Source of the DNA: an uncultured Paracoccaceae bacterium
GTDB lineage: Bacteria > Pseudomonadota > Alphaproteobacteria > Rhodobacterales > Rhodobacteraceae
Direction: 5' to 3'
DNA length: 64,000 nucleotides
Assembly: GCA_947492585.1 (NCBI GenBank)
Contig: CANLND010000011.1
Span: 79,719 to 143,718 of the forward strand
A program made the translations under genes and the position numbers. Under the pieces are notes generated by a model. It searched no databases, had not been told where the DNA came from, and saw nothing but the letters and a program-made list of their open reading frames with translations. Position 1 is the stretch's first letter; each line of letters starts with the position of its first letter. This document shows, one piece after another, positions 1 to 64,000 of this stretch.

Positions 1-22
1 GGTCAAATCGGTTCTGGGACAT
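1..22 (-). CDS. Possible 5' end of a gene running off the left edge
   Basis: An ATG at position 22 on the minus strand opens a frame reading MSQNRFD before the window ends. A purine-rich stretch (GGAGGGAAAG) lies about ten bases upstream of it and could be a ribosome binding site. Seven codons are too few to identify a product. The arrangement would make 23-189 a divergent promoter region shared with the CAP-domain gene. The call rests only on the start codon and the ribosome-binding-like stretch, so it may be chance. Confidence 0.35.
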
Positions 23-189
23 GAGACGCTTTCCCTCCGCATGAATTAAAAGAGTTTTGCGCATAATATGGCTCGAAAGCCGCAGTCGCAAATCAAACCC
101 GCCGATAACCAGCATTATCCTGCCAGTCCATTTGCGCCAATGACACAGGAACGCTATGTCCGGTAGGAACAGACCCTATTTGGTGAACT

Positions 190-684
190 ATGTCGCGTCT
201 TCTTTTGATTCTTGCCCTGTCCCTGTCCACACTCGCGGCCGCCTGTACCACGGCGACCGTCACAAATTCGACTGGAGGCGGAGTATACAAAATCCGCAAC
301 GCAGACAAAGTGCAGCTTCGCATGCTGGATTCGGTCAATGCCCTGCGCGAAGCTGCCGGACGGCAACCTGTGCAATTGAATGCACTCTTGAACGCAGCCT
401 CGGCCACACATTCCCGGGATATGTCAGTGCAAAACCGCCCCTGGCATTTCGGATCTGACGGCTCGTCGCCGCTGGATCGTATCGCCCGCACCGGATACAC
501 TGGCACTCTCTTGGGGGAGGCGATTTCAGAAACCTATGAATCCGAACTACAAACACTGACGGCGTGGATGGAAGACCCCAGCACCCGGGCCGTTGTTCTG
601 GATCACAAAGCCCAGAACATGGGTTTTTCATGGTTTCAGGAGCCAAACGGAAAAATCTGGTGGACCATGGTCATGGCCATCTGA
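190..684 (+). CDS. CAP-domain (SCP/PR1-like) lipoprotein
   Basis: A 164-residue exported protein. The first 18 residues are a hydrophobic signal sequence ending in LAAAC, a lipobox with Cys19 as the likely lipidated residue. The rest looks like a compact CAP (cysteine-rich secretory/antigen 5/PR-1) domain: an N-terminal helix with ALREAAGRQPV, a HSRDM segment, a WHFGSDGSSPLDRI segment and a C-terminal WWTMVMA strand match the usual order of bacterial CAP proteins. The biochemical role of bacterial CAP proteins is mostly unknown, and cell-envelope or ligand-binding roles are suggested. It converges with the L,D-transpeptidase gene, with only 21 bases between the stops. Confidence 0.75.
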   Translation: MSRLLLILALSLSTLAAACTTATVTNSTGGGVYKIRNADKVQLRMLDSVNALREAAGRQPVQLNALLNAASATHSRDMSVQNRPWHFGSDGSSPLDRIARTGYTGTLLGEAISETYESELQTLTAWMEDPSTRAVVLDHKAQNMGFSWFQEPNGKIWWTMVMAI

Positions 685-705
685 TCCCACCAGATCAGTC
701 GTAAA

Positions 706-1233
706 TCAAGCCCGTAGAAAGATCGGAACGCCATTGGGAACCATGGCGTAAATTTCTTCCATTTCGTGATTTTTCACGGCGATACAGCCCAACGTCCAAT
801 CCCGCACACGCGCGGCGCGATCACGGTCTTTCTGACGGACTGGTTCACCGTGAATAAAGATCTCTCCGCCAGGGCTTTTACCCATAGCGCGCGCCTTGGC
901 GACGTCTTGAGCATTGGGATAAGAAATTCCAATGCTCAGGTAAAAGCTGCTGTTGGGATTGCGACGGTTGATCCGATAGGCGCCTTCGGGCGTACGCCCA
1001 TCGCCTTCGACGGCCTTATGTCCCAGCGGTGCGAACCCAAGATCCACCTTATATTTTCGCAGAACTCTATCATTGTGCATCAGGTACATTTTGCGTGCAC
1101 CTTTATTGACGACAATGGACGTCACTTTAGGTCCGCGATAGGTCTGAAACTTGCCAGTTTCAGGCGCGGGGCTACACCCTGCTACCGTCAGGCTGGCGGC
1201 GGCGGCGGCCAAGCCAAATGTGCGTCTATCCAT
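706..1233 (-). CDS. L,D-transpeptidase (YkuD family) lipoprotein
   Basis: A 175-residue periplasmic enzyme of the YkuD fold, expected to cross-link peptidoglycan stem peptides through a catalytic cysteine or to attach proteins to them. I chose the ATG at 1233, because it is followed by MDRRTFGLAAAAASLTVAGC, a signal peptide with a Tat-like RR and a lipobox (Cys20). A longer reading would run into the upstream channel gene. The catalytic region is IFIHG, then DWTLGCIAVKN near the C-terminus, corresponding to the H...[S/T]xGC motif of the family. It lies 58 bases downstream of the sodium channel gene on the same strand. Confidence 0.85.
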   Translation of the reverse strand: MDRRTFGLAAAAASLTVAGCSPAPETGKFQTYRGPKVTSIVVNKGARKMYLMHNDRVLRKYKVDLGFAPLGHKAVEGDGRTPEGAYRINRRNPNSSFYLSIGISYPNAQDVAKARAMGKSPGGEIFIHGEPVRQKDRDRAARVRDWTLGCIAVKNHEMEEIYAMVPNGVPIFLRA

Positions 1234-1291
1234 TCCAGGTTCTTTCTGCTGCCTCAATTCGCCCTTAACGGGTTTTTGCTCCCAACCCAAA

Positions 1292-2068
1292 TCACGACTT
1301 TGTATTGGCGTCCAATAGTTTTTCAATGCGCTCCAAACGGGCCTGCACGTCTTCGCGGTACGCATCTGTCTGTTCCAACTCTTCGGCACCATGCGCGTCT
1401 TGCATCGAATTGACGATCAAGCCCACCAACAAGTTCACAACCGCAAAGGTTGTCACCATGATAAACGGAACAAAGAAAGCCCATGCAAAGGGGAAAACTT
1501 CCATCACCGGGCGTACAATCCCCATCGACCAGCTTTCTAGCGTCATGACCTGAAACAAGGTATAACCAGACTGGCCCAGGGTGCCGAACCACTGTGGGAA
1601 GCTTGCTGCAAACAGTTTTGTGGCAATCACCGCGCCAATGTAAAAGATGATTGCCATCAACAGAAACACCGAGCCCATGCCCGGCAAAGCGGTCACAAAG
1701 CCTTCGACCACCCGGCGCAGGCTTGGCGCGACCGAAATCACCCGCAACACCCGCAAAATCCGCATCGCCCGCAGAACTGAAATTGCCTCGGATCCCGGCA
1801 AAAGGGCCAATGTGACGATGACAAAATCAAACACAGACCAGCCGTCACGGAAAAAGGCCAGCCGACGAACAGACAGCTTGGCAATGATCTCGGCCACGAA
1901 AATCGATAGGCAGAGCTTGTCGATCAGATGGATCAAGCTCGCGAACCGCGCCATCACAGATTGCGAGGTTTCAAGCCCCAGCGTGATCGCGTTGACCACG
2001 ATGACAAAAATCACAAATCGGCCAAAACCATCACTGTTCAAAAGGTTAGACAGGCGAGTAAGGGGCAT
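1292..2068 (-). CDS. Bacterial voltage-gated sodium channel (NaChBac/NavAb family)
   Basis: A 258-residue single-domain six-helix cation channel that would form a homotetramer in the inner membrane. S4 carries arginines every third residue (R100, R103, R106, R109 in LRAMRILRVLRV). The pore helix is followed at 176-182 by TLESWSM, identical to the selectivity filter of the crystallised NavAb channel and close to that of NaChBac, so sodium selectivity is likely. After S6 a charged tail (about 225-255) looks like the coiled coil that stabilises BacNav tetramers. Such channels occur in marine and alkaliphilic bacteria and are linked to motility, pH or osmotic responses. The minus-strand neighbours do not suggest a pathway. 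Confidence 0.93.
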   Translation of the reverse strand: MPLTRLSNLLNSDGFGRFVIFVIVVNAITLGLETSQSVMARFASLIHLIDKLCLSIFVAEIIAKLSVRRLAFFRDGWSVFDFVIVTLALLPGSEAISVLRAMRILRVLRVISVAPSLRRVVEGFVTALPGMGSVFLLMAIIFYIGAVIATKLFAASFPQWFGTLGQSGYTLFQVMTLESWSMGIVRPVMEVFPFAWAFFVPFIMVTTFAVVNLLVGLIVNSMQDAHGAEELEQTDAYREDVQARLERIEKLLDANTKS

Positions 2069-2083
2069 GAAACGCTCCGAAAT

Positions 2084-3331
2084 TTAGGAATCGAGTGAAA
2101 ACGATGCGGCAAGTTCCGCGTGCGAGGACCAGCGGAACTGATCCACCACCTGCACCCAGTTCAGGCTGTACCCAGCATCCACCAAGATCCGGGCATCGCG
2201 GGCAAAGCTGACCGGGTTACACGAGACATAAGCAATCACTTTGGTTTTGGCTTTGGCCAGCTCTTTCACTTGCGCTTCAGCACCGGCTCGCGGTGGATCA
2301 ATCACAACCGCCTCATAAAATGCCCCAAAGGGGTTCAGTTCATCCGGTAGGATCGGGCGGCGGAACAGATCGCGGGTTTCCGATGTCACCTTGCGCAGAC
2401 CCTGCGCCTTGCGCCAGCCCGCATCCAATGCGGCGATCATCTCACGTTCACCTTCCACCGCGTGAACCTCTGCGGTTTCGGCCAGTGGCAAGGCAAAGGT
2501 GCCGCAGCCTGCAAACAGATCCATAATGCGTTTCGCGCCTTTGGTGATCTCTTTGACTGCATCTAGCAGGGCAGCTTCGCCGTCGCGTGTCGCCTGTAGG
2601 AAAGAACCCGCAGGTGGGCACACCAAAGCTGCGCCAAAACGTTGCAGCGGTGCTTGTTCCATCCCAATCAGCTCATCGTCCCATACCAGACGCGCGAGTT
2701 TGAAGCGATCCATCAGTTGTGCCAGTTCCATGCGCAGCGGGCCATCGAGCGGCTTGCCATGCTTGACCAAGACATCCAAGCCCACTTCAGAGGTCGTCAC
2801 AGTTACCGCCAGCGGGGTTTTACGACTGGCGCCAATGGTGGCCAATGCTTCGGCCATTGGGATCGCGGCGATCAGTCTGGGGTCCAGCAATGTGCACTCG
2901 GGAATTTCAGTGATCACCCCAGACGCGCGACCGTGAAAGCCAACCGTTGCGCCCTTTTTTGTGCGTCGTGCGGCAAAGGTCGCACGGCGGCGCGATTGGC
3001 CCGGTGACGTGTGGATAGGGCGAAACTCTGTTTCCAGCCCTTGCGCGATCAAGGCCTGCTGTACAAACCCCTGCTTCCAATCTGCAACAAACCCGTCAGC
3101 GGCATGTTGTAACTGGCACCCGCCACACGCCTTGTAGTGTCGGCACCGCGCTTGCACCCGGTGCTCACTGGGGGTTTCAATGCGGATCTCGGTCAGGGCC
3201 TGGCCCTCGACCACGCCGCTAATCGTCTCACCCGGAAGAGTGCGAGGGGCAAACAATGGTCCGTCGGCGATACCGTCACCCTGATGGCCCAGGCGATTGA
3301 TCGTAGCTGTGTGTCTGGCTGCATGTGTCAT
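2084..3331 (-). CDS. 23S rRNA/tRNA m5U methyltransferase, RlmD/TrmA family
   Basis: About 415 residues, a class I SAM-dependent RNA methyltransferase making 5-methyluridine. A TRAM-like N-terminal region is followed by CRHYKACGGCQLQHA, with the cysteine spacing of the 4Fe-4S site found in RlmD-type enzymes. The SAM-binding loop is MDLFAGCGTFALPLA, the next motif is VIDPPRAGAE, and the catalytic cysteine lies in VAYVSCNPVSFARDA. I chose the ATG at 3331, since the longer reading needs a TTG start. RlmD, RlmC and TrmA are hard to separate without alignment, so no symbol is given. The gene sits 39 bases downstream of the ABC exporter pair on the same strand. Confidence 0.87.
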   Translation of the reverse strand: MTHAARHTATINRLGHQGDGIADGPLFAPRTLPGETISGVVEGQALTEIRIETPSEHRVQARCRHYKACGGCQLQHAADGFVADWKQGFVQQALIAQGLETEFRPIHTSPGQSRRRATFAARRTKKGATVGFHGRASGVITEIPECTLLDPRLIAAIPMAEALATIGASRKTPLAVTVTTSEVGLDVLVKHGKPLDGPLRMELAQLMDRFKLARLVWDDELIGMEQAPLQRFGAALVCPPAGSFLQATRDGEAALLDAVKEITKGAKRIMDLFAGCGTFALPLAETAEVHAVEGEREMIAALDAGWRKAQGLRKVTSETRDLFRRPILPDELNPFGAFYEAVVIDPPRAGAEAQVKELAKAKTKVIAYVSCNPVSFARDARILVDAGYSLNWVQVVDQFRWSSHAELAASFSLDS

Positions 3332-3370
3332 GGCGACCTGATAGCTGAGCCCCGCCCAGCGCAAAAGACC

Positions 3371-5215
3371 TTATTCTGCGGCTTTGCTTTGTGCATCGGT
3401 CTGGATGAACCCTCCGGACTGGCGCGCCCAGAACTGCGCATAGCGTCCATTCAGTGCCAACAGCTCGGCATGGCTGCCATTTTCCACGATCTGTCCCTGA
3501 TCCATCACAACGATCCGATCCATCTCGCTGAGTGTGGACAGACGGTGCGCAATGGCCAGAACAGTTTTGCCCTCCATCACGCGTGTCAGCGCGGATTGGA
3601 TTGCCGCCTCTACTTCAGAATCCAAAGCCGAGGTCGCTTCATCCAGAACCAGAATAGGTGCGTCTTTCAAAATGGCACGGGCCAGAGCAATCCGCTGGCG
3701 CTGGCCACCCGATAATTTCACCCCACGCTCACCCAAATGGGCATCATACCCTTTCCGGCCCTGCCCGTCCTGTAGATCCGGAATAAAGCTGTGTGCTTCC
3801 GCCTGTTCCGCGGCCCGGATCATCGCAGCCTCATCTGCATCGGGTTTGCCATATAGGATGTTGTCACGCGCTGAGCGATTGAACATCGCCGTTTCCTGGG
3901 TGACCATACCAATTTGATGGCGCAAGCTGTCCTGCGTCGTGCCAGCGATGTCCTGCCCATCAATCAAAACTCTGCCCTTTTCGGCATCATAAAGCCGAAG
4001 CAAGAGCGAAACCAAAGTGGATTTACCGGCCCCCGAGGCCCCGACAATACCCAGCTTTTCGCCCGGTTTGATGGTTAGGGACACATCGCGAACTCCCCCC
4101 ACATCGCGACCATAAGCAAAGCCAACGTTGTCGAACTGAATTTCCCCCTGCGGCACCAGAAGCGCCCTCGCCTCAGGTTGATCCTCAACCCGGTTGCGCA
4201 TTGCCAGTGTTTTCATACCGTTCTCGATTTCACCCACGTTGGTGTAAATCGCCATCAGGGTGAAACTGACCCAGCCCGTCATCTGGGCAATCCGAATAGA
4301 CACCGCGCCAGCAGCCACGATATTGCCCTCGCTCGCCTGCCCCTGTTGCCATAACAACAAGGTCGCGCCGATCAGCATCACCGGCAGCAGACCTGCCAGT
4401 GCCATCAGGCAAAATCGAAAGCTGGCCGAGAGATACCCAAAGTGCAGCGCCTTGTCGCGAAACACCACCATCGCATCCTGCGCGGCGCGCTCTTCATGGG
4501 CAGAATGAGCAAAGAGTTTCACGGTTTTGATATTGGTGATTGAATCCACCACCTGCCCCGAAATATTTGCCCGTGCCCCGGCCCGCGCCGCAGAACGTTT
4601 GCGGATTTTGGGAATGAAAAAGCGGATCAGGGCAAAATACCCGACCAACCAGATCACAAACAAAAACGTAATCCGCACATCCACCGCGCCCAGCAAGATC
4701 ATCGCCCCGACCAATGATGCCAAGGCAAAGGCGACCACATTAATGACCTCGGTCGCGACGCTGGCGACGGCGTTGGCGGTTTGCATTTGTTTCTGGGCAA
4801 TGCGGCCCGCAAAATCGTCGTCGAAATAGCTAACCGATTGGCCAAGCGTCCAACGGTTCAAACGGGATTGCACCAATGGGCCAATGTTTGGCCCGACGAT
4901 AATAGCGTTTGAAGCGGCCGACAGGCCAAACAGGATTGGTCGGATCACCAAAAAGAAGCCCAGCGCACCCAGCATCAAACCCAGATTGCGCCCGGCAAAG
5001 ATTTCATCTGGTCCGCTGCTGATCGCCGTATCTAAGACCATGCCAAGGATATAGGCCGTGCCTGCCTCCATCCCGCCCGCCAAGGCAGAAAACAGCGCTG
5101 CCAAAACCATCATCGGCCAGGCCCCGGACAGGCACCACCCCATAAACGCCCCCAAGGTTTGCGGTGGCGCCCCATTGGCGGGTTTGAAGGAATCGATCAG
5201 GTGTCCCAGCTTCAT
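3371..5215 (-). CDS. ABC exporter half-transporter (second gene of pair)
   Basis: A 614-residue fusion of a six-helix exporter membrane domain with a nucleotide-binding domain. Visible ATPase motifs are Walker A GASGAGKST, the signature LSGGQRQRIALARA, Walker B ILVLDEATSALD and the switch-histidine region IAHRLSTL. Its start overlaps the stop of the upstream gene by four bases (ATGA), and the two proteins are similar throughout, so they probably form a heterodimer. Substrate cannot be told from the sequence: lipid or drug efflux are both compatible with the family. Confidence 0.9.
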   Translation of the reverse strand: MKLGHLIDSFKPANGAPPQTLGAFMGWCLSGAWPMMVLAALFSALAGGMEAGTAYILGMVLDTAISSGPDEIFAGRNLGLMLGALGFFLVIRPILFGLSAASNAIIVGPNIGPLVQSRLNRWTLGQSVSYFDDDFAGRIAQKQMQTANAVASVATEVINVVAFALASLVGAMILLGAVDVRITFLFVIWLVGYFALIRFFIPKIRKRSAARAGARANISGQVVDSITNIKTVKLFAHSAHEERAAQDAMVVFRDKALHFGYLSASFRFCLMALAGLLPVMLIGATLLLWQQGQASEGNIVAAGAVSIRIAQMTGWVSFTLMAIYTNVGEIENGMKTLAMRNRVEDQPEARALLVPQGEIQFDNVGFAYGRDVGGVRDVSLTIKPGEKLGIVGASGAGKSTLVSLLLRLYDAEKGRVLIDGQDIAGTTQDSLRHQIGMVTQETAMFNRSARDNILYGKPDADEAAMIRAAEQAEAHSFIPDLQDGQGRKGYDAHLGERGVKLSGGQRQRIALARAILKDAPILVLDEATSALDSEVEAAIQSALTRVMEGKTVLAIAHRLSTLSEMDRIVVMDQGQIVENGSHAELLALNGRYAQFWARQSGGFIQTDAQSKAAE

Positions 5216-7050
5216 TCGGCAGCCTCAACGTTTAAAAAGCCGCCAGATTGACGGGCCCAGAACTGTGCATATAAGCCTTCTTTTTGCAAAAGCGCATCAT
5301 GAGTGCCCTCTTCGACAATTTTTCCCTGATCCAGCACCAAAATGCGGTCCATTTGCGCAATGGTGGACAACCGGTGGGCAATCGCGATCACGGTTTTTCC
5401 TGCCATCATGTCATATAGGGTCCGTTGAATGGCGGCTTCGACCTCGGAATCCAGCGCCGAGGTCGCCTCATCCAGCACCAGAATGGGCGCGTCCTTCAAA
5501 ATCACCCGCGCCAGCGCCACCCGCTGACGTTGCCCGCCCGAGAGTTTGACACCGCGTTCACCAACGTGGGCGTCATAGCCTTTGCGCCCTTCGGGGTCTT
5601 CGAGATCCAATATAAAGTCATGCGCCTCAGCCTGTTTTGCAGCCATAACCATTTCGGCTGTGGTCGCCTCAGGACGGCCGTACAAGATGTTGTCGCGCAC
5701 CGAACGGTGCAGCAAAGAACTGTCTTGTTGCACCATCCCGATGTGACTGCGCAATGACCCTTGGGTGACGTCGCGAATGTCCTGCCCATCAATCCTGATG
5801 GCGCCCCCTTCGGCCTCGTAAAACCGCAGTAAGAGCTTAACCAAGGTCGATTTTCCCGCGCCAGAACGGCCGATCAAACCAATCTTTTCACCCGGTTTAA
5901 TGGTCAGCGAGATCGCATCCAGCCCGCCGTGCCCGCGGCCATAATGATGGCTGACGCTCTCCAGCGCGATTTCGCCCTTTTGCAGGCACAGCGGCGTGGC
6001 AGTTACACGGTCCACCAAATCAATTGGCTGGGCGATGGTCTCCATTCCCTCTGCCACCACACCAAGTTGGCGGAAAAAGGTGGTCAGCGCCCACATGATC
6101 CAGCCCGTCATCGCATTCAGGCGCAGGGTCAGTGCAGTTGCTGCTGCGACGACCCCTGTAGAAGCCAAGCCCTGCATCCATAAGGCAATGCCCCAGCCCA
6201 CCACGCCGACAATCAGCAACCCGTTCAAAGCAACCAAAGCCGCATCCATGATGGTATAGAGCCGCATTTCTGCTTGGAATGTTCTGCGCGTTTTCTCAAT
6301 CGCGTCTTTGGCGTAATCCAGTTCCGTATCATGATGGGCGAACATTTTGACCGAGTGAATATTGGCATAACTGTCGACCACACGCCCGGTCACGGTTGAG
6401 CGCGCATCGGATGACGCCTGCGACGTCGGTCCCACGCGTTTGACGGTCCAGCGCACCAGCACCGCATAGAGCACAAACCAGATCGCCAGCGGTATCATCA
6501 GACGCAAATCCGCAACCCACAACAAAACAGCCGCGCCAATCAAATAGGCCAAGGCAAAGGCAATTGCGTCAAAGACCTGAAACACCACCTCACCCGCAGC
6601 CGGAGGCGTTTGCATAATGCGGTTGGCGATACGGCCGGCGAAATCGTTTTCAAACCAACCTACAGATTGGCGCAAGACGTGTTTATGCGCGCGCCAACGG
6701 ATCAAAGTGCCAAAGTTGGGCAAGATCGAGTTGTTCAGCAAAAGAACATCCGCCAGCTGCACCACTGGGCGGATCAGCACGATAAACAGCGCCAGCAGGA
6801 TCAGTTCGGTTCCATAAGTTTGCCAAACCTGCGCGGGATCACCGCTCAGAATATCAACCACGCGCCCCATATAGTAGATCAGTCCGATCTCAATTGCAGC
6901 GACGAGCACTGACATAATCGCAGCCGCAACAAAGACCTTTTTGAAAGGTTCAGAATACCCAAGCAGAAACGGCCACAGCCGCGTGGGCGGTGTGTTCTCT
7001 TCTGGATATGGCGCGTATGGGTCGATGAGGTTTTCGAAGAAACGAAACAT
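5212..7050 (-). CDS. ABC exporter half-transporter (first gene of pair)
   Basis: A 612-residue membrane domain plus ATPase, clearly a duplicate of the neighbouring gene: both end in FWARQSGGF-type tails and share ILVLDEATSALDSEVEAAIQ. Walker A is GRSGAGKST, the signature is LSGGQRQRVALARV, and the H-loop is IAHRLSTI. Catalytic glutamates follow both Walker B motifs, so no degenerate nucleotide site is evident in either partner. It is the first gene of a short minus-strand operon with its partner, possibly continuing into the RNA methyltransferase. The 150 bases upstream of its ATG hold the likely promoter, which I could not define. Confidence 0.9.
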   Translation of the reverse strand: MFRFFENLIDPYAPYPEENTPPTRLWPFLLGYSEPFKKVFVAAAIMSVLVAAIEIGLIYYMGRVVDILSGDPAQVWQTYGTELILLALFIVLIRPVVQLADVLLLNNSILPNFGTLIRWRAHKHVLRQSVGWFENDFAGRIANRIMQTPPAAGEVVFQVFDAIAFALAYLIGAAVLLWVADLRLMIPLAIWFVLYAVLVRWTVKRVGPTSQASSDARSTVTGRVVDSYANIHSVKMFAHHDTELDYAKDAIEKTRRTFQAEMRLYTIMDAALVALNGLLIVGVVGWGIALWMQGLASTGVVAAATALTLRLNAMTGWIMWALTTFFRQLGVVAEGMETIAQPIDLVDRVTATPLCLQKGEIALESVSHHYGRGHGGLDAISLTIKPGEKIGLIGRSGAGKSTLVKLLLRFYEAEGGAIRIDGQDIRDVTQGSLRSHIGMVQQDSSLLHRSVRDNILYGRPEATTAEMVMAAKQAEAHDFILDLEDPEGRKGYDAHVGERGVKLSGGQRQRVALARVILKDAPILVLDEATSALDSEVEAAIQRTLYDMMAGKTVIAIAHRLSTIAQMDRILVLDQGKIVEEGTHDALLQKEGLYAQFWARQSGGFLNVEAAE

Positions 7051-7205
7051 GAAAATGCTCCAGAAATTGAGCGGGAAAGAACAAGCAAATGCGGACTGCG
7101 GTCGCCGTGGACCCCAGACATCCGGGCAGGGTCTCAGACGTTAGTGAAACCAAATCCCGTGATACATGCGCTGTCCTCCATCATGTGGCTGCGGAGAGAA
7201 CATAC

Positions 7206-7245
7206 AAAAATTGGCCCGCTCTGTCACCTATCGCGCAGGCGGGCC
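7206..7245 (-). terminator. Rho-independent terminator of cca
   Basis: Read on the minus strand, GGCCCGC pairs with GCGGGCC (7239-7245 with 7213-7219) across an 18-base loop and is followed at once by AATTTTTG. It lies 17 bases past the cca stop codon, as expected for a terminator of that operon. Confidence 0.65.
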
Positions 7246-7261
7246 TGCCAACAACGTTTCG

Positions 7262-8425
7262 TCAAATCTGACCAGACAGCAGCGCACCGCGCGTCAGGGT
7301 AAAGCCACTGTTGATCCAGGCTGTCTTGAGTCTGCGCAACTCTGCCCCCAGCGCGGGTCCGTGAAAGGTGGCGACCAAATCCTTGGCTGAAATAGGCAGA
7401 ACTGCGGCCGCCCCCCGGTCAATGTCTTCCTCATGGCCGTCCGGCACGGGCTGTTCGAGCAGAGCGCTACGCAACAAAATCGCATCACGGGCTTCATCCA
7501 CACCCAAGCAATATCCAAGCTCAGCCGCGCCCTGACCGTCACTCGCTCCGGAACGCAGGCGGCCTAACTGGCCCGCTTGTGCTTTGCTTAGTCGCAATGG
7601 ATTGGCGAGCTCGGCCCCGCCCAGCGCTGCCAGACGACGTAGGGGATTTGGTGAGACGTCCTGATCAAAATGGCACAACAAAGCCAAGGCACGGTCGTCC
7701 ACTCCGGGCAATATGGCCGATAAAACACCAGTCTGACGCATCGCCGCCACTGCCGGCGCTGGATCCCGTGCCGCCAGGAGTTTCAGCAGCTCTGCGCCTA
7801 CCCGTTCCCGCGACAGCGCGGTAAGCCCATCCAGATTGCAGGCAATGGCATCCAAAGCATCAGGGTCAAACCCAGCCTCGGCATCCCCATACCACGCATG
7901 AAAACGGAAAAATCGCAGGATGCGCAAATAGTCTTCGCGAATACGGTTGGCGCCCGTCCCAATGAACCGCACGCGCCGCGCCTGTAGATCGCTTAGTCCC
8001 CCCAGTGGATCCAGAACCTTCCCCGTCATATCGACATACAATGCGTTCATCGTAAAATCACGCCGCCGTGCGTCTTCGGTGATATCGGTGGCAAACGCCA
8101 CCGTTGCCCGCCGTCCGTCGGTTGCGACATCTTTGCGAAATGTCGTGACTTCGTAGGGAATACCATCAGCCACCAACGTTACCGTTCCGTGATCTATCCC
8201 GGTGGGGATTGTCTTGATCCCAGCGGCCTTGGCCAGTGCGATCACGGTTTCTGGCGTTGCATCGGTGGAAATATCAAAATCGTTAATCGGCTCATGCATC
8301 AGAGCATTGCGCACGCAGCCCCCGACAAAATACGCCTCTGCACCGTTCGCCGTTAGCGCGGCGCAAACCCGTTGGGAGGACGCCGCATGCAACCACGGCT
8401 GATCAATCTGAAGGTCGTGTGTCAT
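7262..8425 (-). CDS. cca: CCA tRNA nucleotidyltransferase
   Basis: A 387-residue class II nucleotidyltransferase that adds or repairs the 3' CCA end of tRNAs. The head domain has YFVGGCVRN and, about a dozen residues on, DFDIST, the two catalytic carboxylates. RRDFTMNALY and EDYLRILRFFRFHAWYG are the conserved template-forming helices of the class II family. The length fits the family form without an HD domain. The start overlaps the end of the NUDIX gene by 23 bases, and hslO lies further upstream, so all three appear co-transcribed. The alternative name poly(A) polymerase family is less likely at this length. Confidence 0.92.
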   Translation of the reverse strand: MTHDLQIDQPWLHAASSQRVCAALTANGAEAYFVGGCVRNALMHEPINDFDISTDATPETVIALAKAAGIKTIPTGIDHGTVTLVADGIPYEVTTFRKDVATDGRRATVAFATDITEDARRRDFTMNALYVDMTGKVLDPLGGLSDLQARRVRFIGTGANRIREDYLRILRFFRFHAWYGDAEAGFDPDALDAIACNLDGLTALSRERVGAELLKLLAARDPAPAVAAMRQTGVLSAILPGVDDRALALLCHFDQDVSPNPLRRLAALGGAELANPLRLSKAQAGQLGRLRSGASDGQGAAELGYCLGVDEARDAILLRSALLEQPVPDGHEEDIDRGAAAVLPISAKDLVATFHGPALGAELRRLKTAWINSGFTLTRGALLSGQI

Positions 8426-9023
8426 GGCTCATCCGCTCTGCCAGCCCGCGCAGCATCCGCGCGGTCGCACCCCAAATATAATATGGGCCATAAGGCACCG
8501 TATAGTAGTTTCGCCGCTGCCCACGCCAGCGACGCCCTTCGATACGAAAATTCCGCAGGTTCAAGAGATGTGACAACGGCACCGCAAACACCTCCTCTAC
8601 TTCACCCGGTTCAGGGTTCAGATGAAACTCTTGTCGCACCAATGCCACCACGGGAGTAACAGTAAAACCAGTAACGGTTTCATGGGGTGGCAAAGTGCCC
8701 AGAACAGAGACATTTGCAAGCGGTAGACCAATCTCTTCCCAGGCTTCGCGCAGCGCGGCCTCAGTTGGCCCGGTGTCCCCCTGATCCACCTTTCCTCCGG
8801 GAAAGGCGATCTGACCAGGGTGGTGTTTCAGGGCCGAAGATCGCTTGGTCAGGATCACAGATGGCCCCTCTGCTCCCGCTTGGATTGGGATCAGCACCCC
8901 AGCAGGCCGCAATTTGCGCCCGACGGGGAGCGTCAAACCCGGGTGCAGATCAAAATCGGACGACGACCCGTCACCGGATCGCCCCAACGCCGCTACAAGC
9001 TGCTGAGTCAGCTCGGGGCCCAT
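8403..9023 (-). CDS. NUDIX hydrolase, probable CoA pyrophosphatase
   Basis: About 206 residues. The segment LTKRSSALKHHPGQIAFPGG is the diagnostic upstream motif of the NudL/YeaB coenzyme A pyrophosphatase subfamily, and it runs straight into the NUDIX box GKVDQGDTGPTEAALREAWE with EIG following. The expected reaction is cleavage of CoA and derivatives to 4'-phosphopantetheine and 3',5'-ADP. The ATG at 9023 is chosen because only one base separates it from the hslO stop, and the longer reading needs TTG. It sits between hslO and cca in one apparent operon. Confidence 0.87.
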   Translation of the reverse strand: MGPELTQQLVAALGRSGDGSSSDFDLHPGLTLPVGRKLRPAGVLIPIQAGAEGPSVILTKRSSALKHHPGQIAFPGGKVDQGDTGPTEAALREAWEEIGLPLANVSVLGTLPPHETVTGFTVTPVVALVRQEFHLNPEPGEVEEVFAVPLSHLLNLRNFRIEGRRWRGQRRNYYTVPYGPYYIWGATARMLRGLAERMSHDTRPSD

Positions 9024-9024
9024 G

Positions 9025-10011
9025 TCAGGCGCCAGCGTCCTTTTCCGCCTCAAACCCTACAGATTTAGGGTCCAAATCGTAATGTGCACTACAGAATTGG
9101 CAATCTGCGGTCACGCGCCCTGCCTCGTTGGTCATGGTTTCGATGTCGCGCGCAGAGTAAATCGACAGGCTTTGGCGCACGCGATCCTCGGAACACGTGC
9201 ATCCAAACCTGACCATCTGCGCGTCGTACACCCGAGGCTGTTCCTCGTGAAACAATCGCACCAGCAAGTCCGAAGGTGTAACCGACGGGCCGATCAGCTC
9301 TAGCTGCTCGACGGTGCCGAGCAGCAGCTTTACCCGGTTCCAGTTTTCTTCGGCATCCCCCGACACCAGATCATCTGCGGTCAGCGATTTACCTTCCCCG
9401 TCCTGATCAGCAACAAACGGCGACGCTTTTGGCATGTGCTGAAGCATCACACCGCCGGCCCGCCAATGCTCCGCAACACCGGGCACGCTGGAACGACCAA
9501 TTTCCAATTTGAATTTGGTGGGCAGCTGTTCAGACTGGGCGAAATACGCCTCAGCACTTGCTGAAATCGAAACAGGGTCCAGCGCGGTCAGACCTTGGTA
9601 AGGTTTGGTCCCCTGTCCTTGATCAATCATCACCGCAAAATAGCCGCTGCCGACTTGCTCATACGATGTGCCATCGGTCAGGCGCTCCGCGTCAAAGCTG
9701 GCGTAGGCCCGGATGCGCGCGGGCTCGCCTTCGTTTTGCGGAGCGTAGTAATCAGTCGCGATCATCCTCACGGGGCCGTTTGATTGCACTTGCAGCGACA
9801 GTTTCCACTGTAGCTTTACCGTCTGACCGATCAATGCTGTCAACAATGCCATCTCAGCCACAAGGGCTTCGACGGCCGGCGGGTAGTCGTGTTGTTTCAA
9901 GATACCATCCAAGACACCATCCAACCGCGCCACGCGGCCGCGCATATCGGAGGCATCAAGCTGGAAGGGCAGGACAGTATCGTCCCACGCGATTTTCGAA
10001 CCAAGGGTCAT
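9025..10011 (-). CDS. hslO: Hsp33 redox-regulated chaperone
   Basis: A 328-residue cytoplasmic holdase that is switched on by disulfide formation under oxidative stress. The C-terminal zinc-binding redox switch is visible as FGCTCSEDRV followed about 35 residues later by DCQFCSAHY, giving the CxC...CxxC set of four cysteines. The N-terminal part contains the typical GYFAVMIDQG and LGTVEQLELI segments. It is the first gene of the minus-strand set hslO-NUDIX-cca and is divergent from the NUDIX gene at 10090, with 78 bases between them. Confidence 0.93.
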   Translation of the reverse strand: MTLGSKIAWDDTVLPFQLDASDMRGRVARLDGVLDGILKQHDYPPAVEALVAEMALLTALIGQTVKLQWKLSLQVQSNGPVRMIATDYYAPQNEGEPARIRAYASFDAERLTDGTSYEQVGSGYFAVMIDQGQGTKPYQGLTALDPVSISASAEAYFAQSEQLPTKFKLEIGRSSVPGVAEHWRAGGVMLQHMPKASPFVADQDGEGKSLTADDLVSGDAEENWNRVKLLLGTVEQLELIGPSVTPSDLLVRLFHEEQPRVYDAQMVRFGCTCSEDRVRQSLSIYSARDIETMTNEAGRVTADCQFCSAHYDLDPKSVGFEAEKDAGA

Positions 10012-10089
10012 GGGGTTTCCTTAAAGGCCGGAGATTGGCATATCGGCCCTATATAAGGTGAGCCACGCAATTGGGAAGAGGGCAGTACG

Positions 10090-10536
10090 ATGATCCGTCG
10101 ATTTGGTGATCCCGCACGGGATGACATACGCTACAAACTGCGGCACGGCGTCTATGCCCTATTGCCCCGCGACGGTCAGGTTCTGATCACCTGCCAAATG
10201 GCCGACAAGCCAGACCTTCAATTGCCCGGCGGCGGCATTGATCCCGGTGAATCGCCCCTCGCAGCGCTGCATCGCGAAGTCTTTGAGGAAACCGGGTGGT
10301 CCATTGCGGCGCCGCGTCGTTTGGGCGCCTTTCGCCGGTTCGTCTTTATGCCAGAATATGATCTGTGGGCTGAAAAGCTGTGCCAGATATATGTGGCGCA
10401 CCCTGCACGCCGCCTTGGCCCCCCGCGCGAAGCCGGACATCTGGCCGTCTGGACAGATCCGGAAATCGCGGTGAGCAATTTGGGCAATGCTGGAGACCGG
10501 CATTTCGCAAAAACCTATTTCGGCCTGCCGCGCTGA
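10090..10536 (+). CDS. NUDIX hydrolase
   Basis: A 148-residue single-domain protein with a complete NUDIX box (GGIDPGESPLAALHREVFEE followed by TG), so it should hydrolyse a nucleoside diphosphate linked to another moiety. The substrate is not evident. It lacks the CoA-pyrophosphatase signature of the neighbour at 8403. In alphaproteobacteria, small NUDIX proteins like this are often annotated MutT-like, but nothing here proves 8-oxo-dGTP specificity. It converges with the receiver-PP2C gene, leaving a 12-base gap. Confidence 0.85.
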   Translation: MIRRFGDPARDDIRYKLRHGVYALLPRDGQVLITCQMADKPDLQLPGGGIDPGESPLAALHREVFEETGWSIAAPRRLGAFRRFVFMPEYDLWAEKLCQIYVAHPARRLGPPREAGHLAVWTDPEIAVSNLGNAGDRHFAKTYFGLPR

Positions 10537-10548
10537 ACGGCCAACCCG

Positions 10549-11826
10549 TTAGGGTTCTTGATTAAATTCAAACAAAGTGGCCGACACATCGTCTTCCAAT
10601 CCGTGTTCTTTGCTCATGACTTGGGTAAGGTTCCAATACAGTTCATCCAAGAACTCTTTGCCATCTTGCCGCGTATCGCATTTGCGTACCAAATCCAGCA
10701 GGCCCTCATCATCCAGCATTTCACCGTTTTCCAACCGCGCTTCGGTGAAGCCATCAGAATACAACAACAGCCGATCACCCGGCTGCAAATGTAACTCTTC
10801 CTGTGAATAGGCAATGTCCGGCACCAGTCCGACGGGAACACCACCCTGCCCAATGAATTCTGCCGTCCCATCATTGCGCAACAACAGCGGATGAGGATGC
10901 CCGGCCTGTACCAATTTCAACAGGCCGCTGCGCAGATCCACGATGCAGTACGCCATTGTGAAGTATTCTTCGATGCCAGTGTCAGCGATCAGCCGGGCGT
11001 TCAGAATGCTGGCCACATCATCGGGCCGTTTCAGCGCGTAATATCGGTTGAACCGTTTCTCCATCGCGACATTCTGTTCGAAGTGAGTCGACGACAAATA
11101 GCCACCCAACCGCGCTGTCATCATGGCAGAGGTGATACCGTGCCCGGAGACATCGATTGAATAAAATCCAAGACGATTTTCCCCCGGCGAGAACATCCCC
11201 ACCAGATCACCGCCGATATGGCCGCAGGGTTTCAGCAGCAAACTAACATTTGATTCGCCAAATTCCCGTGACAATTCGGGAACCAAGGATTCTTGGATTT
11301 TGCGGGCCTGCATCAAGTCCTTGTCGATTGCATCATAGACGCGCTGCAATTCGTCGAGGGTTTCAGACACAATGCGGTTCTTTTCTGACAGCTCACGCTG
11401 CATCCGCAAAATTCGTTCACCTGCCGAAATCCGCGCCCTCAGCTCATCCGAGCTGACCGGTTTGGTCAGAAAATCATCCGCGCCGGAATGCAGACCCTCG
11501 GCGACTTCATTCTTTTCGCTCTTGGAGGTCAGTAGGATGAAATAGCTATAACTATCTGAGCCTTGCTTGCGAAGTTCGCGGCAAAACTCCAACCCATTCA
11601 TACCGGGCATCATCCAATCACTAAGGATCAGATCTGGAGGACTCGCCTGACAAATTTCCATAGCTGTTTCGCCGCTGTCCGCTTCGACAACGTCAAAACC
11701 CCATTTCTTTAGGGACGCAACAAGGATTCTTCGTTGCAGGCGACTGTCGTCGACCACAAGGACGCGCCGTATCGATCCGGTCATCGCATTCGGATCCACG
11801 TCATCAATTTGACTGTCTGGCAGCAC
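10549..11826 (-). CDS. Response regulator with PP2C/SpoIIE-type phosphatase output
   Basis: A 425-residue two-domain signalling protein. Residues about 20-140 are a receiver: acidic pocket VVDDS, phosphoacceptor Asp70 in LILSDWMMPGMNG, and Lys122 in LTKP. A coiled-coil linker (about 130-175) leads to a SpoIIE/PP2C phosphatase domain with GGDLVGMF, FYSIDVSGHGITSAMMTARL and LLLYSDGFTEA, where the metal-binding aspartates are present. This is the RsbU/RbaY type of regulator that dephosphorylates an anti-sigma-factor antagonist. I take the GTG at 11826, which has GAGG eight bases upstream; an ATG at 11784 is an alternative. It is divergent from an Hpt gene that could supply phosphate. Confidence 0.88.
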   Translation of the reverse strand: MLPDSQIDDVDPNAMTGSIRRVLVVDDSRLQRRILVASLKKWGFDVVEADSGETAMEICQASPPDLILSDWMMPGMNGLEFCRELRKQGSDSYSYFILLTSKSEKNEVAEGLHSGADDFLTKPVSSDELRARISAGERILRMQRELSEKNRIVSETLDELQRVYDAIDKDLMQARKIQESLVPELSREFGESNVSLLLKPCGHIGGDLVGMFSPGENRLGFYSIDVSGHGITSAMMTARLGGYLSSTHFEQNVAMEKRFNRYYALKRPDDVASILNARLIADTGIEEYFTMAYCIVDLRSGLLKLVQAGHPHPLLLRNDGTAEFIGQGGVPVGLVPDIAYSQEELHLQPGDRLLLYSDGFTEARLENGEMLDDEGLLDLVRKCDTRQDGKEFLDELYWNLTQVMSKEHGLEDDVSATLFEFNQEP

Positions 11827-11998
11827 CTGAGATACCTCGTTACAAGCTGCGGTACGTTATTCTTCACGTGGTACTATCCCGCCAGAGATTTAATAGTTCA
11901 TGAAATTTAAAACTTTAACGAGCACGTACTTTCATCTTAATTTTACCGTTGTCAAACTATGATCAGAGCGGTTTCGGGAGCAAAGCGGAAGAGCAGGT

Positions 11999-12322
11999 AT
12001 GATTGATTGGCCACGTGTAACAGAGCTAAGGGATGAAATAGGCGCAGAAGACTTTGAAGAGGTTGTAGAAATCTTTTTAGAAGAAGTCGAAGGCGTCATC
12101 GAAAAGTTGCGAGATGGTGACCGCAGCGCCCTGGAACAAGATCTGCATTTTTTGAAAGGCAGCGCCCTGAATTTGGGATTTCAGGATTTTTCATCCACCT
12201 GCCAAGATGGAGAGCACCGTTCCTCACAAGGGGACGCAGGCGCTGTTGATCTAAGCGAGGTCGTCGGGCTTTATGAAAGTTCCAAAACTGCATTTCTGGC
12301 TGAACTGCCGACGCGGTTCTAA
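11999..12322 (+). CDS. Hpt (histidine phosphotransfer) domain protein
   Basis: A 107-residue helical protein consisting only of an Hpt domain. The phosphorylatable histidine is His50 in DLHFLKGSALNLGF, with the usual acidic helix before it (EDFEEVVEIFLEEVEGVIEKL). It carries phosphate between histidine kinases and receivers. It faces the receiver-PP2C gene across a 172-base intergenic region, which suggests that the two are partners. It converges with ilvA, with 13 bases between the stops. Confidence 0.85.
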   Translation: MIDWPRVTELRDEIGAEDFEEVVEIFLEEVEGVIEKLRDGDRSALEQDLHFLKGSALNLGFQDFSSTCQDGEHRSSQGDAGAVDLSEVVGLYESSKTAFLAELPTRF

Positions 12323-12335
12323 CCAAAACCTGCTC

Positions 12336-13574
12336 TTAGATAACAAATTGCACCATGGTTTCGTCGTTGGTGATGTCGGTAAACGTCATGCCGGCGTCAT
12401 CCAGGCGCGCAAACAACTGCACGAAATTTCCAGGCGCCTGTGTTTCAATACCAATCAGGACCGAGCCAAAGTTACGCGCGGATTTTTTCATATACTCAAA
12501 CCGCGTGATATTGTCGTCCGGCCCTAACAGCTCAAGAAAATCTTTGAGCGCCCCTGGACGCTGCGGCAGGCGCAGAACAAAATATTTCTTCAACCCGGCG
12601 TACCGCTGTGCACGCTCTTTTACCTCGGGCAAGCGTTCGAAATCAAAATTGCCCCCTGACGTGAGGCAAACGACGGTTTTACCACGCAAATAGGCCTGAA
12701 TGTCCTCGATCGCCTCGATCGCCAGCGCGCCGGCCGGTTCCAACACAATGCCTTCCAAATTCAGCATTTCCACGATGGTATGGCACACCCGGTCTTCAGA
12801 GATCGCAATGGTGTCTGAGATATGGATATGCTTCAGCAGCTCAAACGGACGGTCGCCAATACGTCCAACCGCCGCGCCGTCAACAAACGTATCAACCTTG
12901 TCCAGCGCCACCGGCTGATGCGCCATCAGTGCGGCGCGCAAACACGCCCCGCCAGCTGGTTCGACGAGAATGCTATGGGCGCGATCACCAAAATAGCTAA
13001 CCACACCAGACGACATGCCGCCACCGCCAACAGGCAAGATCACATGATCAGGTGCGCGGCCCAGCTGCTGTTCGATTTCAACGGCAATGGAGGCTTGACC
13101 CTCAATCACATCGTCATCGTCAAATGGTGACAAGAAATGCCCGCCGTTTTGGGCACACCATTTCTGCGCCTCCGCCAGACAGACATCAAAGTAGTCGCCA
13201 ATCAGGTGTATCTTGACGTGATCCCCGCCAAACATCTGGGTTTTCTGAATCTTCTGCTGCGGCGTTGTCACCGGCATAAAGATCACGCCCTGTTTGCCCA
13301 TCTGTTTGCACATAAAAGCAACGCCCTGCGCATGATTGCCGGCCGAGGCGCAGACAAACAGATCCTGATCCGGCTGCTTGCGCATGGCATTCAGCGCGCC
13401 GCGGATTTTATAGGATCGCACCGGGCTGAGATCTTCACGCTTCAGGTAAATGTCGGCGCCAAAGCGTTCGGACAGCAACACATTACGCTGCAACGGCGTG
13501 ACGGGGAACACATCGCGCATGGCCGCTTCGGCAGCGCGGGCGCGGGTTTCAAAAGAGGGCTTGGGATCTGTCAT
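12336..13574 (-). CDS. ilvA: Threonine ammonia-lyase (threonine dehydratase)
   Basis: A 412-residue PLP enzyme that deaminates L-threonine to 2-oxobutanoate, the first step of isoleucine synthesis. The PLP lysine is Lys56 in SYKIRGA. SAGNHAQG and the glycine loop PVGGGGMSSG bind the cofactor. The last 80 residues (FVLRLPQRPGALKDFLELLG) form a single ACT-like regulatory domain, the short form rather than the two-domain E. coli type. The leader between this gene and the membrane-protein gene upstream can form a hairpin reported separately. A serine/threonine dehydratase role in catabolism cannot be excluded. Confidence 0.9.
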   Translation of the reverse strand: MTDPKPSFETRARAAEAAMRDVFPVTPLQRNVLLSERFGADIYLKREDLSPVRSYKIRGALNAMRKQPDQDLFVCASAGNHAQGVAFMCKQMGKQGVIFMPVTTPQQKIQKTQMFGGDHVKIHLIGDYFDVCLAEAQKWCAQNGGHFLSPFDDDDVIEGQASIAVEIEQQLGRAPDHVILPVGGGGMSSGVVSYFGDRAHSILVEPAGGACLRAALMAHQPVALDKVDTFVDGAAVGRIGDRPFELLKHIHISDTIAISEDRVCHTIVEMLNLEGIVLEPAGALAIEAIEDIQAYLRGKTVVCLTSGGNFDFERLPEVKERAQRYAGLKKYFVLRLPQRPGALKDFLELLGPDDNITRFEYMKKSARNFGSVLIGIETQAPGNFVQLFARLDDAGMTFTDITNDETMVQFVI

Positions 13575-13616
13575 GCCCCTTGGTGGCGCAAGCCTGCCCC
13601 GGAGGCAAGGGGCAGG
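13575..13616 (-). promoter_or_regulatory. ilvA leader hairpin with competing pairing to start region
   Basis: On the minus strand, CCTGCCCC pairs with GGGGCAGG (13609-13616 with 13593-13600; 8 bp, 8-base loop). The same arm can instead pair with the purine stretch just before the ilvA ATG: the strand reads GCCCCTT at 13607-13613 and AAGGGGC at 13575-13581, a 7-base complement. The purine stretch is only one base from the ATG, which weakens the idea that it is the Shine-Dalgarno sequence. Confidence 0.35.
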
Positions 13617-13640
13617 TGCAAAGCATACGGAAGAATACCG

Positions 13641-14378
13641 TTAGGATAGAGGACGTCCTTCGACGTAGTGGCCGTAGAGTGTGGTGATAATACTGACGTT
13701 CACCAATCCCCAAGTCGCGTGTACCAATATGACCAACACTTCGCCAGTCAATGATGAACCCAATACTGGCGCCAAGCGCTGCTCAACTAAGTGAGTTGCG
13801 ATAGATGAAATCAGCGCAAGAACCAAAATTGCGCCGGTTGACCCACGCGTTGCATCCCAAGCCTCTGCAAAGCGAAGCGGTTTGCCAATCGCAGCAGCTG
13901 GGAGAACCAAGGCCACCCTGTAAAATATACAAGTCATAATCACGCCCACAACGACTGGAACAATAACAAGCCCTAAACCTCCAGATGTCACGAAAGGCAG
14001 CACTAGAAACAACAAAGGAAACGCTACGACCGCCAACAAAAGCCCCAGCAAAAAAGCACGCCCAAAATATGCTAAGATCCTGTCAATTTTTATTGCAGGC
14101 AAGAGAATTGAGCCACGCTCTTCCAACAGCACATAGCGATGCCAAGCGGTAGTTGCCCAGACGAGCAGGAAAAAAACCATCAGGACCGAAGGCACCGCCA
14201 AAAGCGCAATTTGCCCTGGAGACAACGTCCCAATGCTAGAACGTTCTAACCACATGGATATGATAATAAACCACAACGCCGCTATCCCGCCCAACGGCAA
14301 GATAATCTTCAAAGCGTGTGGAAAATTGCGAAACACCATCGCGACCGAATGTTTAAAAATATTGAAACCATGCATCAT
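13641..14378 (-). CDS. Multi-pass membrane protein of unknown function
   Basis: A 245-residue protein with about six hydrophobic helices, for example near residues 22-44, 56-80, 105-155, 185-200 and 215-235, and no recognised catalytic motif. Its start (MMHGF) has a strong AAGGAG six bases upstream. It ends 66 bases before ilvA on the same strand and could be co-transcribed with it. I do not recognise the family; general resemblance is to uncharacterised DUF-type membrane proteins of roseobacters. No function is inferred. Confidence 0.75.
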
Positions 14379-14506
14379 GGCTCTCCTTAACTTTCTTCAA
14401 AATCTTCGCGCACCATAAGGCTATTTCAACTGCCGAAAACCCTAATTTCCTTGCCTTGCTGGTCAAAACGAGCTACGGCGCATACGTTCTGACTGAGAGG
14501 AAAACC

Positions 14507-15733
14507 ATGTCCGCGCCCAAGAAAGTTGTGCTCGCCTACTCCGGCGGCCTCGACACCTCGATCATCCTGAAATGGCTGCAGACCGAATATGGCTGCGAAG
14601 TTGTCACCTTCACCGCTGACCTGGGTCAGGGCGAAGAGCTGGAACCAGCCCGCGAAAAGGCTGTGACGCTGGGGATCAAACCCGAAAACATCCATATCGA
14701 AGACCTGCGCGAAGAGTTCGTGCGTGACTTTGTTTTCCCGATGTTCCGCGCCAACGCGCAGTACGAAGGCCTGTATTTGCTGGGCACCTCGATCGCGCGT
14801 CCGCTTATTTCTAAGCGTTTGATCGAAATCGCCGAAGCCTGCGGTGCAGATGCTGTGTCCCATGGGGCAACCGGCAAGGGCAACGACCAGGTACGTTTTG
14901 AACTGGCCGCCTATGCGTTGAACCCCGATATCGCGGTGATCGCACCATGGCGTGAATGGGATCTGGGCAGCCGGACCAAGCTGATCGAATTTGCGGAAAA
15001 ACACCAGATTCCGATCGCAAAAGACAAACGTGGCGAGGCGCCATTCTCAGTTGATGCAAATCTATTGCACACATCTTCTGAGGGTAAGGTTCTGGAAGAT
15101 CCCGCCGTGGACGCGCCCGATTATGTGTACCAGCGTTCAGTTAACCCCGAAGACGCGCCTGATACGCCAGAATTCATCGAAGTTGGCTTTGAAAAAGGCG
15201 ATGCCGTCAGCATCAATGGCGAAGCGATGAGCCCAGCCACCATCCTGACCGCGCTGAACGAATACGGCCGCAAGCACGGCATCGGCCGTCTGGATCTGGT
15301 CGAAGGTCGCTATGTTGGGATGAAGTCGCGCGGCATCTATGAGACCCCCGGCGGCACCCTGCTGTTGGAAGCACACCGTGGCATCGAATCCATCACCATG
15401 GACCGTGGCGCAATGCACCTCAAAGATGAGCTGATGCCAAAATACGCCGAGCTGATCTACAACGGCTACTGGTACTCTCCCGAGCGTGAGATGCTGCAGG
15501 CGGCGATTGATGCCAGCCAAGAGCATGTCACCGGCACCGTACGTCTGAAGCTCTATAAAGGTCTGGCCCGCACCGTAGGTCGCTGGTCTGATCACAGTCT
15601 TTACTCCGAAGAGCACGTGACCTTTGAAGAAGACATGGGCGCCTATGATCAGACTGACGCTGCGGGCTTTATCCAGCTGAACGCGCTGCGTCTGAAACTG
15701 ATCGCAAAGCGCAATCAGCGCGTCGCAAAGTAA
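14507..15733 (+). CDS. argG: Argininosuccinate synthase
   Basis: A 408-residue enzyme that joins citrulline and aspartate with ATP in arginine synthesis. The N-terminal ATP-pyrophosphatase loop is [28 protein letters not shown] and the conserved [11 protein letters not shown] segment follow in order. The ATG at 14507 has GAGAGGA six bases upstream, and the longer reading begins at a weak TTG. It stands alone, divergent from the membrane-protein gene, with 128 bases of upstream DNA in which I could not define a promoter. A strong hairpin follows the stop. Confidence 0.95.
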
Positions 15734-15742
15734 GAATTCCAA

Positions 15743-15773
15743 CAACGCCCCATGGTTTACTGTTGGGGCGTTG
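15743..15773 (+). terminator. Hairpin after argG
   Basis: CAACGCCCCA (15743-15752) pairs perfectly with TGGGGCGTTG (15764-15773), 11-base loop, starting nine bases after the argG stop. No T tract follows, so termination would be imperfect or need Rho. Confidence 0.55.
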
Positions 15774-15885
15774 CAATCAACGCTTGCATGGTCGTGCCAT
15801 GTGTTGAATGGTCCGCTCAATACGGGCCGCGGGATTTTACGCGGTTTTTATCGAGACACATTCATCCCATATTTTTGGACAAGAC

Positions 15886-16908
15886 ATGCACGACCAATCA
15901 CACACCGAAACTTTTGAATTCAGAGGCAATGCCAAAGACTATTTTGGCATCTGGATCGTCAACGTCCTGTTGTCGATTGTAACCTTTGGGATTTATTCCG
16001 CATGGGCCAAGGTCCGCACCAAGAAGTATTTTTATCAAAACACCTATGTCGCTGGACGCAACTTTGACTATCACGCCACTGGTGGGCAAATTTTCAAAGG
16101 TCGCCTGATCGTCGGCGCTGCACTTGTTGTATATTCACTGTTGGCAACGTTCTCACCAGCCATCGCACTTATTTTGGCCCTCCTTGTCTTTGCGATTGGC
16201 CCTGTGTTGATCATAAACAGCGCTAAATTTAATGCCCGAAATTCAAGCTGGGCCAACGTCCGTTTCAATTTTGACTGCAAAACCGGCGACGCCTATTGGG
16301 CCTATATGGCGATGCCCATGCTGGTCGCTCTCAGCCTATATACCTGCCTGCCCTTTCTTACGCGGGCCATGAACCGGTTTGGCATCAACGGACACAGCCT
16401 CGGCAAAACACGTTTCTCATTCGAAAGCCCCATTGGTCCGTTTTACAAGGCCTTCTTGGCCGCCGCGGTGTTCTTCATTGCGGGCTTTGTTGGCTTTTTT
16501 TGGGTCATCTTTGACCCAACAACACTGCATCCGCCAACACCTGAGAGCATGGTGTTGGGCTATCTGATCTTGCTGCCAGCATTCGTCATCGGCGGCATTC
16601 TGTATCAAGCCATGATCCGCAACCATATCGTCGGCAATACAAAACTGGGCCCACATGGCTTTGCTTCGACTTTCACCGTTGCAGGCTTGTTCAAGTTGGC
16701 CTTTACCAACCTCTTGATCACAGTGTGTTCTTTGGGGCTGTTGCTTCCATGGGCACAGGTGCGCATGCATCGCTATTTTGCGGCGAATACCCATGCGCTG
16801 CCTGACGGCACGATCGATGACTTCCACGGCGAAATCATCAAGGATCAAGGCGCCATTGGCGACGCCTATTCGGATATCGAAGGCATTGATCTGGGCCTTA
16901 GCATCTGA
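15886..16908 (+). CDS. DUF898 (YjgN-like) membrane protein
   Basis: About 340 residues with several hydrophobic helices and the hallmark DUF898 repeats: FRGNAKDYFGIWIVNVLLSI with YSAWAKVRTKKYF near the N-terminus, and LPWAQVRMHRYFAANT near the C-terminus. The ATG at 15886 gives the start that matches the conserved FRGN segment and has GGACAAG upstream. Function of the family is unknown. Its stop overlaps the start of a zinc metallopeptidase by one base (TGATG), so translation is probably coupled and the two proteins likely act together in the membrane. Confidence 0.8.
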   Translation: MHDQSHTETFEFRGNAKDYFGIWIVNVLLSIVTFGIYSAWAKVRTKKYFYQNTYVAGRNFDYHATGGQIFKGRLIVGAALVVYSLLATFSPAIALILALLVFAIGPVLIINSAKFNARNSSWANVRFNFDCKTGDAYWAYMAMPMLVALSLYTCLPFLTRAMNRFGINGHSLGKTRFSFESPIGPFYKAFLAAAVFFIAGFVGFFWVIFDPTTLHPPTPESMVLGYLILLPAFVIGGILYQAMIRNHIVGNTKLGPHGFASTFTVAGLFKLAFTNLLITVCSLGLLLPWAQVRMHRYFAANTHALPDGTIDDFHGEIIKDQGAIGDAYSDIEGIDLGLSI

Positions 16909-17954
16909 TGGCAGGCAGCCACACGACATTGAAGGGCCAGGGATACTACCCTGGCTCTTCGCGACAGTTTGAAGCCTACCTTCAACTGGATGAAGCCTCC
17001 GGTCGCTGGTCTTTTTGGAATGCCGATGATGCCACTATGGTTCTGTCCTGTACCCAGGATCAAATCACGTTAGACAATACCGCGGGCAGCGGACCCAGAC
17101 ATGTGCACCTGCCCGACAACTGGTTGTTTCTCACCACAGACCCAAAGCTCTCGATGTTGGCGCATGAACCGGTAATGTCACGTCTGTTGCGCCGCATGGA
17201 ACAATTCCACCCCAGATTGATCACCTTTGTTATCGCAACTCTCGGCGCGACATGGTTGGTCTGGAAATATGGCATTGGAATATTGGTGGCGATTGCGGTC
17301 TTCTTGACCCCGGACGTCGTGCGCACATCAATGAACGCCGGCAGCCTTAAATCCATCGATTTGTTTATGGCTGAACCAAGCACGCTGGAAACCACCCAGC
17401 AAGACCAACAGCGTCGGATTTTTGCGAAACTTGCAGCACAGCTCCCGCCATCAGATCAAGAACATCTGGCTCTGGAGTTCCGCGAGATGCCAGGGCTTGG
17501 CCCCAATGCGCTGGCCTTGCCCGGGGGGACTATTGTCCTAACCGACGCGCTTGTCACAGCATATGGCGACGATGAGGATTTGATTGCTGGAATCATCGGC
17601 CATGAAATGGGTCATGTGATAGAGGATCACTCTCTAAAACAGCTGTATCGCTCACTTTCGGTCTACGTTTTGATTGCGCTGATCGCTGGGGATGTGGGGC
17701 CCATTTTGGAAGATCTCACGCTTGAGGGACAACTTTTGCTGCAACTGTCGTTTTCACGGGAACATGAACGGGATGCGGACGCCTTTGGTGTAAACCTCGT
17801 GTCACAGGCCGGGTATGATCCACATGGTTTGGCGCGGTTCTTTGAGGAAATCTCAGAACATGACCCAGACAACAGCTGGTTTTCGACACATCCAAACAGC
17901 ACCGAGCGGCAAGATGCGATTGAGCGGCACATCCGCGAGCATATGGACAGATAA
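16908..17954 (+). CDS. M48-family zinc metallopeptidase, membrane-anchored
   Basis: A 348-residue protein. The N-terminal 100 residues are soluble-looking, with a hydrophobic segment around 105-135. The peptidase part follows, with GIIGHEMGHVIEDH (zinc ligands His232 and His236, catalytic Glu233) and the third ligand in REHERDADAFG. The domain resembles the BepA/LoiP type of M48 peptidase, which works on envelope proteins. It is translationally coupled to the DUF898 gene. An imperfect hairpin (GACCC...GGGTC, 17956-17980) follows the stop directly and may terminate the pair. Confidence 0.85.
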   Translation: MAGSHTTLKGQGYYPGSSRQFEAYLQLDEASGRWSFWNADDATMVLSCTQDQITLDNTAGSGPRHVHLPDNWLFLTTDPKLSMLAHEPVMSRLLRRMEQFHPRLITFVIATLGATWLVWKYGIGILVAIAVFLTPDVVRTSMNAGSLKSIDLFMAEPSTLETTQQDQQRRIFAKLAAQLPPSDQEHLALEFREMPGLGPNALALPGGTIVLTDALVTAYGDDEDLIAGIIGHEMGHVIEDHSLKQLYRSLSVYVLIALIAGDVGPILEDLTLEGQLLLQLSFSREHERDADAFGVNLVSQAGYDPHGLARFFEEISEHDPDNSWFSTHPNSTERQDAIERHIREHMDR

Positions 17955-17989
17955 AGACCCGTCACAGTGCCGTGAGGGTCAATTGCAAA

Positions 17990-18031
17990 GCTCGGGCTTC
18001 TCTGACCTATATATGTCAGGAGGGCCCGAGC
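17990..18031 (+). promoter_or_regulatory. Nested hairpin enclosing the msrA ribosome binding site
   Basis: GCTCGGGC (17990-17997) pairs perfectly with GCCCGAGC (18024-18031), ending one base before the msrA ATG. An inner stem CTGAC/GTCAG (18002-18006/18015-18019) closes an AT-rich loop. The AGGAGG Shine-Dalgarno (18018-18023) lies between and partly within the two stems, so the structure should limit ribosome access. Confidence 0.55.
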
Positions 18032-18032
18032 A

Positions 18033-18701
18033 ATGCGGCTATTTTCTAAGGACTACAGACACATCCTGCTGGGCGGCCTGATCGCTGTTGCGGCTTTTGC
18101 ACAGGCACTTCCTGCCCGAGCTGCAACTGAAACATTGACCGTTGCGGGTGGCTGCTTTTGGTGCGTCGAAAGCGATTTTGAGACCGTCCCTGGGGTGATT
18201 GAAGCTGTATCAGGATATATCGGCGGGACCACAAAAAATCCCACATACAAACAAGTCACCAAAGGCGGAACCGGACACTATGAAGCCGTGCAGATTACCT
18301 TTGACAACGCGCGCGTCAGCCGGACGGAGTTGTTGGACCTGTATATTCGCTCCGTGGATCCAACCGATGCAGGCGGCCAATTCTGCGATCGCGGTGCGTC
18401 CTACCGAACCGCTATTTTTGTGTCTAATAAGGACGAAGACGCACAGGCCAAGGCAGTATTGGCACAAGCCCAGCGCGCCTTGGGCCAAGCCATCGTAACG
18501 CCTGTCTTGAAAAACTCGACGTTTTATCCTGCCGAAGCCTATCATCAGGACTATTATAAAGGGTCTAAATTAGTGTTCACACGATTTGGCCCCAAACGCC
18601 AATCAGAAGCCTATAAACGCTATCGTGCCGCCTGTGGACGAGACGCACGAGTACTGCAGCTGTGGGGCGTCGAGGCCCCCTTTGCGAAAGGTCACAACTG
18701 A
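18033..18701 (+). CDS. msrA: Exported peptide-methionine (S)-S-oxide reductase
   Basis: A 222-residue repair enzyme for oxidised methionine. It begins with a signal peptide (hydrophobic stretch 10-25, cleavage likely after ALPARA), so the enzyme is periplasmic rather than cytoplasmic. The catalytic motif GGCFWC places the nucleophile at Cys41. [23 protein letters not shown] and YHQDYY are conserved MsrA segments. A C-terminal cysteine (YRAACGRD) may act as resolving residue. The gene has a structured leader and converges with a ribokinase-family gene. Confidence 0.9.
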
Positions 18702-18759
18702 CGCAGATCGCGGGTAGCCTCGATATTTTCACATGGAACAAATGAGCGGTCGCTCGGCG

Positions 18760-19632
18760 TCAAAGGTTTGCGTTGCGCACTTCGTCCTGCGTTGGGATTA
18801 CGTCCGCTGTTCCGTGGCGCGTGACCATTATTGCTGCTGCACGGTTGGCCTGATGCATGGCGTCTGCCATCGTTAACCCTTGATCCAACCCTGACAGCAC
18901 GTATCCCGTAAACGTGTCGCCGGCGCCAGTGGTGTCAACAGGGATCACCCGGCAGGCGGATACATCAGTCACTTTGCCCGTCATACCATCAATATGGAGT
19001 GCACCCTCGCCCCCTAAAGTGATGATGACATCACGGATTCCCAATGCCGCTGGCGACTTGCCAGTGGAGGCCTCAAGCTGTTGTGCTTCGATTTCGTTCA
19101 GGATCAAGAAATCGAGATAGGGCAAAACCGCTTCAACGGCAGAGGCTTCAAACGGGGCTGCTGCATATGCAACCCGCAAGCCCTGTGCCCGCGCCTGCTG
19201 AACCGCCTCCGCTTGCAAGTTGGTCTCGTTCTGGGTCACCAACGTATCGCCCGGTTTAGCCTGTGTCAGAGCCTGTTTCAGAGCCGCGCCTTGAAGTGCG
19301 CGATTGGCACCGGGAAACAGAATGATCTGGTTCTCCCCTTTCGGATCCACAGCGATAATCGCATGGCCCGTCGCCGCTTCCAGACGTGTCACATGAGTGG
19401 TGTCCACACCAAAATCCGTCAGCCGGTCCAGTGCCCAATCGCCATCTGTTCCGACGGCTCCAATGTGACGAACATCACTGCCGGCACGTCGCGCGGCCAC
19501 GGACATATTTGCGCCTTTGCCGCCGAGATACCGATTGTATTCCCGCGCTGCCAGTGTCTCCCCCGCCGCAGGCAAATGCGGCAAGGAATAGATCAGATCC
19601 AGATTGATAGAACCAAGGTTCCAGATTGCCAT
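18760..19632 (-). CDS. Ribokinase-family (PfkB) sugar kinase
   Basis: A 290-residue PfkB-family kinase. The N-terminal signature is GGKGANMSVAARRAGSDV. The C-terminal signature DTTGAGDTFTGY contains the catalytic aspartate and the anion hole. Similarity to ribokinase (GGKGAN, LNEIEAQQL) makes ribose the best guess, but no rbs transport genes are adjacent and the substrate is uncertain. It starts six bases after the maeB stop, so it is probably co-transcribed with malic enzyme, an odd metabolic pairing. Confidence 0.82.
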   Translation of the reverse strand: MAIWNLGSINLDLIYSLPHLPAAGETLAAREYNRYLGGKGANMSVAARRAGSDVRHIGAVGTDGDWALDRLTDFGVDTTHVTRLEAATGHAIIAVDPKGENQIILFPGANRALQGAALKQALTQAKPGDTLVTQNETNLQAEAVQQARAQGLRVAYAAAPFEASAVEAVLPYLDFLILNEIEAQQLEASTGKSPAALGIRDVIITLGGEGALHIDGMTGKVTDVSACRVIPVDTTGAGDTFTGYVLSGLDQGLTMADAMHQANRAAAIMVTRHGTADVIPTQDEVRNANL

Positions 19633-19638
19633 ATCAAA

Positions 19639-21894
19639 TCACCCGATGTTGCTCGCGGCCAGAACTGCCATATTGAGGATATCGTTTGCCGTCGATGTGG
19701 TTGAACAGATCTGGATGGGTTTATCGATACCAGACAGGATTGGCCCCACAACTGTTGCCCCGCCCATTTCTTGCATCAACTTAACCGAAATCGACGCAGA
19801 GTGACGTGCAGGTACAATCAGGATATTTGCAGGTCCGGTCAGGCGTTGAAAGGGATAGGCTTCTTGTGCCTTGGCATTCAATGCCACATCCACAGCCATT
19901 TCGCCTTCGTATTCAAACCCAACCCCACGCGCGTCCAGAACGTCTGGTGCCAGATGCATCTTTTGGGCGCGCTCGGACACTGGGTAACCAAAGGTCGAGA
20001 AGCTGACAAATGCCACACGTGGCTCAAGCCCCATATGCCGGGCAACCCCTGCAGCACGTTCTGCGATATTCGCCAAATCATTTTCATCGGGCCATTCGTG
20101 CACCAGGGTGTCGCCAATCAAAACGATCCGCCCCTTATGCAACAGCGCGGTCACACCTGCTACGCCCCGCTCAGCATCCGCATCAAACACGTGATTGATA
20201 CGATCCAGAACATGGGCAGATTTGCGTGTGGCCCCTGACACCAGACCGTCCCCATGACCGTGGGCCAACATCGCTGCCGCAAAAACATGTCGATCACGAC
20301 CGGCCAACCGGTGCACATCTTTCTGATCGAACCCTTTGCGCTGTAGGCGATCGTACAGGAAGGTTTTGTAGGTTTCAAAATGCTGGGTATTTGCTGCATT
20401 GACCACCTCCAACTCGCGTGCGGCGTCTTCCATTCCGGCTTCGAAAAGTTTTTGTTTCACGTCGTCAGAACGACCCACCACGATGGCCTTTCCAAACCCC
20501 GAGCGCTGATACATGACAGCTGCACGCAAAACACGCGGATCATCCCCTTCGGCAAAAATCATCCGTCGTTGGGCCGCGCGGGCACGTGCATTCAACCCCC
20601 GCAGGATCGAAGCGGTTGGATCCATCCGGCTTTTGAGGCTCAGCTCATACGCATCCATATCAATGATAGGCCGGCGTGACACACCCGTTTCCATACCCGC
20701 CTTGGCCACGGCCGGTGGAATACGATAGATCAAGCGCGGGTCAAACGGTGTTGGGATGATGTAATCCCGGCCAAATGACAGCGTTTTCCCATACGCCAAT
20801 GCCACTTCATCCGGCACGTCTTCGCGCGCCAGTTTGGCAAGCGCGTGCGCACAGGCAATTTTCATTTCATCGTTGATGGCCCGCGCATGAATATCGAGCG
20901 CCCCTCGGAACAGGTAAGGGAAGCCCAATACGTTATTGACCTGATTCGGATAGTCCGAGCGCCCCGTAGCAACAATTGCGTCCACACGAACCTCATGTGC
21001 TTCTTCGGGGGTAATTTCCGGATCAGGGTTTGCCATCGCAAAAATTACCGGGTTGTCCGCCATGGATTTCACCATGTCTTGGGTCAACGCCCCTTTGACA
21101 GAAACCCCAAGGAAAACATCCGCTCCGGTCATCGCCTCTTCGAGCGTGCGCAACTCGGTGGTGACCGCATGCGCAGACTTCCATTGGTTCATACCTTCGG
21201 TACGCCCCTGATAGATCACACCTTTGGTGTCACAGACGATGCAATTTTGATGACGGGCGCCCATCGCTTTCAGCAGCTCAATACAGGCAATTCCTGCCGC
21301 ACCAGCACCATTCAAAACAATTCTGACGTCTTCGATCTTCTTGCCCGACAGGTGCAACGCATTCAAAAGACCCGCGGCACAGATTACCGCGGTGCCATGC
21401 TGATCGTCGTGGAAAACGGGGATGTCCATCTCTTCTTTGAGCTTTTGCTCAATAATGAAACACTCAGGCGCCTTGATATCTTCGAGGTTGATGCCGCCAA
21501 ATGTTGGTCCCATCAGCTTTACCGCATTGATGAACGCATCAGGGTCTTCCGTGTCCAATTCGATGTCGATGGAGTTCACATCCGCAAAGCGTTTGAACAA
21601 GACCGATTTCCCCTCCATCACCGGTTTCGACCCCAGAGCACCCAGATTTCCAAGGCCTAAGACCGCAGTACCATTTGAAATCACCGCAACCAGATTACCC
21701 TTATTGGTATAGTCATAGGCAGTTTCAGGATTTTCCGCGATCGCCAGACAGGGTTCTGCAACACCCGGCGAATAGGCCAGTGAAAGATCGCGCTGAGTGG
21801 TCATGGGGACCGTCGCATTGATCTCCCATTTTCCGGGAGTGGGATCCAAATGAAACGCCAGCGCTTCTTCTTTGGTTAACTTCGCTTTGAGCAT
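19639..21894 (-). CDS. maeB: NADP-dependent malic enzyme with phosphate acetyltransferase-like domain
   Basis: A 751-residue two-part protein. Residues 1 to about 420 are the malic enzyme, with SLAYSPGVAEPC, the metal-binding DDQHGTAV and a nucleotide-binding LNGAGAAGIACIELL. Residues about 430 to the end resemble the phosphate acetyltransferase domain (FAEGDDPRVLRAA, GDTLVHEWP, MGGATVVGPIL). In this MaeB-type arrangement the second domain is regulatory, binding acetyl-CoA, and is usually inactive. The enzyme decarboxylates malate to pyruvate with NADPH formation. Confidence 0.93.
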   Translation of the reverse strand: MLKAKLTKEEALAFHLDPTPGKWEINATVPMTTQRDLSLAYSPGVAEPCLAIAENPETAYDYTNKGNLVAVISNGTAVLGLGNLGALGSKPVMEGKSVLFKRFADVNSIDIELDTEDPDAFINAVKLMGPTFGGINLEDIKAPECFIIEQKLKEEMDIPVFHDDQHGTAVICAAGLLNALHLSGKKIEDVRIVLNGAGAAGIACIELLKAMGARHQNCIVCDTKGVIYQGRTEGMNQWKSAHAVTTELRTLEEAMTGADVFLGVSVKGALTQDMVKSMADNPVIFAMANPDPEITPEEAHEVRVDAIVATGRSDYPNQVNNVLGFPYLFRGALDIHARAINDEMKIACAHALAKLAREDVPDEVALAYGKTLSFGRDYIIPTPFDPRLIYRIPPAVAKAGMETGVSRRPIIDMDAYELSLKSRMDPTASILRGLNARARAAQRRMIFAEGDDPRVLRAAVMYQRSGFGKAIVVGRSDDVKQKLFEAGMEDAARELEVVNAANTQHFETYKTFLYDRLQRKGFDQKDVHRLAGRDRHVFAAAMLAHGHGDGLVSGATRKSAHVLDRINHVFDADAERGVAGVTALLHKGRIVLIGDTLVHEWPDENDLANIAERAAGVARHMGLEPRVAFVSFSTFGYPVSERAQKMHLAPDVLDARGVGFEYEGEMAVDVALNAKAQEAYPFQRLTGPANILIVPARHSASISVKLMQEMGGATVVGPILSGIDKPIQICSTTSTANDILNMAVLAASNIG

Positions 21895-22120
21895 GGGGTT
21901 CAGGTGTCCTCTCCTATTTCCTCTGTCTTATCTCAGGCGCGGATCCCTCTCAATGCACGATAGGAAGATTTCGTATGAAAGCTGATTTTAGCAACTTTCG
22001 AAATGACTGGAATTTCAACCGCGCCTACTTCCACCTCCCCGTCAAATGTAAAGCGATACGGCTTTTCCTTCGCTCCGGCCCGCTGTAAATGTCGCGCAGT
22101 AGAAAACGGGGGGAAAACCT

Positions 22121-24757
22121 ATGGCTACGACGCCCATGATGACACAATATCTAGAGATCAAAGCGGCGCACCCTGACGCATTGCTTTTTTATCGGATGGG
22201 CGATTTCTACGAGATGTTCTTTGATGATGCGGTCAACGCGGCCGAAGCACTGGACATCGCACTGACCAAACGCGGAAAACTGAACGGCGAAGACATCCCC
22301 ATGTGTGGCGTTCCGGTACACGCTGCCGAAGGCTATCTGCTGTCCCTGATCCGCAAGGGCTTCCGCGTGGCGGTTGGCGAACAACTCGAAAGCCCTGCCG
22401 AAGCAAAGAAACGCGGCTCTAAATCAGTTGTAAAACGGGACGTCGTACGTCTGGTTACGCCGGGCACCTTGACCGAAGATTCCCTTCTCGAAGCACGCCG
22501 CCACAATTTCCTGGTCGCCTACAGTGAAGTGCGCGATCAATCTGCACTTGCCTGGGCGGACATCTCCACCGGTGCGTTTCACGTGATGCAACTCACAGCC
22601 GTACGCCTCTCTCCCGAACTGGCGCGACTTGCCCCATCAGAATTGATCGTCGCCGAAGGGACAGTATTTGACGCAACCCGCGCATTGGCGGATGAATACC
22701 GCATCCCGATCACCCCATTGGGCAAGGCCAGTTTTGACAGCACCGCAGCCGAGCGCAGGGTCTGTGCCCTGTTTAATGTCGGCGCGCTAGATGGATTTGG
22801 CACGTTTAGCCGAGCGGAAGTTTCGGCCATGGGCGCATTGATCGACTATCTCGAGATCACCCAAAAAGGCAAACTGCCGCTCTTGCAGCCCCCGGTACAA
22901 GAAGCCGAAGACCGGGTTGTCCAGATTGATGCGGCCACGCGCCGCAATCTTGAATTGACCCGTTCACTCTCGGGGGGGCGCGCCGGGTCTTTGTTGTCGG
23001 TGGTAGATCGTACCGTCACCCCGGGCGGCGCGCGCCTGTTAGAGCAACGCCTGTCAAGCCCCTCTCGGACTTTAGATGTAATTCATGCCCGACTTGCAGC
23101 ATTGGACTTTGCCGTCCAACACTCCCAGCTGTCAGCGCAGCTGCGGGACGCTTTGCGCAAAACTCCGGATCTCGACCGCGCTCTATCACGCCTTGCACTG
23201 GAGCGCGGCGGCCCACGCGATCTGGCCGCTGTTCGTAACGGTCTGACCCAGGCTGAAACCATTGCCGCGCTCTGCGCAGCACTAGATCTGCCTCCTCTAG
23301 TGGCCACAGCGATCGCCGACCTCCAAGGCTTTGGTGATCTTCTGGCCCTACTCGATACAGCCCTCGTGGCCGAACCCCCTTTGATGGCCCGTGATGGTGG
23401 TTTTATCGCCGGCGGATACGATCCAGACCTAGACGAAGCCCGTACACTTCGCGACGAGGGTCGCTCCGTGATTGCAGGTTTTCAAAAGAAATATGCCGAA
23501 CAAACCGGCATCAGCGCGTTGAAAATCAAACATAACAATGTGCTGGGCTATTTCATCGAAACAACCGCCACACATGCCGGTAAAATGATGTCGTCCCCGT
23601 TGTCTGAGACATTCATTCACCGTCAAACGACCGCCAACCAGGTACGCTTTACCACAGTTGAACTAAGCGAGATCGAAACGCGCATTCTGAACGCGGGAAA
23701 TCTGGCTTTAGAGATCGAAAAAAGACACTACTCAACGCTTTCTGACGCAATTCTGAACCATGCCGCTGAACTGAACCAAACCGCCCGAGGCCTGGCTGAA
23801 CTGGATCTGATCGCTGCACTGGCGGATCTTAGCCAGGCGGAAAACTGGTCACGACCCAAGGTCGACTCCAGCCGCACCTTTGACATCTGCGGCGGTCGCC
23901 ACCCCGTCGTGGAACAGTCACTGCGTCAACAAGGTGGCGCGCCCTTCGTCGCAAATGATTGTGACCTGACCGCGCAAGACGGCGCAGCGGTCTGGTTGCT
24001 CACTGGTCCCAATATGGCCGGTAAATCGACCTTTCTGCGCCAAAATGCTCTCATCGCACTCTTGGCGCAGATGGGCAGCTACGTGCCGGCAACCTCTGCT
24101 CATATAGGTATAGTCAGCCAATTGTTCAGCCGCGTCGGGGCCTCTGATGATCTGGCACGGGGCCGCTCGACATTCATGGTCGAAATGGTGGAAACAGCTG
24201 CAATCCTGAACCAAGCGGACGATCGCGCCCTCGTGATTCTCGACGAAATCGGTCGTGGCACCGCCACCTATGATGGTCTTTCTATTGCCTGGGCCACACT
24301 CGAACACCTGCACGAAACCAACAGATCACGCGCACTATTCGCCACCCACTATCACGAACTGACCCAACTGGCCGCAAAACTTCCCGGCGTCGACAATGCC
24401 ACCGTATCGGTAAAAGAATGGAACGGAGAGGTTATCTTCCTGCATGAGGTCAAGAAAGGCGCAGCGGATCGATCTTATGGGGTGCAAGTCGCTCAGCTTG
24501 CAGGGCTTCCAACCAGCGTGGTGGCTCGCGCCCGTGATGTGTTAAACATGCTCGAAGCCGGCAGCCGTGGCGGTGTCGCGCCTAAAGTTCAAATCGACGA
24601 CCTACCGCTTTTTGCGGCTCCCCCCGTGCCGCTCGCCAGCACCCCACCAAAAACATCCGCCAGTGATACCCTGCTCGAAACGATCACCCCGGATGAACTC
24701 ACCCCACGGGAGGCCCTGGATATGCTCTACAAACTTAAAGAACTACAACAAAAATAG
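22121..24757 (+). CDS. mutS: DNA mismatch repair protein MutS
   Basis: An 878-residue mismatch recognition ATPase. The N-terminal clamp begins [20 protein letters not shown] and continues into MGDFYEMF, the Phe-X-Glu mismatch-reading motif. The ATPase has Walker [10 protein letters not shown], Walker [17 protein letters not shown] and the conserved ATHYHEL. The C-terminus ends with a dimerisation tail ([16 protein letters not shown]). Its start has GGGGGAAAACCT upstream. It is a single gene, divergent from maeB across 226 bases that hold both promoters, and ends in a terminator. Confidence 0.96.
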
Positions 24758-24790
24758 GCGGCCCGAGCCCCGGACCGCCTGCTTCTTTTT
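24757..24790 (+). terminator. Rho-independent terminator of mutS
   Basis: GGCGGCC pairs with GGACCGCC (one bulged A) right after the mutS stop codon, followed by TGCTTCTTTTT. Confidence 0.7.
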
Positions 24791-24815
24791 GGCACGAAAT
24801 ACCCCCGCCGGAGGC

Positions 24816-24834
24816 AGAGGCCCTTTGGGCCTCT
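24816..24834. terminator. Perfect hairpin downstream of grpE
   Basis: AGAGGCCC TTT GGGCCTCT is a perfect 8-bp stem with a 3-base loop, four bases from the grpE stop and facing the mutS terminator. Neither side has a clear T run, so it may act as an RNA 3' end-stabiliser rather than a terminator. Confidence 0.5.
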
Positions 24835-24837
24835 TCT

Positions 24838-25401
24838 CTATCCAGCCGGGGTAGAAGACACCCCAACCTGTGCGGGACGTAGTAGACGGTCGTGCAACAT
24901 GAAGCCTTCGGCAGACACTTGAATGATGTCTCCCGCTTTGGTGCCTGGAACGGGTGCTTCAAACATCGCTTCATGCACCTGCGGATCAAACCGATCTCCA
25001 ACAGCCGGAGCAATCACTGTCATGCCGTGTTTTTCAAACACACCGACCAACGCGCGCATGGTCAGTTCAATACCTTCAATCAAAGCGGAGGCAACTTCGC
25101 GCTGCTCATCAGTGGCCGATTCGATGGCACGTTTCATGTTGTCATAGACGGGCAACATATCACGGGCCAATTTGGAGCCACCATATTGCTCTGCCTCACG
25201 ACGCGCTTTGTCGCCCCGTTTACGGGAGTTCTCCGCGTCCGCCAGTGCACGCATAAAGCGGTCTTTCAGCTCATCGCGTTCAGCGCGCAGGCTGTCCAGC
25301 TCCAGATCACCTTCGTCAATTTCATCGATGTGATCCGCCAGCTCTTCAGCTTCGGCGGTTGCGATGTCATCCAGAAAATCGTCGTTTTTGGGCTCTGCCA
25401 T
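24838..25401 (-). CDS. grpE: GrpE nucleotide exchange factor
   Basis: A 187-residue co-chaperone that releases ADP from DnaK. An acidic N-terminus (DDIATAEAEELADHIDEID) leads to a long coiled coil (LRAERDELKDRFMRALADAE), then the beta-wing domain with FDPQVHEAMFE and a signature near AEGFMLHDRLLRPAQVGVS. It lies nine bases downstream of hrcA on the same strand, with AGGTGAAAC before its ATG. dnaK is not in the window. Confidence 0.94.
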   Translation of the reverse strand: MAEPKNDDFLDDIATAEAEELADHIDEIDEGDLELDSLRAERDELKDRFMRALADAENSRKRGDKARREAEQYGGSKLARDMLPVYDNMKRAIESATDEQREVASALIEGIELTMRALVGVFEKHGMTVIAPAVGDRFDPQVHEAMFEAPVPGTKAGDIIQVSAEGFMLHDRLLRPAQVGVSSTPAG

Positions 25402-25410
25402 GTTTCACCT

Positions 25411-26475
25411 CTAGCTCCGGTCAGACAGCAGCTTGCCGACCAGTTGTGCCGTGTAATTCACAATCGGCACGATACGTCCGTAATTTAGGCGCGTCGGGCC
25501 AATAACCCCAACCGCACCGATGATCTTTCGATCAGAGTTCATATATGGAGACACCACCAAAGAGGAACCCGAAAGTGAGAAAAGTTTGTTCTCGGATCCA
25601 ATAAAAATGCGCACACCATCGCCATCTTCGGTCAATTGCAGGAAATCTGCGATGTCACGCTTGCGCTCCAGATCATCAAACAGGCTGCGCATGCGCTCCA
25701 ATTCATCCTCAGCGCCACTTTCACTCAGCAAATTTGAGCGTCCGCGCACAATCAGCCGGGCGCTGTCAGAATCATCACCATCCCATAACGCCAACCCGCT
25801 TTCGATTAACCCGCGCGCCAGCCCATCAATTTCCTGTTTGCGCGACGCAATCTGAACCTGAATGTCTCTACGCACATCGCTTAATGTCCGCCCCTCGATC
25901 AGAGCGTTCAGGAAATTGGCCGCTTCGCGCATAGAACTGGGCGTTTGTCCGGGCGGCGGTGTGAACAGCCGATTCTCGACCTGGCCATCTGAAAACACCA
26001 GCACCACCAGCGCGCGGTCAGGCGCGAGTGACACAAACTCGATATGGCGAATTTCAGCTTCATGTTTCGGCGTCAACACCAGGGAAGCCCCCTGCGTCAC
26101 TCCGGAAAGAGCCGCACCCACGCGATCTAACATGCCGCCGACATCAGCTGCACCCTGCCCCATGGTGGCATCAATCTTTTGACGATCCGTCTGATCCAGA
26201 TCCCCAACTTCAAGCAGGCCATCAACAAACATTCGCAAACCAAGCTGCGTTGGAATGCGTCCAGCGGATACGTGAGGGCTGTCCAACAACCCCATATATT
26301 CAAGATCCTGCATCACATTGCGCACCGTAGCCGCGCTGACCTTTTCATTTAGGGACCGGGTCAGGGTTCGACTGCCCACCGGATCACCACTGTCCAGGTA
26401 CGCCTCAACCACAGCCCGGAACACGTCCCGCGAACGGTCATTCAGATCAGTCAGGAGGGTTTGCGCGTTCGTCAT
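25411..26475 (-). CDS. hrcA: Heat-inducible transcription repressor HrcA
   Basis: A 354-residue repressor of class I heat-shock genes. An N-terminal winged helix (TVRNVMQDLEYMGLLDSPHVSAGR) is followed by the GAF-like dimerisation region and the C-terminal conserved IGAVGVIGPTRLNYGRIVPIV. HrcA normally binds CIRCE inverted repeats; I found no CIRCE element upstream of this gene itself, so autoregulation is not evident. It heads the hrcA-grpE operon and is divergent from rph across 154 bases. Confidence 0.94.
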   Translation of the reverse strand: MTNAQTLLTDLNDRSRDVFRAVVEAYLDSGDPVGSRTLTRSLNEKVSAATVRNVMQDLEYMGLLDSPHVSAGRIPTQLGLRMFVDGLLEVGDLDQTDRQKIDATMGQGAADVGGMLDRVGAALSGVTQGASLVLTPKHEAEIRHIEFVSLAPDRALVVLVFSDGQVENRLFTPPPGQTPSSMREAANFLNALIEGRTLSDVRRDIQVQIASRKQEIDGLARGLIESGLALWDGDDSDSARLIVRGRSNLLSESGAEDELERMRSLFDDLERKRDIADFLQLTEDGDGVRIFIGSENKLFSLSGSSLVVSPYMNSDRKIIGAVGVIGPTRLNYGRIVPIVNYTAQLVGKLLSDRS

Positions 26476-26629
26476 ATGGGTCCGGCCAGCAGCAAAAACA
26501 ATTTGTCCTTGATACAGTTACGCAGAATACATGGGGTTGTCATCCGTTCAGACAGACAAAAACGTGATCGCGCTTGCATACCCGCCGGCCCCAAGGCTAT
26601 CCCAATCGTAGCAGATTAAAGGATGTACC

Positions 26630-27343
26630 ATGCGACCCTCCGGACGACAGCTTGACGAAATGCGCACCGTGTCAATTGAGACCGGCTTTACCAAACACGC
26701 CGAAGGCTCTTGCCTGATCAAGATGGGCGACACCCATGTTCTGTGTACGGCCACCATTGATGAACGTGTACCCCCCTTTATCAAAGGGTCCGGTCTGGGC
26801 TGGGTCACCGCCGAATATGGCATGTTGCCCCGTGCCACCAACACCCGTATGCGCCGTGAAGCCGCTAGCGGCAAACAAGGTGGACGTACCGTCGAAATCC
26901 AACGCCTGATTGGTCGCGCCCTGCGCGCCGGCGTTGACCGGGTGGCGTTGGGTGAACGCCAGATCACCATTGACTGTGACGTGTTGCAGGCTGACGGCGG
27001 CACCCGTTGTGCCTCGATCACCGGCGGTTGGGTTGCGCTGCGACTGGCGGTCAACAAGCTGATGAAGGCCGGCGACGTAAAGATTGACCCCTTGGTGGAT
27101 CCGGTGTCGGCAATTTCATGTGGCATCTACGCCGGCCAGCCCGTGCTGGATTTAGACTATCCCGAAGACTCTGAGGCCGGCGTTGATGGCAACTTTATCA
27201 TGACCGGATCCGGCAAATTGATAGAAGTTCAAATGTCGGCCGAAGGCTCTGTCTTCTCTCGTGATCAAATGAACCAGCTGATGGACCTCGCTGAAAAAGG
27301 CTCGTCTGAGTTGGCTGAAATGCAAAAGGCAGCTTGCGTATGA
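26630..27343 (+). CDS. rph: Ribonuclease PH
   Basis: A 237-residue phosphorolytic 3'-5' exoribonuclease that trims tRNA 3' ends. Conserved segments are [34 protein letters not shown] and the phosphate-binding region [12 protein letters not shown]-type sequence ([21 protein letters not shown]). AAAGGATG lies upstream of the ATG. Its stop overlaps the start of rdgB by four bases (ATGA), forming an rph-rdgB-hemW operon. Confidence 0.95.
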
Positions 27344-27954
27344 CGCGGAAATTCACGGGCGACCAGATCTTGGTCGCCACTCACAACAAGGGCAAGCTGG
27401 AAGAGATGAAAACTCTTCTTGAACCCTACGGCGTCAAAGTTGTCGGCGCCGGCGAGCTGAGCCTGCCCGAACCCGAAGAGACCGAAGACACATTTGTAGG
27501 GAATGCCCGTATCAAGGCCCATGCTGCGGCCAAGGCCACCGGCTTACCAGCCTTATCAGATGATTCCGGTATCACGATTGACGCGCTGAACGGTGCCCCC
27601 GGCGTCTATACCGCCGATTGGGCCGAGACAGGCAACGGCCGGGATTTCATGATGGCAATGACCCGGGCCAACACCGAATTGGATGCAATCAAAGCCCCGC
27701 TCCCCCGCACGGCACAGTTTCGCTGTACCTTAGTACTGGCCTGGCCTGATGGCGACGACGAAGTTTTCGAAGGCGTTATGCCCGGGCAACTGATCTGGCC
27801 AATTCGCGGGGCACATGGGTTTGGGTATGATCCGATGTTTCAACCCGACGGTGAAACCCTGACCTGCGCCGAAATGGCGCCCGCCGACAAACACAAAATC
27901 AGCCATCGCGGCCGCGCAGTTGCCGCCTTTGTCAAAGGCTGCTTCGGTGGATGA
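27340..27954 (+). CDS. rdgB: XTP/dITP diphosphatase (RdgB/HAM1)
   Basis: A 204-residue house-cleaning pyrophosphatase that removes dITP, XTP and related noncanonical nucleotides. [34 protein letters not shown], then DDSG, and GFGYDPMF are the classical family motifs. The ATG at 27340 overlaps the rph stop and is preferred to an in-frame TTG six bases earlier. It is followed by hemW with an 8-base overlap. Confidence 0.93.
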
Positions 27955-29101
27955 TTGGCGCAATGGGGGCTTTGGCTTGTATGTACACTGGCCGTTTTGT
28001 CAGGCGAAATGCCCCTATTGCGACTTCAACAGTCATGTCGTATCGCACATCGATCAACGTAAATGGGCCGACGCCTATGTACGTGAACTTGATCGCAATG
28101 CAGAGGCGTTGGAAGGCCGTGTTCTGAACTCCATCTTTTTTGGTGGCGGCACTCCATCGTTGATGCATCCAGACACTGTTGCGGCCGTAATAGACAAGGC
28201 TCGGCAGATTTGGTCCTTTGCCAACGACATCGAAATATCTCTTGAAGCCAACCCCGGTTCCGTTGAAGCCGGTCGTTTTGCCGGCTACCGCGATGGCGGG
28301 GTCAATCGTGTATCCATGGGCGTTCAAGCGCTAAACGACGAAGACCTACGCAAACTGGGCCGCATCCATTCTGCCGCTGAAGCCAAGTCTGCATTTGATA
28401 CCGCCCGATCTGTTTTTGACCGGGTGAGCTTCGATCTGATCTACGCCCGTCAGGGTCAAACACTTGCGAATTGGCAGTCTGAATTGAACGAAGCCCTGTC
28501 GATGGCTATCGATCACCTGTCTCTCTATCAACTGACCATCGAAGATGGCACCGCCTTTGGCGATCGCTATGCGCGCGGCAAACTGCGCAACCTCCCGACC
28601 GATGACACAGCTGCGGATATGTACCAAGCGACCCAAGACATCTGCGCCGCCCATGAAATGTTTGGCTATGAAATTTCCAACCACGCTGCCGCCGGAGCGG
28701 AATCCCGACACAATCTAATCTACTGGCGCTACGGCGACTATCTGGGCATTGGTCCCGGAGCTCATGGTCGCATCACCTTGGACGGAACACGATATGCTAC
28801 AGAATGCCATCGCGCGCCCGGTGCATGGCTTCAGGCTGTCGAATCCGGCTCTGGAGTCTCCCACCGCGAAGCCCTGCTGCGCGAAGATACCGGGGTTGAA
28901 TGTCTGATGATGGGCCTACGATTGGCCGAAGGAATAGATATGTCCCGCTACTCCCGGCTGACTGGACAGGAATTGCCTGCGGTTCGTCTCCAGACCCTTG
29001 CGGATATGGGGATGGTGACTATTTCAAACGACAGGTTGGCGGCAACAGATCAGGGACGTGCAGTATTGAACGCAGTGCTCAGAGAGCTATTGGTAGATTG
29101 A
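27947..29101 (+). CDS. hemW: HemW-type radical SAM heme chaperone
   Basis: About 384 residues with the radical-SAM motif CQAKCPYC (Cys18, Cys22, Cys25) in YVHWPFCQAKCPYCDFNSHV. It resembles oxygen-independent coproporphyrinogen oxidase but has the HemW-type N-terminus, and position beside rph-rdgB is typical of hemW. The product is thought to hand heme to apo-proteins rather than oxidise coproporphyrinogen. The likely start is the GTG at 27947, overlapping the rdgB stop; an upstream TTG at 27920 is less likely. Confidence 0.87.
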   Translation: MDDWRNGGFGLYVHWPFCQAKCPYCDFNSHVVSHIDQRKWADAYVRELDRNAEALEGRVLNSIFFGGGTPSLMHPDTVAAVIDKARQIWSFANDIEISLEANPGSVEAGRFAGYRDGGVNRVSMGVQALNDEDLRKLGRIHSAAEAKSAFDTARSVFDRVSFDLIYARQGQTLANWQSELNEALSMAIDHLSLYQLTIEDGTAFGDRYARGKLRNLPTDDTAADMYQATQDICAAHEMFGYEISNHAAAGAESRHNLIYWRYGDYLGIGPGAHGRITLDGTRYATECHRAPGAWLQAVESGSGVSHREALLREDTGVECLMMGLRLAEGIDMSRYSRLTGQELPAVRLQTLADMGMVTISNDRLAATDQGRAVLNAVLRELLVD

Positions 29102-29102
29102 T

Positions 29103-29456
29103 ATGCGATATATTTATGTCAGCCTCGGATGTCTGTGTGTTGGGCTGGCTGTGATTGGAGCTGCTCTGCCTCTGCTCCCAACTGTACCGTTCCTATTGCT
29201 TGCTGCGTTTTTCTTTGCCCGGTCATCTAGCCGTTTGCACGGTTGGCTTACAAACCACCGAAGCTTTGGACCTATGATACAGGATTGGCAAACCAACGGC
29301 GCGATTCGACCAAAGGCAAAGACGGCAGCAACCCTATCTGTCGCTGCCGCCTTTGGTTTGTCTCTGGTTTACGGATTGGCATGGCATATTCTTGCGCTCC
29401 AAGCCGTCACACTCAGCTGTGTGATGTTGTTTATCTGGACCAGGCCTAGCGGCTGA
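29103..29456 (+). CDS. DUF454 (YbaN-like) inner membrane protein
   Basis: A 117-residue protein with three to four hydrophobic helices. The N-terminal pattern GLAVIGAALPLLPTVPFLLL followed by AAFFFARSS, HGWL and GPMIQDWQ is characteristic of the DUF454/YbaN family. Function is unknown. It begins one base after the hemW stop, so it is part of that operon, and its 3' end overlaps the 3' end of parB on the other strand by 11 bases. Confidence 0.82.
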   Translation: MRYIYVSLGCLCVGLAVIGAALPLLPTVPFLLLAAFFFARSSSRLHGWLTNHRSFGPMIQDWQTNGAIRPKAKTAATLSVAAAFGLSLVYGLAWHILALQAVTLSCVMLFIWTRPSG

Positions 29457-30339
29457 GCAGATTACACAACTCGTCCAGCTGGTCCAGATTGTCATAACTG
29501 ATCGTAATAGAGCCAGATTCCCCACCCGCAGGATGATCGATCGACACCTGCATCCGCAAAGCCGCTGCAAGGTCACCTTCTAACGCACGCGTATCAGCAT
29601 CTTTATCACCCGCGGGCTTGGCTTTGCGCTTTGAGACAGGCTTTTCACCTGAAACATCCTTTTTCACCAACGCTTCGGTTGCACGCACAGACAAGCCGCC
29701 TTTGACAATCTTCCTTGCCAAATCCGATGCATGATCTGATGTAATCAACGCCCGCGCGTGACCAGCGGACAACTGGCGCTCATGCACCAACTGCTGCACG
29801 TCATCTGGCAAATGCAACAAACGCACCAGATTTGCGATGTAGCTCCGGCTTTTGCCAAGCGCTTCAGCCATCTTCTCCTGCGTATGGCCAAATTTTTCCA
29901 TCAACTGCTTATAGCTCAGCGCCTCTTCCATCGCATTCAGATCTGAACGCTGAATGTTCTCGATGATGGCGACTTCCATCATTTCAACGTCGGAATAGTC
30001 ACGAACCAGAACTGGAACTTCGTGCAGCTTGGCGCCTTGCGCCGCACGCCAACGACGTTCACCAGCGACAATTTCATACATGCCGCCAGGACGTGGCCGA
30101 ACGATCAGAGGCTGAAGAACACCTTTTTCACGAATAGACGCCGTGAGGTCATCAAGATCATCCTGCAGAAACTGACGCCGCGGCTGATCAGGATTTGCCC
30201 GAACCTTTTCAATAGGAACAAGAACTTCTGCGTTACGGGGTGCCTGCGTTGCAGTGCTTACGGGTTCAGGATTTACGTCTGCCATCAATGCCGATAATCC
30301 ACGACCTAGGCCGCGGGGTTTTCCCTTTTCTTTTACCAT
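29446..30339 (-). CDS. parB: Chromosome partitioning protein ParB
   Basis: A 297-residue CTP-dependent clamp that loads at parS and spreads along the origin region. The N-terminal CTP-binding motif is GERRWRAA, then ENIQRSDLNAMEEA, a helix-turn-helix (EKMAEALGKSRSYIANLVRL), a charged linker and a C-terminal dimerisation segment. It is downstream of parA with a 20-base gap. Its binding sites are the parS copies at 31732 and 33643. Confidence 0.96.
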   Translation of the reverse strand: MVKEKGKPRGLGRGLSALMADVNPEPVSTATQAPRNAEVLVPIEKVRANPDQPRRQFLQDDLDDLTASIREKGVLQPLIVRPRPGGMYEIVAGERRWRAAQGAKLHEVPVLVRDYSDVEMMEVAIIENIQRSDLNAMEEALSYKQLMEKFGHTQEKMAEALGKSRSYIANLVRLLHLPDDVQQLVHERQLSAGHARALITSDHASDLARKIVKGGLSVRATEALVKKDVSGEKPVSKRKAKPAGDKDADTRALEGDLAAALRMQVSIDHPAGGESGSITISYDNLDQLDELCNLLSR

Positions 30340-30359
30340 CTATTGAGTCTCCGATCGTC

Positions 30360-31169
30360 TTACGCCGCAATATTTTGATGTTTTTCCAACATCTCGCTAG
30401 CTAGGTCTCGGTAAGCCCTAGCGCCGGTAGAATTACTGTCGTAGCTGAGCACTGGCATCGCATATGATGGTGCCTCACTGACTCGAACATTGCGCGGGAT
30501 CTTTGTCTCAAAGACCAGCTCGCCCAAGTTGTCCCGCGCATCCTGCTCAACCTGCAACGACAAATTATTTCTCCGATCATACATCGTAAGAACGACGCCT
30601 TCGATCCGAAGATTTGGATTTGCGGACTGGCGAACGTCGCGAATGGTTAGCATCAGTTGAGAAACCCCTTCCAATGCAAAAAATTCGCTTTGTAGTGGAA
30701 TCAAAACTGAATTTGACGCGACCATTGCATTCACTGTCAGAAGGTTCAGGGACGGTGGGCAATCGATTAAAATGTAGTCAAAATCGTAATCATCCATTAA
30801 CGGTTGCCGAAGCGCATCATGTAATAGAAAGCTACGCTTTTCATTCGCAAACAGCTCAATGTCGGCGGAACTCAAATCTACCGTTGCGGGTATTATGCAA
30901 AGATCTTCGATATCCGTCTGGCGGATCACATCGACAAGGGCTGCATCTTCAACCAATAGATCATAGGTAGTGTGTACCCGGTCCTGGGCTTCGATTCCCA
31001 ATCCTGTTGACGCGTTTCCCTGAGGGTCTAAATCTACAACAAGGACTCTTACACCGCTTTCGACAAGCGCTGCCGCCAGATTTATTGCCGTTGTTGTTTT
31101 CCCGACGCCCCCCTTCTGATTTGCTACCGCGATAATGCGAGGCCCAGATGGCCGGGAAAAGTCAGACAC
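30360..31169 (-). CDS. parA: Chromosome partitioning ATPase ParA
   Basis: A 269-residue deviant Walker ATPase (NQKGGVGKTTTAINLAAAL, the signature lysine preceding GKTT; Walker B YILIDCPPSLNLLTVNAM). Together with ParB it segregates origins. The start is taken at the GTG at 31169, because AGGGGG lies seven bases upstream on the minus strand; a TTG two codons earlier would leave no proper spacing. The GTG overlaps the rsmG stop by 8 bases. Confidence 0.94.
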   Translation of the reverse strand: MSDFSRPSGPRIIAVANQKGGVGKTTTAINLAAALVESGVRVLVVDLDPQGNASTGLGIEAQDRVHTTYDLLVEDAALVDVIRQTDIEDLCIIPATVDLSSADIELFANEKRSFLLHDALRQPLMDDYDFDYILIDCPPSLNLLTVNAMVASNSVLIPLQSEFFALEGVSQLMLTIRDVRQSANPNLRIEGVVLTMYDRRNNLSLQVEQDARDNLGELVFETKIPRNVRVSEAPSYAMPVLSYDSNSTGARAYRDLASEMLEKHQNIAA

Positions 31170-31779
31170 GGGCAATCCCCCTAATTTTCAAAATAACAGC
31201 TTTTGGTTCTGTCTTACTTGTAACGCTTTCATAATCAAACTGCCATTGCAGCTTGGCGTTATCCACTTCTTTTTTCCAAGTTTCGCCTTTTGGAAAGACA
31301 GCTACACCACCTTCGGCGAGATGCTGATCACAGAATTCAAGGAGATCTGACAAGTCAGCGAGAGCGCGAGCGGACAATACATCGGCGTTCTGTGGTTCGA
31401 TCTGTTCAATTCGTTTACTGATCACGGATATCTTAATACCACATTCTCGCGCTGCATTGCGCAAAAACGCAGACTTCCGCTGATCGCTTTCCACCAGGGT
31501 AAAATTGGTCTCCGGGTTTTTTTCATGAGCCAAAATCGCCGCTACAATTCCCGGAAATCCCCCACCACTCCCGATGTCCATCCAATGAGCGGTTCGCTCT
31601 ACACACCGAAAGACCTGAACCGAATCCTGAATATGACGGACCCAAAGATGGTCAAGGCTGTTGCGAGAAACCAGATTGATCTTTGGATTCCACTTGCGCA
31701 AAACTTGTTCAAAAGCCTTTAGTCGCTCGAATGTTTCACGTGAAACATTCAATTGCGTAAGTAGGTCGATTTCACTCAT
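31162..31779 (-). CDS. rsmG: 16S rRNA m7G527 methyltransferase RsmG (GidB)
   Basis: A 205-residue SAM-dependent methyltransferase for G527 of 16S rRNA. The SAM-binding motif is [16 protein letters not shown], with [16 protein letters not shown] and PKGETW downstream. Codons near the N-terminus ([10 protein letters not shown]) are written with a perfect parS site (31732-31747). It overlaps mnmG by four bases and parA by eight, giving the mnmG-rsmG-parA-parB operon typical of many bacteria. Confidence 0.95.
31732..31747. promoter_or_regulatory. parS centromere site inside rsmG
   Basis: TGTTTCACGTGAAACA, an exact match to the universal bacterial parS palindrome. It encodes part of NVSRETF in RsmG. 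It shares 23 bases, including the flanking GCTCGAA, with the second copy at 33643. Confidence 0.97.
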
Positions 31780-33659
31780 GCGCGACGCGCTCCTTTAAGC
31801 CTATCGCGTTTTAATCGCGCCAATATCAACGCCAACGCTGCCGGCGTAACACCTTCGACGCGCGCGGCCTGAGCGAGGCTTTCAGGCCTGGCGTGTGTCA
31901 ACTTCAGGGTCACCTCGTTGGACAGCCCATCAACCAATCCAAAATCGAAGTCATCCGGGATCCGATACCCTTCGTCCCGCTTCATGGCGGCAATTTCGCG
32001 AGTTTGTCGAGAAATATAGTGCGCGTACAGTGCGTCTCGTTCAACCTGTCGACGAATTTCAAGCTCCGTCCCCTCGAGCTCCGGCATCAATGCTACGAGA
32101 TCTTCAAAAACGACGTCCGGAAATGCGAGGATATCAGCGCCCGACCGCTTGTTCCCATCTTGGTTTACCTTAATACCCGCCTGTAGAACTTGTTTGGGTG
32201 TAAACTCTTGGTTGGTCAAAGCCGATTGAGCAACTTCAAGCTTTTCCCTCTTCTTTTCAAACAGAATCTTACGCGCTTCAGATGCACATCCAAGCTCCAT
32301 TGCCAGCGGCGTAAGTCGTTGGTCTGCATTGTCCGCCCGTAGGGATAGACGGAATTCTGCTCGGGATGTGAACATACGGTAAGGTTCAGATACGCCATTT
32401 GTAGTAAGATCGTCGATCATTACCCCAATATAGCTATTTGAGCGACTAAACAGAAGGGGATCCCTATTTTGACTTGCACGAGCTGCGTTTAATCCAGCGA
32501 CCATTCCCTGAGCCGCAGCCTCCTCGTAGCCCGTTGTGCCGTTGATCTGCCCCGCAAGGTAGAGACCCGGTATATCATTGAGAGCCAATTGGAGATTCAG
32601 AGATCGTGGGTCGATGTAGTCATACTCAATCGCATAGCCTGGCTGCAGAATTTTTGCATTTTCCAGACCGTAGATTGAATGAACATACTCTTCCTGTACG
32701 TCTTCCGGAAGACTCGTAGAAATCCCGTTTGGATAAACGGTATGATCATCAACGCCCTCGGGTTCCAAAAAGATTTGATGCGATGTTTTGTCGGCGAACC
32801 GGACAATTTTATCTTCGATAGACGGACAATAGCGCGGGCCAACACCTTCGATGTGTCCGCCATACATAGCAGAGCGCTCGAGATTTTGGCGAATGATATC
32901 ATGCGTCTTTTCATTTGTATGTGTAATTCCGCAACTTACCTGCTTCGCTGACAGGTGCTTTGTCTTAAACGAGAAAAACACCGGATCCTCGTCTCCTGGC
33001 TGCGCTCCCAAGAGATTCCATTTTATGGTGCGTCCATCCAGGCGTGGGGGAGTTCCAGTTTTTAGACGCCCCAGCGGTAGACCAAAGCTATCCAATCGTT
33101 CTGCCAACTTAATTGATGGTCTATCTCCAAACCGTCCCCCTGGACGCGATATATCGCCGATATGAACGACACCGCGCAAAAACGTCCCTGAGGTCAATAT
33201 GACGGATGTGCTGGTGATTTCGCTTTTATCTTGAAGTACAACACCAGAAACGCGGTCTCCTGCCATGATGAAGTCGACGACCTCACCTTCGATAATGTCC
33301 AGGTTCGGTTGAGATATCGTCAGTTTCAACATCTCTGCGCGGTAGATACCGCGGTCAGATTGTGCTCGGGGACCCTGCACTGCGGGCCCTTTTCGACGGT
33401 TCAGTAGTCTGAACTGAATACCCGCGAGGTCAGCCACATACCCCATCACGCCGTCCATGGCATCAATTTCTCTGACGAGATGCCCTTTTCCAAGCCCACC
33501 AATGGCGGGATTACACGACATCACGCCGATTCCGGATTTATCCAGCGTAACCAAGGCCGTTCGGACACCCATCCGGGCCGCAGCATGCGCCGCCTCGGTA
33601 CCCGCATGGCCACCACCCACAACGACAACATCATAGCTCGAATGTTTCACGTGAAACAC
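31776..33659 (-). CDS. mnmG: tRNA uridine 5-carboxymethylaminomethyl synthase MnmG (GidA)
   Basis: A 627-residue FAD enzyme that with MnmE modifies U34 of tRNAs. The FAD-binding motif is [40 protein letters not shown] and [20 protein letters not shown] follow, as do the C-terminal [18 protein letters not shown] segments. The first codons, MFHVKH, are a parS site read as protein. It is three bases downstream of mnmE and overlaps rsmG by four bases. Confidence 0.97.
33643..33658. promoter_or_regulatory. parS centromere site at the mnmG start
   Basis: TGTTTCACGTGAAACA, an exact parS match covering all but the first base of the start codon and codons 2-6 of mnmG (MFHVKH). It lies 3.2 kb from the centre of the predicted origin. 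Confidence 0.97.
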
Positions 33660-33662
33660 TCC

Positions 33663-34949
33663 TTATTTACCAAGGCAAAAACTGGAAAAGATCTCATCCA
33701 GCAAGTTTTCAACACCAACACGGCCAACCAACATTTCAAGTGATCGGATCGCGGATCTTATGTCTTCTGCTGCTATATCATAGAATTCAGATCCGCGCTG
33801 CAAGATCGTTTGCGCCTCGCTCAAACTCATCAAAGATGACAACATAGCCTCGCGATGACGCGCACGTGTCGCTATCCCGGCGCCGGTAGAACGCTTTTGA
33901 AGATTCTTGGAAATTTCTGCAATCAACGCATCCACACCCTGCCCGGTCTTTCCAGAAATCGCGCCGGCGGAGTCCTGACGTTGATCCGCCTTGGGCAACA
34001 TTCGAATATCACCAGAACGTAACTCAACATCCAATACTTCGTCCGCTTCAACCAGAAAAACGCGCAGATCAGCAGCTTCTGCACGGTCCTTGGCGCGTTC
34101 GATTCCTATACCTTCGACGTGATCATCCGTCTCTCTCAGGCCGGCGGTGTCGAGCAAGGTCACAGGCAAGCCGGCAAGATCCATACGCACTTCGATCACA
34201 TCACGGGTGGTCCCGGCAAATTCTGAAGTAATTGCAGCATCCCGGCCAGAAAGCGCGTTCAATAGAGTCGATTTTCCAACGTTAGGAGCGCCAACAATTG
34301 CCACTTCAAAACCATTACGGATGCGTTCCGCAATTTGCACACCAGAGGTCTCTTTCTCCAAATCTGTTTTGACGCCGGCAAGAAGCGCGGTGACTTCGGG
34401 GGTGACATCTACTGGAACATCTTCGTCGGCAAAGTCGATCGTGACCTCAATCAACGATGCGGCGCGAATTAGATCAATGCGCCACCGCTCAGCCAGATCT
34501 CCGAGCGCGCCGGCAAGAATAACCTGCGCTTGCCGGCGTTGCGCTTCGGTCTCAGCATCAATCAGGTCTGCGAGACCCTCAACCTGAGCCAAATCAAGCT
34601 GACCATTTTCCAATGCCCTGCGAGTGAACTCTCCCGGTTCAGCCATACGCGCGCCGGCGACTAAGCCCAAAGCCTCTAGTACCGCAGAAACAACTGCCGT
34701 GCTGCCGTGCACTTGCAGCTCGACTGTATTTTCCCCGGTAAAACTGTGCGGTGCGGTGAACGTGAACACCAATGCTTCATCCAACACATTGCCGGCCGCA
34801 TCTACCAAAACGCGTAAACCCCTGCCGGCGATGGGCAGAGGTTTGGTGCAGAGTGCCTGACTGACTTCAAAAGCCTGAGGCCCGGAAACGCGGATCACCG
34901 CGACGCCGGCCTTACCTTGGGCGGTGGCCAGCGCAAATATTGTATCCAT
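33663..34949 (-). CDS. mnmE: tRNA modification GTPase MnmE (TrmE)
   Basis: A 428-residue GTPase partner of MnmG. The N-terminal tetrahydrofolate-binding domain is followed by helical [19 protein letters not shown] and the G domain: G1 [15 protein letters not shown]2 GTTRD, G3 DTAGL. The protein ends in CLGK, the family's invariant C-terminal C-[ILV]-GK. Its coding sequence holds ten of the GCCGGC palindromes reported as a finding, a remarkable density for one gene. Confidence 0.96.
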
Positions 34950-34980
34950 GGGACGGCGGTCCTTTCTTGCCGGCGATGGA

Positions 34981-36252
34981 TTAGGTGTTCATCGAATCGA
35001 AGAACTCACCGTTGGATTTGGTCTGCTTCAGCTTGGAAAGCAGGAACTCAATCGCATCGGTGGTGCCCATCGGGTTAAGGATTCGACGCAACACAAATGT
35101 TTTCGCCAGATCTCCCTTGTCGACCAGCAGGTCTTCTTTACGTGTTCCGGATTTGAGAATGTCGATGGCCGGGAACACACGCTTGTCTGCAATCTTACGA
35201 TCCAGAACCAGTTCCGAGTTACCAGTGCCTTTGAATTCTTCGAAGATAACTTCGTCCATGCGACTACCAGTGTCGATCAACGCGGTTGCGATGATGGTCA
35301 AGGAACCGCCTTCTTCGATATTCCGGGCAGCGCCAAAGAACCGCTTGGGGCGTTGCAGAGCATTGGCGTCCACGCCACCAGTTAGTACTTTGCCTGAAGA
35401 TGGCACCACAGTGTTGAAAGCTCTACCAAGTCTTGTGATTGAGTCAAGCAAGATCACAACATCTCGTTTGTGTTCCACCAAACGCTTGGCTTTTTCGATG
35501 ACCATTTCGGAGACAGCCACGTGACGTGTTGCCGGCTCGTCAAAGGTGGAGGAGACAACTTCGCCCTTTACCGAGCGCTGCATGTCGGTCACCTCTTCGG
35601 GACGTTCGTCAATCAGCAGGACGATCAAGTAACACTCAGGGTGGTTCTTTTCGATCGAGTTGGCGATGTTTTGTAGAATAACGGTTTTACCGGTGCGCGG
35701 AGGTGCAACAATCAACGAACGTTGCCCCTTACCAATTGGTGCAACCAGATCAATCACGCGCGCGGATTTGTCCTTGATGGTAGGATCTTCAACTTCCATC
35801 TTCAGACGCTCATCAGGATAAAGCGGCGTTAGGTTGTCAAAGGCGATCTTGTGGCGCGCTTTTTCTGGCTCTTCAAAGTTGATTTTGGTCACATTGGTCA
35901 GCGCAAAATAGCGCTCATTTTCCAACGGAGCTTTGATGAAGCCTTCCACTGTGTCGCCTGTGCGCAGGGACAACTGGCGGATCATTTCTGGCGAAACATA
36001 GATATCGTCTGGACCCGGAAGATAGTTTGCCTCAGGCGAGCGCAGAAATCCAAATCCGTCTTGCAGAACCTCCAGCACACCATCGCCGGCGATCTGCCAT
36101 CCTTCATCCGCGCGTTCACGCAGAATCTGGAACATCATCTCTCCCTTACGCATGGTGGACGCGTTTTCAATCTCAAGCTCTTCAGCCATCGACAAAAGTG
36201 CTTTGGGGCTTTTCGCTTTGAGATCAGCGAGATTCAGCATTTGCTCGGTCAT
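34981..36252 (-). CDS. rho: Transcription termination factor Rho
   Basis: A 423-residue hexameric RNA helicase. It has the N-terminal RNA-binding domain ([20 protein letters not shown] with [16 protein letters not shown]) and the ATPase domain with Walker [11 protein letters not shown], Walker [16 protein letters not shown] and the Q-loop region [16 protein letters not shown]. It lies 31 bases upstream of mnmE on the same strand. The 126 bases between it and hemJ hold no recognisable gene. Confidence 0.97.
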
Positions 36253-36378
36253 AGGGATACGGCCTTTGGCGCCCAGAATTTGGGGGCAGTTTCGCAGAGA
36301 ATATGGAAAACACGGTCACCCGGACGGGGCCGTTTGATAGCTTCATAAGGACTCGCCAAAGATGAGTCAAATACGGTC

Positions 36379-36834
36379 TCAGAATTTGAAGACCACGGAA
36401 ACAACGATAATCACCATCAAAACCGTAGGAACTTCATTCATCAACCGGAATTGCCGGCCAGTGAGCCTGTTTTGATCCGCTTTGAAGTCACGATGACGGT
36501 ATAACAGCCAGTGATGAAACCAAGTCATTGCCAATACCCCGCAGAGCTTCGTCCAGGGCCATAGAGAGGCCCAATCTACAATTCCGGGGGTCAGGGCCAT
36601 AAAAAGCCCTGCAAGCCACGTGACGATGCTTGCAGGGCGCATGATGACCTTCAACAGCTTCTCCTGCATGATTAAGAACACAGGTCGGCATTCTTTCACA
36701 TTCGAAGCTTGCTCCACATGATACACGAACAGTCGGGGCAAATAGAACAAACCAGCCATCCACGAGATCACTGCCATGATGTGGAGAGATTTCGCGTATG
36801 GGTAAAGCGTGTACATCTGATCAGCGAGGGTCAT
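36379..36834 (-). CDS. hemJ: HemJ-type protoporphyrinogen IX oxidase
   Basis: A 151-residue membrane protein with four hydrophobic helices. SLHIMAVISWMAGLFYLPRL, FVYH and KLLKVIMRPASIVTW are the conserved UPF0093/HemJ segments, including the histidine in LH that is thought to bind heme. It oxidises protoporphyrinogen IX in heme synthesis in organisms without HemG/HemY. It is the first minus-strand gene left of the predicted origin, which fits the hem genes that flank alphaproteobacterial origins. Confidence 0.9.
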   Translation of the reverse strand: MTLADQMYTLYPYAKSLHIMAVISWMAGLFYLPRLFVYHVEQASNVKECRPVFLIMQEKLLKVIMRPASIVTWLAGLFMALTPGIVDWASLWPWTKLCGVLAMTWFHHWLLYRHRDFKADQNRLTGRQFRLMNEVPTVLMVIIVVSVVFKF

Positions 36835-36865
36835 GGGCTGTGTCTTTCGATCAAAGGGACCCCCC

Positions 36866-36888
36866 TTAAATATATATATATATTTTAA
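36866..36888. other. AT-only tract, candidate DNA unwinding element
   Basis: A 23-base stretch without G or C, made of a TA-repeat core between TTAAA and TTTTAA, close to a palindrome. It is the most easily melted DNA in the window and sits on the hemJ side of the DnaA boxes. Confidence 0.65.
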
Positions 36889-37023
36889 GAGGATGATGTT
36901 TTTGTAGGGTCAGTGGATTCCAGTGGATAATTGAATCTTCCCATGGCTTATCCCCAGCTTGAACAAGTTTCTAGGCCTTTGGGCTGATTCTGTGTGCGAC
37001 TCATTTGAAGGCTTATGCAAATA

Positions 37024-37049
37024 GGCTGAGTCGCAAAAACGACTCAGCC
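37024..37049. repeat. Perfect inverted repeat inside the predicted origin
   Basis: GGCTGAGTCG and CGACTCAGCC are perfect 10-base complements separated by CAAAAA. Each arm contains one GANTC site, and a GCCGGC palindrome overlaps the right edge. There is no T tract, so a terminator is unlikely. Confidence 0.85.
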
Positions 37050-37247
37050 GGCCGAATCTGGGGATAACTTCTGGGGGAATCGCCGGCGAATCTTTTTTCC
37101 CGATTTTCAGAGTTATCCTCATCCACTTTGGGCGAATCTGCCGGCGACTCAGCTGAGATTTTAGCGTTACCCCCGGGTTGCGATTTTTGCTCAGATTCAT
37201 ACAAACCATCCTGAAACCATTTCCATATTGCACACGGGGTTTTCCAC

Positions 37248-37847
37248 ATGTCTGCCCACATCATTCTTGCCTCAGGATCTGAGATCCGGGCGCAGCTTCT
37301 GCGCAATGCAGGTGTCCCCATTCATGTGGCACCCGCCCGCGTGGACGAGCAGAGCTTAAAACAGGCGCTGTTGGCCGAAGCCGCCTCTCCGCGAGATATT
37401 GCAGATGCGCTGGCCGAAGCAAAGGCCCGCAAAGGCAGCGGTAAACATTGGGGTGAATTGGTACTGGGCTGTGATCAAGTGTTGGAATTTGAGGGGCAAA
37501 TTTTGTCCAAACCCACATCGCAGGATGAGGCTTTTGATCAGCTAAAAAAGATGCGCGGCAAGCGGCATGTGTTGTTGTCTGCGGCCGTTATATATAAGGA
37601 CGGGCAACCTCTGTGGCGCCACGTTGGACAGGTTCGCCTGCGTATGAGAGCCAGTTCGGATAAATATCTGCGTGATTATGTGGCGCGCAATTGGGATAGC
37701 ATCCAACACGCGGTTGGGGGCTACAAACTGGAAGAAGAAGGCGTACGGCTGTTCTCTAACGTTGAAGGCGACTACTTTAACGTTTTAGGTTTACCGCTGT
37801 TGGAGCTTTTGAACTATCTCGGTCTGCAAGGAGTGATTGAGCAATGA
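37248..37847 (+). CDS. maf: Maf-family nucleotide pyrophosphatase
   Basis: A 199-residue Maf protein, a nucleoside triphosphate pyrophosphatase acting on modified or noncanonical nucleotides. The N-terminal [18 protein letters not shown] and [19 protein letters not shown] are the family's signature regions. The ATG overlaps a DnaA-box-like sequence (37240-37248). It is the first rightward gene from the predicted origin and overlaps aroE by four bases (ATGA). Confidence 0.9.
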
Positions 37848-38677
37848 GTGATGCAAAAATTCCCCTCGCCGGCGTGATCGGTAACCCGATATCCCATTCG
37901 AGATCTCCGTTACTGCACAATCACTGGTTAAGAACCTATGGTATCGCGGGTCACTACATCCCGATGCATGTGGAATCTGACGATTTGGAGCGGGTAATCC
38001 GCACATTGCCACAAGCCGGCTTTGTAGGGGCGAATGTGACCATTCCGTACAAAGAGGCCGTGATGAAAATCGCGGATCAGGTGACTGATCGTGCAACTTT
38101 GATGGGCGCTGCCAACACCCTGATTTTTCGTGCTGATGGTACGATCCTGGCTGACAATACAGACGGCTATGGTTTTATTACAAATTTGGCACAATCTGCT
38201 CCGGATTGGCAGCCTGCCTCAGGGCCGGCTGTGGTGTTTGGGGCCGGCGGGGCCTGCCGTGCGGTGATTGCCTCACTTCTGGAAGCTGATGTGCCGGAAA
38301 TCCTGCTGACCAACCGCACGCGAGATCGCGCAGAACAGCTGCAACAAGACTTTGGTCCCAAAGTCCGGGTGGTGGATTGGATCCAAGCTGCCAATATCGT
38401 TGAAGAAGGCAAGCTGGTGGTCAATACCACGTCGCTGGGCATGGTTGGTAAATCGCGACTGCGTATTCCATTGGATGGGTTGCGCTCTGATGCGTTGGTG
38501 ACGGATTTGATCTATACTCCGCTCAAGACCGATCTTTTGGCGACGGCTGAGGAAATGGGCTGCACCACAGTCGATGGGCTGGGCATGTTACTGCATCAGG
38601 CGGTGCCAGGATTTGAACGCTGGTTCGGACAACGCCCCGAAGTAGATGAGGCTGCCCGCGCGGCCGCTTTGGCATGA
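37844..38677 (+). CDS. aroE: Shikimate dehydrogenase
   Basis: A 277-residue NADP-dependent enzyme of the shikimate pathway. The substrate-binding segment is [16 protein letters not shown]; the catalytic lysine is in [10 protein letters not shown]; the nucleotide-binding loop is [15 protein letters not shown] followed by NRTRDRA. It overlaps maf upstream and coaE downstream by four bases each, so the four genes maf-aroE-coaE-dnaQ should be one transcript. Confidence 0.95.
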
Positions 38678-39267
38678 ACTTCAAACTCGGGCTGACTGGC
38701 TCCATTGGTATGGGGAAATCGACCACAGCTGGGCTGTTTGCGGATGCGGGTTGCGCTGTGTGGGATGCGGATCAGGCGGTGCACCGTTTGTACGCGATTG
38801 GCGGGGCGGCCGTGGACCCGATGCGCGAGGCCCTGCCTGAGGCACTAACAAACGGTGCCGTTGATCGTGCAAAACTGCGCCGGCTGATCGCCGGCGATCA
38901 GCACCTGCTATCTCTGATCGAAAAAATCGTGCATCCGCTAGTTCAGGCCGACCGCAAGTCGTTTTGTGATGCAATCACCGCAGACGTATTGGTTTTCGAC
39001 ATACCGCTATTGTATGAAACTGGTGCTGAGACCGAAATGGACGCGGTGGCCTGTGTGCATGTGTCGCCGGCGACGCAGAAACAACGGGTGTTGGCACGCG
39101 GCACCATGGACGAAACTCAGTTTGCCCAGATCCTTGCCAAACAAATGCCCATCGCTGAAAAAATCGCGCGGTCGGATTTTTTGATAGAAACGGATACGCT
39201 GGACCACGCCAGAACTCAGGTGCGCGATATTCTTGTCCAGATCAGAGAACGGAAACCCCATGCGTGA
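38674..39267 (+). CDS. coaE: Dephospho-CoA kinase
   Basis: A 197-residue kinase for the last step of coenzyme A synthesis. The P-loop is LTGSIGMGKSTT, followed by the conserved DADQAVHRLY and DIPLLYETG. It is overlapped by aroE (4 bases) and dnaQ (8 bases). Confidence 0.95.
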   Translation: MNFKLGLTGSIGMGKSTTAGLFADAGCAVWDADQAVHRLYAIGGAAVDPMREALPEALTNGAVDRAKLRRLIAGDQHLLSLIEKIVHPLVQADRKSFCDAITADVLVFDIPLLYETGAETEMDAVACVHVSPATQKQRVLARGTMDETQFAQILAKQMPIAEKIARSDFLIETDTLDHARTQVRDILVQIRERKPHA

Positions 39268-39997
39268 GATTGTTCTAGATACAGAAACCACCGGATTTGA
39301 CCCTAATTCCGGGGATCGGATTGTGGAAATCGGGGCGGTGGAACTGTTGAACCATATGCCCACCGGGGAAACCTACCACGTCTATATCAACCCGCAACGT
39401 GCAATGCCGGCCGAAGCCTTTGGCGTGCATGGCATTGGCCCGGATCTATTGGAGCCTCCGCAACAGCCCGGCCCCGGTGCCGTCACGCTGCGTGACAAAC
39501 CGGTGTTTGCCAAAGTAGGTCAGGGTTTTTTGGATTTTGTCCGCGATTCAACGATGGTCATCCACAACGCGTCGTTTGACATGAAATTCCTGAACGCCGA
39601 GCTGGGCTGGATGGGCTTGCCGCAACTGCCGATGTCACAGGCCTTGGATACATTGGCCATCGCGCGCAAACGCTTTCCGGGTTCTCCGGCGACGCTGGAT
39701 GCATTGTGCCGTCGATTTAACATCGATAACTCCAATCGAACGCTGCACGGCGCATTGCTCGACTCTGAAATCCTCGCCGAAGTATATTTGGAACTGATTG
39801 GAGGGCGTCAGCCTGATTTTGGTCTGTCGGCCACTGCGGGCAATACCGGCAGTGCAGGTCAAAACGCAGATGAGTGGCGCCCCGAACCGCGACCAACCCC
39901 GCTGCCCTCGCGACTGACGGCTGAGGAAAAAGCAGCCCATGATGACTTTGTTGAAAAAATGGGCGATGAAGCGCTGTGGAAGACGCTGGGATCTTGA
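39260..39997 (+). CDS. dnaQ: DNA polymerase III epsilon subunit (proofreading exonuclease)
   Basis: A 245-residue DEDDh exonuclease. Exo I is VLDTETTGFD, exo II includes VIHNASFDMKFLNAE, and exo III is RTLHGALLDSEILAEVY with the catalytic His. The C-terminal extension (about 190-245) probably contacts the polymerase alpha subunit. The ATG at 39260 overlaps the coaE stop. A strong bidirectional terminator follows. Confidence 0.95.
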   Translation: MREIVLDTETTGFDPNSGDRIVEIGAVELLNHMPTGETYHVYINPQRAMPAEAFGVHGIGPDLLEPPQQPGPGAVTLRDKPVFAKVGQGFLDFVRDSTMVIHNASFDMKFLNAELGWMGLPQLPMSQALDTLAIARKRFPGSPATLDALCRRFNIDNSNRTLHGALLDSEILAEVYLELIGGRQPDFGLSATAGNTGSAGQNADEWRPEPRPTPLPSRLTAEEKAAHDDFVEKMGDEALWKTLGS

Positions 39998-40004
39998 AAC
40001 AAAA

Positions 40005-40030
40005 AACGCCGCTAAAATTAGCGGCGTTTT
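40005..40030. terminator. Bidirectional terminator between dnaQ and secB
   Basis: AACGCCGCTAA pairs perfectly with TTAGCGGCGTT (11 bp) with a two-base apparent loop. It is flanked by A6 on one side and TTTT on the other, so it can end both converging transcripts. Confidence 0.9.
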
Positions 40031-40054
40031 CTACAATATATGATTTAGAATAAA

Positions 40055-40558
40055 TCAGGCTTGGGCTGCGGGTGCCTCAGCTGCGGCTTGCTGGCGGCGG
40101 GCCAGCTCGTTGCGATAGATCGCAACAAAATCGATGTTGTCCAGGTTCAGTGGTGGGAAACCACCATCACGGGTGACATCCGACACGATGCGGCGCAGGA
40201 AGGGGAACAACATGCGTGGGCATTCGATCATCAGGAATGGGTGCATTTGATCATCTGGAATGCCTGCAATGTTGAAAATACCGACATATTCCAGTTCCAG
40301 AACGAACAACATGCTTTCGTCGGCTTTGTTCTTGGACTGAATTGTCAGCTTGGTGATGACTTCGTACTGGTTTTCAACCGAACGTTTTTTGGCGTCCAGA
40401 GCGACCTGAACGTTGACGTCGGGCTGCACGTCACCTGCCGCACCTTTTTGGGCCATGACGTTTTCAAACGACATGTCACGGATATACTGGCCTAGAATGT
40501 TCATTTGAACCTGAGGCTGTTGAGCTTGTGTGCCTTCTGCGGCGCCATTTTCGGCCAT
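40055..40558 (-). CDS. secB: Protein-export chaperone SecB
   Basis: A 167-residue tetrameric chaperone that keeps exported proteins unfolded and delivers them to SecA. ILGQYIRDMSFENVMAQ, ELEYVGIFNI and CPRMLFPFLRRIVSDVTRDGGFPPLNL are the diagnostic segments. The ATG at 40558 has AGGAG seven bases upstream; the longer frame has no such site. The dnaQ-secB neighbourhood is typical of alphaproteobacterial origins. Confidence 0.95.
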   Translation of the reverse strand: MAENGAAEGTQAQQPQVQMNILGQYIRDMSFENVMAQKGAAGDVQPDVNVQVALDAKKRSVENQYEVITKLTIQSKNKADESMLFVLELEYVGIFNIAGIPDDQMHPFLMIECPRMLFPFLRRIVSDVTRDGGFPPLNLDNIDFVAIYRNELARRQQAAAEAPAAQA

Positions 40559-40660
40559 GGAATAACTCCTAAACGATAGATTTGTTCTGTGCTTAGCAGC
40601 TTGATCACCGTATCTCAACGGGCACAAGCCCCCGGTTGCCGCCGGGTTTACTCAGGGTGA

Positions 40661-41173
40661 TTATTTTGGCCCATCCACCCATTTTGATGGGTTTGAGGGA
40701 TCGTGATGGGGAGTCAGGTCTTCATAGTCTCCATCGATGATATCTTTGGTGGGATCTGATGGTCTGCGCGGATCAAACCCCGCACCATGAGCTTGAAACC
40801 CGTTGGTGCCCATTTGAAAGTTGGCGACATTGATGCGCGCACGCAGAAATTTATAGGCGGCCTCACGAAAACGTGGGACCAGCAATGCAAAGCCCACCGC
40901 ATCCGTAAAAAAACCGGGTGTCAACAACAGCGCGCCGGCAAATAAGATCATCGCTCCATGTGCCAAAGGTTCGGCGGGATCTGAGAGTGTTTCGAACGAG
41001 TTACGCATCTGTCCCATGGCCAATTTACCCTGCGCTTTGACCAGTTTTGTGCCCAAAATCGCGGTGAGGATGACAATCAATAGCGTCGGCCACAAGCCGA
41101 TCGCGCCGCCCACCTGGATGAACAGGGCGATCTCAATCACCGGCACCAGCAAAAAAGCCATAAAAAGATACAT
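40661..41173 (-). CDS. fxsA: FxsA-family membrane protein
   Basis: A 170-residue protein with FMAFLLVPVIEIALFIQVGG and LLIVILTAILGTKLVKAQGK, the typical FxsA pair of N-terminal helices, and two further helices (GAMILFAGALLLTPGFFTDAVGFALLVP). The C-terminal tail is soluble. FxsA in E. coli suppresses exclusion of phage T7 by the F plasmid; the wider role is unknown. It is upstream of secB on the same strand with about 100 bases between, and divergent from the Tim44-like gene. Confidence 0.85.
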   Translation of the reverse strand: MYLFMAFLLVPVIEIALFIQVGGAIGLWPTLLIVILTAILGTKLVKAQGKLAMGQMRNSFETLSDPAEPLAHGAMILFAGALLLTPGFFTDAVGFALLVPRFREAAYKFLRARINVANFQMGTNGFQAHGAGFDPRRPSDPTKDIIDGDYEDLTPHHDPSNPSKWVDGPK

Positions 41174-41286
41174 CAGGGTTTCCTTAGTTCATGCGCGCAA
41201 AGGTAGACTTGCCCTACCCTGTCACCTACATAAGACTTGAGCCTTCGGGTTTCAAATAATGCACGAACACCCAGTATGAGGTACAA

Positions 41287-41943
41287 ATGGAGTCTCCCGT
41301 GATTTCGCTTTTGGTTCTGGCCGGCATCGCCATATTTTTGATTCTGCGCCTAAAAAGCGTTTTGGGCACGCGAGAAGGCTTTGAAAAGCCGCGTATGCCG
41401 GAAAACAGCGGGCGCCAAAACCAGCCTGATCTGGAAGTGATCGAAGGCGGTCCTGATAATGATATTACCGACCACGTGCCCGAAGGTAGCGTTCAGTCGC
41501 AAGCATTGGCCGCGATGAAACGGGTCGAACCCGGATTTGGCGTTAGCGATTTTGTTCAGGGCGCGCGCGGTGCCTATGAAATGATCTTGATGGGCTTTGA
41601 AAACGGCGATCTGAATGACATCCAGCCGTTTTTGGCTGAAGACGTATTTGACAGTTTTGTTCAGGCCGTCGCGGAGCGCGAAGATCAGGGGCTGTCGATT
41701 GAGGCCAATTTTATTGGTGTGCGTGAAACCACTTTGTTGAATGCAACTTTTGATGAGGCCACTGGCCTATCGGAAATCACCATGCGCTTCGTCTGTGAGA
41801 TGACATCAGTGGTGCATGATCGCGATGGCAATGTTGTTGAAGGTGATGCGAAAACCATCAAGAAACAAAAGGACACATGGGTGTTTGCCCGTGCCATGGG
41901 TGGAGATGATCCGAACTGGCAACTGGTGGCGACGGACGCATGA
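41287..41943 (+). CDS. Tim44/TimA-domain membrane-anchored protein
   Basis: A 218-residue protein with one N-terminal transmembrane helix (LLVLAGIAIFLILRL), a basic linker and a C-terminal Tim44-like domain (GFGVSDFVQGARGAYEMILM through MRFVCEMTSVV). In Caulobacter the related TimA is an inner-membrane protein. Its start has GAGGTAC upstream, and its stop overlaps mltA by four bases, so the two are translationally coupled. Confidence 0.85.
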   Translation: MESPVISLLVLAGIAIFLILRLKSVLGTREGFEKPRMPENSGRQNQPDLEVIEGGPDNDITDHVPEGSVQSQALAAMKRVEPGFGVSDFVQGARGAYEMILMGFENGDLNDIQPFLAEDVFDSFVQAVAEREDQGLSIEANFIGVRETTLLNATFDEATGLSEITMRFVCEMTSVVHDRDGNVVEGDAKTIKKQKDTWVFARAMGGDDPNWQLVATDA

Positions 41944-42995
41944 CATCGCTGCTCCGGAAGGCATTGGGCGTCACAGCCTTTTGCGGTGCCACAATGGGCG
42001 CCACTTCTGGTGCAGCCTCTGAAGTCACCTATACTCTTTCATCATTTTCCCAGCTTGAAGGTTGGGAAAATGATGATCACGCACATGCGCTGAATGCTTT
42101 TTTGGAAACCTGCATGGATTTGAAGGATCCTGATTGGCAATCGCTGTGTGCCGTGGCGCAGTCGCAAAACCCCAAAAGCGCGCGTACGTTTTTCGAATTG
42201 TTTTTCCGTCCGATGCTGATCTCTGATGGCAAAGACGGGTTGTTTACCGGTTACTTTGAACCCGAATTGGATGGATCGCGCCGTCGTACCAACCGCTTTC
42301 GCTATCCGGTTTACAAGATGCCTCGCGAAGCACGCCAGCCCGGCAGTTGGCTGACACGCCGCGAAATCCTGACCAGTGGGGTTATGGATGGACGCGGACT
42401 GGAAATAGCTTGGGTTGATGATCCGGTAGAACTGTTTTTTCTGCAAATACAGGGGTCTGGTCGTATTCGTTTGCCCGATGGAAACGTGATACGAGTGGGG
42501 TATGGCGGTGCAAACGGACACAATTATCGTTCCATCGGTACTGAACTTGTCCGCCGGGGTGTTTATCAACCGCATCAAGTTAGCGCGCAAGTGATCAAAA
42601 ACTGGGTCAAACGAAACCCAGAATCCGGACGTGAGCTGCTGTTTCACAATCCAACCTATGTGTTTTTTCGTGAGGTGACGCGCGTCAAACCCACCAAAGG
42701 TCCATTAGGCGCAATGAATCGTTCCATCACTGCACTGCGCAGTGTGGCAGTAGATCCGGCCTTTACCCAGTTGGGGGCGCCGGTTTGGTTGGAAAAAGAC
42801 GGCGCAACACCAATGCGCCGCTTGATGATTGCCCAAGATACCGGATCGGCGATCAAGGGTGCGCAGCGGGCGGATGTTTTTTTTGGCACCGGCGATGCGG
42901 CGGGTCTGGCCGCAGGAAAGCTGCGTGATCCCGGTCGCATGTATGTGTTACTGCCCATCCAAAGGGCCTATGCGCTGCTGCCGGAAGATCTTTAA
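41940..42995 (+). CDS. mltA: Membrane-bound lytic murein transglycosylase A
   Basis: A 351-residue periplasmic lytic transglycosylase that cuts the glycan strand of peptidoglycan. A signal sequence (about 1-25) precedes the MltA domain (GLFTGYFEPELDGSRRRTNR) and the C-terminal 3D domain with its conserved aspartates (MIAQDTGSAIKGAQRADVFF and GTGDAA). I see no clear lipobox cysteine, unlike E. coli MltA, so it may be soluble. It is followed four bases later by an Smr gene. Confidence 0.9.
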   Translation: MTSLLRKALGVTAFCGATMGATSGAASEVTYTLSSFSQLEGWENDDHAHALNAFLETCMDLKDPDWQSLCAVAQSQNPKSARTFFELFFRPMLISDGKDGLFTGYFEPELDGSRRRTNRFRYPVYKMPREARQPGSWLTRREILTSGVMDGRGLEIAWVDDPVELFFLQIQGSGRIRLPDGNVIRVGYGGANGHNYRSIGTELVRRGVYQPHQVSAQVIKNWVKRNPESGRELLFHNPTYVFFREVTRVKPTKGPLGAMNRSITALRSVAVDPAFTQLGAPVWLEKDGATPMRRLMIAQDTGSAIKGAQRADVFFGTGDAAGLAAGKLRDPGRMYVLLPIQRAYALLPEDL

Positions 42996-42998
42996 AGA

Positions 42999-43610
42999 AT
43001 GACACGTCGTAAATTGACAAAAGAAGAGCTCGACCTTTGGAAGCAGGTCGCGCAGGAGACCGAACGCCTGCATCCTGATCGCCCTGCGTTTCCGCATGCC
43101 TCAGTTCAGCCCTCTCTTCCGCGAACCAGCAAAAAGAAATCCCAACCCGTCGCGCCAGAGCCGTCACTGCTGGAGGTGTTTGAGGTGGGTAGCAAAGCCA
43201 GATCATCAACGCTTGGGAACAGTCTTAAACCCGCAGTGACCAGTGCACTTGCCGCACGTCCGGTGCAAATGGACGATAAAGCCTTTCGCAAGATGAAACG
43301 CGGCAAACTGAAACCCGAAGGGAAACTGGACCTTCATGGTATGCGTATTGATACCGCGCATCCGGCGCTGACACGGTTTATTTTGCGCGCGCATGCCAAT
43401 GGAAAACGGTTGGTTTTGGTGGTGACGGGTAAGGGCAAAGACCGTGATGAACCAGGCCCAATCCCCGTGCCGCGTGGCGTGTTGCGTCATAACGTGCCGC
43501 AATGGCTGTTGCTGCCGCCGCTGTCGCAGGTGGTATTGCAGGTGACACCGGCCCATATCAGCCATGGTGGCGATGGGGCGTATTATGTGTACCTTAGGCG
43601 CCCGCGCTAA
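42999..43610 (+). CDS. Smr-domain endonuclease-like protein
   Basis: A 203-residue protein. The N-terminal half is basic and probably disordered. The C-terminal half is an Smr (MutS-related) domain with KLDLHGMRIDTAHPALTRFI, VVTGKGKDRDEPG and LRHNVPQWLL, conserved parts of the fold. Smr domains are DNA or RNA nicking nucleases or binders. It is the third gene of the Tim44-mltA-smr operon and converges with hslU. Confidence 0.88.
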   Translation: MTRRKLTKEELDLWKQVAQETERLHPDRPAFPHASVQPSLPRTSKKKSQPVAPEPSLLEVFEVGSKARSSTLGNSLKPAVTSALAARPVQMDDKAFRKMKRGKLKPEGKLDLHGMRIDTAHPALTRFILRAHANGKRLVLVVTGKGKDRDEPGPIPVPRGVLRHNVPQWLLLPPLSQVVLQVTPAHISHGGDGAYYVYLRRPR

Positions 43611-43623
43611 AGATTAGGGTGAA

Positions 43624-43640
43624 GGGGGACCGAAGCCCCC
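43624..43640. terminator. Hairpin between smr and hslU
   Basis: GGGGG ACCGAAG CCCCC lies between the converging stops of smr and hslU. It has no T tract on either strand, so its role as a terminator is uncertain. Confidence 0.4.
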
Positions 43641-43652
43641 ACTCCGCATCCA

Positions 43653-44966
43653 TTATAGAACGTAACGGCTCAGATCCGAAGACCGTGACAGTTCGCCCAG
43701 ATTCTTGCGAACAAACTCGGCATCCACTTTTACCATTTCGCCACTGCGATCAGGTGCGGTAAAGGACAGTTCTTCAAACACCCGTTCAATCACCGTATAA
43801 AGACGGCGTGCACCGATGTTTTCCACGGTTTGGTTCACCTCAGCCGCAATTTTCGCCAGCGCGGCAATGCCGTCTTCGGTGAAATCGACAACCACCTCTT
43901 CCGTGCCCATCAACGCAGTGTATTGCCGCGTCAAGGCATTGTCTGTCTCGGTCAAAATACGCACGAAGTCTTCTTCTGTCAGTGGACGTAGGTTGACACG
44001 AATAGGCAGACGCCCCTGTAATTCGGGCAACAAATCCGAAGGCTTGGCAATGTGGAACGCACCCGAGGCAATAAACAGAATGTGATCGGTTTTAACCGGC
44101 CCATGTTTGGTGCTGACAGTGGTGCCTTCGATCAGTGGCAAGAGATCACGTTGCACGCCTTCCCGACTGACATCGCCGCCACGGGCATCCGAGCGCGCGC
44201 AGACTTTGTCGATTTCATCCAAGAATACGATGCCGTTCTGCTCAACCGATTCCAATGCAGCCTTGTTGACGGTTTCATCATCCAACAGTTTGTCGGCTTC
44301 TTCGCCGATCAGCACATCATAGCTTTGGGAGACGGTGAGTTTTTTGCGGGTGGTGCGACCTCCCATGGCTTTGCCAAACAATTCTCCAAGGTTCATCATG
44401 CCCATATTGCCGGCGCCGGGTTGTCCGGGGATCTCGAACATGTTGCCCATGGGGTTCGACGAGTCAGCCACGTCCAGTTCGATCACGGTGTCGTCCAGAT
44501 CGCCGGCTTTTAGCTTTTTACGGAACATATCCAAGGTGGCTTCGCGGGCGTCTTCGCCGGCGATGGCAGCCAAAACGCGGTCTTCTGCGGCTTTGTGGGC
44601 TTTAACTTTTACATCTTCGCGCATCAGCTCACGGGTTTGTAGGATCGCGGCATCGACGAGATCCCGCACGATCTGCTCGACGTCGCGCCCGACATACCCC
44701 ACTTCGGTGAATTTTGTGGCTTCAACCTTCAAAAACGGTGCGCGGGCCAGTTTTGCCAGCCGGCGAGAGATTTCGGTCTTACCTACACCAGTGGGGCCAA
44801 TCATCAGAATGTTCTTGGGGTAGACTTCGTCGCGCAGGTCATCATTCAGCTGCTTGCGGCGCCAGCGGTTGCGCAGGGCAACGGCGACAGCCCGTTTGGC
44901 GTCATTTTGACCAATGATGTAACGGTCCAGTTCCGAGACGATTTCGCGAGGGGTGAGATCAGTCAT
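43653..44966 (-). CDS. hslU: HslU ATPase subunit of the HslVU protease
   Basis: A 437-residue AAA+ unfoldase. The N-terminus ([20 protein letters not shown]) and Walker [20 protein letters not shown] are typical, the Walker B region is [10 protein letters not shown], and the sensor/C-terminal tail ends in the conserved SRYVL that inserts into HslV. Normally hslU follows hslV directly; here a membrane-protein gene sits between them (44979-46043). Confidence 0.95.
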
Positions 44967-44978
44967 GAGTATCCTGAG

Positions 44979-46043
44979 TTAGTGAGAGGGCGGCAGCCGG
45001 TGTACCGGCACAACGCCCGAAATGAGAGACAGAAGCGTGGCGCGAATGCGGGTCCAGAACGCTCCAAGAAAGACAAGGAAAACGCCAAGCGCGAGCACTG
45101 TCATCGCGGCCCCTTCCCCATCAAATACGGTTGAGGCCAGCGTCACGATATAGCCAATTGCGGCAATCAGGAACGAACGCCGATCGATGACGATAGCCAC
45201 CAGCGCAAACACCGCAAGAACGGTCAACAGCATCACGTCAGAGCTGCTGTTTTCCTGTGCCATCAGCGACAGGGCAATGGTGTTGACCAGTGCAGGTGCG
45301 GCGACAACATGCAGCCAGAATCCTTGTGCCGAACGGCGCGTTACCCGGTGTGGATCCGAGAGATCAAACCACATTGCGACAGCAAAGACAGCAAGCCCCA
45401 CGGCCAGCGTGACATAGGCGAATGGTCCATTTGCTGACAGTAGGAAAAGATCGCTGAACTGGTCAGGTGCGCCGGCGTTCTGACCTGCGATCAACAGCGC
45501 CAGTGCAAAGACACCCAACGCAATCAAAGCCATGGCAAACGGTACTTTGAACCGCAGCCAAAACAATAACACTGCTCCTGTGGTCAACAACAAAGGCATC
45601 GGCAGACTGGAATAGTCCTGCTGTGCGATCATGAAAGGTTCGGAAAAATAGGCGCTGAGGCCGGCACCTGCGTTCCCGGCAAACAAAATAGAGAGCGCAA
45701 TTGCAGGTGCCACCATACGTCGCCGACGAATGAAATATTCCGAAAGCCCCCACAAAATGCCGCCACCTATCACGGCAGTCCACGTGATCTGTGACTGAAA
45801 ATGGGTCACCTGCCCGGCCATTGAAATGCCGTTCACGGTGATCCAGCCGGTTGCCAGAATGATCAGGCCAATAACGATGAAAATCTCGTTGAAGCCTTTG
45901 AACAGTTCAAACGGCTCATCGCCCTCGCGCAGGCCTTCGCGTGCGCCGCGTCGGCTGTCCGACAAGGCTTGCAACGAGGCGGCTTGGGCCTCAGAGACGA
46001 GTCCCGCGCCCACCGCTGCACGAAGGTCATCGCGTGAAATCAT
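44979..46043 (-). CDS. Multi-pass membrane protein (DUF2157-like)
   Basis: A 354-residue protein with about ten hydrophobic helices after a soluble N-terminal region (about 1-45) containing [18 protein letters not shown]. That N-terminus and the helix-rich remainder resemble the DUF2157 family, whose function is unknown. It overlaps hslV by four bases (ATGA) and ends 12 bases before hslU, so it is embedded in the hslV-hslU operon. Confidence 0.72.
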
Positions 46044-46597
46044 GCCCGGATGCTTTCAACTGTGAGTTTGCCATTGGTATAAACGCAGATGTCCGCCGCG
46101 ATGGCCATCGCATCACGGGCGACTTGTTCGGCGGATTTGTCACTGTCCATCATGCCGCGCGCTGCCGCCAAGGCAAAGTTGCCGCCGGAGCCAATCGCCG
46201 CGACGTTGTGCTCTGGCTCCAGCACGTCGCCGGCACCGGTGATGACAAACAGATCGCTGCCATCGGTCACGATCAACATTGCTTCCAGTTTTTGCAGGTA
46301 CTTATCGGTGCGCCAGTCTTTGGCCAGCTCCACGCTCGCACGCGCCAACTGGCCCGGAGTCGTCTCTAATTTGGTTTCCAGCCGTTCCAGCAGGGTAAAC
46401 GCATCCGCGGTTGAACCTGCAAATCCGGCAACGACGTCATAGCCCCCGGGCGAAAGGCGGCGCACCTTGCGGGCGGTGCCCTTGATCACGGTTTGCCCCA
46501 GCGACACCTGTCCGTCGCCGGCGATGACGATTTCATCGCCTTTTTTTACGCCAATGATTGTGGTGCCGTGCCAGCCTGGGAATTGCTCGTCTGCCAT
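46040..46597 (-). CDS. hslV: HslV peptidase subunit of the HslVU protease
   Basis: A 185-residue threonine peptidase of the proteasome beta fold. The N-terminus reads [20 protein letters not shown]; the nucleophile is probably Thr12 after removal of an 11-residue propeptide, a feature of many alphaproteobacterial HslV proteins, whereas in E. coli the Thr follows the initiator Met. GDGQVSLG and [20 protein letters not shown] are conserved. A candidate heat-shock-like promoter is reported upstream. Confidence 0.94.
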
Positions 46598-46623
46598 ATC
46601 TGTCTCCGCTTTGATTGCGTACT

Positions 46624-46652
46624 ATATGGAACTAAGCGGCTGGCGGTACAAG
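46624..46652 (-). promoter_or_regulatory. Candidate promoter of hslV
   Basis: On the minus strand CTTGTA, 17 bases, then CCATAT. The CTTG start and 17-base spacing fit the alphaproteobacterial RpoH pattern, and hslVU is a heat-shock operon, but the -10 match is partial and a vegetative promoter is possible. Confidence 0.4.
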
Positions 46653-46727
46653 AGAGCAGCGGGGAATGCGCACCGTAGATTCGGTGTGAGATCTGACCGT
46701 GCTGCCGCTAGATATGTTCACAAACTG

Positions 46728-46779
46728 CACAATTGCTATGCGTTGAGCGCAATGCCGGGCTGAATAACGAGCAATTGTG
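46728..46779 (+). promoter_or_regulatory. Inverted repeat in the leader of the DUF1127 gene
   Basis: CACAATTGC (46728-46736) pairs perfectly with GCAATTGTG (46771-46779) across 34 bases, 24 bases before the ATG. ATTGC (46732-46736) of the left arm can also pair with GCAAT (46749-46753), so two hairpins exclude each other. Confidence 0.4.
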
Positions 46780-46803
46780 AGACTCAGCTGAGGATCCTAA
46801 GTA

Positions 46804-47049
46804 ATGCCTACAACCGACACAGGGTCGGCTGTTTCACTTAAGGACCTGCGCACTATGGCTTCTATTGCACACACACACGCGCCGCTCGGAGCAGTCACTG
46901 ATCTCCGTCCGGTTGGTATTATTTCTTCGTTCTTTCAGACGATTGTCGCGTGGAACGACAACCGTCAGACCCAGAACGAGCTGGCGAAGCTGACCCGCGC
47001 TCAGCTGGAAGACATCGGCCTGACCGATTACAGTTTCAGCGTTAAATAA
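46804..47049 (+). CDS. DUF1127 small protein
   Basis: Up to 81 residues, ending in the DUF1127 motif AWNDNRQTQNELAKLTRAQL followed by EDIGLT. DUF1127 proteins are short, basic, helical and arginine-rich; some in Rhodobacter have been linked to RNA binding and stress. The ATG at 46804 has GAGGATCC upstream; a second ATG at codon 18 gives a 64-residue form closer to the usual length. It is a single gene with its own terminator. Confidence 0.85.
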   Translation: MPTTDTGSAVSLKDLRTMASIAHTHAPLGAVTDLRPVGIISSFFQTIVAWNDNRQTQNELAKLTRAQLEDIGLTDYSFSVK

Positions 47050-47073
47050 GCGCGTCTGCCGTTACAGATCTGA

Positions 47074-47097
47074 AAGCCGCCTTCGGGCGGTTTTTTT
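47074..47097 (+). terminator. Rho-independent terminator of the DUF1127 gene
   Basis: CCGCC TTCG GGCGG, a tetraloop hairpin, followed by seven T residues. Confidence 0.92.
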
Positions 47098-47111
47098 ATA
47101 TTTACGTGTCT

Positions 47112-47139
47112 AAAAGAAAAAGGCGCCCAAACGGACGCC
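47112..47139 (-). terminator. Rho-independent terminator of trxA
   Basis: On the minus strand AGGCGTCC GTTT GGGCGCCT (one mismatch in the stem) is followed by TTTTCTTTT. It is 20 to 50 bases beyond the trxA stop. Confidence 0.8.
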
Positions 47140-47165
47140 TTTAGATCTTTATTCGAACGAGCGAC

Positions 47166-47486
47166 TTAGATGGATTCGTCAATCCAGCTTTGCAGCGCTG
47201 CCTTGGGCGCGGCGCCAGCGCGGTTGGAAATAACCTGACCGTCCTTAAAGATGAACAGCGCGGGAATGCCACGAACACCCATCGCTGCGGCAGCGTTGGG
47301 GTTGCTGTCGACATCTATTTTGGCGATTTTTACTTTGTCGCCATATTCAGCCGCCAGCTCTTCCAAAGCGGGGCCGATCTGTTTGCATGGGCCACACCAT
47401 TCGGCCCAGAAATCTACGACCACAGGTACGGTTGAGTTTTTGACTTCGGCGTCAAATGTATCGTCAGTGACGGCTACGGTGGACAT
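47166..47486 (-). CDS. trxA: Thioredoxin
   Basis: A 106-residue thioredoxin with the active site [16 protein letters not shown], the cis-proline region [11 protein letters not shown] and full family length. The ATG at 47486 is supported by GGAG eight bases upstream; two earlier in-frame starts are poorly spaced. It has its own promoter inside the end of addA and its own terminator, although in many alphaproteobacteria it is read together with addAB. Confidence 0.95.
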
Positions 47487-47522
47487 ATGCATGTCTCCAA
47501 TGAGGGTTGGCAACTGGAAGGG

Positions 47523-47551
47523 AACCTAGGTAGAGCTTAAGCAATCGTCAA
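47523..47551 (-). promoter_or_regulatory. Sigma-70-type promoter of trxA
   Basis: Minus strand TTGACG, 17 bases, TAGGTT. The -35 overlaps the addA stop codon. The predicted start point gives a leader of about 30 bases before the trxA ATG. Confidence 0.6.
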
Positions 47552-50500
47552 GGTTCCAGACGCTGGAAGTAAGCTTGGGACACAAGTTCGTGTGGCAGCA
47601 TCATGCGTGAAGCAGTGCGGGTCCAGACCAGCGCGGTTTTAATCGGTTTGGTTGGATAAATCTGCTGTAAGGCCTGCAAATAGGCGCCCATCTGGCGAAG
47701 CAAGCCTACGGGACATTGCTTAGGCTCCGTGGGCACATGTACGTTCGATTTAAAATCAACAGCCAAGACGTAATCGTCGGTGATGATCAACCGGTCAATG
47801 ATCCCATGTAAGCGGATTCCATCCAATTCAGCAGAAATCGGCACTTCGCATAGGGTATCTTTGGCGAATATATCCTGAAGATCGGGATGGGTGATCACGG
47901 TCATAGCCTCATTCAACAAGGCGTCGCGCCCGTCGACATCTGGTAATAGGGATGCCGCAAGTTGTGGCCAGTCGGCAGGATCACGCGCCGGTAAATGCTC
48001 AAGCAACAGGTGCAAATGGTTCCCGCGGGCCTTGGCGGCGTCTTCGTCTTTGCCCTGGTCACCCGGCAAGGCCTTGGCCCCGCCAAGATCAGAGGGCGCC
48101 AGGGTGGCTGTTGGAGGTACATAGGATGGAGCGTCTTGGGTAAAGACTGGTGGTAAAATCGGTTTTTCTTCTATCACTGGATCATAGCTGACCAACGGCA
48201 ACCCGTCCCAATTTCCATGCTGCAGGCGTAAGCCCTTATCGCCATGTATCGGCAGCTCCACCGCGCCCCGCGCGCGCGCTCCCTCTTCAACCATTTGGTA
48301 CCAACTGTCGCCGTCTTTGGACAAATCGCCCGCGGCTGCGACAATAAGCCATTTTTCGGCCCGTGTTAGAGCCACATACAATAGACGCAGTCGTTCGTTT
48401 TGTAGCTTGTCCTGAGCTGCGTTACGGGCGTCTAACATCGCCGGCGGCATCTGTTCCTTGGGCAATTTCCACAACGGAGCGCCGTGGGCCAGCATGATTT
48501 CATCGTCCATCGGGGGGCGGCGTTTGGCGGTATCTGGCAGGATCACAATTGGAGATTCGAGCCCTTTGGAGCCGTGCACCGACATCACCCGGATCATATT
48601 TCCGGCCGCGCCCATTTGACGTTTGATCTCTAGTTCATCTGCCTGCATCCAGACTAAGAACCCGGTCAGGCTGGGAATATCTGTCCGTTCGTAGGCCAGT
48701 GCCTGCGACAACAACGCATTGATCCCATCTTCGGCCTCAGGCCCCAGCCGGCCCAGAAGATTTATACGGCCTTTGTGACGGGTCAAAATCCGTTCGATTA
48801 GATCAAAGGGGCGCAAGAAATCGGTTTGGTCACGTAGATCATTCAGGATGGCGAGCGTTTCGGGAAACTCCCCTGCCCGTTCGCGCAACGCAGTCCACAG
48901 ATATTTGCTGTCTCGCCGGTGTGCGAGGTCGAACAACATCTGCTCGGTCCACCCAAACAATGGGGATTTCAGCGTTGCCGCGAGGGAGAGCGAATCTTCT
49001 GGGGTGGCCAAAAACGACAGCAGCGCGGCGATGTCCTTTACTGCCAGCTCAGCGCCAACTTTTAAGCGATCGGCGCCGGCTATGGGCAAGTTGGCCGCTT
49101 TGCAGGCCCTAATGATTTCGGAAAACAGCTCTGAACGGCGCTGCACCAAGATCAGGAAGTCACCTGGCTGCACCGGCCTGCGTTGAAATGTACCGCGTTC
49201 AGGAGCGTCTTCGGGAATGGTGACTCCTGCATCGATCATAGATCGAATTTCGCCGGCAATGCGTTCTGCCAAAATAACGGTGTGATGGCGCGCGCTGGGA
49301 CGATCCACTGGATCAGTCCAATCCCGGTCATCATCGTCATCGACCTTGCCTACCAATGGCCACAAATCGACCCGTCCTGGCAGGTCAGATTTAAAGGCCC
49401 GATGCAACGCATCTTTGTGAAAGCCGGCCCGTGGGCTGTCTTTGAAAACCTGGTCGACCAGGCCTAGAATGGCGGCCGACGAGCGGAATGAAAACTCCAA
49501 CGCTGCGTTTTGCAAACCCGGTCCGGTTTCCGCCAACCTGTCGGCAAACTCGACCTGCATGCGCAAAAACGCGTCGGGATCAGCGCCTTGAAACGAGTAG
49601 ATCGATTGTTTCATATCACCGACTACAAAGATCGTGCGCTCGACACCTGAACGCGCACCTTCACCGGCAGTGAATTCTTGCGCCAGTTTTTCGATCACAT
49701 CCCATTGCACCGGGCTGGTATCTTGTGCTTCGTCGACCAGAATATGATCGATGCCGCCATCAAGGCGATAGAGAACCCATGCGGCGACGGCTGGATCGTT
49801 CAGAAGTTGTCGCGCCTTGAGGATCAGGTCGTCAAAATCGAGCCATCCCCGCAATTGTTTGCGCCGCTCATATTCGGGTAAAAATGCTGCGGCAAAGGCA
49901 TGCAGGCGATGTGTTTTTTTGATCGCCACCAGCGCTAACCGATTGGCACGAGCGTCTTCGACCCTGCACATGAAGGGTTCGAGCTGATCCATTAGGTTCA
50001 GATTAGCTTCGCGCAGCTTCTTGGTCGGAAAACTGTTAATCTTGGCGGAAAAGGGAGCCTTTGCCGTGGCACCTGTTAGAAAAACAGACTCTAATAAGGG
50101 TAAATCAGCCAGCGTTGGCGTTTCAATGCCTTTGAGTTTCGCTCCGGCTTTTTGATCGTTGGTACTACCTTCTGCCAAAATCAGGCGCAGTCGGCTGAGC
50201 ACTTCGGCTTCGCCGCCACAAAACGCGCGTGCCTCTAGCGCTGCGGCATCAAAATCTGCCGGTAGGTCAAACAGCGCACATAGGTCTGCCCAGTCTAACG
50301 GGGTTTCAAAAGCGGCCCGCTTTTGGCTGATCGCAGATGTGATTGTGGAAAAATCACTGTCGGAAATATGCGGAGCAAGGGCTTCGATCAGATGAGCCTG
50401 ATCACCGTTGGCAAAATCCTCGACGATTTCTGCCTGTAACATGGCGGCTGCGCGCTCTTCCATTTCCGAAAATTGCGGACTGACCTTGGCTTCAAGAGGG

Positions 50501-50904
50501 AACCGACGCAGCAGTGACGAACAGAACGAGTGAATAGTTTGGATTTTCAACCCACCAGGGGTTTCGATCGCGCGGGCAAATAGGGTGCGTGCCTGGGCCA
50601 GACCTTCAGGCGTAATAACATCCTCAGCACCAAGATCAGTCAGGGCGTTGATCAGACCCTCATCCGGCAACATTGCCCACTCACCAAGCCGTTTGAACAG
50701 CCGGTTCTGCATCTCACTGGCGGCGGCTTTGGTGTAGGTCAGGCACAGGATGTGCTGAGGCTGTACCCCTTTTAGCAACAGCCGCGCGACGCGATCTGTT
50801 AGCACCTTGGTCTTTCCCGAACCGGCGTTTGCCGCCAACCACGTGGAAGCATCGGGACGGGCGGCGCGAAATTGGGCTTCTGAGGCGGCGTCGCGGGCGG
50901 TCAT
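47548..50904 (-). CDS. addA: AddA helicase-nuclease subunit
   Basis: An 1118-residue UvrD/RecB-type helicase with a C-terminal nuclease, half of the AddAB double-strand-break resection enzyme. Walker A is ANAGSGKTKVLTDRV, the DEAQDTSPVQWD box and the later VMSVHGSKGLESPIV helicase motif are present, and the nuclease region has LAVDFKSN. The ATG at 50904 overlaps the addB stop by four bases. AddAB is the RecBCD counterpart in alphaproteobacteria. Confidence 0.94.
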   Translation of the reverse strand: MTARDAASEAQFRAARPDASTWLAANAGSGKTKVLTDRVARLLLKGVQPQHILCLTYTKAAASEMQNRLFKRLGEWAMLPDEGLINALTDLGAEDVITPEGLAQARTLFARAIETPGGLKIQTIHSFCSSLLRRFPLEAKVSPQFSEMEERAAAMLQAEIVEDFANGDQAHLIEALAPHISDSDFSTITSAISQKRAAFETPLDWADLCALFDLPADFDAAALEARAFCGGEAEVLSRLRLILAEGSTNDQKAGAKLKGIETPTLADLPLLESVFLTGATAKAPFSAKINSFPTKKLREANLNLMDQLEPFMCRVEDARANRLALVAIKKTHRLHAFAAAFLPEYERRKQLRGWLDFDDLILKARQLLNDPAVAAWVLYRLDGGIDHILVDEAQDTSPVQWDVIEKLAQEFTAGEGARSGVERTIFVVGDMKQSIYSFQGADPDAFLRMQVEFADRLAETGPGLQNAALEFSFRSSAAILGLVDQVFKDSPRAGFHKDALHRAFKSDLPGRVDLWPLVGKVDDDDDRDWTDPVDRPSARHHTVILAERIAGEIRSMIDAGVTIPEDAPERGTFQRRPVQPGDFLILVQRRSELFSEIIRACKAANLPIAGADRLKVGAELAVKDIAALLSFLATPEDSLSLAATLKSPLFGWTEQMLFDLAHRRDSKYLWTALRERAGEFPETLAILNDLRDQTDFLRPFDLIERILTRHKGRINLLGRLGPEAEDGINALLSQALAYERTDIPSLTGFLVWMQADELEIKRQMGAAGNMIRVMSVHGSKGLESPIVILPDTAKRRPPMDDEIMLAHGAPLWKLPKEQMPPAMLDARNAAQDKLQNERLRLLYVALTRAEKWLIVAAAGDLSKDGDSWYQMVEEGARARGAVELPIHGDKGLRLQHGNWDGLPLVSYDPVIEEKPILPPVFTQDAPSYVPPTATLAPSDLGGAKALPGDQGKDEDAAKARGNHLHLLLEHLPARDPADWPQLAASLLPDVDGRDALLNEAMTVITHPDLQDIFAKDTLCEVPISAELDGIRLHGIIDRLIITDDYVLAVDFKSNVHVPTEPKQCPVGLLRQMGAYLQALQQIYPTKPIKTALVWTRTASRMMLPHELVSQAYFQRLEP

Positions 50905-53831
50905 GTTAAATCCTCGGGCGTGGGCGTGGCGCTGCGATCCCATTCACCAAAACGTGCCAGATGGTCATAATCGCCGGCAAAATCGTCGCGATGCACCATA
51001 CGGCGACTGGAATAGCCTTGTTCAGGGTCGAAATAGGCCTCGATCAGTGTTTTCAGCTCGCTCCAGATTTTTGCCGGCGGTTCCTCCTCAAGTGGAGCAC
51101 GCACTTCTTTCATCGAGTTTCCAAGTCCAATGAACACAGCGCGTCGCACTTCAGCTGGACCAATTTCCGCAAAGGCACCTTCTTCGGCCATGGCAGCTTC
51201 GATCAACAGTTGTTTTTCGAATTTCTTTTGCTGCGCTTCAGACGGCGGGGCCCCGGTTTTATAGTCATATAGATGCAAAAATCCACGATCATCCATGTCA
51301 ATCCGATCAGCGCGGCAGGCGATGGTGAAATCCAATGGATCGAGACGCGCCTCGCCTTTGGCTTCAAATGCGACGGGCTTACCCCGGGCCTGGCGTTCTT
51401 GTTCGGCTAAAATGAATTCGTCGGCGATGCGCCGAATACGCGAGAGCCACAGCGTGCGTGCTACGGGCCATGGAACGTGTTCTTGCAGCATTTGCTGCGT
51501 GGCCGTGATTAAGGTGTCGGCGGTGAGATCGCTGGGGTAACTCTGACAATGTTTGATGAAGGTTTCAAACACCTCGTGTATCACAATGCCGCGCAACAGG
51601 GCGTCTGGCTCCTGCACTAGATCTTCCAGTGGCTTTAGACGCAGCACATGTTTGGCGTAGATTGCATAGGGGTCGCGGATCAGGCGTGGGATTTCAGTGA
51701 TGGTCAATCGGCGGGGGCGTGTGGCCACCGGAGGCCGGGGGGCGGGACGCAGGGCGGCTGGAGTTGGGAGAGGTGTTTCCAGTACCTGTGCCCAGCCCAA
51801 CCAGGTTTTGCCACGCGCGCGCATCGCGGCCAGATGGTCAGGCCCCTTCTGATCAGGAAGGCCGGACAGTAGATTGGTCATCCGGTTCAACCAACGCGAC
51901 GGCACAGTGTCTGATTCATCTGAGCGTTCGGACCGGGTCAGCCAGACTTCGGGGGCGGCGATGGCCTGCTGAAAGTCATGTGCCGATAGGCCGATACGTC
52001 GTTCAGGCAGCAGCAAACCTGCCTGACTGCGCAGCTGACGGTTCAGCCAGGGATCGGGGCTGGCGGATTCGGGCCAGCTGCCCTCGTTTAATCCGCCCAA
52101 AATGACCAAATCGGCGCCCTGAACCCGTGCCTCCAACGTGCCCCAGATCATGATTGATCCATAAGGCGCATCACGGTCGCGGACTTCGCCTTCGGCCAAC
52201 AGCGCACCTAACAGATCCGAGAAATCCAAGGCGGTCATCTCGCCACCATGTACCGCTTCGGTGGTGAGGTTTTCTATGATCTTTAGCGCCTCACGGCCGG
52301 CTTTCTGATCCCAAAGGGTGCCAGCGCCATTGTTTTGCCCGCCGGCAGAAATTGCCTCGGCAAGAGTGCGTAACTGGTTGACCCAAGCGGTGAGCGGTAA
52401 GGTGCTGTTTTGGCTTTTTTCATTAAAACAATTCGTTATCCACTGCAGCCAACCGTCTAGCAAATCGCGTTCTGCTGCAAACATGGCAAAGCTGTCGGCG
52501 TCCGGAAACGGTGGTCCATTGCGGCGCATGTGCAGTTCTAGCTCGCGCGTGTGACGCAAATGCTCCCCGCGTGCGCCACCATCATGGCACAGGGGGTGTT
52601 TTAGCAAAGTGAGCAGGGCGTCGGGCGTTAGAGGTCGGCAGAACAGGCCAGCTACATGGCGCAGGAAACGCCCCGGAGGAGAGAGTACCAATGGCAGGCC
52701 AGCCGAGTCATCCGGCAAGATATCCCATCGGTCCAAGGCGACAGATACTTGTCGGGTTAGCATCCGGTCAGGGGTGATCAGTGCAGCTGTTTGCCCGTCT
52801 TCTGCGGCTTGGCGCAAACGTAAGGCAATGGCCAGTGCCTCGGCACGGGGACTGGGCGCTTCGACTAACGTAAGGTTACAGGTGGCTTGATCTAAACCTT
52901 GTAGGTGGGGGCCTTCGCTCATCCATGCGTCGGTGACAGGGGCCGGGCGCAACGCCAGAGACACCAGTTGGTTGCGGTGGACCGAGGCAGGCAGTTCATC
53001 CGTCCAAGGTTGGATTTCATCCGGTTGCAGGTCAAGATCGCGCATCAGTTTGTGAAACCGATATTGCGGGTGGTCTTCTGAGATCAACGGATCCTCGAGG
53101 CCGGCCCAGACGTGATCTGGCTGATCGAAGTCATAGCCAGGTAGGATCACAGCCCCTTGCGGTAGACGGGCAATGGCCTCCATTAGCAATAGCGTTGTTC
53201 CACGTGAACCAGTGGAACCAGCAAGGATAATCGGATGTGCTGGCGGGCGGATCTCCCATTGGGCGATCAGATCCAAAACCATCTGGCGTTGACGCGCCTG
53301 ACTGTCCATTGCGCCATCGTGCATTTCAACAAAGGTGTCTGCAATGCCAATAAATGCCTGCGCCCGTGCCCAGTGACCTGACATGTCCGAGACGTCCAAA
53401 GTACGAATGGTATCGGTGCTGACGCCTTCGCCCTGCATTTCGTCGATCAGCCCCGCCAGGCTGTCAGACAGATGATATAACGAGGATCGCGCGGCCAAAT
53501 CTGGCTGGGCATCCAGAAGTTTTGCGATCAGCTGCGACAGCTCCAACCGTCGGCGTAGCGGAGGTAGGGCGGGTGGTAGCCCATTTAGGGTTGCGCGCTG
53601 CGACAAATCGGTCAGCAGCGAGAGTTTGGGCAGCAGCAATGCCGGGCCCGTATCAAAAAGTTGCCGAACCCGACGTTTCATCCGCGAGGTGTTTACGATG
53701 ACCTCAGCGCGGGCCAGATCTTCGGGGGGCAGGGTGCGGCTGCGGCTGATCAGCCCGTCGACAAGCGCACGCGGGAAATCAACGCCGCAGGGGACAGCAA
53801 ACAGGCGGGGCAGGGAACTAGGACTAAACAT
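50901..53831 (-). CDS. addB: AddB helicase-like/nuclease subunit
   Basis: A 976-residue partner of AddA. The alphaproteobacterial form has a degenerate helicase part and a C-terminal nuclease with [19 protein letters not shown], where the DYK catalytic residues are visible. Its start overlaps the murU stop by eight bases and its stop overlaps addA. A degenerate parS-like palindrome lies in its coding sequence at 53196. Confidence 0.92.
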
Positions 53832-54516
53832 CGGAGGCCAATAGTGTTTCGGCTTGCTCTATACCTGCGGGGGTTCCTACATCACACCAATACCCTGGGT
53901 ACTCCACGGAATAGAGCCTGTTTTCGTGTTCCATGAGGTTCCAGACAAGGTTCAGCGAAAAGCTGGTATCAGTGATGGTGTGTAGCAAATCTGTTTTCAA
54001 AATCTGTACACCGCCATAAACTATATCCCCGCCGCGATGCAGCTGCCCGCCCGGTTCGGCGCTGAAATCTCCACCTCCCGTACGTCCGATGCAACGCTTG
54101 ATCGGAACGCAAACCAAAAGTGCATCCATTTGTTCGGGATCCCACGCGTTAGCGGCGCATTGCAGTGGATTAGGGCCTTTCCAGATCACATCGGGGTTGA
54201 TCGTAAATACTGGATCATGCCCCAACACAGGCAACGCCTTTCGAAGGCCACCACCGGTGTCCAAAATATCGGGTTGCTCATCGCTGATTTTTACAGCGGT
54301 GGAGGCCAGGTGAATCCGCAACGGCTGAGGCAGGTAATGGGTGTTTGCCACAATGACTTGGGGGGTGACTGCGGCCACGTGATCCAATGCATGGTCAATT
54401 AAGGGGCGCCCCGCGACTGGGATCATTGGTTTTGGCAATGTCAAAGTCAGAGGGCGCATGCGGGTGCCAAAGCCGGCCGCGAACACCATGACCGAGGACG
54501 GACATTGGGCTTTCAT
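53824..54516 (-). CDS. murU: Nucleotidyltransferase, probable MurNAc-1-P uridylyltransferase
   Basis: A 230-residue sugar-1-phosphate nucleotidyltransferase: [20 protein letters not shown] is the nucleotide-binding signature with the product-binding lysine, followed by [13 protein letters not shown]. Its neighbour is an AmgK-like kinase, as in the Pseudomonas MurNAc recycling pathway where AmgK and MurU turn recycled sugar into UDP-MurNAc. The ATG at 54516 overlaps the stop of the kinase gene by one base. The MurU assignment rests mainly on this pairing. Confidence 0.8.
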
Positions 54517-55511
54517 CACATGAACTTTCGCAAAATTTCTGGGGTGGGCTCGGGCAAGGCTTCGCGTACCAGATGTGAAACCGGGGCAAGCGCTGGGCGT
54601 GACAGGCCACGCTGTATATAGTGCCAAACACGGGGCATAAATTCCAAGTACTTTGGCTTGCCATAATCCGTTGCTAATCGCGCAAACACGCCCATAATGC
54701 GGATGTTGCGTTGAACACCCAATGTCCAGTATGCCGCTTCAAATGTGGCGGGATCGACACCTGTAGCCGTGATGTATCGGGTGATCATTTTGGTCTCTAA
54801 TGCTGGTGAAATATCGCGACGTGCATCTTGAAGCAATGACACAAGATCATAGCTTGGGTGGCCCGCGAACGCGTCTTGAAAGTCCAACATACCAACGCGG
54901 GCAGGTCCGCTGCGATCTGGCAACCAAATCAAATTTTCAGCATGAAAGTCGCGCTGCGCCAGTACAACCTGATCAGTCTCTAATGGGGCGAGCAACGCTT
55001 GAAATACGGGCTGAAAACGCCCCCAAAGCGTTTCCGTATTCGGGCCGTTGAGTGGGGAGCAGTAGTGTGTGAAGGCCAGATCGCACATCTGCGTTAGATA
55101 GCGAACATCATACCGTTGCAGACCTTGGGGCAGCGGGCAATCGTGTAGGGCAATCAACGCATCCGTCGCCGCCGCATACAACCGATGCTCGCATGCTGGG
55201 GTCGCGTCGATGGTCTCCTTAAACCGTGCATCACCTAAATCTTCGAGCAGCAAGAAACCGTGTTCGGGATCTTCAGCATAGATCTTTGGCGCACTGAAGC
55301 CATGCGTCGTCAAATGACGTGCTATGTGTGTAAAAGGGCGAATACTTTCGCCATGTGTTGGGGGAGCATCCATTAATACGGCGCGATCTGCCCCCCGCAA
55401 CAGCCGTTCGTAGCTTCGGTTGGAGGCATCGCCAGCAAGATGAGACCGCTGCGCGTCGTGCCAGTTGATGCGGATCAGAAAGGCGGTTTTTAAGTCATCA
55501 CGCAGTGTCAT
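54516..55511 (-). CDS. amgK: Sugar kinase, probable MurNAc/GlcNAc anomeric kinase AmgK
   Basis: A 331-residue aminoglycoside-phosphotransferase-fold kinase. [11 protein letters not shown], the catalytic loop [18 protein letters not shown] (with Asp, His and Asn of the Brenner motif) and [20 protein letters not shown] are visible. The fold is shared with antibiotic kinases, but location between tsaE and a MurU-type gene points to AmgK and cell-wall recycling rather than resistance. The ATG at 55511 overlaps the tsaE stop by four bases. Confidence 0.8.
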
Positions 55512-55984
55512 GCTGGCAGTCGTTCGATCAGTGGAGCCCATTTGGTATCTGACCAAGTCAGATCAAGATTTCGCACATCCTCGCCCTTATCAGACACTGA
55601 AAACCGGAGAGTGAGTGCGTGTTTTGGTGTCATCTCTTCCAGTCTGTCGGGCCATTCAACAAAAGTGATCTGGTGATCAAAGGCCTCAAACAACCCAAGC
55701 TCTTCGACTTCGTCGAGTGACGACAGGCGGTACAGATCTGAATGCCAGATTTCACAGTCTGAACTGTCATAAATCTGCACCAAGGTAAACGTAGGTGAGG
55801 GAACGTCTTCGGGGTGGGGTAACAAGGATTGAATAACAGTCCGCGCGAAGAATGTTTTACCGGCACCGATCTGACCCTCCAGCAGTAGACAATCGCCGGG
55901 ACGCAATAGGTCGGCGAAAATCTGGGCTAAGTCCTGCGTCTGTTCAGGGCTATTGAGGGTCAGAGAAACGGAGTGTTTGGTCAT
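55508..55984 (-). CDS. tsaE: tRNA threonylcarbamoyladenosine biosynthesis ATPase TsaE
   Basis: A 158-residue P-loop ATPase needed for the t6A37 modification with TsaB and TsaD. Walker A is LEGQIGAGKTFFARTVIQ, followed by SPTFTLVQIYD and DLYRLSSLDEVEELGL. The ATG at 55984 is preferred over an upstream TTG. Gene order tsaE-amgK-murU-addB-addA is typical of alphaproteobacteria. Confidence 0.93.
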   Translation of the reverse strand: MTKHSVSLTLNSPEQTQDLAQIFADLLRPGDCLLLEGQIGAGKTFFARTVIQSLLPHPEDVPSPTFTLVQIYDSSDCEIWHSDLYRLSSLDEVEELGLFEAFDHQITFVEWPDRLEEMTPKHALTLRFSVSDKGEDVRNLDLTWSDTKWAPLIERLPA

Positions 55985-56032
55985 GGCGCCACAATGGCTT
56001 TGTCGCGCCAAACCTGCAAGTCGCTAGCGACC

Positions 56033-57583
56033 TTAGTATTGCCCGGGGACCGTAGTAAAACGCTGCTGCTCTGTTGGTAGGGCAATGGTTTCTGCAGGTT
56101 TAAATCGAACCATCGTGGCACCGTTTGGCATCGAACAGACGCGGCAGATCATTTTATCGCCATTTCGCATCGTGACATTGCACCACCACGGATCGCGGTC
56201 TTCGGTGCCGAGTACAAAATCGCGGATTGATCCCCAGGTGGAGGTCGCGACGGATTTGTCTTGCCAGACCCGGCTGGCATCGACGATCGAAATTTTGGCA
56301 AAGCTTGCTTCGGGGTCCATGCTCCACATGTCATGGTAAACTTCGTTCGAAAACGACATTGTACCGTCTTTGTTGAAGATTGTGATGGCTTCGTCCATGT
56401 GGTCCAGGATCGACTGGCCGACTTCAAGCTCGGATCTGAACTGACGGGTCAGGGTGATTTCGGCGGTGATGTCTTCAAACAGAAAGGCGATAGCACCATC
56501 TGGATGTGGGCGACCCGTGACCGAGTATACGGATCCAGAGGGCATCGACCATGTTTCCTGATAGCGACCTTCAGCAGCGGCCTCGAGGAGGTCAGCCATT
56601 TGGTGACGCCAGCTTGAGTAATTCTTGGGCTCAGGCATCATCCGTTGATCGCGCAGGCGGTCAAAGAAGGTCAGCATATTGGGCCGCGAACTCAAAAAGC
56701 TGGCGGGCAGGGCAGTCAGGTCGATCAGCACGGGATTGAACAGCACCAGCTGACGGTTGCGATCAAAGATCGCCAGGCCGATAGACAGCTGCGCAAAGGT
56801 TTTGGCCAAAGTCTGCACAAAATTGCGCTGGGCAACTTCGGCATCGACAACCGCGTTAACATCCACAGCGTGGCACAGCCAGCCGGCTTCGGTTTCGGTT
56901 GTGGACACGTTGTACCACAATTTCTTTTCGGTCTCGGGCAAGGGAATTGAAATCCGTTCGGGTCGACCGCTGAGCTTTGGCTCATCCAGGTCGGTGAACA
57001 GCGGCACCTCAAAATCCACATCACGGCCACGGATTTTATTGCTGAGATCATCATAGGCCAGATTGGTCCAGGTCACTTCCCCTTCGTCGGATTGCAGCCA
57101 GACAGGGTAGGGCGCCTGATGGACGGCAGCGCGCAAAGTGGTGAGTTCTTGATCCAGAGACTTGTTTTGCTCTTCAAGGGTGCTGCGGCGCAGTTGCACG
57201 CGGGTGATGCCATCAATCCATTCACAATGTGCTTCGCGGCTGTCGGCATTCGCCGTCCCGGACAACACCAAAGGGCCGACATCTTTGAGAAAATTGGGAG
57301 ATTGTGGAAGCCCCGGATAACTGCGTGCCAGTTGGTCACGCAGATTACTCCAACTGAAGTCTTCGGTGCGCTCACCTATGAATTTCTTTGCCCCAGACGA
57401 CCAGCCGATCAATGTGCTTTCATCAAATAAAAACACTGCGTCTGTGCGGCCATCTCCGACAAGAAGATCGTGCTCCATGGATTTAGTGCGGGCAGTAGGG
57501 GTTAGCCACCAAACCGCCACAGCGGCCGTCGCAGTGCATAGCGCCGCCAATACAATCCATTCAATTGAAACGATGTCCTGCAT
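56033..57583 (-). CDS. PAS-domain membrane protein without kinase domain
   Basis: A 516-residue protein with one N-terminal transmembrane helix (IVLAALCTATAAVAVWWL), an extended coiled-coil region (about 130-155) and two to three PAS-like domains, the later ones PAS_7-like (AQLSIGLAIFDRNRQLVLFN and HMDEAITIFNKDGTMSFSNE). The C-terminus ends in a short tail (TIALPTEQQRFTTVPGQY) with no H-box, HATPase, GGDEF or EAL domain. A sensor or scaffold role is likely. Position just upstream of tsaE and near regB-regA is compatible with a truncated relative of DivL-like PAS kinases, but this is only inference. Confidence 0.8.
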   Translation of the reverse strand: MQDIVSIEWIVLAALCTATAAVAVWWLTPTARTKSMEHDLLVGDGRTDAVFLFDESTLIGWSSGAKKFIGERTEDFSWSNLRDQLARSYPGLPQSPNFLKDVGPLVLSGTANADSREAHCEWIDGITRVQLRRSTLEEQNKSLDQELTTLRAAVHQAPYPVWLQSDEGEVTWTNLAYDDLSNKIRGRDVDFEVPLFTDLDEPKLSGRPERISIPLPETEKKLWYNVSTTETEAGWLCHAVDVNAVVDAEVAQRNFVQTLAKTFAQLSIGLAIFDRNRQLVLFNPVLIDLTALPASFLSSRPNMLTFFDRLRDQRMMPEPKNYSSWRHQMADLLEAAAEGRYQETWSMPSGSVYSVTGRPHPDGAIAFLFEDITAEITLTRQFRSELEVGQSILDHMDEAITIFNKDGTMSFSNEVYHDMWSMDPEASFAKISIVDASRVWQDKSVATSTWGSIRDFVLGTEDRDPWWCNVTMRNGDKMICRVCSMPNGATMVRFKPAETIALPTEQQRFTTVPGQY

Positions 57584-57670
57584 ACGTCCTGCCTCGTTCA
57601 GCTCTCATTCATGTACATCGTTGGCCATAATGGTTAAATGAAGTTTAATTGGTTGATAGAAAATGAATAG

Positions 57671-59068
57671 TTAAATTTCGATCTGTTTGTTTTTACCCAA
57701 CGGTACAGCCTGTTCGCCATGGATGGCGTCGATTTTTCGGCGAGGCCAGGATACTTCGACGATTGCTCCACGACGTGTCGTGTTTGGGAGCAAGTTTTGA
57801 AACGGATCTGATCCGTTGGCAAACCGCAGACGTGCTCCTGTACGCTCTAAGAGTGTTTTTGCAATGAACAGACCCAAGCCCATGCCTTCATACTCAGGAC
57901 GCTGTTTCCGGTCCGTTTCGCTGCGCCGCCGCCGCACAAAGGGGTCGCCAATGCGCCCCAACAAATGGGATGGGTAGCCGCGCCCGTCATCACTAATCTT
58001 GATGGTGATAGTCTCGTGGCACCAAAAGGCCTCGATCCACACGCTGCCCCGGGCGAAATCTGTGCCGTTTTGAATCAGATTGCGAATCCCGTGAATGATT
58101 TCAGGTTTTCTCAGGATATGGGGTTGAACGGTGTCCGCATCGTTTAACGGCGCGACCTGAATATAAAGCGATTTACCGCGGTTCATATGCGGTTCTGCTG
58201 CCTCGTTCAGCACCGCCGAAAGTGGCGCTTGTTGCAGATGCAGGTCAGATTTTCCGGCCCGTCCCATATCTTGTAATATGTCGCGGCAGCGATCCGCCTG
58301 ATCCCGAATGAGAATGGCGTCCTCACGGAGATCTGGGCGGTCTTCCAATTCTTCGGACAGTTCCGCACTCGCTAATTTAATGGTCGCCAACGGGGTGCCC
58401 AGCTCATGCGCAGCGGCCGCCACCACACCACCGAGATCGGTCAGCTTTTGTTCGCGCGAGAGCGCGAGTTGTGTGGCGGATAGAGCATCAGACATAGAAC
58501 GGATTTCAGAACTGATCCGATACGAATACGCACCGATGAACAAGATTGCGATCACAATCGCGGCCCAGTTTCCAAATGTGAAAATGTTTGGCATCAATAG
58601 TTCAGTGCCGTTGGTCAGCACCAGATCCATATGAAATTGCATCAATGCGGTTACCAGAAAAATCGCGGCACCACCGATTGTTAGCGCGGACTTTAATCCC
58701 AGCATAGAGGCTGAGATTGTCACTGGACCCAGCACCAGTAGCGCAAAAGGATTGTTTAAGCCGCCGGTGAGATACAAAAGAAAAACCAGCTGTAGAAGGT
58801 CGAACATTACCATCAGAAAGTTTTCGAATTCAGATAGGCGTTTGTTGGCCGGGAACTTAAAAATCGCGATCAGATTGCCGATGATTGATACACTGATTGC
58901 CAAAAAGCACATGGCCAGAGGCAGCTGCAGCTCATAGATTCTTTGTGCCACAATCAGCGCGGTGATTTGGCCGAAAATGGCAACCCAGCGCAGCAATATC
59001 AACGTGCTGAGGCGTATCCAATTGCTGCGCTCTTGTCCGCTCATTAGCGGGATGTTGCTCTCGCTCAT
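57671..59068 (-). CDS. regB: Redox-sensing histidine kinase RegB/PrrB
   Basis: A 465-residue six-helix membrane kinase that reads respiratory redox state and controls photosynthesis, carbon fixation and respiration genes. The ubiquinone-binding GGLNNPF lies at 102-108; the phosphorylated His221 is in AAAAHELGTPLATI; the redox-active Cys261 is in DQADRCRDIL. Offsets match His225 and Cys265 of Rhodobacter capsulatus RegB, so every regulatory residue is kept. ATPase motifs (ISDDGRGYPSHLLGRIGDPF) follow. I set the start at the ATG at 59068; the frame is open further but the extra stretch crosses the divergent senC gene. Confidence 0.95.
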   Translation of the reverse strand: MSESNIPLMSGQERSNWIRLSTLILLRWVAIFGQITALIVAQRIYELQLPLAMCFLAISVSIIGNLIAIFKFPANKRLSEFENFLMVMFDLLQLVFLLYLTGGLNNPFALLVLGPVTISASMLGLKSALTIGGAAIFLVTALMQFHMDLVLTNGTELLMPNIFTFGNWAAIVIAILFIGAYSYRISSEIRSMSDALSATQLALSREQKLTDLGGVVAAAAHELGTPLATIKLASAELSEELEDRPDLREDAILIRDQADRCRDILQDMGRAGKSDLHLQQAPLSAVLNEAAEPHMNRGKSLYIQVAPLNDADTVQPHILRKPEIIHGIRNLIQNGTDFARGSVWIEAFWCHETITIKISDDGRGYPSHLLGRIGDPFVRRRRSETDRKQRPEYEGMGLGLFIAKTLLERTGARLRFANGSDPFQNLLPNTTRRGAIVEVSWPRRKIDAIHGEQAVPLGKNKQIEI

Positions 59069-59173
59069 GTGACGCTTTGCTCCAGTTGAACCTGATGAAA
59101 TAAATGATAGGAGGGGATCAGACTGTCTTTCATTTTTCTCTCGTGGCCCCAGTATGGGCCAAAAGGTGCCGCT

Positions 59174-59791
59174 ATGACTCGACTTTTTGCAATTCTGGCT
59201 GCCACTGTGGCTGTTGGCGGGATGAGCGCTGCTTGGTATGTAACGCAGACACGCGATGTGGATCAATTCGCGCAATGTCGCAGCAGTCAGGTTGCTGGTG
59301 GCGCGGCAGCAATTGGCGGCCCGTTTGAGCTGGTGAATGCCGCGGGCGAAACGGTGACACATTCGGATGTGATTACCGAGCCGACGCTGGTGTATTTTGG
59401 GTATACCTTCTGCCCTGATATTTGCCCGATGGATCTGGCGCGCAATGCAGATGCTGTGGACGTTCTGGCGGAAAACGGTCAATCCGTGACACCGGTCTTT
59501 ATTTCGATCGACCCAACGCGCGATACACCAGAAGTTGTTGGCGATTTCGCCTTTAACCTGCATGAAAAAATGATTGGTCTCACTGGATCACAAGAGCAGG
59601 TAAAAGCCGCGAGCAAGGCTTATAAAACCTATTACAAGAAACAGGGTGATGATCCGGATTATTACCTGATGGACCACTCGATCTTTACCTATCTGGTTCT
59701 GCCCGAACATGGTTTCCTAGAATTTTTCCGTCGTGAAGACATGCCAGAGCAAATGGCGGAAAAGGTCAGTTGTTTCGTCGAAAACGCCTGA
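59174..59791 (+). CDS. senC: SenC/PrrC (Sco1-like) copper chaperone
   Basis: A 205-residue protein with an N-terminal membrane anchor and a thioredoxin-like Sco domain. The copper ligands are Cys80 and Cys84 in TFCPDICPMDL and His168 in YLMDHSIFTY. It helps assemble the CuA centre of cytochrome oxidase and, in the reg/prr locus, is linked to redox signalling. It is divergent from regB (105-base promoter region) and upstream of regA. Confidence 0.94.
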   Translation: MTRLFAILAATVAVGGMSAAWYVTQTRDVDQFAQCRSSQVAGGAAAIGGPFELVNAAGETVTHSDVITEPTLVYFGYTFCPDICPMDLARNADAVDVLAENGQSVTPVFISIDPTRDTPEVVGDFAFNLHEKMIGLTGSQEQVKAASKAYKTYYKKQGDDPDYYLMDHSIFTYLVLPEHGFLEFFRREDMPEQMAEKVSCFVENA

Positions 59792-59871
59792 TTCTGCGCG
59801 ACGATTTGACCTTTTGATCAGTGGGGTCATATGCTGCACAAACTGTCGTCGCTTCGTTTGAAAGGACAGAT

Positions 59872-60429
59872 ATGATGGCCGAAATGGATTCAGAAGAGAT
59901 TGGCGCTGACAAAAGTCTTTTGTTGGTAGATGACGATGAACCATTTCTGCGCCGACTGGCCAAAGCGATGGAAAAACGTGGGTTTGAGGTAGAGACGGCA
60001 GATTCGGTGGCAGCTGGAACTGCCATCGCCACCGCCCGACCGCCTGCTTACGCCGTGGTGGATCTGCGGCTCGAGGACGGCAATGGTCTGGATGTGGTCG
60101 AGGTCTTGCGCGAAAAACGTCCAGACAGTCGTATCGTGGTGCTCACCGGGTATGGCGCGATAGCGACAGCGGTGGCCGCAGTCAAAATCGGTGCAATTGA
60201 TTATCTTTCGAAACCCGCCGATGCGACCGACGTCACGAATGCACTGTTGGCCACTGGAGATGAGCTGCCCCCCCCGCCGGAAAACCCTATGAGCGCGGAT
60301 CGCGTGCGGTGGGAGCATATCCAGCGGGTATATGAGTTGTGCGATCGCAACGTTTCGGAAACAGCGCGCAGATTGAACATGCACCGGCGCACTTTGCAGC
60401 GTATTCTGGCCAAACGCAGTCCGCGATAG
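59872..60429 (+). CDS. regA: Redox response regulator RegA/PrrA
   Basis: A 185-residue response regulator. The receiver has the phosphoacceptor Asp64 (YAVVDLRLEDG) and the conserved Lys in YLSKPAD. A proline-rich linker (ELPPPPENP) leads to a Fis-type helix-turn-helix (ETARRLNMHRRTLQRILAKR). The ATG at 59872 has AAAGGACAG upstream. Sequence and length match RegA/PrrA/ActR, which partner with RegB. Confidence 0.96.
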   Translation: MMAEMDSEEIGADKSLLLVDDDEPFLRRLAKAMEKRGFEVETADSVAAGTAIATARPPAYAVVDLRLEDGNGLDVVEVLREKRPDSRIVVLTGYGAIATAVAAVKIGAIDYLSKPADATDVTNALLATGDELPPPPENPMSADRVRWEHIQRVYELCDRNVSETARRLNMHRRTLQRILAKRSPR

Positions 60430-60437
60430 GAGACGCA

Positions 60438-61613
60438 ATGCCAGAGCCGTCTGATGGTCCGATGGGCCAACCCTTGCCTGAAGGTGGCTGGTCTGAAACC
60501 TGCATCACCTTAAATTCCCCATGTGTCGTGCCACCGGTCACGAGCGGTTTGGTGCAACAAGCAGGGGTTTTACAGGCGGACGGTGCCTATTGCACGCAGG
60601 GTGCGTTGTGGCGTCGTTACAGGCCTATCACCATTCGTCCGGACCAGCCCGAATATGTTGGGCAGACCCTGTCGGGGCGCTGGCTGTGGGGCGGGGTCCT
60701 ATGGGCGCACTTCGGACATTTTTTGGTCGAAAGCACAGCTCGCCTGTGGGCGTTACAGGATGTGTCACCTCCGGTAGATGGGATAATATTCATCCCTAAA
60801 CGTCCGGGATTAGAGACTGAGATTCGCGACTTTCACCGTCGATTTATTGACCAACTCGCGCCCGGTCTTGCGATTTATGTAGCGGGAGAGCCAACCCAAG
60901 TGGAGCAGTTGGTTGTCCCGGGACAAGGGTTTGGACTTGGCCCAATTACCGCAGGCACGCCGAAATTTAGAAACTTTATACACAGTCGGTTTGCGCGCAA
61001 CATCATGCCGGACGGTCCCAAACGGCTGTACGTGTCACGTTCAAAACTAGGGCTGCGCAAGGGCGGGTTGATCGGAGAAGAGTATTTGGAGACCCTTCTA
61101 GAGCAGCAGGGTTATACGATTTTTCACCCCCAAGATCACAGTCTTGAGGTGCAATTGGCGCATTACAAAGCTGCACGGCAGATTGTGGCGGCGGACGGAT
61201 CGGCGCTACATCTTTTTGCCATGGTGGGCCGACCAGATCAGCGGGTGGCCATGATCCTGCGGCGGCAATCGGGTGCCAGTAAACAATTGCTCGAAAATGT
61301 GCAGGCGTTTTGCAAATGCGATCCGGTGGCGATCAATGCATTGCGAACCGAATGGCTACCAGTGGCCGACCAACGGTCAAGCCGATTGAGCTATGGAGAA
61401 TTGGACCACAGCCACATCGCGCGCGCGCTGGGCGATGCGGGGTTTATTGCGGCTGATACCGAATGGTCGGTGTTGGAAGGACGAAAACGGCGCATGATGC
61501 TTGGGAAAAAGGGCATCCGTGTGGACGAAAACTTTGTGGAATCGCCGGAGTTCCGGAAAAAAAACATTCGTGAGATGCGACGCAAGCGGCGGGCCGCGCG
61601 CGCGGCGGAGTAA
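60438..61613 (+). CDS. GT61 (DUF563)-family glycosyltransferase
   Basis: A 391-residue protein with the DUF563 pattern: WLWGGVLWAHFGHFLVES, KRLYVSRSKLGLRKG and a C-terminal block AARQIVAADGSALHLFAM, typical of predicted glycosyltransferases of family 61. Acceptor and sugar are unknown; capsule or lipopolysaccharide decoration is plausible. The C-terminus is strongly basic (RRKRRAARAAE). An AGGAG lies seven bases before the ATG, eight bases after the regA stop, so it may be read with regA despite no obvious functional link. Confidence 0.78.
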   Translation: MPEPSDGPMGQPLPEGGWSETCITLNSPCVVPPVTSGLVQQAGVLQADGAYCTQGALWRRYRPITIRPDQPEYVGQTLSGRWLWGGVLWAHFGHFLVESTARLWALQDVSPPVDGIIFIPKRPGLETEIRDFHRRFIDQLAPGLAIYVAGEPTQVEQLVVPGQGFGLGPITAGTPKFRNFIHSRFARNIMPDGPKRLYVSRSKLGLRKGGLIGEEYLETLLEQQGYTIFHPQDHSLEVQLAHYKAARQIVAADGSALHLFAMVGRPDQRVAMILRRQSGASKQLLENVQAFCKCDPVAINALRTEWLPVADQRSSRLSYGELDHSHIARALGDAGFIAADTEWSVLEGRKRRMMLGKKGIRVDENFVESPEFRKKNIREMRRKRRAARAAE

Positions 61614-61624
61614 CTGGGCGCGGA

Positions 61625-62218
61625 TTAAAGCGCGTCGAGCAATTCTTGATGTCGCATCACGAGGGCTGCACGGACGTCTTTTGGTGGGCGCAGATCAATA
61701 TCTAAACCTTGGATGATATCAGGGTTGGGGCGGCCAAAGAGTTTGCTCGCTTCACGTTCTGAAAATCCGGCAATCTGCACCGCCTCCATCCACGCGCTGA
61801 TTTTGTCAGCACGCTTTATCTGCGATTTCACGGTTTTGGGTAACATTGCGGGCAGACCAAACCGAATGTGGATGGCGGCCATTAATCGATCATCAAGCAG
61901 ACCATAATCGGGCCCTACTGCTGCTTTGACTGGTGAGATCATATCGCCGATGACATACTCAGGCGCGTCATGCAAAAGAGCGGCAAGCCTCCATTTGGCT
62001 GGAGCCTTGGGGTTCAAGCGGCCATGAATGCATTCCACAAGCAGCGAATGTTCGGCCACCGAATACGCAAAATCACCCCGTGTCTGCCCGTTCCAACGTG
62101 CCACAAAAGCCAGACCATGCGCGATATCTTCGATTTCTATGTCAACGGGCGTAGGGTCAAGCAGATCCAGTCGGCGACCTGAAAGCATACGTTGCCAAGC
62201 TCTTGGTTTGGATGCCAT
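61625..62218 (-). CDS. HD-domain phosphohydrolase (YfbR-like)
   Basis: A 197-residue HD-fold metal-dependent phosphohydrolase. FAYSVAEHSLLVE and LAALLHDAPEYVIGDM carry the histidines and aspartates of the HD motif, and VKAAVGPDYGLLDDRL continues the YfbR pattern. The E. coli relative is a 5'-deoxynucleotidase. Specificity here is not shown. It converges with the glycosyltransferase gene, with an 11-base gap. Confidence 0.82.
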   Translation of the reverse strand: MASKPRAWQRMLSGRRLDLLDPTPVDIEIEDIAHGLAFVARWNGQTRGDFAYSVAEHSLLVECIHGRLNPKAPAKWRLAALLHDAPEYVIGDMISPVKAAVGPDYGLLDDRLMAAIHIRFGLPAMLPKTVKSQIKRADKISAWMEAVQIAGFSEREASKLFGRPNPDIIQGLDIDLRPPKDVRAALVMRHQELLDAL

Positions 62219-62416
62219 TTGTCTTGCCTCATTCCCAATTCAACTACAGAATAATTGGCTCTATTTTGTCATTTTGGCGCGCTGTTGCCACAACAAATTG
62301 AGCAGGCGTGTGTTTGAAATAGGCAGTGTGACCCCCACATCAATACCATGAGAGTGGCCATCAGACTCTCCCGTGGCCCTCTCGCTGAAACTGACCTCTA
62401 GCGAAAGGAGCTTGTT

Positions 62417-62731
62417 ATGTTCAAGCGTTTGTTGAGTATCTGTATGGTGTTTGGGATGGCCGCGACGGCGCCCCCAGCTTGGGCTGCAAATTGTGCCGAT
62501 CGATCGACCGTGGTGGAGCGATTGGAACGTAAATTTTCGGAAACCCTGACGGTAGGTGGATTGCAGAACAATCGGCAGGCCTCGACGTTGGTTGAAATCT
62601 GGTCCTCCGCTGAAACAGGCACTTTTACCATTTTGATTACGCGGCCTGATGGCGTCAGTTGCGTCGTGGCAGCGGGTACGGACTTTTTCGAAGCCGCGCG
62701 TGACGCGATGCCGACAGGAACACCCAGTTGA
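62417..62731 (+). CDS. Small exported protein of unknown function
   Basis: A 104-residue protein with a signal peptide (hydrophobic 4-22, likely cleaved after PPAWA) and a mature part of about 80 residues with two cysteines, in AANCADRST and GVSCVVAAG. AAAGGAG lies six bases before the ATG. I do not recognise a family. Upstream, 62219-62416 holds an imperfect inverted repeat (62350-62359 with 62375-62383) of unknown role. Confidence 0.65.
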   Translation: MFKRLLSICMVFGMAATAPPAWAANCADRSTVVERLERKFSETLTVGGLQNNRQASTLVEIWSSAETGTFTILITRPDGVSCVVAAGTDFFEAARDAMPTGTPS

Positions 62732-62801
62732 TGTCTCGCAACGATGTTAGGTGTTTTCGCGCCTGATTTGACCGTGTTCGTTGCTTATAAACCATTGCAA
62801 T

Positions 62802-62845
62802 GTTAGCTCCTGAGCAAATGAACATCTAACCGGAATGGAGCTAAC
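62802..62845 (+). promoter_or_regulatory. Candidate translational switch in the ahcY leader
   Basis: GTTAGCTCC (62802-62810) pairs perfectly with GGAGCTAAC (62837-62845), which includes the GGAG ribosome binding site six bases before the ATG. The first five bases, GTTAG, can pair instead with CTAAC at 62826-62830, leaving CTCC free to pair with GGAG as a pseudoknot. Topology resembles small SAM- or SAH-sensing riboswitches; I claim no sequence match. Confidence 0.55.
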
Positions 62846-62846
62846 T

Positions 62847-64000
62847 ATGGCCGGGGACTATATCGTCAAGGACATCACGCTGGCTGACTTTGGCCGCAAA
62901 GAGCTGGATATCGCCGAAACCGAAATGCCGGGCCTGATGGCGCTGCGTACGGAATACGGTGAGGAACAGCCGCTGAAAGGCGCGCGCATCGTTGGCTCAT
63001 TGCACATGACCATTCAAACCGCCGTTTTGATCGAAACGTTGGTTGCACTGGGTGCGGACGTGCGCTGGGCGTCCTGCAACATCTTTTCGACCCAAGACCA
63101 CGCAGCAGCAGCAATCGCGGCCGGTGACATCCCGGTATTTGCGATCAAAGGCCAAAGCTTGGAAGAGCATTGGGATTATCTGGACAAATCCTTTATGTTC
63201 CCGGACGGCGCGAACATGATTTTGGATGATGGGGGCGATGCGACCCTGTACATTTTGCTGGGCGCGCGTGCCGAAGCAGGCGAAGACATCATCCCCGTCC
63301 CGGAATCCGAAGAAGAAGCCGTGATCAAGGCCCAGATTGCCAAGCGTATGGCTGAAACTCCTGGTTGGTTCACCAAGACTCGCGATGCGATCATGGGGGT
63401 TTCGGAAGAAACCACAACGGGTGTGCACCGCCTCTATGAATTGCAGAAAAACGGCCAGCTGCCTTTCCCTGCAATCAACGTGAACGATTCTGTCACCAAG
63501 TCAAAGTTCGACAACAAATACGGTTGTAAAGAATCGCTGGTCGACGGTATCCGCCGCGCCACTGACACGATGATGGCCGGCAAAGTTGCTGTGGTCTGTG
63601 GGTATGGTGACGTAGGCAAAGGCTCAGCCGCGTCGCTGTCCGGCGCTGGTGCACGGGTGAAAGTCACCGAAGCCGATCCGATCTGCGCCCTGCAGGCTGC
63701 GATGGACGGTTTCGAAGTGGTCCTGTTGGAAGATGCGCTGGACGCTGACATCTTTATCACCACGACTGGCAATAAAGACATTCTGCGCATTGAACACATG
63801 CGTGAGATGAAGGACATGGCGATTGTTGGCAACATTGGCCACTTTGACAACGAAATTCAGGTTGCGAGCCTGAAGAACCACAAGTGGACCAATATCAAAG
63901 AGCAGGTCGACATGATCGAGATGCCCTCGGGCAACCGCTTGATCCTGCTCTCCGAAGGGCGTCTGCTGAACCTTGGAAACGCCACGGGTCACCCCTCGTT
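62847..64000 (+). CDS. ahcY: S-adenosylhomocysteine hydrolase (3' end beyond window)
   Basis: The frame stays open for 384 codons from the ATG at 62847 to the window edge. It begins [20 protein letters not shown], with [38 protein letters not shown] and [14 protein letters not shown], then the NAD-binding [15 protein letters not shown] and [11 protein letters not shown]. The enzyme splits S-adenosylhomocysteine to adenosine and homocysteine, keeping methylation going. It lies 115 bases after the small exported protein, with a structured leader. ahcY close to regB-regA is typical of Rhodobacterales and other alphaproteobacteria. Confidence 0.96.

Follow-up and report, generated by a model that had tools for sequence, protein, structure and literature searches.

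A dense GCCGGC array spans the parS-oriC segment of a marine Paracoccaceae genome and is probably linked to a resident NaeI-type restriction-modification system

Introduction

Restriction systems are viewed as defence or selfish modules, and host genomes tend to avoid their sites. The locus described here shares its endonuclease family and an adjacent methyltransferase gene with the type IIE restriction-modification (R-M) system NaeI (PDB 1ev7, 1iaw; PF09126); NaeI, however, is known as a restriction enzyme, whereas here the locus recurs across genera and the sites are enriched at the host origin. Type IIE enzymes including NaeI are stimulated by further sites, a property that possibly spares the cell's own DNA when methylation lags (PMC4081073). 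In the Dam/SeqA/GATC system of E. coli, methylation sites are likewise clustered in and near oriC, as described in PMC13076061, which also refers to an enrichment of methylated motifs close to the origin in Shewanella oneidensis; here, in contrast, a cytosine methyltransferase is accompanied by an endonuclease, the array extends over more than 5 kb to reach parS, and SeqA was not found in the genomes searched. The GANTC sites of the alphaproteobacterial CcrM system are clustered in the very oriC studied here, interleaved with GCCGGC, but CcrM is an adenine methyltransferase and the GANTC cluster is limited to about 0.3 kb of oriC. ScmA/VsrA of Caulobacter (YGCCGGCR; PMC12907096) is another case of alphaproteobacterial cytosine methylation with the same core motif, and a Vsr gene adjoins NaeI in five Leisingera-clade genomes; unlike the present methyltransferase, ScmA is solitary, and origin enrichment is not mentioned in the part of PMC12907096 available to us. 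A search of the open-access literature yielded no description of GCCGGC or NaeI sites at origins, in keeping with an earlier note on this DNA, whose author had not seen such a motif described.

Results

The window analysed here is a stretch of 64,000 nucleotides that includes the predicted origin. Recounting returned all 25 GCCGGC start positions that the earlier note had listed between 33963 and 39411 exactly, and reproduced its counts of 22 (0-33.6 kb), 35 (33.6-46.6 kb) and 13 (46.6-64 kb). The array and its surroundings comprise the following features:

33963..39411, no strand: core GCCGGC array, 25 copies, 4.6/kb
33963..34974, no strand: densest cluster, 11 copies (10 in mnmE, 1 in the mnmE-rho gap)
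33663..34949, minus strand: mnmE (Pfam), which carries the densest cluster
40934..46522, no strand: outer shoulder, 10 further GCCGGC
33644..33657, no strand: parS-type site GTTTCACGTGAAAC, perfect match, at the start of mnmG and adjoining the densest cluster
31733..31746, no strand: second perfect parS-type site
30360-31175, minus strand: parA (Pfam)
29446-30339, minus strand: parB (Pfam)

The array spans the parS-oriC segment. Its densest cluster, in mnmE, is placed between the parS-type site at 33644 and the predicted oriC, 2-3 kb away from the latter. Twenty-one of the 25 core copies are genic (mnmE 10, rho 2, hemJ 1, aroE 4, coaE 3, dnaQ 1 and maf 0) and four are intergenic, one in the mnmE-rho gap and three in the oriC region. 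The genome as a whole holds 948 copies in 3,587,845 bp (0.26/kb). A sample of 45 further stretches (873,641 bp, 24% of the genome) gave a density of 0.251/kb and a maximum of 7 copies per 5,449-bp window, against 25 at the origin; the density check along the chromosome proposed in the earlier note thus revealed no rival peak within that 24%, to which the result applies. In the same sample GCCGGC was the third most avoided of 64 palindromes, with an observed-to-expected ratio (O/E) of 0.38-0.49. The O/E was 8.7 in the core and fell outward through 2.53, 1.07 and 0.85, the value of 2.53 being the dinucleotide O/E of 26-33.6 plus 40-47 kb.

Neither base composition nor codon usage reproduced these numbers. 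The window contains 70 copies, a number that none of 100 dinucleotide shuffles reached (mean 35.9, sd 6.0), and a core of 5.77 kb contains 24 against 2.42 expected from dinucleotides; GC content does not rise in the peak. Synonymous shuffling of seven peak genes (n=1000) gave a mean of 4.76 copies (sd 1.86, maximum 11) where 21 are seen. The earlier reading is borne out in part: the array is origin-linked and exceeds codon bias. Resampling with the codon usage of the window gave a mean of 4.70 and again a maximum of 11, and mnmE alone has 10 sites against 1.19 after synonymous shuffling (maximum 5, n=1000). A maximal-order Markov model gave an excess of 1.61 in the core (rank 56 of 64 palindromes), a low value because GCCGGC itself raises the counts of its 5-letter sub-words. 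The pyrimidine-GCCGGC-purine flanks described in the earlier note proved a weak preference that is not specific to the peak (13 of 25 copies there, 339 of 948 genome-wide), and YGCCGGCR, the Caulobacter ScmA site, was on the same figures rejected as the true motif.

The predicted oriC occupies the hemJ-maf intergenic region, and the GC skew changes sign at 36-38 kb:

36835..37247, no strand: predicted oriC, with AT tract, DnaA-like boxes, GANTC and GCCGGC
36866..36888, no strand: AT-rich tract, candidate unwinding element (sequence reading)
37041..37058, no strand: composite GACTC-a-GCCGGC-c-GAATC
37077..37092, no strand: composite GAATC-GCCGGC-GAATC
37134..37150, no strand: composite GAATC-t-GCCGGC-GACTC

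Its 413 bp hold 12 GANTC, three GCCGGC and five DnaA-like boxes with one mismatch each, the last of which reaches one base into maf. Each of the three GCCGGC is flanked by GANTC on both sides, and 18 of the 26 peak genomes that were aligned have the copy at 37140. Across genomes, the oriC region carried GCCGGC in 27 of 28 rows of the comparison with a peak, and in 26 of 51 NaeI-bearing versus 3 of 34 NaeI-lacking rows. A GANTC lay within 4 nt of 31 of 53 oriC copies but of only 77 of 1720 copies outside oriC, and the median number of GANTC, uncorrected for kinship, was 5 where oriC has GCCGGC versus 2 where it does not. Candidate methylation sites are thus clustered in oriC, as in the Dam/SeqA system, and the composites suggest that CcrM methylation and the GCCGGC mark act on the same DNA.

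The genome carries the genes of a putative R-M system on a contig other than that of the array:

G000:C7:143214-145106: NaeI-type R-M genes, PF00145 methyltransferase and PF09126 endonuclease

The methyltransferase is a cytosine-5 enzyme by its Pfam match (PF00145, 1.8e-68); its best PADLOC model is the Druantia methylase DruM (1.5e-142), followed by type II methyltransferases. Its gene ends 24 bp ahead of that of the endonuclease, which belongs to the NaeI family (PF09126, 1.6e-55), aligns with crystallised NaeI (1ev7) at 1.5e-32 and matches the PADLOC model REase_II (6e-36); no NCBIfam model was found for it. Its VEI and VDxK segments, which we take to be the catalytic segments of NaeI, are kept relative to the NaeI alignment and identical in 16 of 16 sequences. 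The NaeI recognition sequence is GCCGGC, the motif of the array; the endonuclease is predicted to cut it and the methyltransferase to modify it, predictions on which the avoidance of GCCGGC in the genome sample bears indirectly. The enzyme is not a solitary, ScmA-like methyltransferase, as the NaeI gene adjoins it.

The locus is common to relatives in Leisingera, Phaeobacter and Tritonibacter. Of the 16 methyltransferase loci fetched, 15 had the same gene order and one was interrupted by a contig end; NaeI was still an open frame in all 16. In seven pairs the methyltransferase had a dN/dS of 0.016-0.052, similar to hisB and pyc, and NaeI one of 0.07-0.27, the methyltransferase being the more constrained in all seven. 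We infer that the system is long-resident and vertically inherited. It is flanked by tRNA-Gly repeats that might bring about its deletion.

The comparison with other Rhodobacterales called for in the earlier note was made on 93 roseobacter genomes in which NaeI could be scored as present or lacking. At a cut-off of O/E 2.4, chosen after inspection of the data, 27 genomes had an origin peak, and all 27 have NaeI; none of the 39 NaeI-lacking genomes had one. NaeI is insufficient for a peak, since a further 27 NaeI-bearing genomes are without it. Phylogenetic regression on the continuous value linked peak to NaeI at p=0.015, versus p=0.36-0.73 for seven control palindromes; a pure Brownian model gave p=0.058, NaeI presence being clustered on the tree, and an independent-pairs test offered six pairs, about one of them informative. 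Four genomes were excluded from the 93, three with a contig ending at the R-M place (L006, L029, L031) and one with the methyltransferase at a contig end (L025); scoring them as NaeI-lacking yields one peak genome without NaeI and p=0.021. That genome, Tritonibacter litoralis L006, has a peak, and neither methyltransferase nor NaeI was found in its assembly; contig ends lie 690 bp beyond pyc and 242 bp beyond the aminotransferase match, leaving the R-M place in a gap of the assembly, and the seeming exception represents missing data.

The density of GCCGGC was 4.90/kb in mnmE of the 27 peak genomes versus 0.60/kb in the 39 NaeI-lacking ones, and 16.5/kb versus 0.00 in the mnmE-rho gap. In seven genomes around Tritonibacter mobilis, 28 of the 39 listed site positions had no copy in any; the R-M place is empty in T. 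mobilis G043. The one Leisingera-clade genome sampled had a weak peak: no stretch of 5.4 kb held more than 14 copies at the origin or more than 15 elsewhere. All 27 peak genomes, and 38 of the 39 NaeI-lacking ones, have a parS-type site at the start of mnmG.

Discussion

The genome of this marine bacterium avoids GCCGGC yet crowds it at the origin, and among its relatives the crowding was found only with NaeI. A link between the array and the R-M system is probable, and we infer that selection is the cause of the dense array. Taken together, the findings suggest that an R-M system has been recruited to mark or guard the origin of the chromosome. Our main reading, to which we assign a probability of about 0.5, is that GCCGGC is the recognition site of the resident NaeI-type system, selected to be dense at the origin. 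Most likely, GCCGGC methylation would mark new origins, and through the array the cell could tell whether its origin is methylated. Normal initiation would leave a hemimethylated, safe origin. A second firing before the methyltransferase acts would leave one daughter duplex unmethylated at many clustered sites, the best substrate for a two-site (type IIE) NaeI, and re-initiated origin copies would be destroyed while lone unmethylated sites elsewhere in the genome would be spared; the array at parS-oriC would be the built-in target of such a device. The step of cutting re-initiated origins is tentative and on balance unlikely. Still somewhat less likely is the full scheme, a complete type II R-M system turned replication-licensing device, in which the methyltransferase would renew the mark on the origin once in every cycle and NaeI would remove copies that had fired again before then.

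Of the architectural, methylation and segregation roles guessed at in the earlier note, methylation has gathered the most evidence, through the R-M genes and the confinement of the peak to NaeI-bearing members of the 93 genomes. Methylation might suffice, a sequestration protein binding hemimethylated GCCGGC at the origin, as SeqA does GATC, and NaeI being the passenger of the methyltransferase. The stronger constraint on the methyltransferase in 7 of 7 pairs fits such a role, as does the clustering in oriC of GANTC, another methylation site, in higher number where oriC has GCCGGC (5 versus 2); SeqA, however, was not found in any of 8 genomes searched, with the E. coli control detected, and NaeI remains an open frame in 16 of 16 loci, with no decay to a solitary methyltransferase, and we consider this possible but unlikely. 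We know of no reader protein for a GCCGGC mark. Less probable again is that another DNA-binding protein, acting in segregation or in shaping the nucleoid, makes use of GCCGGC near parS-oriC; the link to the R-M system would then be a coincidence due to shared ancestry. Macrodomain motifs are palindromic sites whose density drops with distance, and the array, placed between parS and oriC and densest beside parS, resembles them; yet a second factor of identical 6-bp specificity would be required, and none of the 39 NaeI-lacking genomes has a peak.

If restriction avoidance were merely relaxed near oriC, extra sister copies permitting repair of cuts, the avoidance in the sample (O/E 0.38) and the outward gradient (2.53, 1.07, 0.85) would follow, but relaxation could restore O/E to about 1, not to the 8.7 of the core; it could account for the outer gradient only, and a functionless array is very improbable. 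Avoidance is itself no clean sign of restriction, because GCCGGC is also scarce in T. mobilis lacking NaeI (G016/G043; 905 versus 1354 CGGCCG) and outnumbers CGGCCG in 12 of 13 Leisingera-clade genomes. Selfish addiction, in which origin sites raise the lethality of R-M loss and so stabilise the system, could draw on the flanking tRNA-Gly repeats as a route to such loss, but an R-M system is unable to place sites in host genes, the host would be without gain, and T. mobilis G043 lives without the system; we regard it as more improbable still. Least credible is an artefact of composition or codon usage: 21 of 25 copies are genic, some in codon contexts permitting GCC and GGC, and the Markov excess is modest, but the synonymous shuffles, the control palindromes and the four intergenic copies speak against it, and we reject this cause.

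The link between the array and the R-M system would provide a direct case of an R-M system in housekeeping work and a testable reason why type IIE enzymes require multiple sites. Because Phaeobacter and Leisingera can be grown in culture, deletion and methylome tests are practical. Vsr was rejected as a partner, its distribution (15 of 30 genomes) not tracking the peak. Replicon origins in general were likewise rejected as the cause, two plasmids of Phaeobacter inhibens DSM 17395 being poor in GCCGGC (over the first 50 kb, 14 copies versus 42.5 expected in one and 26 versus 56.8 in the other). No rise occurs at the replication gene of pPGA1_78, read whole; in pPGA1_262, of which 70 of 262 kb were read, seven copies lie in the 10 kb round the replication genes, above the rest of the read plasmid although not above expectation.

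GCCGGC is clustered at the predicted origin of replication

The earlier note had listed 25 copies of the palindrome GCCGGC between positions 33963 and 39411, and all of its coordinates and counts were correct on recount. The density peak that it placed at the origin likewise stood out against a 24% sample of the genome (45 stretches from elsewhere, 873,641 bp in all), in which GCCGGC occurs at 0.251 per kb and never exceeds 7 copies per 5,449 bp. Seven other G/C-only palindromes reached no higher maximum in the window than in this sample, and the GC content of the peak is ordinary. Synonymous-codon shuffling of seven peak genes (1000 rounds) lowered the count from the observed 21 to 4.76 (sd 1.86), with a maximum of 11. 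The observed/expected ratio (O/E) of GCCGGC was 8.7 in the core array and dropped to 2.5 in the flanks closest to it; the remainder of the window had 1.07, DNA lying 37-77 kb away 0.85, and the genome sample 0.38.

The whole genome (3.59 Mb) contains 948 GCCGGC compared to 1469 CGGCCG, the same letters in reversed order. A similar shortage was found in T. mobilis, which lacks NaeI, the endonuclease recognizing GCCGGC (905 vs 1354). CCCGGG, GAGCTC and CTGCAG were avoided about as strongly in the 45 stretches; avoidance by itself is thus no proof of restriction.

The array and its surroundings comprise:
29.4-31.2 kb, parA and parB
31733 and 33644, two parS-type sites, both perfect matches
33963-39411, core array (mnmE 10 copies, mnmE-rho gap 1, rho 2, hemJ 1, hemJ-maf intergenic region 3, aroE 4, coaE 3, dnaQ 1, maf 0)
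36835-37247, hemJ-maf intergenic region, predicted oriC
36916-37198, 12 GANTC (CcrM methylation sites) within 283 bp of the predicted oriC

Judged from its sequence, the hemJ-maf intergenic region looks like oriC: it harbors an alternating AT tract and five DnaA-like boxes with one mismatch each, and the GC skew changes at 36-38 kb. Across the window there are 16 DnaA-like boxes against an expectation of 10.0, a count attained in 9 of 100 shuffles, and GANTC is depleted (110 vs 257 expected).

The peak recurs in related genomes

Origin loci of relatives were drawn from eighty named loci from one scan, 18 origins from the genus (own genome included) and 40 more from the order. Within the genus the trait is bimodal around rho, with 2.1-4.0 copies per kb in 7 of 18 genomes and at most one copy in the other 11. 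In T. multivorans, two pieces meeting at the origin carried 14 and 19 GCCGGC per 5.4 kb and the other 18 of 20 pieces at most 6, making the origin the only peak among them. In a Leisingera-clade genome (G364), the origin had an O/E of 2.9, the neighboring piece 1.71 and 19 others 0.20-1.35; the raw origin density (14 per 5.4 kb) was not above that of the densest other piece (15).

Genomes with an origin O/E of at least 2.4 were scored as peak genomes. In 27 of these (L006, with its restriction-modification [R-M] place at an assembly gap, included; L034, with only 4 copies, excluded) compared with 39 NaeI-lacking genomes, the excess was greatest in mnmE (4.90 vs 0.60 copies per kb), the mnmE-rho gap (16.5 vs 0), rho (0.58 vs 0.02) and oriC (4.26 vs 0.22), and so extends over a large part of the parS-oriC segment; no excess was seen in hemJ (0.57 vs 0.58). 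Some positions recurred in as many as 21 of the 26 aligned peak genomes, and 31 of 78 were private to one; such a distribution is more consistent with selection acting on site density than on exact position.

Three records, titled Nocardioides marinus (L024), Polycyclovorans (L081) and Flavobacteriia (L083), have roseobacter-type origin loci, and their names look wrong. NZ_CP081253.1 (L253), labelled a Phaeobacter inhibens plasmid, starts with parA (86% to that of the window), parB, hemW, rph, hrcA, grpE and mutS, and seems to be either a chromosomal fragment or an assembly error.

A methyltransferase-NaeI cassette lies within a tRNA-Gly array

A search of 45 genomes for cytosine methyltransferases brought up one family, delimited by the length and score of the matches, that the own genome shares with 17 of 18 other genomes then called enriched; this family, found beside NaeI in the own genome, was also present in a number of non-enriched genomes. 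Sixteen fetched genes clearly belonged to one family. Gene order was identical in 15 of the 16 fetched R-M loci (12 from peak genomes, 4 from genomes without a peak), the remaining one being cut by a contig end.

G000:C7:143214-144173, methyltransferase gene, own genome
24 bp downstream of it, NaeI endonuclease gene, 302 aa
L103 9008-11585, R-M cassette inside an array of three tRNA-Gly(GCC) genes

In the own genome, three tRNA-Gly(GCC) genes form an array around this pair, with pyc on one side and an aminotransferase-hisB block on the other, and the six other R-M loci scanned for tRNAs have the same arrangement; in T. mobilis the three tRNA genes lie side by side and the R-M pair is absent. 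The direct repeats in L103 could delete the cassette, and such repeats may be the reason why several draft assemblies break at this place. In 7 pairs compared, the methyltransferase changed at the slow rate of its housekeeping neighbors, and purifying selection on NaeI was weaker. Across the order, 33 of the 390 genomes, from 18 of 139 genera, had NaeI.

Another cytosine methyltransferase of the own genome resembles Dcm and is encoded next to a Vsr gene (G000:C10:13786-15049, L122). A Vsr mismatch endonuclease gene adjoins NaeI in five Leisingera-clade genomes (G025:C13:76286, G026:C19:196109, G364:C1:2736314, G263:C1:2711738 and G033:C2:258009). In that clade GCCGGC outnumbers CGGCCG in 12 of 13 genomes (G034 has fewer), which might be a product of very-short-patch repair.

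Co-occurrence of NaeI and the peak

From 121 origin loci, 4 too short and 6 duplicates were removed, leaving 111 rows; exclusion of 14 without a NaeI test and 4 whose R-M place falls within or adjoins an assembly break left 93. A peak was found in 27 of 54 NaeI-bearing genomes, and was thus absent from 27, compared to 0 of 39 NaeI-lacking genomes (Fisher 1.3e-8, kinship ignored). Phylogenetic regression associated NaeI with +0.72 log2 units (p=0.015; p=0.36-0.73 for seven control palindromes). When the four assembly-break rows were counted as NaeI-lacking, p was 0.021, and 0.058 if a pure Brownian model was used.

In a quick FastTree phylogeny, 26 of the 27 NaeI-bearing peak genomes fell in one 46-genome clade, L207 lying outside. 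Within this clade the Leisingera, Phaeobacter and Tritonibacter parts seem to have the peak from their ancestor, and the T. mobilis group of seven appears to have lost it:
G043, R-M place empty
L010 and L015, NaeI not found, though pyc and hisB are on one contig
L019, methyltransferase split over two frames
L012, only a divergent NaeI (54%), elsewhere in the genome
L025, R-M place at an assembly break
L020, both R-M genes, O/E 1.9

The split L019 gene (L247 2322-3277) lies beside an open NaeI frame, and L019 has no peak. Outside the clade, median O/E was 0.64 in 15 NaeI-bearing and 0.70 in 36 NaeI-lacking genomes; NaeI by itself therefore brings no peak.

Proposed mechanism and alternatives

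Our main reading is that R-M sites may be kept dense at the origin by selection. Clustered unmethylated origin sites would be a wanted substrate and scattered ones a hazard, from which a dense origin array with avoidance elsewhere is expected. A second firing before re-methylation would bare such a cluster on one duplex, and the decay of GCCGGC with distance would match the reach of stray re-replication forks. NaeI is described in section 28 of PMC4081073 as being stimulated by extra sites and as looping DNA. The main rival is a SeqA-like protein reading the array with no cutting; a segregation role of the array beside parS is also possible.

GANTC flanks GCCGGC within oriC

All three GCCGGC of the own oriC are flanked on both sides by GANTC at 0-1 bp spacing. 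In the 874-kb genome sample, none of 219 copies lay between two GANTC and 3 of 219 had a one-sided GANTC within 4 nt. Among relatives' origin loci, GANTC lay within 4 nt of 31 of 53 oriC copies, compared to 77 of 1720 copies outside oriC. The median number of oriC GANTC was 5 in 32 genomes with GCCGGC in oriC and 2 in 74 without (kinship ignored). The composite is not universal among peak genomes, since no GANTC was found within 4 nt of oriC GCCGGC in seven of them (L008, L023, L033, L064, L187, L189 and L207). Leisingera-clade relatives carry 5-9 GANTC in oriC, and most other roseobacters examined 0-5.
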